Positions 1 to 64,000 of a DNA stretch of 64,000 nucleotides are shown here, in pieces. Origin of the DNA: Ricinus communis (lineage: Eukaryota; Streptophyta; Magnoliopsida; Malpighiales; Euphorbiaceae). A model generated the notes under the pieces. The model saw only the letters and a list, made by a program, of their open reading frames with translations. It ran no database searches and was not told the DNA's origin. The first letter of the stretch is position 1; each line of letters starts with the position of its first letter. The stretch lies in assembly GCF_019578655.1 (NCBI RefSeq), contig NC_063264.1:18526429-18590428 (forward strand), written 5' to 3'. Position numbers and translations under genes: made by a program.

Positions 1-3000
1 CTCTGACGAGGTTGTTTCCTAATATTGACAAATATACCCCTCTTACAGGGTTGTTTTCCAATATTGATAGATATACCCCTCTTACGGGGTTGTTTTCTCA
101 GATTAAAAAATATACCACTTTTTTGGGGTCGTTTTCTAATTTTGAAAAATAAACCCCCTGTTACGGGGTTGTTTCTCTGTTCTCAAATGTACCCCTCTTA
201 TGGGGTTGCTTTCTAATATTGACAAATATACCCCTGTTACGGAGTTATTTTCTCATATTAAAAAATATACCACTTTTTTGGGGTTGTTTTCTCATTTTAA
301 AAGGTATACCCCTATTACGAGGTTGTTTTCTAATATTGACAAATATACCCCTCTTACAGGGCTGTTTTCTCATATTGACAAATATACCTCTGTTATGGAG
401 TTGTTTTCTAATATTGACAAATATACCCCCCCTTATGGGGTTGTTTTCTCTATTCACAAATGTACCCCTCCTACGGGGTTGTTTTCTCATATTAAAAATT
501 ATACCACTTTTTTGTGTTGTTTTCTCATTTTGAAAGGTATACCCCTATTACGGGGTTATTTTCTAATATTGACAAATATACCCCTCTTACGGGGTTGTTT
601 TCTCATATTAAAAAAATACTTTTTTAGGGTTGTTTTCTCATTTTTAAAGATATCCCATCTTACGGGGTTGTTTTCTCTATTCACAAATGTACCCCTATTA
701 CTAGCTTATTTTCTATAATTGACAAATGTATTCCTCTTCCGGGGTTGTTTTCTAATAATTTTAAATATTCCTCTCTTACGGGTTTGTTTTCACATATTAA
801 AAAATATACCCCTTTTTTGGGGTTGTTTTCTCGTTTTGAAAGATATACCCCTCTTACGGGATTATTTTCTCTTTTCACAAATGTACCCCTCTTACAGGGT
901 TGTTTTCTCATATTAAAAAATATACCACTTTTTTGGGGTTGTTTTCTCATTTTGAAAGATAAACCCCTATTTCGGGGTTATTTTCTAATATTGACAAATA
1001 TACCTCTCTTACGGGGTTGTTTTCATATTAAGAAAATACACTTTTTGGTTGTCTTCTCATTTTGAAAGATATACCCATCGTACGGGGTTGTTTTCTCTAT
1101 TCACAAATATACCCCTCTTACGTGCTTATTTTTAAATATTGACAAATATATCCTTCTTCCGTGGTTGTTTTCTAATATTCATAAATATTCTTCTCTTACG
1201 GGGTTATTTTCTAATATTGACAAATATACCCTCTTACGGAGTTGTTATCTCATATTAAAAAATATACCATTTTTTTGGTGTTATTTTCTCATTTTAAAAG
1301 TTATACCCCTATTACGAGATTGTTTTCTAATATTGACAAATATACCCCTCTTACAGGGTTGTTTTCTCATATTGACAAATATACCTCTGTTATGGGGTTT
1401 TTTCTAATATGGACAAATGTACCCCTCTTACGGAGTTGTTTTCTCATATTAAAAAATATACACCTGTTTTGGGGTTGTTTTCTAATTTTGAAAGATATAC
1501 CCATCTTACGGGGTTGTTTTCTCTATTTACAAATGTACCCCTCTTACGGGGGTATTTTCTATAATTAACAAATATATTTCTCTTTCGGGGTTGTTTTCTA
1601 ATATTTATAAATATTCCTCTCTTACGGGGTTGTTTTCTCATATTAAAAAATATACCATTTTTTTTGGGTTGTTTTCTCATTTTGAAAGATAAACCCCTAT
1701 TACGGAGTTGTTTTCTCATTTTGAAAGATATACCCTTCTTACAGGGTAGTTTTCTCATTCTGAATGTACCCTCTTACGAGGTTGTTTTCTCTATAAAAAA
1801 TATACCACTTTTTCGGGTTGTCTTCTATTGAAAGATAAACCCTATTACGGGGTTGTTTTCTAATATTGACAAATATACCCCTCTTACGGGGTTGTTTTAT
1901 CATATTAAAAAAAATACCACTTTTTTGGGGTTGCTTTCTCATTTTGAAAGAAATACACATCTTACGGGGTTGTAATCTCTTTTCACAAATATCCCTCTTC
2001 ATTGTAATTTCTAATATTGACAATATATCCTCGTCAAGTTGTTTTAATATTTATAAGTATTCCTCTCTTACAGGGTTGTTTTCTCATATTAAAAAATATA
2101 TCTCTATTTTGGGGTTGTTTTCTCATTTTGATAGATAAACCCCTATTACGGGGTTGTTTTCTAGTATTGCCTTACGGGGTTCTTTTCTCATATTAAAAAA
2201 ATACCACTTTTTTGGGGTTGTTTTCTCATTTTGAAAGATATACCCATCTTACGGGGTTGTTTTCTCTATTCCCAAATGTACACCTCTTACGGGCTTATTA
2301 TCAAATATTGACAAATATATCCCTCTTCCATGGTTGTTTTCTAATATTTATAAATATTCCTATCTTACGGAGTTATTTTCTCATATTAAAAAAATACCAC
2401 TTTTTTGGGGTTGTTTTCTCATATTGAAAGATAAACCCCTTTTACGGGGTTGTTCTCTCTATTCTCAGATTGTACCCCTCTTACGGGGTTGTTTTCTAAT
2501 ATTGACAAATATATCCCTCTTACGTGGTTGTTTTCTAAAATTGACAAATATACCGCTCTTCCTGGGTTGTTCTCTAATATTAACAAATATACCTCTCTTA
2601 CGGGGTTGTTTTCTCATTTTAAAAAATATACCACTTTTTTAGGGTTGTTTTATCATTTTAAAAGATATACCCCTATTCGGTGTTGTTGTCTAATATTGAT
2701 AACTATACCCCTCTGACGAGGTTGTTTGCTAATATTGACAAATATACCCCTCTTACGGGGTTGTTTTCCAATATTGATAGATATACCCCTCTTACGGGTT
2801 GTTTTCTCAGATTCAAAAATATACCACTTTTTGGGGTCGTTTTCTCATTTTGAAAGATAAACCCTCTGTTACGGGGTTGTTTCTCTGTTCTCAAATGTAA
2901 CCCTCTTATGGGGTTATTTTCTAATATTGACAAATCTATCCCTCGTACGGGGTTGTTTTCTCGGTTCTCAAATGTACCCCTCTTACGTGGTTATTCTCTA

Positions 3001-6000
3001 ATATTGACAAATATATCCCTCGTACGGGGTTGTTTTCTCTGTTCTCAAATGTACCCCTCTTACGGGGTTATTTTCTAATATTGACAAATATATCCCTCTT
3101 ACAGGGTTGGCTTCTCTATTTACAAATATACCCCTGTTACGGGGTTGTTTTCTTATATTAAAAAATATACCTCTGTTTTTAGGGTTGTTTTCTCATTTTG
3201 AACGATATACCCCTCTTACGAGGTTGTTTTCTCTATTCACAAATATACCCTTCTTACGGGCTTATTTTTTAATATTAACAAATGTATCCCTCTTCTGGGG
3301 TCGTTTTGTAATATTTATAAATATTCCTCTCTTACGGGGTTACTTTCTAATATTGACAAATATACCCCTATCACGGAGTTATTTTCTCATATTAAAAAAT
3401 ATACCACTTTTTTGGGGTTGTTTACTCATTTTAAAAGATATACCCCTATTACGGGGTTGTTTTCTAATATTAACAAATATACCCCTCTTACAGGGCTGTT
3501 TTCTCATATTGACAAATATACCTCTGTTATGGGGTTATTTTCTAATATTGACAAATATACCCCCACTTATGGGGTTGTTTTCTCTATTCACAAATGTACC
3601 CCTCCTACGGGGTTGTTTTCTCATATTAAAAATTATACCACTTTTTTGTGTTGTTTTCTCATTTTGAAAGGTAAACCCCTATTACGGGGTTGTTTTCTAA
3701 TATTGACAAATATACCCCCTCTTACGGGGTTGTTTTCTCATATTAAAAAAAAATATTTTTGGGGTTGTTTTCTCATCTTTAAAGATATCCCGTCTTACCG
3801 GGTTGTTTTCTCTATTCACAAATGTACCCCTATTACTAGCTTATTTTCTATAATTAACAAATGTATTTCTCTTCTGGGGTTGTTTTCTAATAATTATAAA
3901 TATTCCTCTCTTATGGGTTTGTTTTCACATATTAAAAAATATACCCCTTTTTTGGGGTTGTTTTCTCATTTCGAAAGATATACCCCTCTTACGGGGTTGT
4001 TTTCTCTTTTCCCAAATGTAACCCTCTTACAAGATTGTTTTCTCATATTAAATAATATACCACTTTTTTGGGGTTGTTTTCTCATTTCGAAAGATAAACC
4101 CCTATTTCGGGGTTATTTTCTACTATTGACAAATATACCTCTCTTACGGCGTTGTTTTCTCATATTAAGAAAAATACCACTTTTTTGAGGTTGTCTTCTC
4201 ATTTTGAAAGATATACCCATCGTACGGGGTTGTTTTCTCTATTCACAAATATACCCCTCTTACGTGCTTATTTCTAAATATTGACAAATATATCCCTCTT
4301 CCGCGGTTGTTTTCTAATATTCATAAATATTCCTCTCTTACGGGGTTATTTTCAAATATTGACAAATATACCCTCTTACGGAGTTGTTATCTCATATTAA
4401 AAAATATACCATTTTTGGTGTTATTTTCTCATTTTAAAAGTTATACCCCTATTACGGGGTTGTTTTCTAATATTGACAAATATACCCCTCTTACAGGGTT
4501 GTTTTCTCATATTGACAAATATACCTCTGTTATGGGGTTTTTTCTAATATGGACAAATGTACCCCTCTTACGGAGTTGTTTTCTCATATTAAAAAATATA
4601 CACCTGTTTTGGGGTTGTTTTCTAATTTTGAAAGATATACCCATCTTACGGGGTTGTTTTCTCTATTTACAAATGTACCCCTCTTACGGGCTTATTTTCT
4701 ATAATTAACAAATATATTCCTCTTTCGGGATTGTTTTCTAATATTTATAAATATTCCTCTCTTACGGGGTTATTTTCTTATATTAAAAAATATACCATTT
4801 TTTTTGGGTTGTTTTCTCATTTTAAAAGATAAACCCCTATTACGGAGTTGTTTTCTCATTTTGAAAGACATACCCTTCTTACAGGGTAGTTTTCTCTATT
4901 CACAAATGCACCCCTCTTACGGGCTTGTTTTCTCATATTAAAAATTATAGCACTTTTTTCAGGTTGTTTTCTCATATTGAAAGATAAACCCTATTACGGG
5001 GTTATTTTCTAATATTGACAAATATACCCCTCTTACGGGATTGTTTTATTATATTAAAAAAAATAACACTTTTTTGGGGTTGTTTTCTCATTTTGAAAGA
5101 AATACACATCTTACGGGGTTGTAATCTCTTTTCACAAATGTACGCCTCTTACTTGCTTAATTTCTAATATTGACAAATATATTCCTCATCCGAGGTTGTT
5201 TTTTAATATTTATAAGTATTCCTCTCTTACGGGGTTGTTTTCTCATATTAAAAAATATATCTCTATTTTGGGGTTGTTTTCTCATTTTGATAGAGAAACC
5301 CCTATTACGGGGTTGTTTTCTAGTATTGCCTTACGGGGTTCTTTTCTCATATTAAAAAAATACCACTTTTTTGGGGTTGTTTTCTCATTTTAAAAGATAT
5401 ACCCCTATTACGGGGTTGTTTTCTAATATTGACAAATATACCCCTCTTACAGGGCTGTTTTCTCATATTGACAAATATACCTCTGTTATGGGGTTATTTT
5501 CTAATATTGACAAATATACCCCCACTTATGGAGTTGTTTTCTATTCACAAATGTACCCCTCCCATGGGGTTGTTTTCTCATATTAAAAATTATACCATTT
5601 TTTTGTGTTGTTGTCTCATTTTGAAAGTTAAACCCTATTACGGGGTTGTTTTCTAATATTGACAAATATACCCCTCTTACGTGGTTGTTTTCTCATATTA
5701 AAAAAATACATTTTTGGGGTTGTTTTCTCATCTTTAAAGATATCCCGTCTTACGGGGTTGTTTTCTCTATTCACAAATGTACCCCTATTACTAGCTTATT
5801 TTCTATAATTAACAAATATATTCCTCTTCCGGGGTTGTTTTCTAATAATTATAAATATTCCTCTCTTACGGGTTTGCTTTCACATATTAAAAAACATACC
5901 CCTTTTTTGGGGTTGATTTCTCATTTTGAAAGATATACCCCTCTTACGGGGTTATTTTCTCTTTTCCCAAATGTACCCCTCTTACAGGGTTATTTTCTCA

Positions 6001-9000
6001 TATTAAAAAATATACCACTTTTTCGGGGTTGTTTTCTCATTTTGAAATATATACCCCTCTTACGGGGTTGTTTTCTCTTTTTCCAAATGTACCCCTCTTA
6101 CAGGGTTGTTTTCTCATATTAAAAAATATACCACTTTTTTGGGGTTGTTTTCTCATTTTGAAAGATAAACCCTATTTAGGGTTGTTTTCTAATATTGACA
6201 AATATACCTCTTACAGGTTGTTTTATCATATTAAAAATACCACTTTTTGAGGTTGTCTTCTCATTTTGAAGATATACCCATCGTACGGGGTTGTTTTCTC
6301 TATTCACAAATATACCCTCTTACGTGCTTATTTCAAATATTGACAAATATATCCCTCTTATGAGGTTGTTTTCTAATATTCACAATATTCCTCTCTCTTG
6401 GGGATATTTTCTAATATTGACAAATATACCCTCTTCTGAGTTGTTATCTCATATTAAAAAATATACCATTTTTTTGGTGTTATTTTCTCATTTTAAAAGT
6501 TATACCCCTATTACGGGGTTGTTTTCTAATGTTGACAAATATACCCCTCTTACAGGGTTGTTTTCTCATATTGACAAATATACCTCCGTTATGGGGTTTT
6601 TTCTAATATGGACAAATGTACCCGTCTTAATATTAGAGTTTGTTTCTCAATGGACAAATATATCCCTCTTCTGGGGTTGTTTTCTAATATTTATAAATAT
6701 TCCTCTCTTATAGGGTTGTTTTCTCATATTAAAAAATATACCTTTATTTTGGGGTTGTTTTCTCATATTAAAAACTATACCTCTATTTTGGGGTTGTTTT
6801 CTCATTTTGAAAGATATACCCTCTTCTGAGTTGTCTTTTCTATTGACAATATACCTCTTACGGGGTTGTTTTCTAGTATTGCCTTTCAGGTTCTTTTCAT
6901 ATTAAAAAAATACCACTTTTTTTGGGTTGTTTTCTCATTTTAAAAGATATACCCCTATTACGGGGTTGTTTTCTAATATTGACAAATATACCCCTCTTAC
7001 AGGTCTGTTTTCTCATATTGACAAATATACCTCTGTTATGGGTTGTTTTCTAATATTGACAAATATACCCCACTTATGGAGTTGTTTTCTATTCACAATG
7101 TACCCCTCTTATAGGTTGTTTTCTCTATTATTAAAAATTATACCATTTTTTTTGTGTTGTTGTCTCATTTGGTAAACCTATTACGGGTTGTTTTCTAATA
7201 TTGACAAATATACCCTCTTCGAGTTGTTTTCTATTAAAAAAATACATTTTTTGAGTTGTTTTCTCATCTTGAAAGATATCCCCATCTTACAGGTTGTTTT
7301 CTATTCTGAATGTAACCCTCTTACTAGCTTATTTTCTATAATTAACAAATATATTCCTCTTAGGGTTGTTTTCTAATAATTATAAATATTCCTCTCTTAC
7401 GGGTTTGCTTTCACATATTAAAAATATACCCTTTTTTGGGGTTGATTTCTCATTTTGAAAGATATACCCCTCTTACGGGGTTATTTTCTCTTTTCCCAAA
7501 TGTACCCCTCTTACAGGGTTGTTTTCTCATATTAAAAAATATACCACTTTTTTGGGGTTGTTTTCTCATTTTGAAATATATACCCTCTTCGGGTTTGTTT
7601 CTCTTTCCAAATGTACCCTCTTACAGGTTGTTTTCATATTAAAAATATACCACTTTTGGGTTGTTTTCTCATTTTGAAAGATAAACCCCTATTTCGGGGT
7701 TATTTTCTAATATTGACAAATATACCTCTCTTACGGGGTTGTTTTATCATATTAAGAAAAATACCACTTTTTTGAGGTTGTCTTCTCATTTTGAAAGATA
7801 TACCCATCGTGCAGGTTGTTTTCTCTGTCATGCTTATTTTTAAATATTGACAAATATATCCCTCTTCACGGTTGTTTCTAATATTCATAAATATTCCTCT
7901 CTTACGGGGATATTTTCTAATATTGACAAATATACCCTCTTACGGAGTTGTTATCTCATATTAAAAAATATACCATTTTTTTGGTGTTATTTTCTCATTT
8001 TAAAAGTTAAACCCCTATTACGGGGTTGTTTTCCAATATTGACAAATATACCCCTCTTACAGGGTTGTTTTCTCATATTGACAAATATACCTCTGTTATG
8101 GGGTTTTTTCTAATATGGACAAATGTACCCGTCTTATGTGGTTGTTTTCTCTAATGGACAAATATATCCCTCTTCCGGGGTTGTTTTTTAATATTTATAA
8201 ATATTCCTCTTATAGGGTTGTTTTCTCATATTAAAAATATACCTTTACTTTTGGAGTTTGTTTTCTCATATTAAAAACTATACCTCTATTTTGGGGTTGT
8301 TTTCTCATTTTGAAAGATATACCCCTCTTACGAGTTGTTTTCTACTCACAAAATGTACCTCTTCTGAGTTATTTTCTCATATTGAATATACCATCTTACG
8401 TAGTTGTTTCTCTATTCACAAATGTACCCCTCTTACGGGGTTATTTTCTAATTTTGAAAGATATACCCATCTTACGTGGTTGTTTTCTCTATTCACAAAT
8501 GTACCCCTCTTAAGGGCTTATTTTCTATGATGGACAAATATATCCCTCTTCCGGGTTTGTTTTCTAATATTTATAAATATTCCTCTCTTGTGGGTTTGTT
8601 TTCTCATATTAAAATATATACCTCTATTTTGGGGTTCTTTCTCATTTTGAAAGATATACCCCTCTTACAAGGTTGTTTTCTCTATTCACAAATGTACTCC
8701 TCTTACAAGGTTGTTTTCTCTATTCATAAATGTACTCCCTTATGGCGTAGTTTTCTCATTTGAAAAAATATACCACTTTTTTGGGGTTGTTGTCTCATTT
8801 TGAAAGATAAACCCCTATTATGGGCTTGTTTCCTAATATTGACAAATATACCCTCTTTCGGGTTTGTTTTCTCATATCAAAAGAATACCACTTTTTTGGG
8901 GTTCTTTTCTCATTTTGAAAGATATACCCATCTTATGGGGTTGTTTTCTCCATTCACAAATGTACCCCTCTTAAGGGCTTATTTTCTATAATGGACAAAT

Positions 9001-12000
9001 ATATCCCTCTTCCTAGGTTGTTTTTTAATATTTATAAATATTCCTCCCTTATGGGGTTGTTTTCTCATATTAAAAAATATACCTCTTGTTTGGGGTTGTT
9101 TTCTCATTTTGAAGATATACCCTCTTAGGTTGTTTTCTATATTAAATATACCTCCTAGGGTTGTTTCTCATTTAAAATATACCCTCTTTGGGGTTGTTTC
9201 CTCATTTTGAAAGATATACCCCTCTTACGGGGTTATTTTCTCATATTGAAAGATATACCCATCTTACGTGGTTGTTTTCTCTATTTACAAATGTACCCCT
9301 CTTACGGGGTTATTTTCTCATTTTGAAAGATATACCCATCTTACGTGGTTGTTTTCTCTATTCACAAATGTACCCCTCTTAAGGGCTTATTTTCTATAAT
9401 GGACAAATATATCCATCTTTCGGGGTTGTTTTCTAATATTTATAAATATTCCTCTCTTATAGGGTTGTTTTCTCATATTAAAAAATATACCTCTATTTTG
9501 GGGTTGTTTTCTCCTTTTGAAAGATATACCCATCTTACGGGGTTGTTTTCTCTATTCATAAATGTACCTCTCTAATAGAGTTATTTTTTAATATTGACAA
9601 ATATATCCCTCTTCTAGAGTTATTTTCTAATATTTATAAATATTCCTCTCTTACGGGGTTATTTCCAATTTTTGGGGTTGTTTTCTCATTTTGAAACATA
9701 TACCCCTCTTACGAGTTGTTTTCTTTATTCACAAATGTACCCCTCTTTCGGGGTTATTTTCTCATATTAAAAAATATACCCCTATTATGCGATTATTTTC
9801 TCATTGCGAAAGATATATCCCTTACGGGGTTGTTTTCTCTATTCATATATATACTCCTCTTACGGGGTTATTTTCTCATTTTGAAAGATATACCCATCAT
9901 ACGTGGTTGTTTTCTCTATTCACAAATGTACCCCTCTTAAGGGCTTATTTTCTATAATGGACAAATATATCCATCTTTCGGGGTTGTTTTCTAATATTTA
10001 TAAATATTCCTCTCTTATAGGGTTGTTTTCTTATTTTAAAAAATATACCACTTTTTTAGGGTTGTTTTCTCATTTGGAAAGATATACCCCTATTACGGGG
10101 TTGTCTTCAAATATTGACAAATATACCCCACTTACAGGGTTGTTTTCTCATATTAAAAAATATACCACTTTTTTGGGGTTGTTTTCTCATTTTGAAAGAT
10201 GAACTCCTATTACGGGGTTGTTTTCTAATATTGACAAATATACCCCTCTTACAGGGTTGTTTTCTCATATTAATATACCACTTTTTTGGGGTCGTTTTTG
10301 TCATTTTGAAAGATAAACCCCATGTTACGGGGTTGTTTCTCTGTTCTCAAATGTACCCCTCTTACGGGTTTATTTTCTAATATTGACAAGTATATCCTCT
10401 TACGGGGTTATTTTCTCAGTTCTCAAATGTACCGCTCTTATGGGGTTATTTTCTAATATTGACAAATATATCCCTCTTACAGGGTTGGTTTCTCTGTTCA
10501 TAAATCTACCCCTCTTACGGGGTTATTTTCTCATATTAAAAAATATACCTCTGTTTGGGGTTGTTTTCTCATTCTGAAAGGTATACCCCTCTTACGGGGT
10601 TATTTTCTCTGTTCACAAATGTACCCCTGCTACAGGATTGTTTTCTTATATTAAAAATTATACCACTTTTTTGGGGTTGTTTTCTCATTTTGAAAGATAA
10701 ACCCCTATTACCGGGTTGTTTTCTAGTATTGACAAATATACCCCTCTTATGGGGTTGTTTTCTCATACTAAAAAAATACAACTTTTTTGCGGTTGTTTTC
10801 TCATTTTGAAGGATATACCCATCTTACGGGGTTGTTTTCTCTATTCACAAATATACCCCTCTTACGGCCTTATTTTCTAATTTTGAAAAATATGTCCCTC
10901 TTCCGGAGTTGTTTTCTAATATTTATAAATATTCCTCTCTTACGGGGTTGTTTTCTCATATTAAAAAATATACCTATATTTTGGCGTTGTTTTCTCATTT
11001 TGAAAGACATACTCCTGTTACAGGGTTGTTTTCTCCCTTCATAAATGTACCCCTCTTTCAGGGTTGTTTTCTCATATTAAAAAATATACTTCTATTATTG
11101 GGTTGTTTTCTCATTGTGAAACCCCTCTTACGTGGTTATTTTCTCTATTCCCAAATGTACCCCTCTTACGGGGTTGTTTTCTCATATTAAAAAATATACC
11201 ACTTTTTTGGGGTTGTTTTCTCATTTTAAAAGATATACCCATCTTACGGGGTTGTTTTCTCTATTCACAAATTTACCCCTCTTAAGTGCTTATTTTCTAT
11301 AATGGACAAATATATCACTCTTCCGGGGTTGTTTTCTAACATTTATAAGTATTCCTCTCTTACGGGGTTATTTTCTCATTTTGAAAGATATACCCATCTT
11401 ATAGGGTTGTTTTCTCTATTCACAAATGTACCCCTCTTACGGGACTTTTTTCTCATATTAAAAAATATACCCCTGTTTTGGAGTTGTTTTCACAATTTGA
11501 AAGGTATACCCCTCTTACGGGGTTGTTTTCTCAATTCACAAATGTACCCCTCTTACGGGGTTGTTTTCTAATATTAAAAAACATACCCCTGTTTAGCGGT
11601 TGTTTTCTAATTTTGAAAGATATACCCATCCTAAGGGGTTGTTTTCTCTATTTACAAATGTACCCCTCTTACGGGCTTATTTTCTATAATTAACAAATAT
11701 ATTCCTCTTTCGGGGTTATTTTCTAATATTTATAAATATTCCTTTCTTACGGGGTTGTTTTCTCATATTAAAAAATATACCATTTGTTTTGGTTGTTTTC
11801 TCATCTTGAAAGATATACCCCTCTTACGGGGTTGTTTTCCCTATTGACAAATGTACCCCTCTTACGGGGTTGTTTTTCCTATTCACAAATGTACCCCTCT
11901 TACGGGATTATTTTCTCATATTAAAAATTATACCACTTTTTTTGGGTTGTTTTCTCATTTTGAAAGATAAACCCCATATTACGGAGTTACTTTCTCATTT

Positions 12001-12125
12001 TGAAAGATATACCCTTCTTACGGGGTTGTTTTCTCTATTCACAAATGCACCCCTCTTACGGGGTTGTTTTCTCATATTAAAAAATATACCACTTTTTTGG
12101 GGTTGTTTTCTCATATTGAAAGATA

Positions 12126-13330
12126 AACCCTATTACGGGGTTGTTTTCTAATATTGACAAATATACCCCTCGTACGGGGTTGTTTTATCATATTAAAAAA
12201 AATACCACTTTTTTGTGGTTGTTTTCTCATTTTGAAAGAAATATAAATCTTACGGGGTTGTATTCTCTATTCACAAATGTACCCCTCTTAAGTGCTTAAT
12301 TTCTAATATTGACAAATATATCCCTCTTCCGAGGTTGTTTTCTAATATTTATAAGTATTCCTCTCTTACGGGGTTGTTTTCTCATATTAAAAAATATATC
12401 TCTATTTTGGGGTTGTTTTCTCATTTTGAAAGATAAACCCCAATTACGGAGTTGCTTTCTAGTATTGCCTTACAGGGTTCTTTTCTCATATTAAACAAAT
12501 ACCACTTTTTTGGGGTTGTTTTCTCATTTTGAAAGATATACCCATCTACAGGATTATTTTCTCTATTCACAAATGTACCCCTCTTACGGGCTTATTTTCT
12601 AATATTGATAAATATATCCCTCTTCCGTGGTTCTTTTCTAATATTTATAAATATTCCTATCTTACGGGGTTGTTTTCTCATATTAAAAAATATACCACTT
12701 TTTTGGGGTTGTTTTCTCATATTGAAAGATAAACCCTATTACGGGGTTGTTTTCTAATATTGACAAATATACCCCTCGTATGGGGTTGTTTTATCATATT
12801 AAAAAAAATACCACTTTTTTGGGGTTGTTTTTTCATTTTGAAAGAAATATAAATCTTACGGGGTTGTATTCTCTATTCACAAATGTACCCCTCTTAAGTG
12901 TTTAATTTCTAATATTGATAAATATATCCCTCTTCTGAGGTTGTCTTCTAATATTTATAAGTATTCCTCTCTTACGGGGTTGTTTTCTCATATTAAAAAA
13001 TATATCTCTATTTTGGGGTTGTTTTCTCATTTTGAAAGATAAACCCCAATTACGAATTGTCTTCTAGTATTGCCTTACGGGGTTCTTTTCTCATATTAAA
13101 AAAATACCACTTTTTTGGGGTTGTTTTCTCATTTGAAAGATATACCCATCTTACGGGGTTATTTTCTCTATTCACAAATGTACCCCTCTTACGGGCTTAT
13201 TTTCTAATATTGACAAATATATCCCTCTTCCGTGGTTCTTTTCTAATATTTATAAATATTCCTATCTTACGGGGTTGTTTTCTCATATTAAAAAAATACC
13301 ACTTTTTTGCGGTTGTTTTCTCATATTGAA
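12126..13330. repeat. 606-bp tandem duplication inside the array
   Basis: The sequence from about 12126 recurs from about 12732 at an offset of 606 bp. Shared rare variants include ATATAAATCTTACGGGG, the start of a CTTAAGTG monomer, and the shortened monomer CTAGTATTGCCTTAC (12459 and 13065). The offset is close to 15.5 monomers, consistent with unequal exchange plus small indels. Confidence 0.75.
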
Positions 13331-16300
13331 AGATAAACCCCTGTTACGGGGTTGTTCTCTCTGTTCTCAAATGTACCCCTCTTACGGGGTTGTTTTCTAA
13401 TATTGACAAATATATCCCTCTTCCTACGTTGTTTTCTAATATTTATAAATATTCCTCCCTTACAGGGTTGTTTTCTCATATTAAAAAATATACCTCTATT
13501 TTGGGTTATTTTCTCATTTTGAAAGATATACCCCTCTTACGGGGTTATTTTCTCTATCTCCAAATGTACCCCACTTACGACGTTGTTTTCTCATATTAAA
13601 AAAAATTACTTTTTTGGGGTTGTTTTCTCATTTTGAAAGGTATATCCATCTAATGGGGTAGTTTTCTCTATTCACAAATGTACCCCTCTTACGGGCTTAT
13701 TCTCTAATATTGATAAATATATCCATCTTCCGGGGTTGTTCTCTAATATTTATAAATATTCCTCTCTTATAGGGTTATTTTCTAATATTAAAAAACATAT
13801 CACTTTTTTGGGGTTGTTTTTTCATTTTTAGAGATAAACCCCTCTTACGGGCTTATTTTCTAATATTTACGAATATACCCTCTTACGGGGTTGTTTTCTA
13901 ATATTGATAAATATACCTCTCTTACGGGGTTGTTTTCTTATATTAAAAAATATACCACTTTTCTGGGGTTGTTTTCTCATATTGAAAGATATACCCTTCT
14001 TACGGGGTTGTTTTCTCTATTCACAATTGTACCCCTCTTACGGGATTATTTTTTAATATTGATAAATATATCCCTCTTACGAGATTGTTTTCTAATATTG
14101 ATAAATATATCCCTCTTACGGGGTTACTGTCAAATATTGACTAATATACCCCTCTTACGGGGTTATTTTCTAATATTGACAAATGTACCCCTCTTACGGG
14201 GTTGTTTTCTCTATTCACAAATGTACCCCTCTTATGGGGTTGTTTTCTGATATTAAAAAAATTTACCCATTTTTTGGTGTTGTCTTCTCATTTTTAAAGA
14301 TATACCCCTCTTACGGGATTATTTTCTGTATTTACAAATGTACCCCTCTTAGGAGGTTGTTTTCTTATATTAAATAATATACCACTTTTTGGGGTTGTTT
14401 TCTCATTTTGAAAGATAAATCCCTATTACGGGCTTATTTTCTAATATTGACAAATATATCCTTCTTCGGGGTTGTTTTCTAATATTTATAAATATTCCTC
14501 CCTTACGGGGTTGTTTTCTCATATTAAAAAATATACCTCTATTTTTGGGTTGTTTTCTAATTTGACAGATATACCCCTCTTACGGGGTTATTTTCTCTAT
14601 TCACAAATGTACCCCTCCTACGGGGTTGTTTTCTCATATTAAAAATTATAGCACCTTTTTGGGGTTGTTTCCTCATTCTGAAAGATAAACCCCTCTTACG
14701 GGGTTGTTTTCTAATATTCACAAATATATCTCTCTTACGGGGTTGTTTTCTCTATTCACAAATGTACCCCTCTTACGGGCTTATTTTCTAATATTGATAA
14801 ATATATCCCTCTTACGGGGTTGTTTTCTCAAATTAAAAGAATTTACCTATTTGTTGGGGTTGTTTTCTCATTTTGAAAGATATACCCCTCTTACGGGGTT
14901 GTTTTATGATATTAAAAAATATACCACTTTTTGGGGGTTGTTTTCTCATTTTGAAAGATAAGCCCCCTATTACGGACTTATTTTCTAATATTGACAAATA
15001 TATCCTTCTTCCGGGGTTGTTTTTAATATTTATAAATATTCTTCTCTTAAGGGTTGCTTTGTCATATTAATAAATATACCTCCATTTTGGGGTTGTTTTC
15101 TCATTTTAACAGATATACCCCTCTTACGGGGTTATTTTCTCTATTCACAAATGTACCCCTCCTACGGGATTGTTTTCTTTTATTAAAAATTATACCACTT
15201 TTTTGGGTTGTTTTCTCATTTTGAAAGATAAATCCCCATTACGGGGTTGTGTTCTAATATTGACAAATATATCCCTCTTGCGGGGTACTTTTCTCAAATT
15301 ACGGGGTTGTTTTCTCTATTTACGAATGTACCCCTCTTACGGGCTTATTTTCTATAATTGACAAATATATTCCTCTTCCGGGGTTGTTTTCTCTATTTAC
15401 GAATGTACCCCTCTTACGGGCTTATTTTCTATAATTGACAAATATATTCCTCTTCCGGGGTTGTTTTCTAATATTTATAAATATTCCTCTCTTACGGGGT
15501 TATTTTCTCATATTAAAAAATACACCAATTTTTTGGGGTTGTTTTCTCATTTTGAAAGATATACCCCTCTTACAGGGTTGTTTTCTCTATCCAAAAATGT
15601 ACCCCTCTTACGAGGTTATTTTCTAATATTAAAAATTGTACCACTTTTTGGGTTTGTTTTCTCATTTTGAAAGATTTACCAATCGTACGGGATTGTTTTC
15701 TCTATTCACAAATGTACCCCTCTTACGGGCTTATTTTTTAATATTGACAAATATATCCCTCTCCGGTGGTTGTTTTCTAATATTTATAAATATTCCTCTC
15801 TTACAGGGTTGTTTTCTTATATTAAAAAATATAACTCTATTTTGGGGTTATTTTCTCATTTTGAAAGATAAACCCCTTTTACGGGCTTATTTTCTAATAT
15901 TTATAAATATATCCCTCTTACGGGATTGTTTTCTAATATTAACAAATATACCCCTCTTACGGGGTTGTTTTCTCATATTAAGAAATATACCACCTTTTTG
16001 GGGTTGTTTTCTCATTTTAAAAGTTATACCTCGATTACGAAGTTGTTTTCTGATATTGACAAATATACCCCTCTTACGGGATTGTTTTCTCATATTAAAA
16101 AAAATACCACTATTTTGGGGTTGTGTTCATATTTTAAAAGATATCACCATTTTACAGGGTTATTTTCTCCATTCACAAATATACGCCTCTTATGGGATTA
16201 GTTTCTAATATTGACAAATATACCCTCTTGCGGGGTTGTTTTCTCTAATCACAAATATACCCCTCTTATGGGGTTATTTTCTCATATTAAAGAATATACG

Positions 16301-17739
16301 ACTTTTTTGGGGTTGTTTTGTTATTTTGAAAGATAAACCCCTCTTACGGGGTTGTTTTCTCATATTAAAAAATATACCACTTTTCTGGGGTTGTTTTCTC
16401 ATATTGAAAGATATACCCTTCTTATGGGGTTGTTTTGTCTATTCACAATTGTACCCCTCTTACGGGATTATTTTTTAATATTGATAAATATATCCCTCTT
16501 ACGAGATTGTTTTCTAATATTGATAAATATATTCCTCTTACGGGGTTACTGTCAAATATTAACTTATATACCCCTCTTACGGGGTTATTTTCTAATATTG
16601 ACAAATGTACCCCTCTTACGGGGTTGTTTTCTCTAATCACAAATATACCCCTCTTATGGGGTTATTTTCTCATATTAAAGAATATACGACTTTTTTGGGG
16701 TTGTTTTGTTATTTTGAAAGATAAACCCCTCTTACGGGGTTGTTTTCTCATATTAAAAAATATACCACTTTTTTAGGGTTATTTTCTCATTTTAAATATA
16801 AACCCCTCTTATAGGGTTGTTCCTTCAAATCACAAATATACCCCTCTTACGGGCTTATTTTCTAATATTTACAAAAATATCCCTCTTATGGGGTAGTTTT
16901 CTAATATTGACAAATATACCCCTCTTACACGGTTGTCTTCTCATATTAAAAAAAATGCCACTTTTTGGGGTTGTTTTCTCATTTTGAAAGATATACCAAT
17001 CGTATGGGGTTGTTTTCTCTATTCACAAATGTACCCCTCTTACGGGCTTATTTTCTAATATTGACAAATATATCCCTCTCCCGTGGTTGTTTTCTAATAT
17101 TTATAAATATTCCTCTCTTACAGGGTTGTTTTCTCATATTAAAAATATACCTCTATTTTGGGGTTGTTTTCTCATTTTGAAAGATAAACCCCTCTTACGG
17201 GCTTATTTTCTAATATTTACGAATATATCCCTCTTACGGGGTTGTTTTCTAATATTGACAAATATACCCCTCTTACGGGGTTGTTTTCTCATATTAAGAA
17301 ATATACCACCTTTTTGGGGTTGTTTTCTCATTTTAAAAGTTATACCTCGATTACGAAGTTGTTTTCTGATATTGACAAATATACCCCTCTTACGGGGTTG
17401 TTTTCTCATATTAAAAAAATACCACTTTTTGGGTTGTGTTCTCATTTTGAAAGATATAACCATTTTACAGGGTTATTTTCTCTATTCACAAATGTACCCC
17501 TCTTACGGGATTATTTTCTAATATTGACAAATATACCCTCTTGCGGGGTTGTTTTCTCTAATCACAAATATACCCCTCTTACGGGGTTATTTTCTCATAT
17601 TAAAGAATATACAACTTTTTTGGGGTTGTTTTGTTATTTTGAAAGATAAACCCCTCTTACGGGGTTGTTTTCTCATATTAAAAAATATACCACTTTTTTA
17701 GGGTTGTTTTCTCATTTTAAATATAAACCCCTCTTACGG

Positions 17740-19765
17740 GGTTGTTCTCTCAAATCACAAATATACCCCTCTTACGGGCTTATTTTCTAATATTTACAAA
17801 AATATCCCTCTTATGGGGTAGTTTTCTAATATTGACAAATATACCCCTCTTACACGGTTGTCTTCTCATATTAAAAAAAATGCCACTTTTTGGGGTTGTT
17901 TTCTCATTTTGAAAGATATACCAATCGTATGGGGTTGTTTTCTCTATTCACAAATGTACCCCTCTTACGGGCTTATTTTTTAATATTGACAAATATATCC
18001 CTCTCCCGTGGTTGTTTTCTAATATTTATAAATATTCCTCTCTTACAGGGTTGTTTTCTCATATTAAAAAATATACCTCTATTTTGGGGTTGTTTTCTCA
18101 TTCGAAGATAAACCCCTCTTACGAGCTTATTTTTAATATTTATGAATATAGCCCTCTTACGGGGTTGTTTTCTAATATTGACAAATATACCCCTCTTACG
18201 GGGTTGTTTTATCATATTAAGAAATATACCACCTTTTTGGGGTTGTTTTCTCATTTTAAAAGTTATACCTCGATTACGAAGTTATTTTCTAATATTGACA
18301 AATATACCCCTCTTACGGAGTTGTTTTCTCATATTAAAAAAAATACCACCTTTTTGGGGTTGTGTTCTGATTTTGAAAGATATAACCATTTTACAGGGTT
18401 ATTTTCTCTATTCACAAATGTACGCCTCTTACGGGATTATTTTCTAATATTGACAAATATACCCTCTTGCGGGGTTGTTTTCTCTAATCACAAATATACC
18501 CCTCTCATGGGGTTAATTTCTCATATTAAAAAATATACAACTTTTTTGGGGTTGTTTTGTTATTTTGAAAGATAAACCCCTCTTACGGGGTTGTTTTCTC
18601 ATATTAAAAAATATACCACTTTTTTAGGGTTATTTTCTCATTTTAAATATAAACCCCTCTTATGGGGTTGTTCTCTTAAATCACCAATATACCCCTCTTA
18701 CGGGCTTATTTTCTAATATTTATAAAAATATCCCACTTGTGGGTTAGTTTTCTAATATTGACAAATTTACCTCTCTTACGGGGTTGTTTTCTCATATTAA
18801 GAAATATACCACCTTTTTGGGGTTGTTTTCTCATATTAAAAAAAATACCACTTTTTTGGGGTTGTGTTCTGATTTTGAAAGATATAACCATTTTACAGGG
18901 TTATTTTCTCTATTCACAAATGTACGCCTCTTACGGGATTATTTTCTAATATTGACAAATATACCCTCTTATGGGGTCGTTTTCTCTAATCACAAATATA
19001 CCCCTCTTATGGGGTTATTTTCTCATATTAAAGAATATACAACTTTTTTGGGGTTGTTTTGTTATTTTGAAAGATAAACCCCTCTTACGGGGTTGTTTTC
19101 TCATATTAAAAAATATACCACTTTTTTAGGGTTATTTTCTCATTTTAAATTTAAACCCCTCTTATGGGGTTGTTCTCTCAAATCACCAATATACCCCTCT
19201 TACGGGCTTATTTTCTAATATTTACGAATACATCCCTCTTACGGGATTGTTTTCTAATATTGACAAATATACCCCTCTTACGGGGTTGTTTTCTCATATT
19301 AAGAAATATACCACCTTTTTGGGGTTGTTTTCTCATTTTAAAAGTTATACCTCGATTACGAAGTTGTTTTCTAATATTGACAAATATACCCCTCTTTACG
19401 GGGTTGTTTTCTCATATTAAAAAAAATAACACTTTTTTTGGGTTGTGTTCTGATTTTGAAAGATATAACCATTTTACAGGGTTATTTTCTCTATTCACAA
19501 ATGTACCCCTCTTACGGGATTATTTTCTAATATTGACAAATATACCCTCTTGCGGGGTTGTTTTCTCTAATCACAAATATACCCCTCTTACGGGATTATT
19601 TTCTCATATTAAAAAATATACCACTTTTTTGGGGTATGTTTTCTTATTTTAAATATAAAACCCTCTTATGGGGTTGTTCTCTCAAATTACAAATATACCC
19701 CTCTTATGGGCTTACTTTCTAATATTTATAAAAATATCCTCTTATGGGGTAGTTTTCTAATATTG
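17740..19765. repeat. 2.8-kb segmental duplication, copy 1
   Basis: This part of the array is repeated almost base for base at 20560-22586, offset about 2818-2821 bp. Shared private variants include ACCTCGATTACGAAG, ATAACCATTTTACAGGG and a TTTTGTTATTTTG monomer. A further 811-bp offset copy lies within and just after it (19141 against 19952). It is made only of the 39-bp monomers. Confidence 0.8.
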
Positions 19766-20559
19766 ACAAATATACCCTCTTATGGGGTCGTTTTCTCTAA
19801 TCACAAATATACCCCTCTTATGGGGTTATTTTCTCATATTAAAGAATATACAACTTTTTTGGGGTTGTTTTGTTATTTTGAAAGATAAACCCCTCTTACG
19901 GGGTTGTTTTCTCATATTAAAAAATATACCACTTTTTTAGGGTTATTTTCTCATTTTAAATTTAAACCCCTCTTATGGGGTTGTTCTCTCAAATCACCAA
20001 TATACCCCTCTTACGGGCTTATTTTCTAATATTTATGAATACATCCCTCTTACGGGATTGTTTTCTAATATTGACAAATATACCCCTCTTACGGGGTTGT
20101 TTTCTCATATTAAGAAATATACCACCTTTTTGGGGTTGTTTTCTCATTTTAAAAGTTATACCTCGATTACGAAGTTGTTTTCTAATATTGACAAATATAC
20201 CCCTCTTTACGGGGTTGTTTTCTCATATTAAAAAAAATACCACTTTTTTTGGGTTGTGTTCTGATTTTGAAAGATATAACCATTTTACAGGGTTATTTTC
20301 TTTATTCACAAATGTACGCCTCTTAGGGATTATTTTCTAATATTGACAAATATACCCTCTTGCGGGGTTGTTTTCTCTAATCACAAATATACCCCTCTTA
20401 TGGGGTTATTTTCTCATATTAAAGAATATACGACTTTTTTGGGGTTGTTTTGTTATTTTGAAAGATAAACCCCTCTTACGGGGTTGTTTTCTCATATTAA
20501 AAAATATACCACTTTTTTAGGGTTATTTTCTCATTTTAAATATAAACCCCTCTTATAGG

Positions 20560-22586
20560 GTTGTTCCTTCAAATCACAAATATACCCCTCTTACGGGCTT
20601 ATTTTCTAATATTTACAAAAATATCCCTCTTATGGGGTAGTTTTCTAATATTGACAAATATACCCCTCTTACACGGTTGTGTTCTCATATTAAAAAAAAG
20701 CCACTTTTTGGGGTTGTTTTCTCATACTGAAAGATATAGCAATCGTATGGGGCTGTTTTCTCTATTCACAAATGTACCCCTCTTACGGGCTTATTTTTTA
20801 ATATTGACAAATATATCCCTCTCCCGTGGTAGTTTTCTAATATTTATAAATATTCCTCTCTTACAGGGTTGTTTTCTCATATTAAAAAATATACCTCTAT
20901 TTTGGGGTTGTTTTCTCATTCTGAAAGATAAACCCCTCTTACGGGCTTATTTTTTAATATTTATGAATATAGCCCTCTTACGGGGTTGTTTTCTAATATT
21001 GACAAATATACCCCTCTTACGGGGTTGTTTTATCATATTAAGAAATATACCACCTTTTTGGGGTTGTTTTCTCATTTTAAAAGTTATACCTCGATTACGA
21101 AGTTATTTTCTAATATTGACAAATATACCCCTCTTACGGAGTTGTTTTCTCATATTAAAAAAAATACCACCTTTTTGGGGTTGTGTTCTGATTTTGAAAG
21201 ATATAACCATTTTACAGGGTTATTTTCTCTATTCACAAATGTACGCCTCTTACGGGATTATTTTCTAATATTGACAAATATACCCTCTTGCGGGGTTGTT
21301 TTCTCTAATCACAAATATACCCCTCTCATGGGGTTAATTTCTCATATTAAAAAATATACAACTTTTTTGGGGTTGTTTTGTTATTTTGAAAGATAAACCC
21401 CTCTTACGGGGTTGTTTTCTGATATTAAAAAATATACCACTTTTTTAGGGTTATTTTCTCATTTTAAATATAAACCCCTCTTATGGGGTTGTTCTCTTAA
21501 ATCACCAATATACCCCTCTTACGGGCTTATTTTCTAATATTTATAAAAATATCCCACTTATGGGTTAGTTTTCTAATATTGACAAATTTACCTCTCTTAC
21601 GGGGTTGTTTTCTCATATTAAGAAATATACCACCTTTTTGGGGTTGTTTTCTCATATTAAAAAGAATACCACATTTTTGGGGTTGTGTTCTGATTTTGAA
21701 AGATATAACCATTTTACAGGGTTATTTTCTCTATTCACAAATGTACGCCTCTTACGGGATTATTTTCTAATATTGACATATATACCCTCTTATGGGGTCG
21801 TTTTCTCTAATCACAAATATACCCCTCTTATGGGGTTATTTTCTCATATTAAAGAATATACAACTTTTTTGGGGTTGTTTTGTTATTTTGAAAGATAAAC
21901 CCCTCTTACGGGGTTGTTTTCTCATATTAAAAAATATACCACTTTTTTAGGGTTATTTTCTCATTTTAAATTTAAACCCCTCTTATGGGGTTGTTCTCTC
22001 AAATCACCAATATACCCCTCTTACGGGCTTATTTTCTAATATTTACGAATACATCCCTCTTACGGGATTGTTTTCTAATATTGACAAATATACCCCTCTT
22101 ACGGGGTTGTTTTCTCATATTAAGAAATATACCACCTTTTTGGGGTTGTTTTCTCATTTTAAAAGTTATACCTCAATTACGAAGTTATTTTTTGATATTG
22201 ACAAATATACCACTCTTACGGGGTTGTTTTCTCATATTAAAAAAAATACCACGTTTTTGAGGTTGTGTTCTCATTTTGAGAGATATAACCATTTTACAGG
22301 GTTATTTTCTCTATTCACAAATGTACCCCTCTTACGGGATTATTTTCTAATATTGACAAATATACCCTCTTGCGGGGTTGTTTTCTCTAATCACAAATAT
22401 ACCCCTCTTACGGGATTATTTTCTCATATTAAAAAATATACCACTTTTTTGGGGTATGTTTTCTTATTTTAAATATAAAACCCTCTTATGGGGTTGTTCT
22501 CTCAAATTACAAATATACCCCTCTTATGGGCTTACTTTCTAATATTTATAAAAATTTCCTCTTATGGGGTAGTTTTCTAATATTGA
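20560..22586. repeat. 2.8-kb segmental duplication, copy 2
   Basis: Second copy of the segment at 17740-19765. The left end is mosaic: up to about 20680 it resembles 16800-16940 more closely (both read TTCCTTCAAATCAC and AAGAATATACGAC), then it switches to the 17.9-kb copy. This suggests more than one round of unequal exchange or conversion. Confidence 0.75.
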
Positions 22587-25500
22587 CAGATATACCCCTC
22601 TTACAGGGTTGTTTCCTAATATTGGCAAATATACCCCTCTTACGGGGTTGTTTCCTAATATTGACGAATATACCTCTCTTACGGGGTTGTATTTTCATAT
22701 TAAAAAATATACCATTTTTTTGAGGTTGTTTTCTCATATTGAAAGATACCCCTCTTACGGGGTTATTTTCTCTATTCATAAAGGCCCTCTTACGGGCTTA
22801 TTTTCTAATATTGATAAATATATCCCTCTTACGGGGTTATTTTCTAATAATGACAAATATATCCCTCTTATGGGGTTGTTTTCTCATATTAAAAAATATA
22901 CTACTTTTTTGGGTTGTTTTCTCATTTTGATAGATAAATCCCTTTTACGGGGTTATTTTCTCATATTAAAAAATATACCACTTTTTTGGGGTTGTTTTCT
23001 CATTTTAAATATAAACCCTTCTTTCGGGGTTGTTTTCTCTAATCACAAATTACCCCTCTTACGGCCTTATTTTCTAATATTTACAAATATATCCCTATTA
23101 CGGGGTTGTTTTCTAATATTGACAAATATACCCCTCTTACGGGGTTGTTTCCTAATATTGACAAATATTCCTCTCTTGCGAGGTTGTTTTCTCATATTAC
23201 AAAATATACTACGTTTATGGGGTTGTTTTCTCATTTTGAAAAATAAATCCCTCTGACGGGGGTGTTTTCTGATATTAAAGAATATACGTCTTTTTTGGGG
23301 TTGTTTTCTAATATTAACAAATATACCCCTCTTACGGGGTTGTCCTCTCATATTAAAAAATATACCACTTTTTTGGAGTTATTTTTTCATTTTGAAAGAT
23401 ATACCCCTCTTACGGGGTTGTTTTCTCGATTCACAAATGTATCTCTCTTATGGGGTTGTTTTCTAATATTGACAAATATATCCCTCTTACGGGGTTGTAC
23501 TCTCATATTAAAAAATGTGCCACTTTTTTGGGGTTGTTTTCTCATTTTAAAAGATATACCCCTACAACGGGGTTGTTTTCTAATATTGACAAATATACCC
23601 CTATTACGGGGTTGTTTTCTCATATTAAAAGATAGACCACTTTTTTGGAGTTGTTTTTTTCATTTTGAAAGATAAACCCCTCTTACGGGCTTATTTTTTA
23701 ATATTGCCCAATATATCCCTCTTCCAGCATTGTTTTCTAATATTTATAAATATTCTTCTCTTATGTGGTTGTTTTCTCATATTAAAACATATACCTTTTT
23801 TGGGTTATTTTCTCATTTTGAAAGATATACCCCTCTTACGGGGTTGTTTTCTCACATTTAGAAAAATACCACTTTTTTGGAGTTGTTTTGTCATTTTGAA
23901 AGATAAACCCCTCTTACGGGGTTGTTTTCTCTAATCAGAAATATACCCCTCTTATGGGGTTTTATCACATATTAAAAGATATACTACTCTTTTGGAGTTG
24001 TTTTCTCAATTTAAATACAATCCCCTCTTACGGGGTTGTTTTCTCTAATCACAAATATACCCATCTTACGGGCTTATTTTCTAATATTTATGAATATATC
24101 CCTCATACGGGGTTGTCTTCTAATATTGACAAATATACCTTTCTTACGGGGTTGTTTTCTCATATTAAAAAATATACCATTTTTTTGGGGTTGTTTTCTT
24201 ATATTGAAAGATATACCCCTCTTACGGGGTTGTTTTCTCTATTCACAAATGTACCCCTCTTACGAGGTTGTTTTCTCACATTAAGAAAAATACCACTTTT
24301 TTGGAGTTGTTTTGTCATTTTGAAAGATAAATCCCTCTTACGGGGTTGTTTTCTCTAATCACAAATATACCCCTCTTATGGGGTTTTATCTCATATTAAA
24401 AGATATACTACTCTTTTGGAGTTGTTTTCTCATTTTAAATACAATCCCCTTTTACGGGGTTGTTTTCTCTAATCATAAATATACCCATCTTACGGGCTTA
24501 TTTTCTAATATTTATGAATATATCCCTCTTACGGGGTTGTCTTCTAATATTGACAAATATACCTTTCTTACGGGGTTGTTTTCTCATATTAAAAAATATA
24601 CCATTTTTTTGGGGTTGTTTTGTTATATTGAAAGATATACCCCTCTTACGGGGTTATTTTCTCTATTCACAAATGTACCCCTCTTACGATCTTATTTTCT
24701 AATATTGATAAATATATCCCTCTTGCTGGGTTGTTTTGTAATATTGACAAATATACCTCTCTTACGGGGTTGTTTTATCATATTAAAAAATATACCATTT
24801 TGTTGGGGTTGCTTTCTCAAATTGAAAGATATACCCCTCTTACGGTGTTGTTTTCTCGATTCACAAATGTACCCTTCTTACGGTCTTATTTTCTAATATT
24901 GGCAAATATATCCCTCTTACAAGATTATTTTCTAATATTGATAAATATACCCCTCTTACGGGGTTGTTTTCTAATATTAATAAATATACCCCTCTTACGG
25001 GGTTGTTCTCTCATATTAAAAAATATACCACTTTTTTTGGGTTATTTTCTCCTTTTGAAAGATATACCCATCTTACGGGGTTGTTTTCTCTATTGACAAA
25101 TGTACCCCTCTTACGGGCTTATTTTCTAATATTGACAAATATATCCCTCTTCCGGGGTTGTTTTCTAATATTTATAAATATTCCTCTCTAACGGGGTTAT
25201 TTTCTCATATCAAAAAATATACCCCTTTTTTGGGGTTGTTTTCTCATATTGAAAGATATAGCCCTTTTACGGGGTTGTTTTCTCTATTCACAAATGTACT
25301 TCTTTTACGGGGTTGTTTTCTCATATTAAAAATATACCCCTTTTTTGGGGTTGTTTTCTCATTTTGAAAGATAAACCCCTTTTACGGGGTTATTTTCTCT
25401 ATTCACAAATGTACCCCTCTTACAGGGTTGTTTTCTCATATTAAAAAAATACCACTTTTTTGTGGTTGTTTTCTCAGGGTTGTTTTCTCTATTCACAATT

Positions 25501-25600
25501 GTACCCCCTTTATGAGAAATGTACCCCTCTTACGGGGCTGTTTTCTAATATTGAGAAATGTACCCCTCTTACGGGGCTGTTTTCTAATATTGACAAATAT

Positions 25601-27908
25601 TGTAACACCCCCATCACATGCTAACCAATAAACATTAGCCAGGAAGCATACAAGCGTCGTAGAATATATACTACAGGTAGATAGGTCAATATGTGGGTTG
25701 TTAAGAATCCAGACACAAGGTTATTAACATATAAACATATGATTATACTTAAACATCATTTAACAAGTATTACAAACATCTTCTTATGCCTTATAAGGCA
25801 TACTTCCATATATATCACATAGCGCATACAAAAATGCATCGGAGGAGACTTCACAAACCGGCCCAACTTGGCAGGCTGCTAAAAGCTAGACTTCGCATAC
25901 AACCAACGGATGCACTACTATTTACAAACCTGAAAGAAAATTTTTGGAGAGGGTGAGCCTCCATTTCGGTAAATAAATAATCAACATAATCTATATCACA
26001 TACACTTAATACAATTTCCACCCAATCACATAACTTTCCATGATATTCATAGTTTAGGTATAAAGTCATACCATTCTACTCAATTCATTACAACCATCAT
26101 AGAAGAAATACAATTCAACAATTATGGTTAGTTCTCACGGCTTGTGGATCCCCTTTAATGTGCTGCTCCGCCTCATCCTCACATATCACACACGTAAGCT
26201 GCTCCACCTCATCTCACATTATACACTTTTATAGCCTCTCTAGGCTTTAGCCTCCCAAGGCTTTATATATATATCTTTTTTTTCATAGGGGAATCCACCA
26301 TTCACATGCACATATGCACTTAACATCACAATTCAATCATTTCACTTATATCATATTTCAGCAATAACAATTGTTCCACTCAACACCAATCATTTCCATC
26401 TCAGTCATTCAAACATAAACAATATTAAGCAAACGCAACCATTTGCGGAACATTTGATTAAATATATGAACATAGCAAATATTAACTATTTACTTACTCA
26501 AAATATACTTATTCCTTTAGCATATAAGAACCTCCTTTCTCCACAACTTCCTTTCCGGGGCCTTTGAGTGCACTGTCAACACATTCATCAATTCACATTT
26601 CATGCATATTACAAATATTCATGTAAATGCGAGTTCTAATGCATTACAAGATCATCCCCTCTCTAATTCATAGGACTAACTCTTCCTCTAAGACTCTCAA
26701 TTACTGTTTTAATATCCTATAAATATTTCCCATCTAGTTAAATACCAATTTAACTCAAATTAACATCAATAAATTGCATAAAACTAATCTCCAACATTTC
26801 TGTTTTCTAGACAGAATTTAGTACCAAGGTATATTTATTGCTGGGCAAAATTGGCTTAATACAAAAATATCATATTAAATAAAAATATCCATTTATGCAT
26901 CTAGTTTCATCTCCAAGAAGAATTACTCAATTCCGACTTTTATAGATTTAATTATTTTCAAATTACTGAGCAAGGGTCATACAGCTAGTTGTACCCGAGC
27001 AGCAATCTGTTTGCTCAATTTAAGCAACCAAAACTACAAAAATAGCAAAATCACAAAACTACAAAATTATAGAGGACTCTTTAAAATTTCCATAGACACC
27101 AATTAAGCTTAATTTGGACTTATATAACCCATGTTATGCCCAAAATACAGAACATCAAGGTTGCTGGAATTTTGACAGTTTTCTATCTTAACATACTTAA
27201 ACTTAAATCAAGCTTAATCTTTATGCAATCATTCAATACTCTACTAATTCATGATAATCAGACCTTTAATTAATCAATGAGAGCATCAAATGAAGTTTTT
27301 CCAATTTGTAATCAAGAACCCTAATGACAAATTAATAACACTCAAGTAACAACTTACCAATTTCAGCTTTTGGGTTGCTAATATGCTTAAATCCTTTAGC
27401 TTTAGCTTGGCTCCTTCAATAGTTGGCAAAATCCTATCTTAATCTTAAGTTTTTCTAGGTATTCCACTCCTCTCTCTTATTCCAAATTTTGTGTTTTTTG
27501 GCCATGTACGAATTTTAGAGAAATGAAGAGGTAAAATGAGCTTGCTCATGGTTCCAATTTCAATATTCCTCTCTTAATGCCACCACCTACTAAACTATTT
27601 TTATCACCCTAAATTAATTCTTACTAACCATATATAGGTACTAACTTTTAATTGTATCTTTTAAGTCCAATCTATTTACCCAACCTTCAACTATTGGTTC
27701 AATTAAGTCTTAAGGCTTAATACACATAACCCAAGTACTTAATCAACTTATCTAAATTAATAATCTAATATCATGCTTCTTATTCTCTACTTATAATTAA
27801 TATATATTTGTTCTCATAAAATAAAAATATCATTGATATACCATCATATGCCCAATGATTAAATGTAAATGCACATAACATGGATGATGAGAAAATGCAG
27901 GCGTTACA
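25601..27908 (-). repeat. 3' LTR of the Tekay-like element
   Basis: Read on the minus strand it starts TGTAACGCC at 27908 and ends GGGGTGTTACA at 25601, giving terminal inverted TGTAAC/GTTACA. Length is about 2308 bp, in the range expected for this lineage. The body is AT-rich and non-coding; the short ORFs in it look random. A TATATATATA run at about 26262-26274 could be a core promoter (speculative). The expected target duplication (AATAT, 25596-25600) cannot be confirmed because the other end of the element is lost. Confidence 0.85.
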
Positions 27909-30024
27909 ACTCTCCCTTCCTTAAGAAATTTCGTCCCCGAAATCTTAACAACTCACCAACATTGCAATGGAATAGATGCGGATACTTCTGTCTCATATGC
28001 TCTTCCACTTCCCAAGTTGCTTCTCTTGGTGAATGATGACTCCACTTAATTTTGACCATAGGAATGTCTTTCTTTCTCAATTTCTTAACCCTTCGATCAA
28101 GAATTTCTATCGGCTCTTCCACATATGTCAACTTTTCTGTGATTTCTATCTCTGGCTCTGGAATGATATGACTAGGATATGATCTATATCGCCTTAACAT
28201 AGAAACGTGAAAAACATCATGAATAGAAGACAACTCTGTAGGTAATGCTAACCTATAAGCCAATGGTCCAACTCTTTCAATAATTTCATAAGGTCCTACA
28301 TACCTCGGACTCAATTTCCCTTGTTTACCAAACCTTAATATTCCTTTCCATGGTGATACCCGCAAGAAAACTTTATCACTCACAATATATTCCATTTCCC
28401 TTGATGCAAATCAGCATAACTCTTTTATACGTCTGTGCTACTTTCAAATTCTTTTTAACTATCTCTATTTTATCCACTGTTTCTTGTACCAATTCTGGAC
28501 CTTCAAGCTGTCTTAAACCTTCAACATCCCAGCATACTGGACTTCTACATTTCCTCCCATACAAAGCTTCATAAGGAGCCATACTAGATACTAGAATGAA
28601 AACGTTGTTATCATAAATTCCATCCGTGGTATGTAATCATCCTAGCTACCCTTGAACTCAAGTGTGCAAGCCCTCATCATATCTTCTAATGTCCGAATAG
28701 TTCTTTCCGATTGCCCATCCTGTTTGAGGATGAAAGGCATCTTGAAATGAAGCTTAGTACCATATGCTTTCTGCAAACTCTCCCGAAGCGAAGTAAATCC
28801 GGGATCCCTATCCGATACAATAGATATAGGCACACCATGCAATCTAACAATCTCGGAAATATACAATTCAGCAAGTTTATCAAGTGAATCATTTGCTTCA
28901 CGGGTAAGAAATGAGCACATTTAGTAAGTCGATCAACAATTACCCAAATAGCATCATGCTTGTTAAATGTACGCGGCAATCCCATAACAAAATCCATAGT
29001 AATCTTATCCCACTTCCACGGTGCATAGATAAAGAATGAAGTTTACCTGCAGTGCCTAGTGCTCTCCTTTCACTTGCCGACATGTCAAACACTTACTCAC
29101 AAATTCGCCACATCCTTCTTCATTGCCGGCCACCAATAATAAGGCTTCAAATTTTTGTACATTTTGGTACTTCCGGGATGCATTGCATAAGGTGCATAGT
29201 GCGCTTCATGCATGATTTCCTTTGTCAAATTTCCTACATCAGGTACACATACACGATTTCTATTCAATAACACACCATCATCTTTCAACACAAATTGTGT
29301 ATTCTTTCCTTCTTGTACTCTACCCTTCATCCTTTGCAAATAAGAATCTTCACACTGTGCATCTTTAATTTTATCTCCAATCAAAGGCTTTACTTGTAAT
29401 GTGGCTAACAGATCATCGTCATAAACATAAAACTTCACATCCATAGCTCTAAGTGCAACTAAATATTCTACATTGTAACAAATCATACTTGAAAAATTTT
29501 CCACTGACTTCCTACTTAAAGCATCAGCAACAACATTTGCTTTTCCAGGATGATAATCAATAGTGCAATCATAATCCTTGAAGCTCAATCCATCTTTGTT
29601 GTCTCGGATTCAACTCTTTCCGCGTAGGGATATATTTCAAACTCTTATGATCGGTAAATATCCGAAATGTCTCCCCGTATAAATAATGTCGCCATATCTT
29701 CAATGCATGTACAATAGCTGCTAATTCAAGATCATGTGTAGGATAATTCAGCTCATGAGGTCGTAATTGTCTTGAAGCATAAGCTATAACCTTCCCATGC
29801 TGCATTAAGACACATCCAAGTCCTTGCCTAGAAGCATCAGTATATACAACATAACCTCCATTTTCAGATGGCAATGCGAGTATCGGTGTAGTAGTAAGCC
29901 TTTTCTTCAACTCTTGAAAATTTTGATCACATAACTCCGTCCACTGGAATGGCACATTCTTCTTTAACAAAGCTGTTAGAGGCTTAGTAATAACTGAAAA
30001 ATCTTTTACAAATCTTTTACAAAT
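27904..30024 (-). pseudogene. pol pseudogene: RT end, RNase H, integrase, chromodomain
   Basis: In coding order from 30024 down: the RT tail ([17 protein letters not shown]) and RNase H (29569-29970: [31 protein letters not shown]). Next come the end of RNase H (VVADALSRK) and the integrase HHCC zinc region (29040-29588), the integrase core (28640-28997: [26 protein letters not shown], so all three D/D/E residues are visible), and the integrase C-terminus (28376-28582). Last is a chromodomain (27904-28395: [13 protein letters not shown] ... [18 protein letters not shown]). Frameshifts near 28380, 28650-28900, 29097 and 29580 break it, so it is inactive. Confidence 0.9.
27909..27922 (-). other. 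Polypurine tract of the Tekay-like element, inside the ORF end
   Basis: The minus strand reads AAGGAAGGGAGAGT directly before the LTR start TGTAAC. It is the plus-strand primer site of the element. The same bases encode the last residues of the polyprotein (RKGEL), and the stop codon TAA falls inside the first bases of the LTR (27904-27906). Confidence 0.75.
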
Positions 30025-32250
30025 CTTTTTTAAGGTTATTTTGTCATTTTGAAAGATAAACCTCTCTTACGGGGTTGTTTTCTCTAATCACAAATATACC
30101 CCTCTTACGAGGTTGTTTTCTCATATTAAAAAATATACCAGTTTTTTGGGGTCGTTTTCTAATTTTAAATATAAACCTCTCTTACGGGGTTGTTTTCTCT
30201 AATCATAAATATACCCCTCTTACGGGCGTATTTTCTAATATTTATAAATATATCTCTCTTACGGGGTTGTTTTCTAATATTGATAAATATATCCCCTTTT
30301 ACGGGGTTATTTTCTAATATTAAAAAGTATACCCATTTTTTTGGGTTGTTTTCTCATTTTGAAAGATATACCCCTCTTACGGGATTGTTTTCTCTATCCA
30401 CAAATGTACCCCTCTTACGGGGTTATTTAATCATATTAAAAAATATACCACTTTTTTGGGGTTGTTTTGTCATCTTGAAAGATAAACCCATCTTACGGGG
30501 TTGTTTTCTCTATTCACAAATGTACCCCTCTTACGGCCTTATTTTCTAATTCTGAAAAATATGTCCCTCTTCCGGGGTTTTTTTCTAATATTTATAAATA
30601 GTCCTCTCTTACGGGGTTGTTTTCTCATATTAAAAAATATACCTCTATTTTGGGGTTGTTTGCTCATTTTGAAAGACATACTCCTCTTACAGGGTTATTT
30701 TCTCTAATTACAAATATACCCTCTTACGAGATTGTTCTATCATATTAAAAAATATACCACTTTTTTGGGGTTTTTTCTCATTTTAAACATAAACCCCTCT
30801 TATGGGGTTGTTTTCTCTAATGACAAATATACCCCTCTGACGGGCTAATTTTCTAATATTTACAAATATATCCCTCTTACAGGGTTGTTTTCGAATATTG
30901 ACAAATATACCCCTCTGTCGGTGTTGTTTCCTGATATTGACAAATATACCTCTCTTACGGGGTTGCTTTCTCATGTTAAAAAATACACCACTTTTTTGGG
31001 GTTGTTTTCTCATATTAAAAGATATACCCCGCTTACGGGGTTGTTTTCTCTATTCACAAATGTACCCCCTCTTACGGGGTTATTTTCTCATATTAACAAA
31101 TATACTCCTTTTTTGGGGTTGTTTTCTCATTTTGAAAGATAAACCCCCTCTTACGGGGTTCTTTTCTCTATTCATAAATGTACCCCTCTTACGGGGTTGT
31201 TTTCTCACATTAAAAAATATACCACTTTTTTGGGGTTGTTTTCTTATTTTGAATGATATACCCATCTTATGGGGTTGTTTTCTCATATTAAAAAATATTC
31301 CACTTTTTTGGGGTTGTTTTCTTATTTTGAAAGTTATACCCCTCTTACGGGGTTGTTTTCTCATATTAAAAAATATACCACTTTTTTGGGGTTCTTTTAT
31401 CATCTTGAAAGATAAACCCGTCTTACGGGGTTGTTTTCTCTAATCACAAATATACCCTCTTACGGGATTGTTCTCTCATATTAAAAAATATACCACTTTT
31501 TTGGGGTTGTTTTCTCATTTTAAATGGAAACCCCTCTTATGGAGTTATTTTTTCTAATCACAAATATACCCCTCTTACGGGCTTATTTTCTAATATTTAC
31601 AAATATATCCCTATTACGGGGTTGTTCTCTAATATTGAAAAATATACCCCACTTTCGGTGTTGTTTCTTGATATTGACAAATATACCTCTCTTACGAGGT
31701 TGTTTTCTCATGTTAAAAAATACACCACTTTTTTGGGACTGTTTTCTCATATTGAAAGATAGACCCCGCTTACGAGGTTATTTTCTCATATTAACAAGTA
31801 TACTCCTTTTTTGGGGTTGTTTTCTCATTTTGAAAGATAAACCCCTCTGACGGGGTTCTTTTCTCTATTCACAAATGTACCCCTCTTACGTGGTTGTTTT
31901 CTCATATTAAAATATATACCACTTTTTTGGGGTTGTTTTCTCATTTTGAAAGATGTACCACTCTTACTGGGTTGTTTTCTCATATTAAAAAATATTCCAC
32001 TTTTTTGGAGTTGTTTTCTCATTTGGAAGTTATACCCCTCTTACGGGGTTGTTTTCTCATATTAAAAATATACCACTTTTTTGGGGTTATTTTCTCATTT
32101 TGAAAGATATATACCCCTCCTAAGAGGTTGTTTTCTCTATTCACCAATGTACCCCTCTTACGGGGTTATTTTCTCATATTAAGAAACATACCCCTTTTTT
32201 GGGGTTGTTTTCTCATTTTGAAAGATAAACCCCTCTTACGGGGTTGTTTT

Positions 32251-32714
32251 CTCTAATCACAAGTATACCCGTTTTACGGGGTTGTTTTCACATATTAAAA
32301 AATATACCCCTTCTTTGGGATTGTTTTCTCATTTTGAATGATATACCCCTGTTACCGGGTTGTTTTTTCTATTCACAAATATACCACTCTTACGGGTTTG
32401 TTTTCTCATATTAAAAAATATACAACTTTTTTAGGGTTGTTTTGTCATTTTGAAAGATAAACCCCTCTTACGGGGTTGTTTTCTCTAATCACAAGTATAC
32501 CCGTTTTACGGGGTTGTTTTCACATATTAAAAAATATACCCCTTCTTTGGGATTGTTTTCTCATTTTGAATGATATACCCCTGTTCTGGGGTTGTTTTTT
32601 CTATTCACAAATATACCACTCTTACGGGTTTGTTTTCTCATATTAAAAAATATACAACTTTTTTAGGGTTGTTTTGTCATTTTGAAAGATAAACCCCTCT
32701 TACGGGGTTGTTTT
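32251..32714. repeat. 232-bp tandem duplication (six monomers)
   Basis: The motif CTCTAATCACAAGTATACCC at 32251 recurs at 32483, and the following roughly 230 bp are nearly identical. A visible difference is CTGTTACCGGG against CTGTTCTGGGG. The unit is six monomers, two bases short of 234. Confidence 0.85.
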
Positions 32715-34730
32715 CTCTAATCACAAATATACCAATCTTACGGGGTTGTTTTCTCATATTAAAAAATATACCAATTTTTTGGGGTAGTTTTCTCATTTTA
32801 AATATAAACCCCTCTTACAGGGTTGTTTTCTCTAATCACAAATATACCCCTCTTACGGGCGTATTTTCTAATATTTACAAATACATCTCTCTTACGAGGT
32901 TGTTTTCTAATATTGACAAATATATCCCCTTTTACGGGATTTTTTTCTGATATTAAAAAATATACTCATTTTTTGGGTTGTTTTGTCATATTGAAAGCTA
33001 TACCCCTCTTACGGGGTTGTTTTCTCTATTCATAAATGTAACACGCTTACGGTCTTCTTTTCTAATATTGATAAATATGTCACTCTTACCTGGGTGTTTT
33101 CTGAAATTGAAAAATATATCCCCCTTAGGGGTTGTTTTCTCATATTGGCAAATATACCCCTCTTACGGGGTTATTTTCTCTATTCACAAATGAACCCTTC
33201 TTACTGGCTTATTTTTTAATATTGATAAATATATCCCTTTTACGGGATTTTCATTTCTCATTTTGATAAATATACCCCTCTTCGGGGGTTATTTACTAAT
33301 ATTGACAAATATACCTCTCTTACAGGGTTGTTTTCTCATATTAAAAAATATACCACTTTTTTGGGGTTGTTTTCTCATTTTGAAAGATATATCCCTCTTA
33401 CGGTGTTGTTTTCTCTAATCACAAATGTACCCTTATTACGGGCTTATTTTCTAAAATTGATAAATATACTCCTCTTACGGGGTTGTTTTCCAATATTGAC
33501 AAATATACCTTTCTTACGGGGTTGTTTTCTCATATTAAAAAATTCACCAGTTTTTTAGGATTGTTTTCTCATTTTGAAAGATATACCCATCTTACAGGGT
33601 TGTTTTCTCTATTCACAAATGTACCCCTCTTACGGGTTTATTTTCTAATATTGATAAATATATCCCTCTTCCGGGATTGTTTTCTAATATTTATTAATAT
33701 TCCTCTCTTATGGGGTTGTTTTCTCATATTACAAAATATACTCCTTTTTTGAGGTTGTTTTCTCGTTTTGAAAGATGTACCCCTCTTACGGGGTTGCTTT
33801 CTCTATTCACAAATGTACCCCTCTTACAGGGTTGTTTTCTTATATTAAAAAATATACCACTCTTTTGGGGTTGTTTCCTTATTTCGAAAGATAAACCCCT
33901 CTTACGGGGTTATTTTCTCTAATCACAAATATACCCCTCTTACGGGCTTATTTTCTAATATTTATAAATATATCCCTCTTACGAGGTTGTTTTATAGTAT
34001 TGACAAATATACCCCTCTTACGGGGTTATTTTCTAATATTGACAAATATACACCTCTTACGGGGTTGTTTTTTCATATTAAAGAAATACCACTTTTTTAG
34101 GGTTGTTTTCTCATATCGAAAGATATACCCCTCTTATGAGGTTGTTTTCTAATATTGACAAATATACCCCTGTTACGGGGTTGTTTTCTCATATTAGAAA
34201 ATATACCACTTTTTTGGGATTATTTTATCATTTTACAAGATATACCCCTATTACGGGGTTGTTTTCTAATATTGACAAATATACCCCTCTTATAGGTTTG
34301 TGTTCTAATAGTGGCAAATATACCCCTCTTACGGGGTTGTTTTCTCATATTAAAAAATATACCACTTCTTTGGGGTTGTTTTCTCATATTGAAAGATATA
34401 CCCCTCTTACGGGGTTGTTTTTAAAATTCACAAATGTACCCCTGTTATGGGCTTATTTTCTAATATTGACAAATATATCGCTCTTACGGGATTGTTTTCT
34501 TTATTCACAAATGTACCCCTCTTACGTGGTTGTTTTCTAATATTGATAAATATACAACAGTTACGGGGTTGTTTTCTAATATTGATAAATATACTCCTCT
34601 TACTGGATGTTTTCTCATATTAAAAAATATGCCACTTTTTTGGGTTGTTTTCTAATATTGATAAACATAGCCCTATTACGGGGTTGTTCTCTAATATTGA
34701 CAAGTATACCCCTTTTATGGAGTTATTTTC

Positions 34731-35198
34731 TAATATTAACAAATATACCCCTCTTACGGGGTTCTTTTCTCATATTAAAAAATATACCACTTTTTTGGGG
34801 TTGTTTTCTAATTTTGAAAGATACACCCCTATTACGGGGTTGTTTTCTAATATTGACAAATATACCCCTCTTACGGGATTGTTTTGCTCTATTCATAAAT
34901 GTACCCTTCTTACGGGCTTAATTTCTAATATTGACAAATATATCCCTCTTAGGGAGTTGTTTTCTAATATTAACAAATATACCCCTCTTACGGGGTTCTT
35001 TTCTCATATTAAAAAATATACCACTTTTTTGGGGTTGTTTTCTAATTTTGAAAGATACACCCCTATTACGGGGTTGTTTTCTAATATTGACAAATATACC
35101 CCTCTTACGGGATTGTTTTGCTCTATTCATAAATGTACCCTTCTTACGGGCTTAATTTCTAATATTGACAAATATATCCCTCTTAGGGAGTTGTTTTC
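34731..35198. repeat. 234-bp tandem duplication (exactly six monomers)
   Basis: The segment from 34731 repeats from 34965 at an offset of exactly 234 bp (6 x 39), with very few differences. This keeps the frame, which is why an open frame of about 200 residues crosses it. Confidence 0.85.
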
Positions 35199-35344
35199 TA
35201 ATATTGACAAATATACCCCTCTTACGGGTTTGTTTTCTAATATTGACAAATAAACCTCTCTTACGGGATTGTTTTCTCATATTAAAAAATATACCACTTT
35301 TTTGGGGTTGTTTTCTCATCTTGAAAGATATACACCTATTACGT

Positions 35345-35915
35345 GATGATGCGGCTGACGGCAAGGTTAGGGAGTCCGGAGACATCGGCGGGGTCCTCGG
35401 GAAGAGTTATCTTTTCTGTTTAATAGCCCGCCCACCATTGAAACGACTCAGTCGGAGGTAGGGTCTAGCGGTTGGAAGAGCACCACACATCGCATTGTGT
35501 CCGGTGTGCCCCCAGCGGCCCATGAAAATTTAGAGGACCGAATGCAATCCACGCCCGGTCGTACTCATAACCGCATCAGGTCGTACTCATAACCGCATCA
35601 AGGTGAACAGGCTCTGGTCAATGGAACAATGTTGGCAAGGGAAGTCGACAAAATGGATCCATAACCTCGAGAAAAGGATTGGCTCTGAGGGCTGGGCCCG
35701 GGGGTCCTACTCCCGAACCCGTTGGCTGTCGGCGAATTGCTCGAGCTGCTCCCCCAGCGAACAGTCGACTCAGAACTGGTATGGACAAGGGGAATTCGAC
35801 TGTCTAATTAAAAAAAAGCATTGTGATGGTCCTTGCGGATGCTCACGCAATGTGATTTCTGCTTAGTGCTCTGAATGTCAAAGTGAAGAAGTTCAACCAA
35901 GCGTAGATAAACGAT

Positions 35916-35970
<55 letters not shown>

Positions 35971-36144
35971 TGCGCATGAATGGATTAATGAGATTGCCAC
36001 TATCCCTGTCTGCTATCAAGTGAAACCACAGCCAAAGGAATGGGCTTGGCAGAATCAGTAGGGAAAGAAGACCTTGTTGACCTTGTTGAGCAGCGAAACC
36101 ACTATCCCTGTCTGCTATCCAGCGAAACCACAGCCAAAGGATTG
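35345..36144 (+). rRNA. 26S rRNA gene fragment (degenerate, non-functional)
   Basis: Recognised from conserved plant 26S blocks in order: GACGGCAAGGTTAGGGAGTC, GAAGAGTTATCTTTTCTGTT, CGGTCGTACTCATAACCGC, AAAAGGATTGGCTCTGAGGG, CAGTCGACTCAGAACTGG, GCTCACGCAATGTGATTTCT, GACTCTCTTAAGGTAGCC, TGCCTCGTCATCTAATTAGT. It is a pseudogene fragment. Both gene ends are absent. A 25-bp block is duplicated at about 35552-35601. An expansion segment is deleted at about 35760. The block around CACTATCCCTGTCTGCTAT is duplicated (about 35998 and 36101). Most differences I recognise look like C-to-T or G-to-A changes. ORFs across it are accidental. Confidence 0.93.
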
Positions 36145-36483
36145 ATGACTCCAATTATGCTACCAGTGGACGAATTCTTAACTAAATTCGGTTTCTCTCT
36201 CGAGATAACCGAATTCCTAAACTTAATAACCTAAAGTTGGAATCTCTTCCTAACGATTGATTCTTAAATTAGCATTAAGCTTTAATCTGCCTCTATTAAG
36301 CTTTGTTAATTCTTAATCCGGCTAGTTAATTATCCTTATCTCTAAGCGATTATTAACTAGTTCTTGCTATTCAAAATTCCAATTGCCAAATGGACTTCTC
36401 AATCACATAAAGCAATCTAAACACCACAATTCACAACGTCTCATGAATAATGATATTATTAATACTGAAAGCAAGAAGAATAC
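36145..36483 (-). repeat. Element D LTR, distal part (truncated, split by element A)
   Basis: The sequence from GACTCCAATTATGCT onward aligns with the middle of family-A LTRs (compare 36785 and 41487 onward). Its outer 3' end is missing because it abuts the rDNA fragment. At 36484 it is interrupted by element A, with AATAC at 36479-36483 as target duplication, and resumes at 42687. Confidence 0.75.
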
Positions 36484-37957
36484 TGATGTGTGCTACTCGT
36501 GTTAGCTACAATCTAAGGCAGTGTACCTATCGATGCAGTCTAGCACTAATGGCGAGTATCAAGGTCGTATTCCTCGGGAAAGCGAAAGCCCAGAGTTACT
36601 CCTTTGTTCTTTGTTATATTAACCTAAAATGGATGATGAATAAATTCTAAACTAACTATTAACTACGAGCTAAGTTCTAAGGGAGATGCAGGAGTAATTG
36701 ATAAGTGAAATAATCAAGACAAGAAGACAAACCCAAAGGGAATCTAAACTAGTTGGCATCCGAACAAAAGATAAAGGATCAGTGAGTCTAATTATGCTAC
36801 CCGTGGACGAATTCTTAATCGAATTCGGTTTCTCTCTCGAGATAACCGAATTCCTAAACCTAATAACCTAAAGTTGGAATCTCTTCCTAACGATTGATTC
36901 TTAAATTAGCATTAAGCTTTAATCCGCCTCTATTAAGCTTTGTTAATTCTTAATCCGACTAGTTAATTATCCTTATCTCTAAGCGATTATTAACCAGTTC
37001 TTGTTATTCAAAGTTCCAATTGCCAAACGGATTTCTCAATCTCATAAAGCAATCTAAACATCACAATTCAACGTCTCATGAATAATGCATAATCTTATTA
37101 ATCACCGAAACAAGAAGAATACAAAACCAACTCAAACAATCCAACAATATAATATGAAGCCAACATAGTAAAGAAATCCCAATGGATTAAATCAGTCTAG
37201 CTAAACATGTTCATGTTTAAAACAATCTAGGAAATCAATTACAATGAAAGAATAATGAAAATAAAACATGTACACCCTTTTCTCTCGAATTGGATGAACG
37301 GCTCCAAATCCGGATCTACACTTTGATTAATCTCCTAAACGCCTCTTGAATTGCTCCACTCTGTTTTTGCACTCGGAATCTTACGATTCCGGGACGATTG
37401 TGTAGAAACCGAACCGGCCACTAGGGCTCAATGTCACTCTTTCTCCCCCTCTTAAGAAAAACTCATTTTTTCTTATATATTTAACTCGTACTGCGGCCGT
37501 GTTGAAGGCGTCTTTGATCGTGCAACCGAAGTCAAGCCGTCTTGGCTATGGATCTCACCAGTGAGGGTTTCACCACGGTAGTGTTCCTCCCCGTGTTGGC
37601 CACCACGGGCCGTGTTTCTCCCCGTGTTGGCCACCATGGGTCGTGCTGAAGGCCGTGGTGGCTACGGAAACCGTGCCCAAAGTGCCAATTTCAAGAATCA
37701 AAGCCAATGGTTGAGCACGGCCAGAGTCCAAGCCGTGCTCAATGTATGCATTGCGGGCTCTTGTCCGATCTTGATGAATTCTCGTCCGTTTCCGCACGTA
37801 TTGATCTATAATTGCTTAAACAACAATGATGGTCCTATAAATGTTCCTGAAATGCAAAAGAACATAAAACACGGGCGATCTGGGAATAAAAGCACAATAA
37901 TTGCTAAGAACATACGCAATAATATGCAAGCAAATATGTGTAAAACTATGCTCATCA
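36484..37957 (-). repeat. Element A 3' LTR
   Basis: Minus strand TGATGAGCATAG (37957) to CACACATCA (36484), about 1474 bp. The U3 part (37500-37760) is rich in CACGGCC/GGCCGTG words, including a local tandem repeat around CTCCCCGTGTTGGCCACCA. A TATATA core lies at about 37472-37481. It matches the 5' LTR closely except for a substituted patch around 37360-37410. Confidence 0.9.
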
Positions 37958-37997
37958 AATTACCCCACACTTAAGCTATTGCTTGTCCTCAAGCAAT
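37958..37997 (-). promoter_or_regulatory. Element A 3' PPT with upstream stem-loop
   Basis: The sense (minus) strand has the hairpin ATTGCTTGAGGACAAGCAAT (7-bp stem, loop GAGGAC), then AGCTTAAGTGTGGGGTAATT abutting the LTR. The purine-rich AAGTGTGGGG is the probable plus-strand primer. Equivalent modules sit before the LTRs of B (48934-48972), C (54661-54699) and D (43492-43531). Confidence 0.7.
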
Positions 37998-38559
37998 TAA
38001 CAACTCAACCCACAAAACTACAGTTAGCAATTCATTTCAGTTTATGCCCTTAGTCCACAACAGAGAGTATTCAACACATCTCAAAGGATACTCAATCATA
38101 AATCAAATTACAAATCATTAACAAAGAATGGAAATAATATTAATGCATGAGTAACTTAAATGACAACTCAACACCAACATCATGAACCAATGCCTCACAG
38201 GGATCACTCAAGTCGCTCAAAGTGTATATTAGGTAAATAACAAATCCCTCAAAGCAAATGCACAAGACCCGCTCACCATAAGCTTGCTTATAAATCATAT
38301 CTTGATCGTGAATAAGTAAATACCAAAATCAAAGGGTCTTTACCAAGGTTGTAATGGGGCTAGGGTAAAGGTACGGAGATTTGGACAGAAGTATGAAAAT
38401 GCTGGAATTCGTGCGATAAACAATATTATATGCTCAAAGGATTAAATGCCTAAGATCACGAAAAGAATCATTCACTAAAATCCCTACTTCATAGAATAAC
38501 GCTCGCAAATGCTCTAAATCCAATAAAAAGATAAATAATTAAAGAGATTTGTTTATTAT

Positions 38560-38565
38560 ATTTTT

Positions 38566-38597
<32 letters not shown>

Positions 38598-38608
38598 TTT
38601 TTTTTTGT
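38560..38608. repeat. (CTT)n and poly-T microsatellite
   Basis: A T-run, then about seven CTT units, then a second long T-run in the internal region of element A. On the sense strand of the element it reads as poly-A plus (AAG)n. Confidence 0.9.
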
Positions 38609-39446
38609 AAAGAAATGAACTAGCAGCTTATTAGCGTATACAACTCGAATAAACATAAAGAATAACAAATACAAATTGGATCAAGGGGAGCATTTAAAAT
38701 ATCAAAAAGATTTAGTGAATTTACCAACATAGCAACTAGCATTTTAATCCCACATAAAGTCGAACATATCACAGAAAGAAATTCCAGCATAAGGGTAAAG
38801 GAAAGATAAATGTAAAGAATGGTATAATTGAAGTGTATAGGTGTAGATTATGAAGAAAAGGTTAAGGCTCAAAAATTGGCTAACTAATGGAAACATAAGG
38901 TGGTAGGCTTTTGGTCAAATGCGGGAATCCTAAATCGCCCAAATCATCTCATGGTATTCACAATATTCATGTAACTTCAACACGCATTACAAAGCAAGTT
39001 CTAGAAGCAAAGTTAAGTACAATGCACACTCAAATAAGAAATATAAAGAGCATAAGCATAATGAATGCTCAACCGGCTCAAAATCTCACTTTCGGTGTGG
39101 TATTAGGTGCAGTTGGTTCGCAACATCATTAATTGAATCATTATTTAAGAAACACATGCATATGATATTATCAACGTTCTAAGTTAAAATTCGACAATTC
39201 GAAAAACAATTAAATAACACCGGTTTAACCCGTGAGGGTTGATGTGTAAAACACCATAAATTGTTTTCCAAGGACAATGAACAACAAAGAAAAGTAACTA
39301 CAATTCTATAAATCAAGTCATCAATCGGCTCAAAATTAGCATACTCAAGTGCATAAAAACACAATGTCCTAACATCTCCTAAAAATACACAACACCTAGC
39401 CATAGCAATTAAAAATCCATATGAGAGATTAGGGTTTACCCATAAG

Positions 39447-39481
39447 CACCCCACACTTGAAGAACACACTGTCCTCGGTGT
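39447..39481 (-). promoter_or_regulatory. Internal PPT-like motif with stem-loop (element A)
   Basis: The sense strand has ACACCGAGGACAGTGT (imperfect hairpin, loop GAGGAC), a short spacer, then TTCAAGTGTGGGGTG. It mirrors the module at the 3' LTR about 1.5 kb downstream. Matching copies occur in B (50317-50352) and C (53363-53397). Confidence 0.6.
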
Positions 39482-39781
39482 AAAATGTTATGGATACCCC
39501 GCATGGAATGCTCAACTAAGAGAACAAAAGCAATACAATCCAAGTGCATGACATGTATGAAAAATAAAGTAAATAAATACGGAAAAATAAAAGATCTAGG
39601 GATCACGATCATCCATCGAGGGCCGATGTTGTGGAAATTCAGTGCCTCCTCGGTAGAATCTGAAAATAATAAAATAAAGAAATAAAATCAAAACTGAAAA
39701 TATGAAAACTAAAACTAATAAAATGTTTCAAAACAAAAAGGTAAAAAAAAAAAAAAAAATTAGAAATTAAAGATAAAAATT

Positions 39782-40993
39782 GGGGTGCCTCCCAAAAGCG
39801 CTTCTTTTGATGTGATGAGTCTTCTTACCGGACTCATGGTGAAAGGCAAATGGGCGTGATCGACGACCATCCATTCTTCTTCCAAGCAAATGGCTTCAAG
39901 TATCCGCTTAGAGGGATAATCGTCAATGTCCTCTTCCGACTATCAAGCAAGTCGCCGGTATGATGGGCAAGACTAGCTCCTCGTATAATTGCATGTAGTC
40001 ATGATGCTCTAGGGGCTCTTCCAATTTGAAAGTCAAGTTTCACCAATTGGAAGGATTGACGGTTGGGCAATTTCTTCAGAACGTCAATGGTTTCCTCTAG
40101 TCCTTGTCTTGGTTCACTTGCTAGAAGAAACTCGAGCTCCTCCAAGACTTCTTCATTGGATAACTCATGCTCATCTTCCATCATCGAACGGACTTATGGA
40201 AAATCCACCAAAAATTCCTCTAATCGCAACTCGGCATCATCAATCACATTCCAGTTGGTAGTCTTTCGGAGGGATTATGTTTGCCTCTTCCTTTCCGGTT
40301 CCATCTCTATGTTCAAGAAATCGTCCCGCACATAAGCATCATCGTCAAACATAATAGATAAACCGGAAAAATTCTCACTGAGCATAAAGTGACGGCTGAA
40401 ATGTTCCTCGGATTCGATGGCGTTTGATAGAGTTCTCGATTGCTCTTCGAGCTAGTAACTTGAAGATTAAGCCTACTTGATGCTCTATGTTATTAATCGA
40501 GGCTTGTTGATCTTCAAGTATCCTCTGTTTGTTGGAATCTATCATCAAGACTTGTAATGAACCTCATCATCGGCTCTCCAACACTAACTCTTCATCTTGA
40601 GTTGAAGGTGCAAGAGTAGGCCGATGTGGTTGCTTGAGATTCGGTGGTTCTAGGCCATCTAAGCTCCATCCATAGGGTGACCGAGTACTCCACTCTTGAT
40701 TATAGGTGCTTCCATACGAGTCACTTGGCCAATTGCCCGTATAATTCACATTCACAGTTATAAGAATAAGGAGTAAAATCGTTGCACAATGGACAATCAT
40801 TACTCAAATGTAAACCACAACAAAATTCATAAAAGACTTGAGATGAAAGGATAGGAGAAGAGAGTTGATCGGTAGCCCCCATAAACGATTCCACTCGAGC
40901 ATCTAAAGATGCACGGGCATCCCAATTTTTAGCACTCTCTTGGTTCCTATTCTCATTTTCCAATGCGTCATACAAAGATTTTGAGTTTAGCAT
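39782..40993 (-). pseudogene. Degenerate Athila-like gag remnant
   Basis: The best frame starts at 40993 (MLNSKSLYDALENENRN) and runs 90 residues. Residues 55-67 (YEFCCGLHLSNDC) look like a gag zinc knuckle of CX2CX3HX4C type with the first Cys replaced by Tyr. Frames then shift. A segment near 40460 (EHQVGLIFKLLAREQ) recalls the helix region after the knuckle in Athila gag. A second open piece is at 39999-40184 (MMEDEHELSNEEVLEELEFL). The region ends near AAAAGAAGCGCTTTTGGGAG, a block also seen in element C. Assignment to Athila gag is by recognition and is moderate. Confidence 0.55.
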
Positions 40994-41160
40994 TGAACCT
41001 CCTTATCATTCACTATCTGAATCATAAACTTAAGCTAAATAAATATGTACAAATAAAATAAAATAGATAAACAAATAAAAATAAAAATCATAAAATAATA
41101 AGAAAGAAAAAAAAAATGGCTAAATTAACAAATAGCAAATTTCACTCTAGTTTTCAAACA

Positions 41161-41180
41161 GATCCCCGGCAACGGCGCAA
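41161..41180 (-). promoter_or_regulatory. Primer binding site for tRNA-Asp (element A)
   Basis: The minus strand reads TGCGCCGTTGCCGGGGATC starting 8 bp inside the 5' LTR edge. It is complementary to the 3' end of plant tRNA-Asp (…GATCCCCGGCAACGGCGCCA) apart from one missing G. It primes minus-strand DNA synthesis and fixes the element's orientation as minus. Confidence 0.88.
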
Positions 41181-41186
41181 AAAACT

Positions 41187-42681
41187 TGATGTGTGCTACT
41201 CGTGTTAGCTACAATCTAAGGCAGTGTACCTATCGATGCAGTCTAGCACTAATGGCGAGTATCAAGGTCGTATTCCTCGGGAAAGCGAAAGCCTAGAGTT
41301 ACTCCTTTGTTCTTTGTTATATTAACCTAAAATGGATGATGAATAAATTCTAAACTAACTATTAACTACGAGCTAAGTTCTAAGCGAGATGCAGGAGTAA
41401 TTGATAAGTGAAATAATCAAGACAAGAAGACAAACCCAAAGGGAATCTAAACTAGTTGGCATCCGAACAAAAGATAAAGGATCAGTGAGTCTAATTATGC
41501 TACCCGTGGACGAATTCTTAATCGAATTCGGTTTCTCTCTCGAGATAACCGAATTCCTAAACCTAATAACCTAAAGTTGGAATCTCTTCCTAACGATTGA
41601 TTCTTAAATTAGCATTAAGCTTTAATCCGCCTCTATTAAGCTTTGTTAATTCTTAATCCGACTAGTTAATTATCCTTATCTCTAAGCGATTATTAACCAG
41701 TTCTTGTTATTTAAAGTTCCAATTGCCAAACGGATTTCTCAATCTCATAAAGCAATCTAAACATCACAATTCACAACGTCTCATGAATAATGCATAATCT
41801 TATTAATCACCGAAAACAAGAAGAATACAAAACCAACTCAAACAATCCAACAATATAATATGAAGCCAACATAGTAAAGAAATCCCAATGGATTAAATCA
41901 GTCTAGCTAAACATGTTCATGTTTAAAACAATCTAGGAAATCAATTACAATGAAAGAATAATGAAAATAAAACATGTACACCCTTTTCTCTCGAATTGGA
42001 TGAACAGCTCCAAATCCGGATCTACACTTTGATTAATCTCCTAAACCGCCTCTTGAATTGCTCCCTCTTGTTTTCTCGGAATCTTACGATTAAGGATTCT
42101 TACTCAGTAACTCTCTACTTTTCGATTATGTGCGAAACCGAACCAGCCACTAGGGCTCAATGTCACTCTTTCTCCCCCTCTTAAGAAAAACTCATTTTTT
42201 CTTATATATTTAACTCAGCACGGCCGTGTTGAAGGCCGTCTTGTCGGCCGAAGTCCAAGCCGTCTTTGGCTGTGGATCTCACCAAGTAGGGTTTCACCAC
42301 GGCCGTGTTCCTCCCCGTGTTGGCCACCACGGGCCGTGTTTCTCCCCGTGTTGGCCACCACGGGCCGTGCTGAAGGCCGTGGTGGCTACGGAAACCGTGC
42401 CCAAAGTGCCAATTTCAAGAATCAAAGCCAATGGTTGAGCACAGCCAGAGTCCAGGCCGTGCTCAATGTATGCATTGCGGGCTCTTGTCCGATCTTGATG
42501 AATTCTCGTCCGTTTCCGCACGTATTGATCTATAATTGCTTAAACAACGATGATGGTCCTATAAATGTTCCTGAAATGCAAAAGAACATAAAACACGGGC
42601 GATCTGGGAATAAAAGTACAATAATTGCTAAGAACATACGCAATAATATGCAAGCAAATATGTGTAAAACTATGCTCATCA
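41187..42681 (-). repeat. Element A 5' LTR
   Basis: Minus strand from TGATGAGCATAG (42681) to CACACATCA (41187), 1495 bp. It includes CACGGCC-rich U3 (42215-42480), a TATATA-type core at about 42201-42211 and the conserved 3' end with GCATCGATAGGTACACTGCC. The AATAC target duplication follows at 42682-42686. Confidence 0.92.
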
Positions 42682-42686
42682 AATAC

Positions 42687-43491
42687 AAAACTAACTCAGA
42701 CAATCCAACAATATAACATTAGGCCAACATAGTAAAGAAATCCCAATGGATTTAATCAATCTAGCTAAACATGTTCATTATCAAAACCTACAAGAATTCA
42801 ATTACAACAATGAGTAAAGGTAGAGAAACCCGATTATACCCTTGGATGAGAGTAAACAGCCCCAATTCCTCTTGCTCGAATTGAATCGATTCTTGTTCCT
42901 CTTGCTCGATTTCAAAACCAATCAACGAACCTCGCCCAATCTTCAATCTTTGAAGGGATTCCAATTTAAACCTTTGTCCAAGTCTCCTTTTTCCTTGGTT
43001 CCAACTCAGAAAACCCTTAGAGAGAGAAAAATTAGGGTTTGGGACGTTCTCCCCTGCTCTTCTCTTTCTTTCCTCTCTTCTTTCTTTTAATTAATTCCCC
43101 CTATCGCCGCCAACACAGCCGTGTTGATGCCCGTGTTCCCAACACGGGCTAGTGTTTATGCCCGTGTTACTCTCTATGGCCTTGCTCCCTAAATACTTCT
43201 TTTTCTTTGATGTTTGATGCACCCAACACAGCCATGTTGGTGCCCGTGTTGGGAACACGGCTAGTGTTGAAACCAACACGGCCATGTTCAGCTTCCTCAT
43301 GCGCATACTTAGCTTGTTTCGGCAGCTTTGACGTCCAATTATGCTCCAATTCTTCCCTTTATCATTCTTTGACTTCTTTTGAACCTAATGCACACAAACA
43401 AATGCATATGGTGAGTGGGACCAATTCACATCCAAATGTCCATAAAATATATATATATATATATTTAGATGTGTGTATTTTATGCATATCA
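42687..43491 (-). repeat. Element D LTR, proximal part
   Basis: Continuation of the LTR at 36145-36483 after element A (42682-42686 is the target duplication). On the minus strand the LTR starts TGATATGCATAAAATACACAC at 43491. The U3 has CACGG-type words (43110-43290) and an (AT)n run at about 43448-43466. A partial second copy of this LTR start lies at 44393-44757. Confidence 0.8.
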
Positions 43492-44392
43492 AATAACCCC
43501 ACACTTAGCTCATTGCTTGTCCTCAAGCAATCAAAAGTAAAATAAGGAAAATAAACCACTAAAGAACTACACTTAAACTGACAGACAAGCTAGAGAGCTC
43601 CTGCACATATCCTTAACAAGCGTAAGTCAAACAAAAAGAAACGAAGCAATCAATTCGAGTATCACAACCAAAATGCCAATAATTCGCAAAATACTGCCTC
43701 AATAAAATTATTCAGAACCAACTCCTCACCATATTCACTCTAAATCACTCAAAGTGTTTAAAGGGTAGTGTTTAATCGCTCAATGCATCAACTACTGCCT
43801 TACTTACTATTTGCTTGCTCTTAAATCCTACTCCTACCACTTATAGAGAGTCAACAACCATGTCAAGAGGTCTTTATAAGGGTTGTAATGGGGATCAGGT
43901 AGGGGTAGGTAAATTTGGTAAGAGTTGAACCTATGGTGTTCTGCAATGAAATACATGACCTACACACAAGCCACAATGATCACAAGGGGTAAGCAATGGA
44001 CAGTAGTCCAAGGTGGGAAATAGGAATCAAGTCAAAATGTTTAGCTCACTTACTTTCTTTCTTTTCATCACCTTTCCCTCTTATTCTTCTATTTATTTTT
44101 TTTCTTTTTTCCTTTTTTTCATAAGGGAAGAACATTCACATAATAGAGTGAATTTCTTTTAGATTGAAGAAAGCTGCTATAAGATTCCACACAATTCCCA
44201 AGACAAAAATTCCCAATAAAAACAACTCATGTGCAGAATCATAACCCAAAGCAAAATAAAACTAAGTGGCAATGAAATATGATAAAAATGGTGAAAGAGG
44301 GGGTTATCTATAGAATCAATAAATGAATGAAGGCTACTTGGCTGGAATGAAAAACCTAAGTGCCTCTATCATACCATAGTGTTAAACTCTCC
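43492..44392 (-). mobile_element. Element D internal remnant (3' UTR and PPT only)
   Basis: From the LTR edge outward: PPT AGCTAAGTGTGGGGTTATT (minus), stem-loop ATTGCTTGAGGACAAGCAAT (43512-43531), a degenerate version of the conserved palindrome (43808-43823) and the GGTTGTAATGGGG block (43881-43893). The remnant ends at about 44389, at AACACTATGG, the point where the internal stem-loop starts in B. No coding region is left. Confidence 0.75.
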
Positions 44393-44757
44393 TTGTGTTC
44401 CTAACATGGGCTAGTGTTTATGCCTGTGTTACTCTTTGTGGTCGTGCTCCCTAAATACTTCTTTTTCTTTGATGTTTGATGCACCCAACACGGCTGTGTT
44501 GGTGCCCGTGTTGGGAACACGGCCAGTGTTGAAACCAACACGGCCATGTTCAGCTTCCTCATGCGCATACTTAGCTGGTTTCGGCAGCTTTGACGTCCAA
44601 TTATGCTCCAATTCTTCCTTTTATCATTCTTTGACTTCTTTTGAACCTAATGCACACATACAGACGCATAAGGTGAGTGTTGGGACCAATTCACATCAAA
44701 TGTCTGTAAAATCAATTTTAAAAACCCCATTTAGATGTGTGTATTTTACGCACATCA
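44393..44757 (-). repeat. Element D 5' LTR fragment (start of U3 only)
   Basis: Near-copy of 43130-43491 with TGATGTGCGTAAAATACACAC at the outer end (44757). The shared core carries the words AACACGGC and GTGTTGGGAACACGG. The rest of the 5' LTR and nearly all the body were deleted, leaving U3 joined to the 3' UTR. Confidence 0.8.
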
Positions 44758-45125
44758 CAGCGCGCTCGTCGGACGAGTTGGGGAGGAATCCTCGCATGCC
44801 AGCCCCCCATTGCTGAGGAAAAGCGCCCATCAAGCCCATTGGCGAGAATCCTTGCACGCCAGCCAGCGCGCCCGTCTAGCCAGTTGGCAAGGAATCGTCA
44901 CGTGCTAGCCCCCTATTACTGAGCAACGTGCCCATCGGGCCTGTTGGCAAGAATCCTCGTAGGCGCGGGCCCATTTGCAGCGCATCCTCGCAGCCTAGCG
45001 CGTGTGTTGGCCAACATCCTCTCAGCCTAGGGCGCGCGTTGGCAGAGCATCCTTGCACGCGTGGGCCTATTGGCAGCGCATCCTCACAGCTCCATCGTGC
45101 ACTGGGCGTGCCAGCCCGAGGGGGC
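44758..45125. repeat. GC-rich degenerate tandem repeats
   Basis: Much more GC-rich than its surroundings. Words such as GCGCGCCCGTCTAGCC, TTGGCAAGAATCCTCG, GCACGCCAGCC and TTGGCAGCGCATCCTC recur. 44758-44865 and 44866-44970 look like two diverged units of about 108 bp, followed by shorter units. The ORFs across it on both strands are probably accidental. Not recognised. Confidence 0.6.
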
Positions 45126-45983
45126 AATAATCGTTGGCTGTGAACCTCTGTTGGTGAGAAATCAGCTACAGCGAACCTCTATTGGCTACTTTTCGGGCTC
45201 ATGCTGCAACACTCCGCCACCACCATATTTGGTGCCTCCACACCCTTTTCCTAAAAATCTATTAGCCCTAATATATTCTAGGGAGCCTAGAAAGGTTGTA
45301 AAATTCTTATGAAATCAAGAGGATCATTGAATGCTAAGTTTGCTACTTTGTTGTCTATTGTAGCCCGATCACAACATGCGAAGTAGCCATTTAAGCTAAT
45401 ATCTCACAAGTTGAGCGTGCACTTTTAAAGAAAATGTACCAATGATAACTCCAATAATTTTGACATATTTTCTAAGGGCCCTCCACAAAAATGGTGATTT
45501 GTTTATGTAAATTCTAATTTTATGAATTTCTCAATTTTTAATATTTAAAAAATAAAAAATATACTAAATGTGCTCAAAAAATTTTAAAATTTTTTTGGTG
45601 GTTTATTATATTATTCTTAACATATGTGCAAACAATCAAATTTAAATTCCTTGAAATGAATTTTTTAAGGGGGGTCTGATGGGTGGGACATAGTGATATC
45701 TCCTCCTGATAGACTTCAACATGCTTCTTAGCCTCCTAAGGGGGTGCAGTATGCCTCACTCCCCTTGGGGGGCTGGGGAGCCAAGGCACGGGGGCATGTC
45801 TGGGCTGCAAGATAGGCATTGATATCCATGGAATTGGCCCACAAACACCCTAACCCCCTCCGGCCCGTCTCGGATGTCAGAAAATTTCTCGGGACACGGT
45901 GGGCCCACCACAGGGGCATCGCCCTTGCTTTAGGCATACATGGGGCTTTATTTTCTTATTGTAGGTGAGGCATCAAGGTGTTG
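45126..45983. other. Unrecognised intergenic or repeat-derived DNA
   Basis: The first part is AT-rich (45330-45660). The second is a C/G-rich stretch (45665-45960) with GGGGGGCTGGGGAG and CACGGTGGGCCCACCAC. It ends at the outer edge of element B's 3' LTR (45984). No domain, RNA gene or known repeat was identified. Confidence 0.5.
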
Positions 45984-48933
45984 TGATGGGCTACTTATGC
46001 AACCTACACCTAAGGCAGTGAACCTATCGATGCGACATAGCAGTAGTGAGTATCAAGGTCATATCCCTAGAGATCGGGTGAACCTAGAGTTACTACTGTT
46101 GACTATGTTATCTAGTATGAAATAGAGTGTGAGAAGTCTAAATTAACTAACTAATGATTTTGAATGCAAATAAATGAATAAACAGCAACTGACAATCGAA
46201 ACACAACCGCAGCAAGAGAAATAAACCCAAAGGGGACCTAAGTGATGGAATTCTAAAGGTTGATTTTATAAGTTACCAATCTTACTTATCCGTGCCTAAA
46301 TCCTTAATCGAACTCGGTTCCTCTCTCGAGCTCACCGACTTCCTAAACCTGCACTAACCTAATGGAATCTCTTCCTATCAGATTATTATAGATTAGCATT
46401 AAGCGTGATTTAGATGTATTTATAGTTGTTAATTCTTAATCCGGTGAGTGAAATAACCTTATCTCTAAGTGTTAACTATCATTTCTTACTATTCAAATTC
46501 TTGTTGTAACAAGCATTTCTCAATGTCAAGAAACAACCCAAAAGATAATTAATTCAACGTCTCAAATTAACTGAATCAAACTTTATTACTGAATAGCAAA
46601 AAGATTACAAGAATGACAATTACAAATCTAACAACTAAGCACAATCCATCAACAATAAAGACCCCAATGGGTTCAAAAGATCTAGCTACTCATGTTCATA
46701 GTTAAAGCAAAATAAGGAATAAATAAGGAAAAGAAAATTGAAGGCATGTACACCCTTCTCTTTCAAGTTGGATGAGAAACCCTAATTTTCCAATCCAAAA
46801 TATCAAACCCTAATTTGCCTCTTGAATGCTCCCAAATATTGTTTTGATCTTCAAATCGATGTTGAAAACAAGTGTAATCCTCCCTGAATTGATGAATTTG
46901 ATATCCAAAAGTCGACAATTGAGATCTAGAAAACAAATGAATTGAGTGTATATTGGAATTAGGTCAGGAAAATTGAGCCACCACTCACCAAATCGAATTT
47001 TGCCTATATAGTCTCTTCAAAGACACGGTAGTGGTTAAGCCTCATGCTAGTCGGCTGAGTCCAGCCGTACGAACCTAAGGGTTCCATTGTGTTGACCTCT
47101 TCCAGGCCGTGCCCAAGCTGGTGCTGAGCCACCACGAGCCATGGTGGAGGTCGTGGTGGCTACAGAAACAGTGCCAAAAGGCACTCTTGGAGGGCAGCTA
47201 ATTGGCAATTCAGCACGGCCCGAGTCCAAGCCGTGCTCAACTCTCGGGGTGCTAGTTGATGAGCATAGTTTTACACATATTTGCTTGCATATTATTGCGT
47301 ATGTTCTTAGTAATTATTGTGCTTTTATTCCCAGATCACCCGTGTTTTGTGTTCTTTTGCATTTCAGGAACATTTATAGGACCGTCATCGGTGTTTAAGC
47401 AATTATAGGTCAATACGTGTGGAAACGGACGAGAATTCATCAATATCAGATAAGAGCCCGCAATGCATACATTGAGCACGGCCTGGACTCTGGCCGTGCT
47501 CAACCATTGGCTTTGATTCTTGAAATTTGCACTTTGGGCACGGTTTTTGTAGCCACCACAGCCTTCAGCATGGCCCGTGGTGGCCAACACGGGGAGAAAC
47601 ACGGCCGTGGTGAAACCCTACTTGGTGAGATCAACAGTTTTAGCACGGCCTGGACTTCGGCCGTGCTGACCAGCATGGCCTTGAACACGGCCGTGTTGAG
47701 TTAAATATATAAGAAAAATGAATTTTTCTTAGAGAAGGAGGGGGGGGGGAGAGTGACATATAGCCCTGGCGGCTGGTTCGGTTTTTACACAGTATTGAGT
47801 GCAAGAGAGAGTTGCGGTGAGTAAGAATCCCGGAATCGCAAGGTTCCGAGTGCAAAATAGTAGTGGAGTAATTCAAGAGGCAGTTTGGGAGATTAATCAA
47901 AGTGTAGATCCAGATTTGGAGCTGTTCATCCAATTCGAGAGAAAAGGGTGTACATGTTTTATTTTCATTATTCTTTCATTGTAATTGATTTCCTAGATTG
48001 TTTTAAACATGAACATGTTTAGCTAGACTGATTTAATCCATTGGGATTTCTTTACTATGTTGGCTTGATATTATATTGTTGGATTGTTTGAGTTGGTTTT
48101 GTATTCTTCTTGTTTTCAGTATTAATAAGATAATCATTATTCATGAGACGTTGTGAATTGTGTGTTTAGATTGCTTTGTGTGATTGAGAAGTCCATTTGG
48201 CAATTAGAATTTTGAATAGCAAGAACTGGTTAATAATCGCTTAGAGATAAGGATAATTAACTAGCCAGATTAAGAATTAACAAAGCTTAATAGAGGCGGA
48301 TTAAAGCTTAATGCTAATTTAAGAATCAATCGTTAGGAAGAGATTCCAACTTTAGGTTATTAGGTTTAGGAATTCGGTTATCTCGAGAGAGAAACCGAAT
48401 TCGGTTAAGAATTCGTTCACGGGTAGCATAATTAGACTCACCGATCCTTTATCTTTTGTTTGGTTGTCAACTAGTTTAGATTCCCTTTGGGTTTGTCTTC
48501 TTGCCTTGATTATTTCATTTATCAATTACTCCTGCGTCTCCCTTAGTACTTAGCTTGTAGCTATTAGTTAGTTTAGAATTTATTTATCGCTAATTTTAGG
48601 TTAATATAACAAAGAACAAAGGAGTAACTCTGGGCTTTCACTTTTCCGAGGAATACGACCTTGATACTCGCCATTAGTGCTAGACTGCATCGATAGGTAC
48701 ACTGCCTTAGATTGTAGCTAACACGAGTAGCACCCATCACTAGTCCTCATCCAATTTGATGGATTCTAGTCCGTAATCACGCGTATTTCCCTCGATTGTT
48801 GATAGTGTCATTCGAAAATGACCTGAAACGTGAAAGGAAATAAAAGACAGGTGATTCTAGCATAAAACGAGATAATCATGAACAAAAATGTAAACAATTG
48901 GGAATGAAAACATGTGTAGTATGATGCCTATCA
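45984..48933 (-). repeat. Element B 3' LTR (interrupted)
   Basis: Minus strand from TGATAGGCATCATAC (48933) to AGCCCATCA (45984). Without the nested solo LTR it is about 1462 bp (45984-47256 plus 48745-48933). The 3' end shares GCATCGATAGGTTCACTGCC with element C. The U3 again carries CACGGCC words (47205-47240). The base-adjacent TGTTG at 45979-45983 would be one half of its target duplication; the other is not in the window. Confidence 0.82.
47257..48739 (+). mobile_element. Solo LTR of family A
   Basis: A single 1483-bp LTR, TGATGAGCATAG to AGCACCCATCA, in plus orientation. It is bordered by a perfect 5-bp duplication CTAGT (47252-47256 and 48740-48744). No internal DNA, PBS or PPT adjoins it, so it is a solo LTR left by recombination between two LTRs. 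A TATA-like core (AAATATATAAG) is at 47703-47713. It sits inside the LTR of element B and is therefore younger than B. Confidence 0.95.
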
Positions 48934-50577
48934 AATCACCTCACACTTAAGCTTTTGCTTGTCCTCAAGCAATCAACAACTCACTCCTCAAACAGATACC
49001 AAATAACTCAATCAAATACTTCGCAGGAAGTTAGCTCAAAAAAAATCTCAAAACTCCGTAATGAATTTCCCCAAAATCCCCAAATCACTAAATCCTTAAG
49101 AGAGAGAACAAAGTTAATAAAACTGCTAAAATTAAAATGATAAACCATTCAAACTGAGAAATTGAGAACCATGCCTCACAAGATGTCACTCGAAACACAC
49201 AAGTGTATATAGGTGAAAGAAGATCGACAAGCTCTCAATGCAAAAATACAGAAAAAAGTGCTTACCATAAGCTTGCTTATAGATCTAATCTCCACTACTG
49301 TGAAATAATCAATAATCATGATCAAAGGGTCTTAAGCCAGGTTGTAATGGGGTTAAGGTAGGGTATGGAGAAATATGGAAAGTAGGCTAAAAGTTGCTCG
49401 AAAATTATGCAAGTAGTGCAAGAAAATAGCCAAGGATCAAATGCTGTACCAAAAATGAACACTAAGTTGCTCCAACAATAAGATGATGCTCGAAATGAAC
49501 TAAAAGAATACTAAATTCGCTTCTTTTTGTTTTTGATATATACTACGTATATATATTACAACAGATTATGTAGGAGCTATTGTGGTTATTGACACAAATA
49601 ATAAGAATGAATATCCAATTTTGGATTGAAGGGAGCATCTATGAAAAATCTAGCAACTTAGTGATTATATATAAAAAGAATGCAATTTGATCCAAAATGA
49701 AATGCAACATAAACTTACATAATTTCCAACAATAATGGTAGAAAGAATGGTAAAATAAATAGAAGTGATAAAATGAGTTTCAAAGGTGAATTACAATGAA
49801 AGAAAAGGCTAAGGCTCAAAATTGGTTCACTATGGGAAGAACTGGGTTAGGCTTTTGGCCAAATTATGTAAATCCTAAGTGCCCAAATCATCTCATGACT
49901 ATCAACAATTCATGTAATCTTAAAAGGAATCAAAAAGCAAGTTCTAGAAACAAAGATTCTGTACAATGCTTACTAAACAACAACGAAAGGAGCATAAAAT
50001 AATAATGATGCCCAATTTGGCTCAAAACCTCACCATTTGAGTGGGTTAAAATTGCATGAATTTTCAAACCAAAGTTTAAACAATCAATCATAATAATAAG
50101 CAACAATATTAACAGTGTTCTATTTCCAAGATAAAGTAAAATGGAAAAATTAGGGAAAAACACCAGTTTTACCTGGCTCGATTGAAATTAAGAGATTCAT
50201 TCATTTCCTTCTTCTAACAAGATTCAATAAAAGCTATAAGGGTATCTATTCAAAAGAGCAAAATCATCAACTACTCAATTGAAACAAAACTCAAGATAAT
50301 AACAAACTAAGGTACCTACCCCACACTTGAGTATAACACTGTCCATAGTGTTAAAAAGATTAAAACTAGGTTATCCTCACTGCTTGGACATCATAGTTAT
50401 TGAAGATCATGCTTAGTTTTCAAATTGGGAAAGCATAGTGTTCTACTAAAATAACTTAACATAAAAAAAATGAAAGGAAATAACATAAAATTAAGCATAT
50501 AAAAAGCAAGAAAACAAAATAAATGAAAGAAAATAAAAAGAAAAAGGAAAAAAGAAAAGTTGCATAATTTTTTCTGC
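48934..50577 (-). other. Element B 3' UTR with PPT, stem-loops and conserved blocks
   Basis: Non-coding. From the LTR outward: PPT GCTTAAGTGTGAGGTGATT with hairpin TTGCTTGAGGACAAGCAA (48955-48972), palindrome ATAAGC-TT-GCTTAT (49267-49280), block GGTTGTAATGGGG (49340-49352), and the internal PPT-like motif CAAGTGTGGGGTA with hairpin AACACT-ATGGAC-AGTGTT (50317-50352, sense strand). A-rich runs lie at 50460-50560. The short ORFs are not credible genes. Confidence 0.75.
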
Positions 50578-52066
50578 TAGGAGTCTGCTAATGGCGTATC
50601 CTCACTGCTTGGACTTGTTTGAAGATGAGGAGCAGGGGGCTGCGGTGGATCAGGGTCTGTGAAGCAGCCTGCCAGATCGAACTCCATCTCGTCAATGAGC
50701 CGCTGATTTTGTGCTCTAGCGTCCATCAATTTTTTTCATCTGCTCCACTAAGAAGTCTGTCTGGGTGGCCTGCCTCTCCAACCTATTCATAAGCTGCTAA
50801 AGCGCGGTGTTCATTCTACCAAGCTGTGCCCTAGTCTCCTCTTGAAACTGCGCAAATTGAGTATGGTGCTGCTGCTGTAGATTGCAGACTCGATCTAGTC
50901 ATTCAGCCAAAGCACTAATCTGAGCACTCGATGTCCCTGCAGAATAAGAGGATGAGGTTCTAGATGGAGGCATAAAAACTCTAGCTGGGTTGGGAATCCT
51001 AACATCCGAGATCCCAGCCGACGATGCCTCTCTAGCCTCCCTGACTATTATCTTCATAAGCCTATACTCTATACCATGTGGGTGTCTAGTAGCTGTGATC
51101 ATCTGCATGTTGATCATCTGTCTAATCCCTAGTAGTGTCATGTCACCAATATTTGAAAGCTCTGACAGACAATCGTCCAATACATCTAGTCTCTTGGCTA
51201 ACCTAGTCACGTACAGGCCAAAAAAATAATGCATCTTCTTCTGGGCATCTACTATAAATGGTCGGACTTGACGAGCCAACAAATATCCCAAGTCCAACTT
51301 CTTCTGATGTTGCATAGCCCAGAGGATGAAGACATCAGTATGTGTTACCACTCCAAAACTATCTTCTCTGCCTGTAATGGTGTAAGCTAATAGGGTATAG
51401 AGATAGCGGAGATGATTCGGAAGGCTAGATGCCTTAGACCTACTTGGGTAGTACGTTTCTAGCCTAAGTACCAATGAGTCCTACATGGTGTCGTAGGATA
51501 TTAGGTTGATGTAGAGGCATCCTTAATACTCCTCCTCTGAGAGCTCCTGCTCAGTCCATAATCCCAAATGCATGCCGAATTGTGGGACTGACATTGAGAA
51601 CTCCCTTCCCCCAAGTCTGAAATAAACCGATTGTCGATGCCGCCAGGATCTGTCAGAGGAAGAAGGTGTTGAGGAACTCAATTGTAAGCTCACGGTAGGT
51701 TGGCTGAATGATGTCAAAGAATCGCGCATATAGTAGAGTCTCGAACAGAGTGCACACATCCTGAACCAATCACACTCTTTCTAGGGATACGAAGTCGATG
51801 CAACGACCCGCCATCACTTGCTTCCATCTCATGACTTGGAACTGACTCTCATTTTCTGCATTAGGGAATGTCCATAATGGATGACGACCAGATGCAGGTG
51901 GGTTCACAGCTGGTGCTCTTTGAGCTCGGACTAGTTGCTATTGCGGTGCTGAGGCTGGTGCTGGTGCTGGTGCTGGTGCTGTGGAGGAAGATGTTCCTTC
52001 GCCACGTGATCGCTTGCCTGTAGGGACGCGTTTGGCTTGCTTCCTATAGGATTGATCGCGGTCCAT
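50578..52066 (-). pseudogene. ATHILA ORF-1-like (env-position) pseudogene
   Basis: The likely start is the ATG at 52066 (MDRDQSYRKQAKRVPTGKR), followed by an Ala-Pro repeat from a TGGTGC microsatellite (about 51951-51981), then a plant-specific domain. Open pieces are 51523-51759 (YFRLGGREFSMSVPQFG) and 50899-51474 (NHLRYLYTLLAYTITGRED, TRLAKRLDVLDDCLSEL). A Gln-rich helical tail follows to a stop at 50578. In-frame stops (near 51943, 51776 and 50898) and at least two frameshifts inactivate it. The (F/Y)xLGGREFSMS signature matches the ATHILA ORF-1 family (PF03078) from memory. Its place between pol and 3' LTR is where Athila elements carry their env-like gene. Function is unproven. Confidence 0.75.
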
Positions 52067-52420
52067 CAAATTAACTGATGCAATGAATCATTAGTTATTC
52101 GTACAAGAAATCAAGTTAATAAAAATCCTACTGAAAATTGGACAGCATAATAGTTATGATTCGACTAATAGAAAACTTTAGACTTAACAAAAGACTAAAG
52201 TCTCAATCTCCTGCATAAACTAATTAACCGATACATTCCAACCTACTTTATCATGCACCAACTAACGCAACTTTATTCTAGAAATTATTCATAATAGAAT
52301 GCCATAAACAAACTTCATTTCTGCAAACCCCACACTTATCATTTTCATAATCAACTTCACAGCAAACATAACAACTAATGTAAAATAAATCTAATTAAGG
52401 CAATATTAAAGCAGTGTAAC

Positions 52421-52728
52421 TGATGTAGATGATTCTATGCATATTTATTGATTGTTTATCAATCGTTTATTCATGTATTTGAGTCATATTTATTCCTGTT
52501 TGATCGCATTTTGGTATGTTTCTAAGATTTTTAGGTTTTCGGACTCATTGATGAGAAATTGATTAATTTTCGAGCAGAAACCAAGCTATATGGATGATTT
52601 ACGCATATTAGATGTTTGTCTGAGTCGATTCCTTGATTAGCGCGCAATTTGAGGCCTTCGCACGAGCAATTACACGGCCATGTACATTTGCACGGGCCAT
52701 GGCACGGGCAAGGGCACTTCTGCCTATA
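52421..52728 (+). repeat. Element C 5' LTR fragment
   Basis: Starts TGATGTAGATGATTCTATGC and aligns with 54700-55044 (same order, GTGTTTATCAATCGTTTATTC-like segment, CACGG words, CTATAAGTA). Similarity ends just after the CTATAAGTA core at about 52720. The rest of the 5' LTR is deleted. Confidence 0.85.
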
Positions 52729-54660
52729 AGTAATTGCAAGTTTGTTTTTGACAGGTTATTTAGCCGGAATTCGGAGTGGATGAATGGACATCCCAAATCG
52801 GTGCAGAGAGCACCTCCTTGGTCATCTACCACAAACATCGGACCTTCTCATTGCGCTTATATGCCTCGAGCCCCAACTTACTTTGAGCCCACCTTCCCAA
52901 TTTGCCCGCGATGCAAGAATGCGGTTGCAGAGTCCAGCTAGACGACTCGAATAAAAAGAAGCGCCGTCGGGAGGCATTCCCGAATCTATTTATGCTTTTT
53001 GAATTTTTGGACATCTTTTTATTTATGTAGTTATTTTCTTTAGTTAGATACTTCAGTTTTTTTTAGTTTGTTTTATTTTGAGGAGATTTTATTTTATTGA
53101 ACCTTTTACTAGATGTTGCTTGGGATGTGTTTATTCTTGAGTTTTGTAGGAGTTAGCTTACTCGATGCTCATATGTAATTTTGAGGACTAACATATTTTG
53201 GAGTGTTAAAGCACATATTAAGGGCAGTATCTAGTAGACTTTCTAGCTTTTATCTCTTTCTATTGTCTTGTTTTTCTTTTAGTTTTCCTGTTTTTTTTGT
53301 GGACTCCCATAATTTGCTTCTTTGTGCGTAATTTATTTCTTTTTAGAGTGCCTACCTTGTTCACACTGAGGACAGTGTTTTTCTCAAGTGTGGAGTAGGT
53401 ACCTTATTTTTGTGCAGGTACCAATTTTGTTTTTGTTGTTTTTATCTTGCTTTCATTTCCCTTATTGATTGAGTCCATTCATTGTTACTGTCCTTATCTT
53501 GAGTTTTTCTTTAATCAAGTAGTTGATAATTTTTCTGTTTTGAATGGATACCAGTATAGCTTTTTATCGAATCTTATTAAAAGAAGGCAATGAACGAATC
53601 TCTTAATTTTACTTTATCTCGGATATAGAACACTGTTAATATTGATGCTTATTAGATTGTTTAATTGTTTAAACTTTGGTTTGAGAATTCATGCAATTTT
53701 ATCCCACTCAAATGGTAAGGCTTTTATGCTCATTCTGTTTTTGATTAGTGAGCATTGTGCAGAATTTTTGCTTCTAGAACTTGCTTTGTGATGACTTTTG
53801 AGATTACATGAATTTTTGATAGTCATGAGATGATTTGGGCACTTAGGAATTACATAATTTGGCCAAAAGCCTAACCTTGTTTTTCCCTTAGTGAACCCAT
53901 TTTGAGCCTTAGCCTTTTACTTTCATTGTAATTTACCTCTGACACTCATTTTATCACTTCTATTCATTCTACCATTATTGCTGGAAATTATGTACGTTTA
54001 TGCTGCATTTCATTTTGGATCAATTTGTATATACTCACTAAGTTACTAGATTTTTCGTAGATGGTACATATCATTTGACTACTTTGATTGAGCATTGTAT
54101 TACTTCATCCTACGTTATCTGTTGTTGCAGGATTAAAAAAATAATAATTTCGAGCATCATCTTATTATTAGAGCAACTTAGTGTTCAATTTTAGTACAAC
54201 ATTTGATCCTTGGCTATATTCTTTACCTGCAGAATTTTCCAGCAACTTTCAGCTCACTTTCCATATTTCTCCGTACCCTACCTTAACCCCATTACAACCT
54301 GGCTCAAGACCCTTTGATCATGTTTATTGACTATTTCACAGTGGTGGAAATCGGATCTATAAGCAAGCTTATGGTAAGCACCTTTTATTGTACTTTTGCG
54401 TTGAGAGCTTGATGGTATTCTTTCACTTATATACACTTGTGTGTTTTGAGTGACATCTTGTAAGGCATGGTTCTCTCAGTTTCGAAGGTTTATCATTTTA
54501 ATTTTAGCATCTTTATTAACTTTGTTCTCTGTCTTAAGGACTTAGTGATTTGGGGATTTTAAGGAAATTCGTCACGGAGTTTTGAGACTTGTTTTGAGCT
54601 AACCTCCTGCAAAGTATTTGATTGAGTTATTTGGTATATGTTTCAGGAGTGAGTTGTTGA
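52729..54660 (+). other. Element C internal 3' region
   Basis: 52729-52941 contains an open frame ending ICPRCKNAVAESS, perhaps the tail of an element ORF (not recognised). It is followed by the block AAAAGAAGCGCCGTCGGGAG, homologous to element A at 39782-39812. After that it is non-coding: internal hairpin ACACTGAGGACAGTGT (53363-53378) with TCAAGTGTGGAGTA (53384-53397), block ACCCCATTACAACCT (about 54287-54301) and palindrome ATAAGC-AA-GCTTAT (54359-54372). Confidence 0.65.
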
Positions 54661-54699
54661 TTGCTTGAGGACAAGCAAACGCTTAAGTGTGGGGTATTT
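54661..54699 (+). promoter_or_regulatory. Element C 3' PPT with stem-loop
   Basis: Hairpin TTGCTTGAGGACAAGCAA (54661-54678), then GCTTAAGTGTGGGGTATTT directly before the LTR start at 54700. Probable plus-strand primer site, with the same arrangement as in A, B and D. Confidence 0.75.
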
Positions 54700-56041
54700 T
54701 GATGTAGATGATTATATGCATATTTATTGATTGTTTATCAGTCGTTTATTCGTGTATTTGAGTCATATTTATTCCTCTTTGATCGCACTTTGTTATGTTT
54801 CTAAGTTTTTCAGGTTTTCAGACTCATTGATGGGAAATTGATTGATTTTCGGGCAGAAAAAAGCTATATGGATGATTTACACATATTAGATGTTTGTCTG
54901 AGTCGATTCCTTGATTAGTGCACACCGAGGCCTTCAGACGGGCATCTGCACGCACTGCTGCACAGGCCATGCTTATGATTGGCACCGCCCTGACAGCCGC
55001 TGCACGGCCATGGCACGCCAGCTAGGCACTTCCGCCTATAAGTAGGTGCACGTAAAATGAGATGATTTCTAGACTTCTCTACGGCGCGACCCTCACTTCT
55101 ACACCTCTGTTCTAGACATTTTGGGAGATCAACATCGTTAAAGAGGATTGATTTGGGAGATTCAAGCAAAGATTGAAGGTTCTAGACGATTGATCGAGAC
55201 ATCCAAGATCCACACTTGAGGCTGGTTTCAGAATTGGCACTTGCGACATTTCCACTCCGATTCGAGAGAAGAGTGGTTACATGTTCCATTTCCTTTTCTG
55301 TTATTTATTTTCTTTTGTATTTATTTCTTTCATTATGAGTAGCTAGGGCTGCCGAACCCATTGGGGCTCACCTTTGTTGATGGATTGTGCTTAACTCTTA
55401 GATTTTTATTTGCCATTCTTGTAATCTTCTTACTGTTTAGTAATAAAGTTTGATTCAGTTAATTTGAGACGTTGAATTAATTGTCTTTTGGGTTGTTTCT
55501 TGACGTTGAGAAATGCTTGTTACAACTGGAAATTAAATAGTAAGAACTGGTAGTTAACACTTAGAGATAAGGTTAATTCACTAGCCGGATTAAGAATTAA
55601 CAACTCTTAATAGATCTAAATCACGGTTAATGCTAATCTGTAATAATATGATAGAAAGAGATTCCATTAGGTTAGTGAAGGTTTAGGAATTTGGTGAGCG
55701 AGAGAGAGGAGCTGAGTTCGATTCAGGATTTAGGCACGGGTAGCAAGATTGGTAGTTTATAAAATCAACCTTAGAATTCCATCATTTAGGTTCCCTTTGG
55801 GTTTGCTTCTTTGTTACGGTTATCTTTCTATTGTCAGTTGATATTGTTCCTTTATTTGCATTCATAAGCATTAGTTAATTAATTTAGACTTCTCACACCT
55901 TATTTCAGACTAGATAACATAGCGAACAGTAGTAACTTTAGGTTCACCCGATCTCTAGGGATACGACCTTGATACTCACTAGTGCTAGACCGCATCGATA
56001 GGTTCACTGCCTTAGGTGTAGGTTGCATCAGTAGCCCATCA
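54700..56041 (+). repeat. Element C 3' LTR
   Basis: TGATGTAGATGAT to AGTAGCCCATCA, 1342 bp. A TATA-like core CTATAAGTA is at 55036-55044, just after a CACGG/GGCC-rich stretch (54960-55020). The downstream part (55300-56041) closely follows the element B LTR, including CACTTAGAGATAAGG, ATTAAGAATTAACAA and GCATCGATAGGTTCACTGCC. Confidence 0.9.
55034..55046 (+). promoter_or_regulatory. Putative TATA core of element C LTR
   Basis: GCCTATAAGTAG in the 3' LTR, also kept in the 5' LTR fragment (about 52719). It lies just downstream of the CACGG-rich U3, where an LTR promoter is expected. No transcript evidence. Confidence 0.5.
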
Positions 56042-56046
56042 GTAAC

Positions 56047-56839
56047 AACATAAAACTACCAAAACATACTAGCACGTCCTAAATAAAGTATATGCATAAA
56101 AGAAAAACTAAAAACAAATAAAAGCGAAAAGTGAAGAGACTTGGCATTGCCGAGAAAGTTAATAAGGATGAGAGAAATAGAAGAAAACCACACCTTGGTG
56201 CTTTATAAAAGGGGTAGTAAAATTTTTTGGAAGCCTCCTTTTCATAGGCACGGGTTAGCAGTACGAGATCAAGACGACCAGACTCCTACCGTACGAGCCT
56301 TTATGCTTCAATGGTGCACTAATTTGGAACGGATGGGGGCACGGCCATGCTGGTCGTGTTGCCGCCCGTGATGCCTTCGGAAGCCGTGATGAATGGCTGA
56401 AATCCCCCAAGTCTTCATGTGTCTTTCATCACGGGCTTGACTCAGGCCGTGCTGATGGGCACGACCTGGTGTTGTAGCCCATGATAGCCACGGAAACCGT
56501 GGTGAATGGGGAGGTTTCCGGGCTTTCCTTTGCCATCTCGGGTCGTCGAACTCCCTACCTGCAATTGACATATATACCCACAATTTTAGGCCATTCTTGT
56601 CAAACGGAAAAGTCCATTCTTGTCGATTGCAAAAGTCTGACTTAAGTTAAAAACCCTAAATTCATACAACTACGTTAATTACCAAGTAAGTGTTCTAATC
56701 ACTATCAAGCAAACTAAAATGAATAAAGTCAAAAGAAAATAACAAAATAACAAAAACTAACAAAAGCATGAAAGTATAACCAAAGTCGAATGTACAAAAG
56801 TGCTTATTTTTGTTGAGTCTTAAGCTTGACTCATTCGGA
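56047..56839 (-). other. Element B spacer between pol and the env-position ORF
   Basis: No credible ORF. 56330-56540 is rich in CACGGCC, GGCCGTG and CGTGATG words and includes GCCACGGAAACCGTGGTG. These resemble the U3 parts of the family's LTRs (compare CTACGGAAACCGTG at 37664 and 42385). The remainder, 56580-56830, is A-rich. Confidence 0.6.
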
Positions 56840-58815
56840 TCAACCCTCCTGTGCATATAAAGCCAGGTCAACTAGTTGCTCACCATCCAACGAGTTACCA
56901 TGGTAAAGCTTCAACCGACAGCCATTTACTTTAAAATCTCCCTTCTCGGGATGATGCAACTCCACTACTCCATATGGAAAGACCTGTCTGACCTGAAATG
57001 GTCCAAACCACCGACTTTGCAGCTTTCCAGGAAACGGATGAAGGTAAGAGTTGTATAGCAACACTCGATCCCCAATTTGAAACTCCTTATACGTATGAAT
57101 CCTTTGATCATACCATTTCTTCATCCTTGCTTTGTAAGTTAACGAGTTTTCATACGCCTGATGGCGCCACTCATCTAGCTTACCCAGCTGCCACTGTCGC
57201 TTCTTACTTGCAGAATCAATATCAAAGTTACAAGTCCTAAGGGCCCAAAGTGCCCTATGCTCTAACTCAAAAGGCAAATGACATGACTTTCCATAAACAA
57301 GGCGATAGGGCATAAAACCTATAGATGTCCTAAAAGTAGTCCTAAACGCCCACAATGCATCATCCAACTTAAGAGCCCAATCTTTCCTACTGGTACTAAT
57401 GGTTCTCTCTAAAATACACTTAATACCCCTATTAGTTACCTCAACCTGACTACTAGTCTGGGGGTGATAGGGAGTAGAGAACCGCTGAGTAACCCCTACC
57501 GCTTAAGTACCTTCTCTAATTGGGCATTGCAAAAATGTGTTCCTCTATCACTAATAAGCGGCCTAGGTGTGCCAAACCTAGCAAACAATCGCTTAAGGAA
57601 CCTACAAACAACCCTGGCATCATCAGTGGCCACAGCCTGAGCTTCCGGCCACTTAGAGAAGTATTCAACAGTAACCAAAATATTCTTATTACCATATGAA
57701 GAGGGAAAGGGTCCCATGAAGTCGATGCCCCAAACATCAAAAATCTCAACAACTTGCATACTAGTTTGGGGCATCTCATCATGAGAAGAAATATTACCTA
57801 CCCGCTGATAAGCATCACAAACCTGAATGAATTTCCGTGTGTCTTGGAAGAGCATAGGCCAATAGAATCCTGCCTCTAACACCTTCCTTGCTGTATGGTT
57901 TGCTACTTGATGACCTCTAGTGGGTCCCTCATGGCAGTGCTTCAATATTTGGAGGGTCTATTCGCCATAAATACAACAGTGAATCACCTGATTTGCACAC
58001 ACTCTAAACAGAAAGGGGTCTTCCCAAATGTAGTATTTCAAATCAGCAAAGAATTTCTGCTTTTGCTGATAAGTCATACCCTTTGGTAGAACCCTAGCAA
58101 CCAAATAGTTGGCATAATCTAAAAATCAGGGAGTATCAGTATATACCTGAGTGACATATAAATGCTCCTCTAGAAATCGATCGTCTATGGCCATCTCATC
58201 AAGTGCATCCAAGTGAGGATTCTCCAATCTCGATAAATGGTCCACTGCCAGATTCTCCGTGCCCTTCTTATCCTTGATCTCGACATCAAATTCCTGCAAC
58301 AAAAGAATCCACTAAATCAATCTCGGTTTTGCATCATTTTTTAGGATTAAGTACCTGAATGTCGAGTGGTCCGTGAAGACAATGGTCTTGGAGAAATGAG
58401 GTACGATCTAAACTTGTCGAAGGCGTAAACAACAGCCAACAACTCCTTCTCCGTGGTGGTGTAGTGCTCCTGGGCTCCTGTCAAAATCTTGCTAGCATAA
58501 TAAATGGGTTGGAACTTCTTTCAATCCTATGTCCAAGCATATCTCAAACTCAGATAATCACTAGCATCGCACATCACCAGGTAGCCCCCAATCAGTGAAA
58601 CCATGATCGGGCCGTAGTCAGTTTTTAAGTAACTCAAAAGCGAGCCAAGCATGCATCATTAGAAACAAAAGGTACATCCTTAACTAACAACCGAGTAAGA
58701 GGCCTAGCAATCTTAGAGAAATCTCTAATAAATCTCCTATAAAACCCCTGCATGGCCTAGAAAACTCCTAACTACCTTAATGTGAACTAGAAGGAGGTAA
58801 CTTTCAAGGCCCTCC
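56840..58815 (-). pseudogene. Athila-like pol pseudogene: RT end, RNase H, integrase
   Basis: In coding order: RT tail (FYRRFIRDFSKIARPLTRLL, about 58690-58750); RNase H (HYTTTEKELLAVVYAF about 58450, then [20 protein letters not shown] about 58230); zinc region (ARKVLEAGFYWPMLFQDTRK, 57850-57945); integrase core (57370-57945: WGIDFMGPFPSS, ISDRGTHFCN, QTSSQVEVTNRG, giving D, D and E). Last is the C-terminal domain (56840-57367: FRTSIGFMPYRLVYGKSCHL, LHPFPGKLQSRWFGPFQV). It is broken by frameshifts near 57496 and 57950 and several stops. Upstream RT, protease and gag are lost at the junction with element E. The family assignment rests on the characteristic integrase C-terminus. Confidence 0.88.
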
Positions 58816-61800
58816 ATAAGCTTAACAAAGCTTCTTGCATCCTCTTAGTCTTAGATCTTGTCAATAGACCTTGAAGATCAAAAAAATCTTTAGCATTCCC
58901 TCTCTTATCGAAAGGGTTCATCCTCGAATCAAGGTCATTGTCATCTTCCTCACCTATATCAAAGAAAGAAAGATTAGATACATTGAAAGTTGCTCTTACA
59001 TTATCATACTCACTTGGCAGATTAAGCTTGTAGGCATTGTCATTAATTCTCTGAAGAACTTGAAATGGTCCATCTTGGCATTCGCTTTTATTTCCTTTGG
59101 CTTTAAAATCTCGCCTTCCTCAAGTGTACCCAAACCAATAACCCAGTTCAAATACCACTTTCTTCCTTCCCTTGTTGTATTGCCTTTCATATTAAAGAGT
59201 CTTCTTTTCTATTTGGGCTTTCACTTTTTCATGTAAGCTCTTAACAAAATCAGCCTTCTATTTGCTTTCCAAGTTGGCTTTCTCAATTGGTAATGGCATC
59301 AAATCCATAGGAGTCAATGGATTAAATCCATAAACAACTTTAATGGTAATTGATTGGTTATGCCATGTACATTTCTATTATAGCCAAACTCCACATGTGG
59401 CAAGCATTCTTCCCAATTCTTCAAGTTCCTCTGAATTGTAGCTCTAAACAGTTGTGAAAGAGTCTTATTAACCATCTCCATTTTTCCATCTAATTATGGA
59501 TGAAAAGTTGTTGAGAATAGAAGCTTTGTTACCAACTTGCTCCAAAGTGTCTTCCAAGAGTGGCTAAGGAACTTGACATCTCTATCACTTATTATTGTCC
59601 TTGGAACCCCATATAGTCTCATAATTTCCTTGAAGAATAGCCCCGCAACATGTGTTGCATCATCCATCTTGTGATAAGGTATAAAATGAGCCATTTTGCT
59701 AAACCTCTCAACAATAACAAAGATAGAATCTTTCCCCCCTTTTGACCTAGGTAATTAGAAAACAAAGTCCATAAAAATGTCTACCCAAAGTTCATTAGGA
59801 ATGGAAAGAGGTGCATACAACCCATGAGGCATCACTCTTGATTTAGATTGTTTATATGTAATGCATCTCTCACACACTTTTCAAAATCTTTTCTCATGTG
59901 TAGCCAAAAGAAATGCTCACTCAACACATCTAATGTCTTATTCACACCAAAATGCCCTATTAAACCCCCACCATGTGCCTCCCTCACAAGCAAATCTTTC
60001 GAAGAAGATTGAGGCGCACATAACTTATTCTCTTTAAAAAGAAAACCATCTAGCCTATAAAACTTGTCAAAACCTCCCTTTTCACATGCCCTATACATAT
60101 TTGCAAAATCAGTTCAGAAATATGTAAGTCTTTGATAAATTCAAAACCTAACAACTTTGCATCAAGAGTAGAAATTAAGGCATACCTTCTTGACAAAGCA
60201 TCGACTACTATATTCTCCTTACCATGCTTGTACTTGATGATGTAAGAAAATGATTCTATAAACTCCACCCATTTAGCATGTCTTCTACTAAGCTTCCCTT
60301 ATCCTTTGAGATATTTCAAGGACTCATGGTGGGTATGGATCATAAATTTATTATACCAAAGATAATGTTGCCAATGTTCTAATACCTTTACCAACATATA
60401 AAACTCCTTGTCATATGTTGGGTAGTTTAAACTAGCTCCACTAAGCTTCTCACTAAAGAATGTAATTGGTCTTCCTTCTTGCATTAGGACTCCTTCAATG
60501 CCTATTCCACTCGTATCACACTCAACCTCAAGGGTTTTAGCAAAATTAGGCAAAGAAAGCAAATGTGTCGAACTTAATTTTTCTTTTAACAAGTCAAAAG
60601 CAAGATCTTGTTTTTTCCCACTTGAAACCTACATTCTTTTTAATGTATTCGGTTAAAGGTGCAGGAACTGTAGAAAAATCCTTAATGAATCTCTTATAAA
60701 AGCTAGCAAGACCATGAAACTCCTAACATAATGCACTAGTAGGTTTCGGCCACTCCCTAATTACTTTTACTTTTCCTTGATCAACATGAATTCCTTTGTC
60801 ATTAACAATATATCTAAGAAAATTGAAAAGTGCACTTCTTAAGATTAGCATACAAGGTCTCTTGTTTTAACACATAAAAAACAACCTTTAAATGTGTTAT
60901 ATGCTCATCTAAAGATTTGCTATAAACAAGGATATCATCAAAGTAAACCACCATAAAATTTCCAATGAAGGCATGCAAAACATGATTCATTAATCTCATA
61001 AAAGTTCTTGGTGTGTTAGTTAAGCCAAATGGCATTATTAACCATTCATATAAACCTTGTTTTATTTTGAAAGTGATTTTCCATTCATCTCATCAGGCAT
61101 TCTAATTTAATGGTAACAAGATTTAATATCAATTTTAAAAAACACACAAGAACCATATAGCTCATCCAACATATCATCTAGCCTAGGTATAGGATGGCGA
61201 TACTTTATTATTATCTTGTTGATGGTACGACAAGCAATACACATCCTCCATGTTCCATCTTTCTTAGGCACCAGAATCATGGGAACCGCACATGGGCTCA
61301 TGCTTTCTCTCACACACCTCTTATCCATAAGCTCACTCACTTGCCTTTGGATTTCTTTTGTCTTCTTGGGGTTGCATCTATAGGCTGGCCTATTTGGAAT
61401 ACTCGCACCCCGAATGAAGTCAATTTGGTGCTCAATAGCACAAATGAGTGGTAATCCTTTAGGCACATCTTCGGGAAGAAGGTGTCCATATTCCTGCAAA
61501 AGCTTAAAAACAACACTAGGAAAAACTTGGTTAAGATCATTAGTCATAATCAAAATATCCTTATACATGAGAACAAGCACTTGTTGCCTCAAGGTTAGTC
61601 TTTCCCTCACATCACTTGACTTTTCATATATACTCATTTTTGTTTCACTCTTTTCTCCCTTGTTTTCTATCACCTTGTGTTTCCCATTGCACTCACTTTT
61701 ATCACTCAACTTATCTTTTTCGATTTTATCTCTCTCTTACTCCCTACCCAAAGTTTCCCTATTTGAAGATTCAAGCTCCTCATATTGTTGTTTTATCCTC

Positions 61801-62945
61801 ATTTGGTCTTCATAAATAGTCTTGCGAGGCAATGGTCCAAGGTTGAACTTTTGTCCATCCATAGTCAAAGAGTACCTATTCTTGAAACCATTATATAAAA
61901 CACGCCTATCATATTGCTAAGGTCTTCCCAACAAAACATGACCGGCATACATGGGAACCACATCACAAAATACCTTATCCTTATATCTACCAATTGAAAA
62001 AGAAATCAATACTTGCTTATTAACCTTCACAACTCCACTATCATTCAATCATTGCAATTTGTAAGGCTTTGGATGCTTAATAGTATGTAAATTCAATTTT
62101 TGAACAAGTACTAGCCACATTAGTATCACTACCATTATTCATAATAATGTTACGCAACTTATTAACAATTAAATAATGAGTATGAAACAAATCTTCACAT
62201 TGCTCCCATGTTCATCATTTTTAACTTGCAAACTAAGTCTACATTTTACGATCAAAACATCCCCTTTAGCATATTCAACATCACTAACGTCCTCTAAAGG
62301 TGGCATCTCATCCTCTATTCACTCTCACTTTCGACTACCCCATCTCTCATAATTATAACTCTTTTATTAGCACAATCACGTGCATAATGTCCAAGTCCTA
62401 AGCACTTAAAACATTTTATCCCTCTAGTTTGATTCTTACCTTCACGCTTATTGCCTATATCTACTTTAGCTTTAGAATCATCAATTTTAGGCTTAACAGT
62501 AGGCTCTTCATCCTTTTTACTCCAATTCGGTTTCCAAGAGAAGAAGTGGAACCCGAATAAGGCTTAGAATCATAGTTACTTATACTCTTGCGTTTGAGTT
62601 GCCTCTCAATCTTCATGGCCACATGCACCATGTTCTTAATTTCTACATAAGGTTGCAACTCCACTAAGTCGGCTATGTTCTTGTTCAAGACATTCAAGAA
62701 CCTTGCCATGGTAGCTTCTCATCCTCCACCACCTTAGCCATTATCATGGCTACTTCCATCTCTTTATGATACTCCTCTACACTCTTGGAACCTTGTGTCA
62801 AGGTTTATAGTTTTTAGTTCAGCTCCTTATAATAGTGACTTGGGACAAATCGCTTCTTCATGATACGTTTCATCTCTACTCATGTATCAACGGGTTTATC
62901 ATCAAGAAATCAAGTTATGGGATCTTTTAGGAACTATATAGACCT
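58816..62945 (-). pseudogene. Element E: gag-pol pseudogene of a Ty3/gypsy chromovirus, probably CRM-type
   Basis: In coding order: gag (62461-62800, RFLNVLNKNIADLVELQPYV); zinc knuckle CFKCLGLGHYARDC at about 62375-62416; protease region (about 61900-62050, VVPMYAGHVLLGRP); RT (61107-61709, VPMILVPKKDGTWRMCI; 60814-61035, [11 protein letters not shown], active-site Asp pair kept); RNase H (60050-60592, [22 protein letters not shown]); zinc region (59832-60000). Integrase core follows (59420-59790, [22 protein letters not shown]), with the integrase tail (about 58870-59190, QRINDNAYKL) and LTRSKTKRMQEALL at the end. Many frameshifts and stops. No LTRs are left. The lineage is from recognition of the RNase H/integrase wording and the absence of a standard chromodomain. 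Confidence 0.85.
62375..62416 (-). other. gag zinc knuckle (CCHC) of element E
   Basis: Minus-strand translation CFKCLGLGHYARDC fits CX2CX4HX4C, the nucleic-acid-binding motif at the end of gag. All four metal ligands are kept although the surrounding frame is broken. Confidence 0.85.
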
Positions 62946-63573
62946 ATGAAGACTCACGCTAGCAAACCTAGGCTTATTGCTCACGTCTTTTCTTTCTTTT
63001 GTGTTCTTTTTCTACTCTTGTATTTAAATCAATTCGATTTAATTCTCATGCTTAGCCATATGGAGAAGAATAAAAAAAGTGTGATTTCTTTCCCTATCGG
63101 ATTCATAATCCTACTTATGTTCTCATTCTATTCATTTTTTTGTGCCTCTCTTACTAATCTCTGTCTAGCGTTATGGTTTGGTTTTATTTGGTGAGCATAA
63201 ATATGAGAATATTGAGGGAAAGCGCATGGAAGCTGATATGAACCAAACTAGCACAACAAATCTTGCGACAATAAGGAGTCTTGATGATGTGCCTAGAGGA
63301 AAAAGGGATGATGGAGACTCGAATTTAGGCATGCCTCGACTCTCAGCGTTTCCTCTTTCCTATAAAAGATTCATCCCCTATCATTCGGAGAATGATATCA
63401 ATACTCGATCAACTAATTTTCTTTCTTCACATTTGTCCAAGCATTGGATAGGTGTCTATGATTGCTGCTTCCGCGCACTTTAAGTCAATACTTGTGTTTA
63501 TGATCCCCAAATAAAACCAAACCATCATACTAGATATAGATTAGAAAGAGAAATGAGAATATAGGTAGGTTTT
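62946..63573. other. Unrecognised stretch between element E and the last LTR
   Basis: It contains a plus-strand open frame at 63178-63483 (101 residues, with NLATIRSLDDVPRGKRDDGD and KHWIGVYDCCFRAL) and a hydrophobic frame at 62946-63194. I recognise neither. There is no obvious start context, partner gene or repeat match within the window. It could be more of element E's gag region, a captured gene fragment or plain non-coding DNA. Confidence 0.35.
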
Positions 63574-64000
63574 TTATGAGCATAGTTTTACACATATTTG
63601 CTTGCATATTATTGCGTATGTTCTTAGCAATTATTGTGCTTTTATTCCCAAATCAACCGTGTTTTGTGTTCTTTTGCATTTCAGGAACATTTATAGGACC
63701 GTCATCGGTGTTTAAGCAATTATAGATCAATACGTGCGGAAACGGACGAGAATTCATCAATATCGAACAAGGGCTCGCAATGCATACATTGAGCATGGCC
63801 TGGACTCTGGCCATGCTCAACCATTGGATTTGATTCTTAAAATTTGCACTTTGGGCACGGTTTCCGTAGCCACCATAGCCTTCAGCACGGCCCGTGTTAG
63901 CCAACACGGGGAGCAACACGGCCCGTGGTGGCCAACATGGGGAGAAACACGGCCGTGGTGAAACCCTACTTGGTGAGATCCATAGTTTCAGCACGGCTTG
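63574..64000 (+). repeat. Family-A LTR, start only (runs off the window)
   Basis: From TTATGAGCATAGTTTTACAC onward it follows the solo LTR at 47257 almost exactly (TTGCTTGCATATTATTGCG, GTCATCGGTGTTTAAGC), then the CACGGCC-rich U3 to the window end. The first bases deviate from TGATGAG. Whether it is a solo LTR or the 5' LTR of an element cannot be seen. Confidence 0.88.

Follow-up and report, generated by a model that had tools for sequence, protein, structure and literature searches.

The window analysed here, 64,000 nucleotides of the Ricinus communis genome, contains four related retroelement copies (A to D) carrying a compact module in which a short hairpin stands 5′ of a polypurine tract, and in A, B and C the module occurs twice. 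With a little less than even confidence, we propose that in these Athila/Calypso-like Ty3/gypsy retrotransposons each module could serve as a plus-strand priming unit, the upstream one providing a second plus-strand start.

All seven hairpin and polypurine modules that a sequence-only reading had described were found where it placed them, and the terminal stem TTGCTT/AAGCAA around a GAGGAC loop is indeed exact in all four elements. A and D share the longer form ATTGCTT-GAGGAC-AAGCAAT on the minus strand (37978..37997 and 43512..43531), with the tract AAGTGTGGGG at 37963..37972 and 43497..43506, respectively; in A the tract is followed by TAATT and the 3′ LTR (TGATG...). B carries TTGCTT-GAGGAC-AAGCAA at 48955..48972 and AAGTGTGAGG at 48939..48948 (minus strand), and C the same hairpin at 54661..54678 with AAGTGTGGGG at 54685..54694 (plus strand). 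In each case the tract begins 12 nt past GAGGAC and lies 5 nt from the LTR. The upstream stem had been given as ACACT/AGTGT, which is exact in B (AACACT-ATGGAC-AGTGTT, 50335..50352, minus strand) and C (ACACT-GAGGAC-AGTGT, 53363..53378, plus strand) and has to be amended for A, where the hairpin reads ACACC-GAGGAC-AGTGT with a mismatched innermost stem pair (39466..39481, minus strand); the loops, GAGGAC in A and C and ATGGAC in B, are as described. The corresponding tracts are AAGTGTGGGG at 39449..39458 in A and 50319..50328 in B, both on the minus strand, and AAGTGTGGAG at 53386..53395 in C, on the plus strand. In D, which looks like a deletion copy, the LTR pieces are about 0.9 kb apart and the upstream module is missing. 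A third tract in B, AAGTGTGGGGTTT, also given as AAGTGTGGGG(TTT) (52328..52337, minus strand), was absent from the sequence-only list; it precedes the env-like ORF in element orientation and is separated by about 2.0 kb from the upstream module of B, which is the more 3′ of the two; inspection of the site revealed no GAGGAC-like hairpin.

Several controls reject a chance origin of the modules. The pattern GAGGAC-N4-20-AAGTGTGGGG has 2629 matches in the 315.5-Mb host genome versus 0 for the reversed pattern, and a hairpin is present at 87 of 99 sampled AAGTGTGGGGT sites. Perfect 6-bp stems surround 49 of 145 GAGGAC hexamers compared with 724 of 695,102 hexamers of any kind, a count over loci L001-L080 and the window that comprises related copies, including 13 loci picked for GAGGAC plus tract, and hence non-independent sites. 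In viral contigs, where searches found neither the strict pattern nor a relative of the reverse transcriptase, a looser pattern (GAGGAC-N10-14-AAGTGTGGGG) gave 17 chance matches, none of which forms at least five of the six stem pairs (best four).

The most constant property of the module is its register: the distance from loop start to tract is 18 nt in 64/65 terminal and 62/63 upstream modules (126/128 overall). The loop is GAGGAC in 54/65 terminal and 35/63 upstream modules. Its first and last letters are G and C in 58/65 and 51/63 modules, respectively, and counting them as the closing pair of the stem, which leaves AGGA as the loop, describes the fold better. Such a well-kept, purine-rich AGGA loop might instead be the contact of a nucleocapsid binding site, the hairpins near the tracts serving Gag in packaging or dimer maturation; relatives of A in which neither reverse transcriptase nor integrase was detected, and which would need packaging signals, do carry modules. 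Packaging does not, however, require the 18-nt coupling to a tract, and we consider Gag binding unlikely.

Stem sequences covary between families, clearly in the upstream and modestly in the terminal modules, so the absence of covariation that would have spoken against a selected fold was not what we found. The stems of 62 distinct upstream rows are 86.7% paired versus 77.7% after shuffling, and covariation is 0.307 compared with 0.160 in shuffled alignments (reached in 0/500 shuffles; best slid version 0.114), with one pair occurring as UG, AU, CG, GC, GU and UA. The 38 terminal rows score 0.159 versus 0.120 (4/500 shuffles; best slid 0.100), with GC replaced by AU at one pair and, at the outermost, AU by UA; both sets of rows represent few independent lineages from a single genome. 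Two of the five count measures in each test fail against shuffles, namely pairs changed on both sides (3 versus 3.7 upstream, 2 versus 2.4 terminal) and further pair types (13 versus 13.9 and 6 versus 6.7), and kinship can inflate the remainder. In a set of 20 short sequences selected by right arm, most differ from a family's stem by single breaks, which is what dead copies should show; the matched changes sit between families. Short-fold z-scores, from -2.91 to +1.11 over 13 modules, are weak, and in four of the 13 the best predicted fold is not the hairpin. Overall, the earlier argument that different stems around the same loop betray a selected fold is supported by the between-family matched changes, the 18-nt register and the presence of an upstream module in most copies (39/46), whereas the seven copies on which it was built are weak evidence by themselves. 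The matched letter changes between families suggest a use of the fold itself in element copying.

Folding predictions raise the prospect of a switch, in which the left arm would pair either with the right arm, exposing the tract, or with the tract, hiding it. For the upstream modules of families A, C and D, the best fold is predicted to join left arm and tract, at -12.3 to -15.9 kcal/mol versus -6.3 to -7.5 kcal/mol without the tract, and when the tract is allowed to pair, the energy drops by more than 0.5 kcal/mol in 48/62 upstream and 19/38 terminal modules. The left arms of upstream modules can form at least five base pairs with the tract in 58/62 rows (random arms 0.52) and at least six in 31/62 (random 0.20), but these rows are related copies of few families, and in terminal modules 35/38 reach five bases (random 0.62) and only 3/38 reach six (random 0.27). 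Moreover, families B, X, Y and L062 retain the plain hairpin as their best upstream fold, and the invariant tract allows no visible covariation. The switch seems very doubtful; as a universal feature it is unsupported, though upstream arms are somewhat more tract-complementary than random.

Pairing of modules within an element is the rule in the wider sample. An upstream partner at 1.2-1.6 kb was found for 39/46 terminal modules with enough flank (37/43 in a second count), rather than missing from most copies, an outcome that would have told against the sequence-only reading; in other families of the same genome the spacing is 0.93-1.4 kb. The base that follows AAGTGTGGGG is the same at both modules of an element in 52/55 pairs, comprising 45 T/T pairs in the related families A-D and 7/8 outside them (six G/G, one A/A), as if one enzyme read both tracts, though gene conversion could produce the same agreement. 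The identity of loop, tract and spacing in the two modules would also suit a functionless relic of an old duplication of the tract-LTR junction, kept by descent and marking where the 3′ spacer was inserted. Yet the matched changes occur at the upstream stem, the more variable of the two, and the upstream module persists both at the frequency given above and across families whose spacers share little DNA similarity, which leaves the relic distinctly improbable.

Between the two modules, past the coding blocks, lies a spacer that is largely non-coding. In A, an element at 36484..42681 (minus strand) with 95.0% identical LTRs and an internal region of about 3.2 kb, the spacer (38004..39446, minus strand) contains two blocks that are similar between families; its longest stop-free run is 88 codons, a length exceeded in none of nine spacers, and a coding role is unlikely. 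This position past the coding blocks would also fit an RNA-level signal for 3′-end formation, stability or export that acts independently of priming. Such a signal leaves the coupling to a primer tract unexplained, Rfam searches at E up to 1 returned no known RNA family at the modules and only an rRNA fragment within 36000-56100, and we rate it as very unlikely. Comparison of A with the reverse transcriptase, integrase and env-like pieces of B gave nothing better than E = 0.36, and in five relatives of A the PBS lies 1.64-1.73 kb before the upstream tract. That modules are carried by copies without detectable reverse transcriptase or integrase, relatives of A among them, points to a cis-acting signal.

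On the minus strand of B, a reverse transcriptase piece (61107..61709; PF00078, RVT_1) lies 5′ of an integrase piece (57496..57945; PF00665, rve, and PF17921) in element orientation, as in Ty3/gypsy, and the few named relatives of the reverse transcriptase come from plants, two carrying the name Ty3-G Gag-Pol. An env-like ORF piece follows (50899..51474, minus strand), with a PF20167 match of 28.8 bits that is below the cut-off of 45; related pieces occur at 17 of the 80 loci searched. The LTRs are of the TG...CA type with 5-bp target duplications (GTATT in A, GTAAC in C, CTAGT at a solo LTR), and an extra PPT is present between pol and the 3′ LTR as in the Athila/Calypso lineage, B having two. 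The PBS of A starts a few nucleotides past the LTR and is presumably complementary to tRNA-Asp. The excerpted account in PMC1142308 describes the PBS of Calypso and Diaspora as about 5 bp from the LTR and complementary to tRNA-Asp.

Under the priming-unit reading, AAGTGTGGGG would be the RNase H-resistant primer, and the hairpin 12 nt 5′ of it would form in the genomic transcript and help reverse transcriptase/RNase H to place the primer end. The terminal unit would start the DNA strand that becomes the integrated end, and the upstream unit, past the coding blocks, would be a second start. Reverse transcriptase may pause at the hairpin; with a 6-bp stem, 16 nt would separate the hairpin base from the 3′ end of GGGG, a length close to the distance between polymerase and RNase H sites. 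In HIV-1 this distance is about 18. For Ty3, the excerpt of PMC5371799 gives about 13 bp. From the sequences we infer that priming occurs at both tracts and that the hairpin works at the RNA level, where it may serve as such a pause-ruler. A strict ruler is poorly served by the observed geometry: the loop-to-tract distance is constant, but the hairpin base shifts relative to the tract as stem length varies from 5 to 9 bp; the hairpin-less third tract of B counts against the priming-unit reading. A second plus-strand start fits the identical primer core and the extra PPT already published for Athila4 and Calypso (Wright and Voytas 2002, as quoted in the excerpt of PMC2829016).

In that account, the extra PPT likewise comes after pol and before the 3′ LTR in a Ty3/gypsy element that contains env, but the excerpt (PMC2829016) mentions neither a hairpin nor a paired module, whereas here both tracts have a covarying hairpin at fixed distance, even in copies without detectable reverse transcriptase or integrase. 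The same excerpt terms the role of multiple PPTs unclear. It describes several identical PPTs near the 3′ LTR of Sireviruses, as seen here, and a secondary structure at the terminal PPT proposed to help RNase H; Sireviruses are, however, Ty1/copia elements with the octamer AGGGGGAG, their inverted repeat lies to either side of the PPT, extending into the LTR, and is absent from the upstream PPTs, while here a hairpin accompanies both tracts (PMC2829016). A duplicated PPT in plant Ty3/gypsy is also described for beet chromoviruses, where PPTa of Bongo3 overlaps the gag-pol stop codon, unlike our upstream tract, and the text contains none of the terms 'hairpin', 'stem-loop' and 'inverted repeat' (PMC3605345). 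The modules differ from the Sirevirus type in that the tract is AAGTGTGGGG, not AGGGGGAG, and the hairpin is wholly 5′ of it. PPT2 of Ty1 and the second PPT of HIV-1 lie in coding sequence, whereas the upstream copy here is past the coding blocks, at a distance of 0.9-1.6 kb from its terminal counterpart, and has a hairpin. The upstream module can be likened to both as a putative second plus-strand start within the element (PMC2829016, in excerpt). A hairpin beside an Athila-lineage PPT was not found in the excerpts of PMC1142308, PMC11963269, PMC2829016, PMC6317226, PMC3605345, PMC7264820 and PMC5371799, and relative to this literature the fixed-geometry hairpin on each tract is apparently new.

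The module bears on how retroelements mark the right purine tract for plus-strand priming and on why some plant elements have extra tracts. Its compactness and fixed geometry, and its occurrence in thousands of genomic copies, often as two per element, make both questions testable with short RNAs, and annotators could use it to recognise where these elements end on the 3′ side. More speculatively, and with considerable doubt, plant Ty3/gypsy elements may use the GAGGAC hairpin generally for plus-strand priming, as a device older than the Athila lineage that in some families would also switch the upstream tract between hidden and exposed; its stems would diverge by matched changes, with loop, register and tract left unaltered. 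The alternative tract AAGTGGGGG was rejected (9 matches versus 4 in the reversed control), and five of its nine matches resemble Athila-type modules with a shortened tract. For a different tract type, GAGGAC-N4-30-AGGGGGG, the host genome contains 181 matches versus 39 reversed, a count that covers loop and tract. In one case, L053, a GATTC-GAGGAC-GAATC hairpin precedes another purine-rich stretch, which together with the AGGGGGG excess offers leads for a module beyond the Athila lineage.

The seven modules of hairpin and polypurine tract (PPT) proposed by the sequence-only reading for the Athila-like LTR retrotransposons A, B, C and D are all present where they had been placed. On the element strand, each module runs from a left arm through GAGGAC, or a close variant of it, to a right arm, a spacer and AAGTGTGGGG or a version with one change; in every module of the window, the tract follows the start of GAGGAC by 18 nt. 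The terminal module, next to the 3′ LTR, has the stem TTGCTT/AAGCAA in all four elements, and the LTR starts 5 nt from its tract. The upstream module, further 5′, has the proposed stem ACACT/AGTGT in B and C but not in A, where it is ACACC/AGTGT. GAGGAC is best seen as a G-C closing pair over an AGGA loop. Element A (36484-42681, minus strand) has LTRs of 95.0% identity and the target duplication GTATT; the target duplication at C is GTAAC. B is interrupted by C and by a solo LTR, which has CTAGT on both sides and appears to have inserted in the 3′ LTR of B. The reverse transcriptase, integrase and weak env-like ORF of B stand in Ty3/gypsy order, and the few named proteins among 120 listed relatives of its reverse transcriptase are from plants. 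D resembles a copy shortened by deletion, and this would account for its missing upstream module.

The 315.5 Mb genome searched, which contains the window, holds 4127 matches to AAGTGTGGGGT compared with 61 for the reversed pattern, and 2629 to GAGGAC-N4-20-AAGTGTGGGG compared with none. Among the first 100 AAGTGTGGGGT sites listed, 62 form 31 same-strand pairs, 28 of them spaced by 1277-1565 bases; the other three (2003-2072) combine an upstream tract with a third, hairpin-less tract. In the loci examined, which include 99 of these 100 sites, 87 sites have a GAGGAC-like loop with at least 4/6 stem pairs, while six are of the third-tract type and six of neither type. As the sequence-only reading implied, most copies carry the upstream module: with mutated copies allowed, 46 terminal modules have 1.7 kb or more of 5′ flank, and 39 of these have an upstream partner; among the 43 upstream modules whose 3′ flank reaches 1.8 kb or more, 37 have a terminal partner. 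A module scan counted 111 matches in 67 loci versus 8 when all 80 loci (L001-L080) were scanned in reversed form. An origin of the module by chance was rejected, the 17 loop-and-tract matches in phage-type DNA reaching at most 4/6 stem pairs.

Further families in the same genome carry both modules, spaced by 0.93-1.4 kb, with differing stems: (T)GACATT/AATGTC(A), AAGACATT/AATGTCTA, GACACATT/AATGTGTC, ATACATT/AATGTAT and AACATT/GATGTT upstream, and TTTACTT/AAGTAAA or again TTGCTT/AAGCAA in the terminal module. The covariation that a selected fold predicts is clear in 62 distinct upstream rows (score 0.307 versus 0.160 shuffled, reached in 0/500 shuffles, slid maximum 0.114; paired cells 86.7% versus 77.7%; one stem pair in six forms) and smaller in 38 terminal rows (0.159 versus 0.120, 4/500), in measures that the relatedness of the rows inflates; double-change pairs and further pair types show no excess over shuffles in either set. 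In 20 short stretches picked by right-arm sequence, departures are mostly single breaks, as in dead copies. Overall, these alignments provide good evidence for selection on the upstream fold, and moderate evidence for selection on the terminal one.

Thirteen modules folded singly gave z values from -2.91 to +1.11, and the hairpin is part of the best predicted fold in nine. For the A, C and D upstream module the predicted fold favours pairing of the left arm with the tract (-12.3 to -15.9 kcal/mol), and such pairing over at least five bases is found in 58/62 upstream rows (random 0.52) and 35/38 terminal rows (random 0.62), counts that rest on related rows. In other families the plain hairpin stays the best fold. 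A switch in which the left arm would pair with either the right arm or the tract is thus a family-level lead and no more.

The plus-strand primer must stand at the place of the terminal copy. The tract core is identical in both modules, and of 55 elements compared, 52 have the same base after it in both (T/T in the related families A-D); the eight of the 55 that lie outside these families include seven such matches. Use of the two tracts by a single enzyme would lead to this agreement, but so would gene conversion. Given the shared core, the agreeing next base and the obligatory primer place of the terminal copy, we favour a reading of both modules as plus-strand priming units, in which the hairpin would serve as a landmark in the RNA, guiding RNase H in defining the primer. 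The polymerase and RNase H sites of Ty3 lie ~13 bp apart according to the part of PMC5371799 consulted, and the 6-bp stem, with its base 16 nt from the tract end, could act as a comparable ruler; a strict form of this ruler is, however, at odds with the varying stem length. In the part of PMC2829016 consulted, the tract alone is insufficient in Ty1, where nearby structure is possibly needed, and a similar need is proposed for Sireviruses.

Extra tracts as such are already known: the same part of PMC2829016 describes one in Athila4 and Calypso, as in the elements here, and multiple tracts in Sireviruses, whose upstream tracts are without an inverted repeat there, whereas both tracts carry a hairpin here. 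A second tract is likewise known in Bongo3. A fixed-geometry hairpin on both tracts was not found in the literature searched, seen in part and with subscription papers mostly outside it, which is no proof of novelty. GAGGAC-N4-30-AGGGGGG has 181 genomic matches versus 39 reversed, a lead that the candidate module may extend beyond the Athila-like lineage. At L053:251 (minus strand) the hairpin TGATTC-GAGGAC-GAATCA stands 5′ of a different purine-rich stretch, and is possibly another lineage's version of the module.

Element A, with an internal region of ~3.2 kb, gave no match better than E = 0.36 to the reverse transcriptase, integrase and env-like pieces of B. The 5′ half of A aligns over its full length with L051, L052 and L056, over nearly all of it with L060 and over a large part with L040 and L059; these six loci form an A-related repeated family without detectable reverse transcriptase or integrase, and L052 has an open ORF of 361 aa. 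In L040, L051, L052, L056 and L059 the PBS lies 1642-1734 nt 5′ of the upstream tract, and the interval contains no reverse transcriptase or integrase match; L051 has a reverse transcriptase match on the far side of the module. A terminal module is present in L040, L052 and L059, whereas none turned up in L051 or L056. In further copies the upstream module is preceded by an env-like piece or integrase; it is therefore placed after the coding blocks, whichever these are, and is also present where pol is lacking, which suggests a signal acting in cis rather than a coding role.

The coding potential of the spacer that separates the two modules is low. In A (38004-39446) and at the equivalent places in B, C, D and L062, a further family, this spacer holds two blocks that are 67-82% alike, while the rest hardly aligns; families X and Y have almost nothing in common with these spacers. 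The third, hairpin-less tract, AAGTGTGGGGTTT, lies in B at 52328-52337 (minus strand), ~2.0 kb further 5′ than the upstream module, and recurs in L009, L011, L020, L036, L041 and L048; in L041 it has integrase on one side and the env-like piece on the other. A second conserved motif, AAAAGAAGCGC or a near form with a possible hairpin around GGGAGGCA after it, is found 282-418 nt 5′ of the upstream tract, at 39793 (minus) and 52969 (plus) in the window and in 23 further loci. In A- and D-type loci most of its arms read TTTTGGG/CCCCAA, in C they read TCGGGA/TCCCGA, so that again one loop is held by different stems; the motif may be coding rather than structural. Elsewhere in the window, a very long 39-bp satellite array, also readable as a 116-bp period, occupies 1-25600 and 30034-35343 and ends next to a fragment of eukaryotic LSU rRNA (35224-36049).
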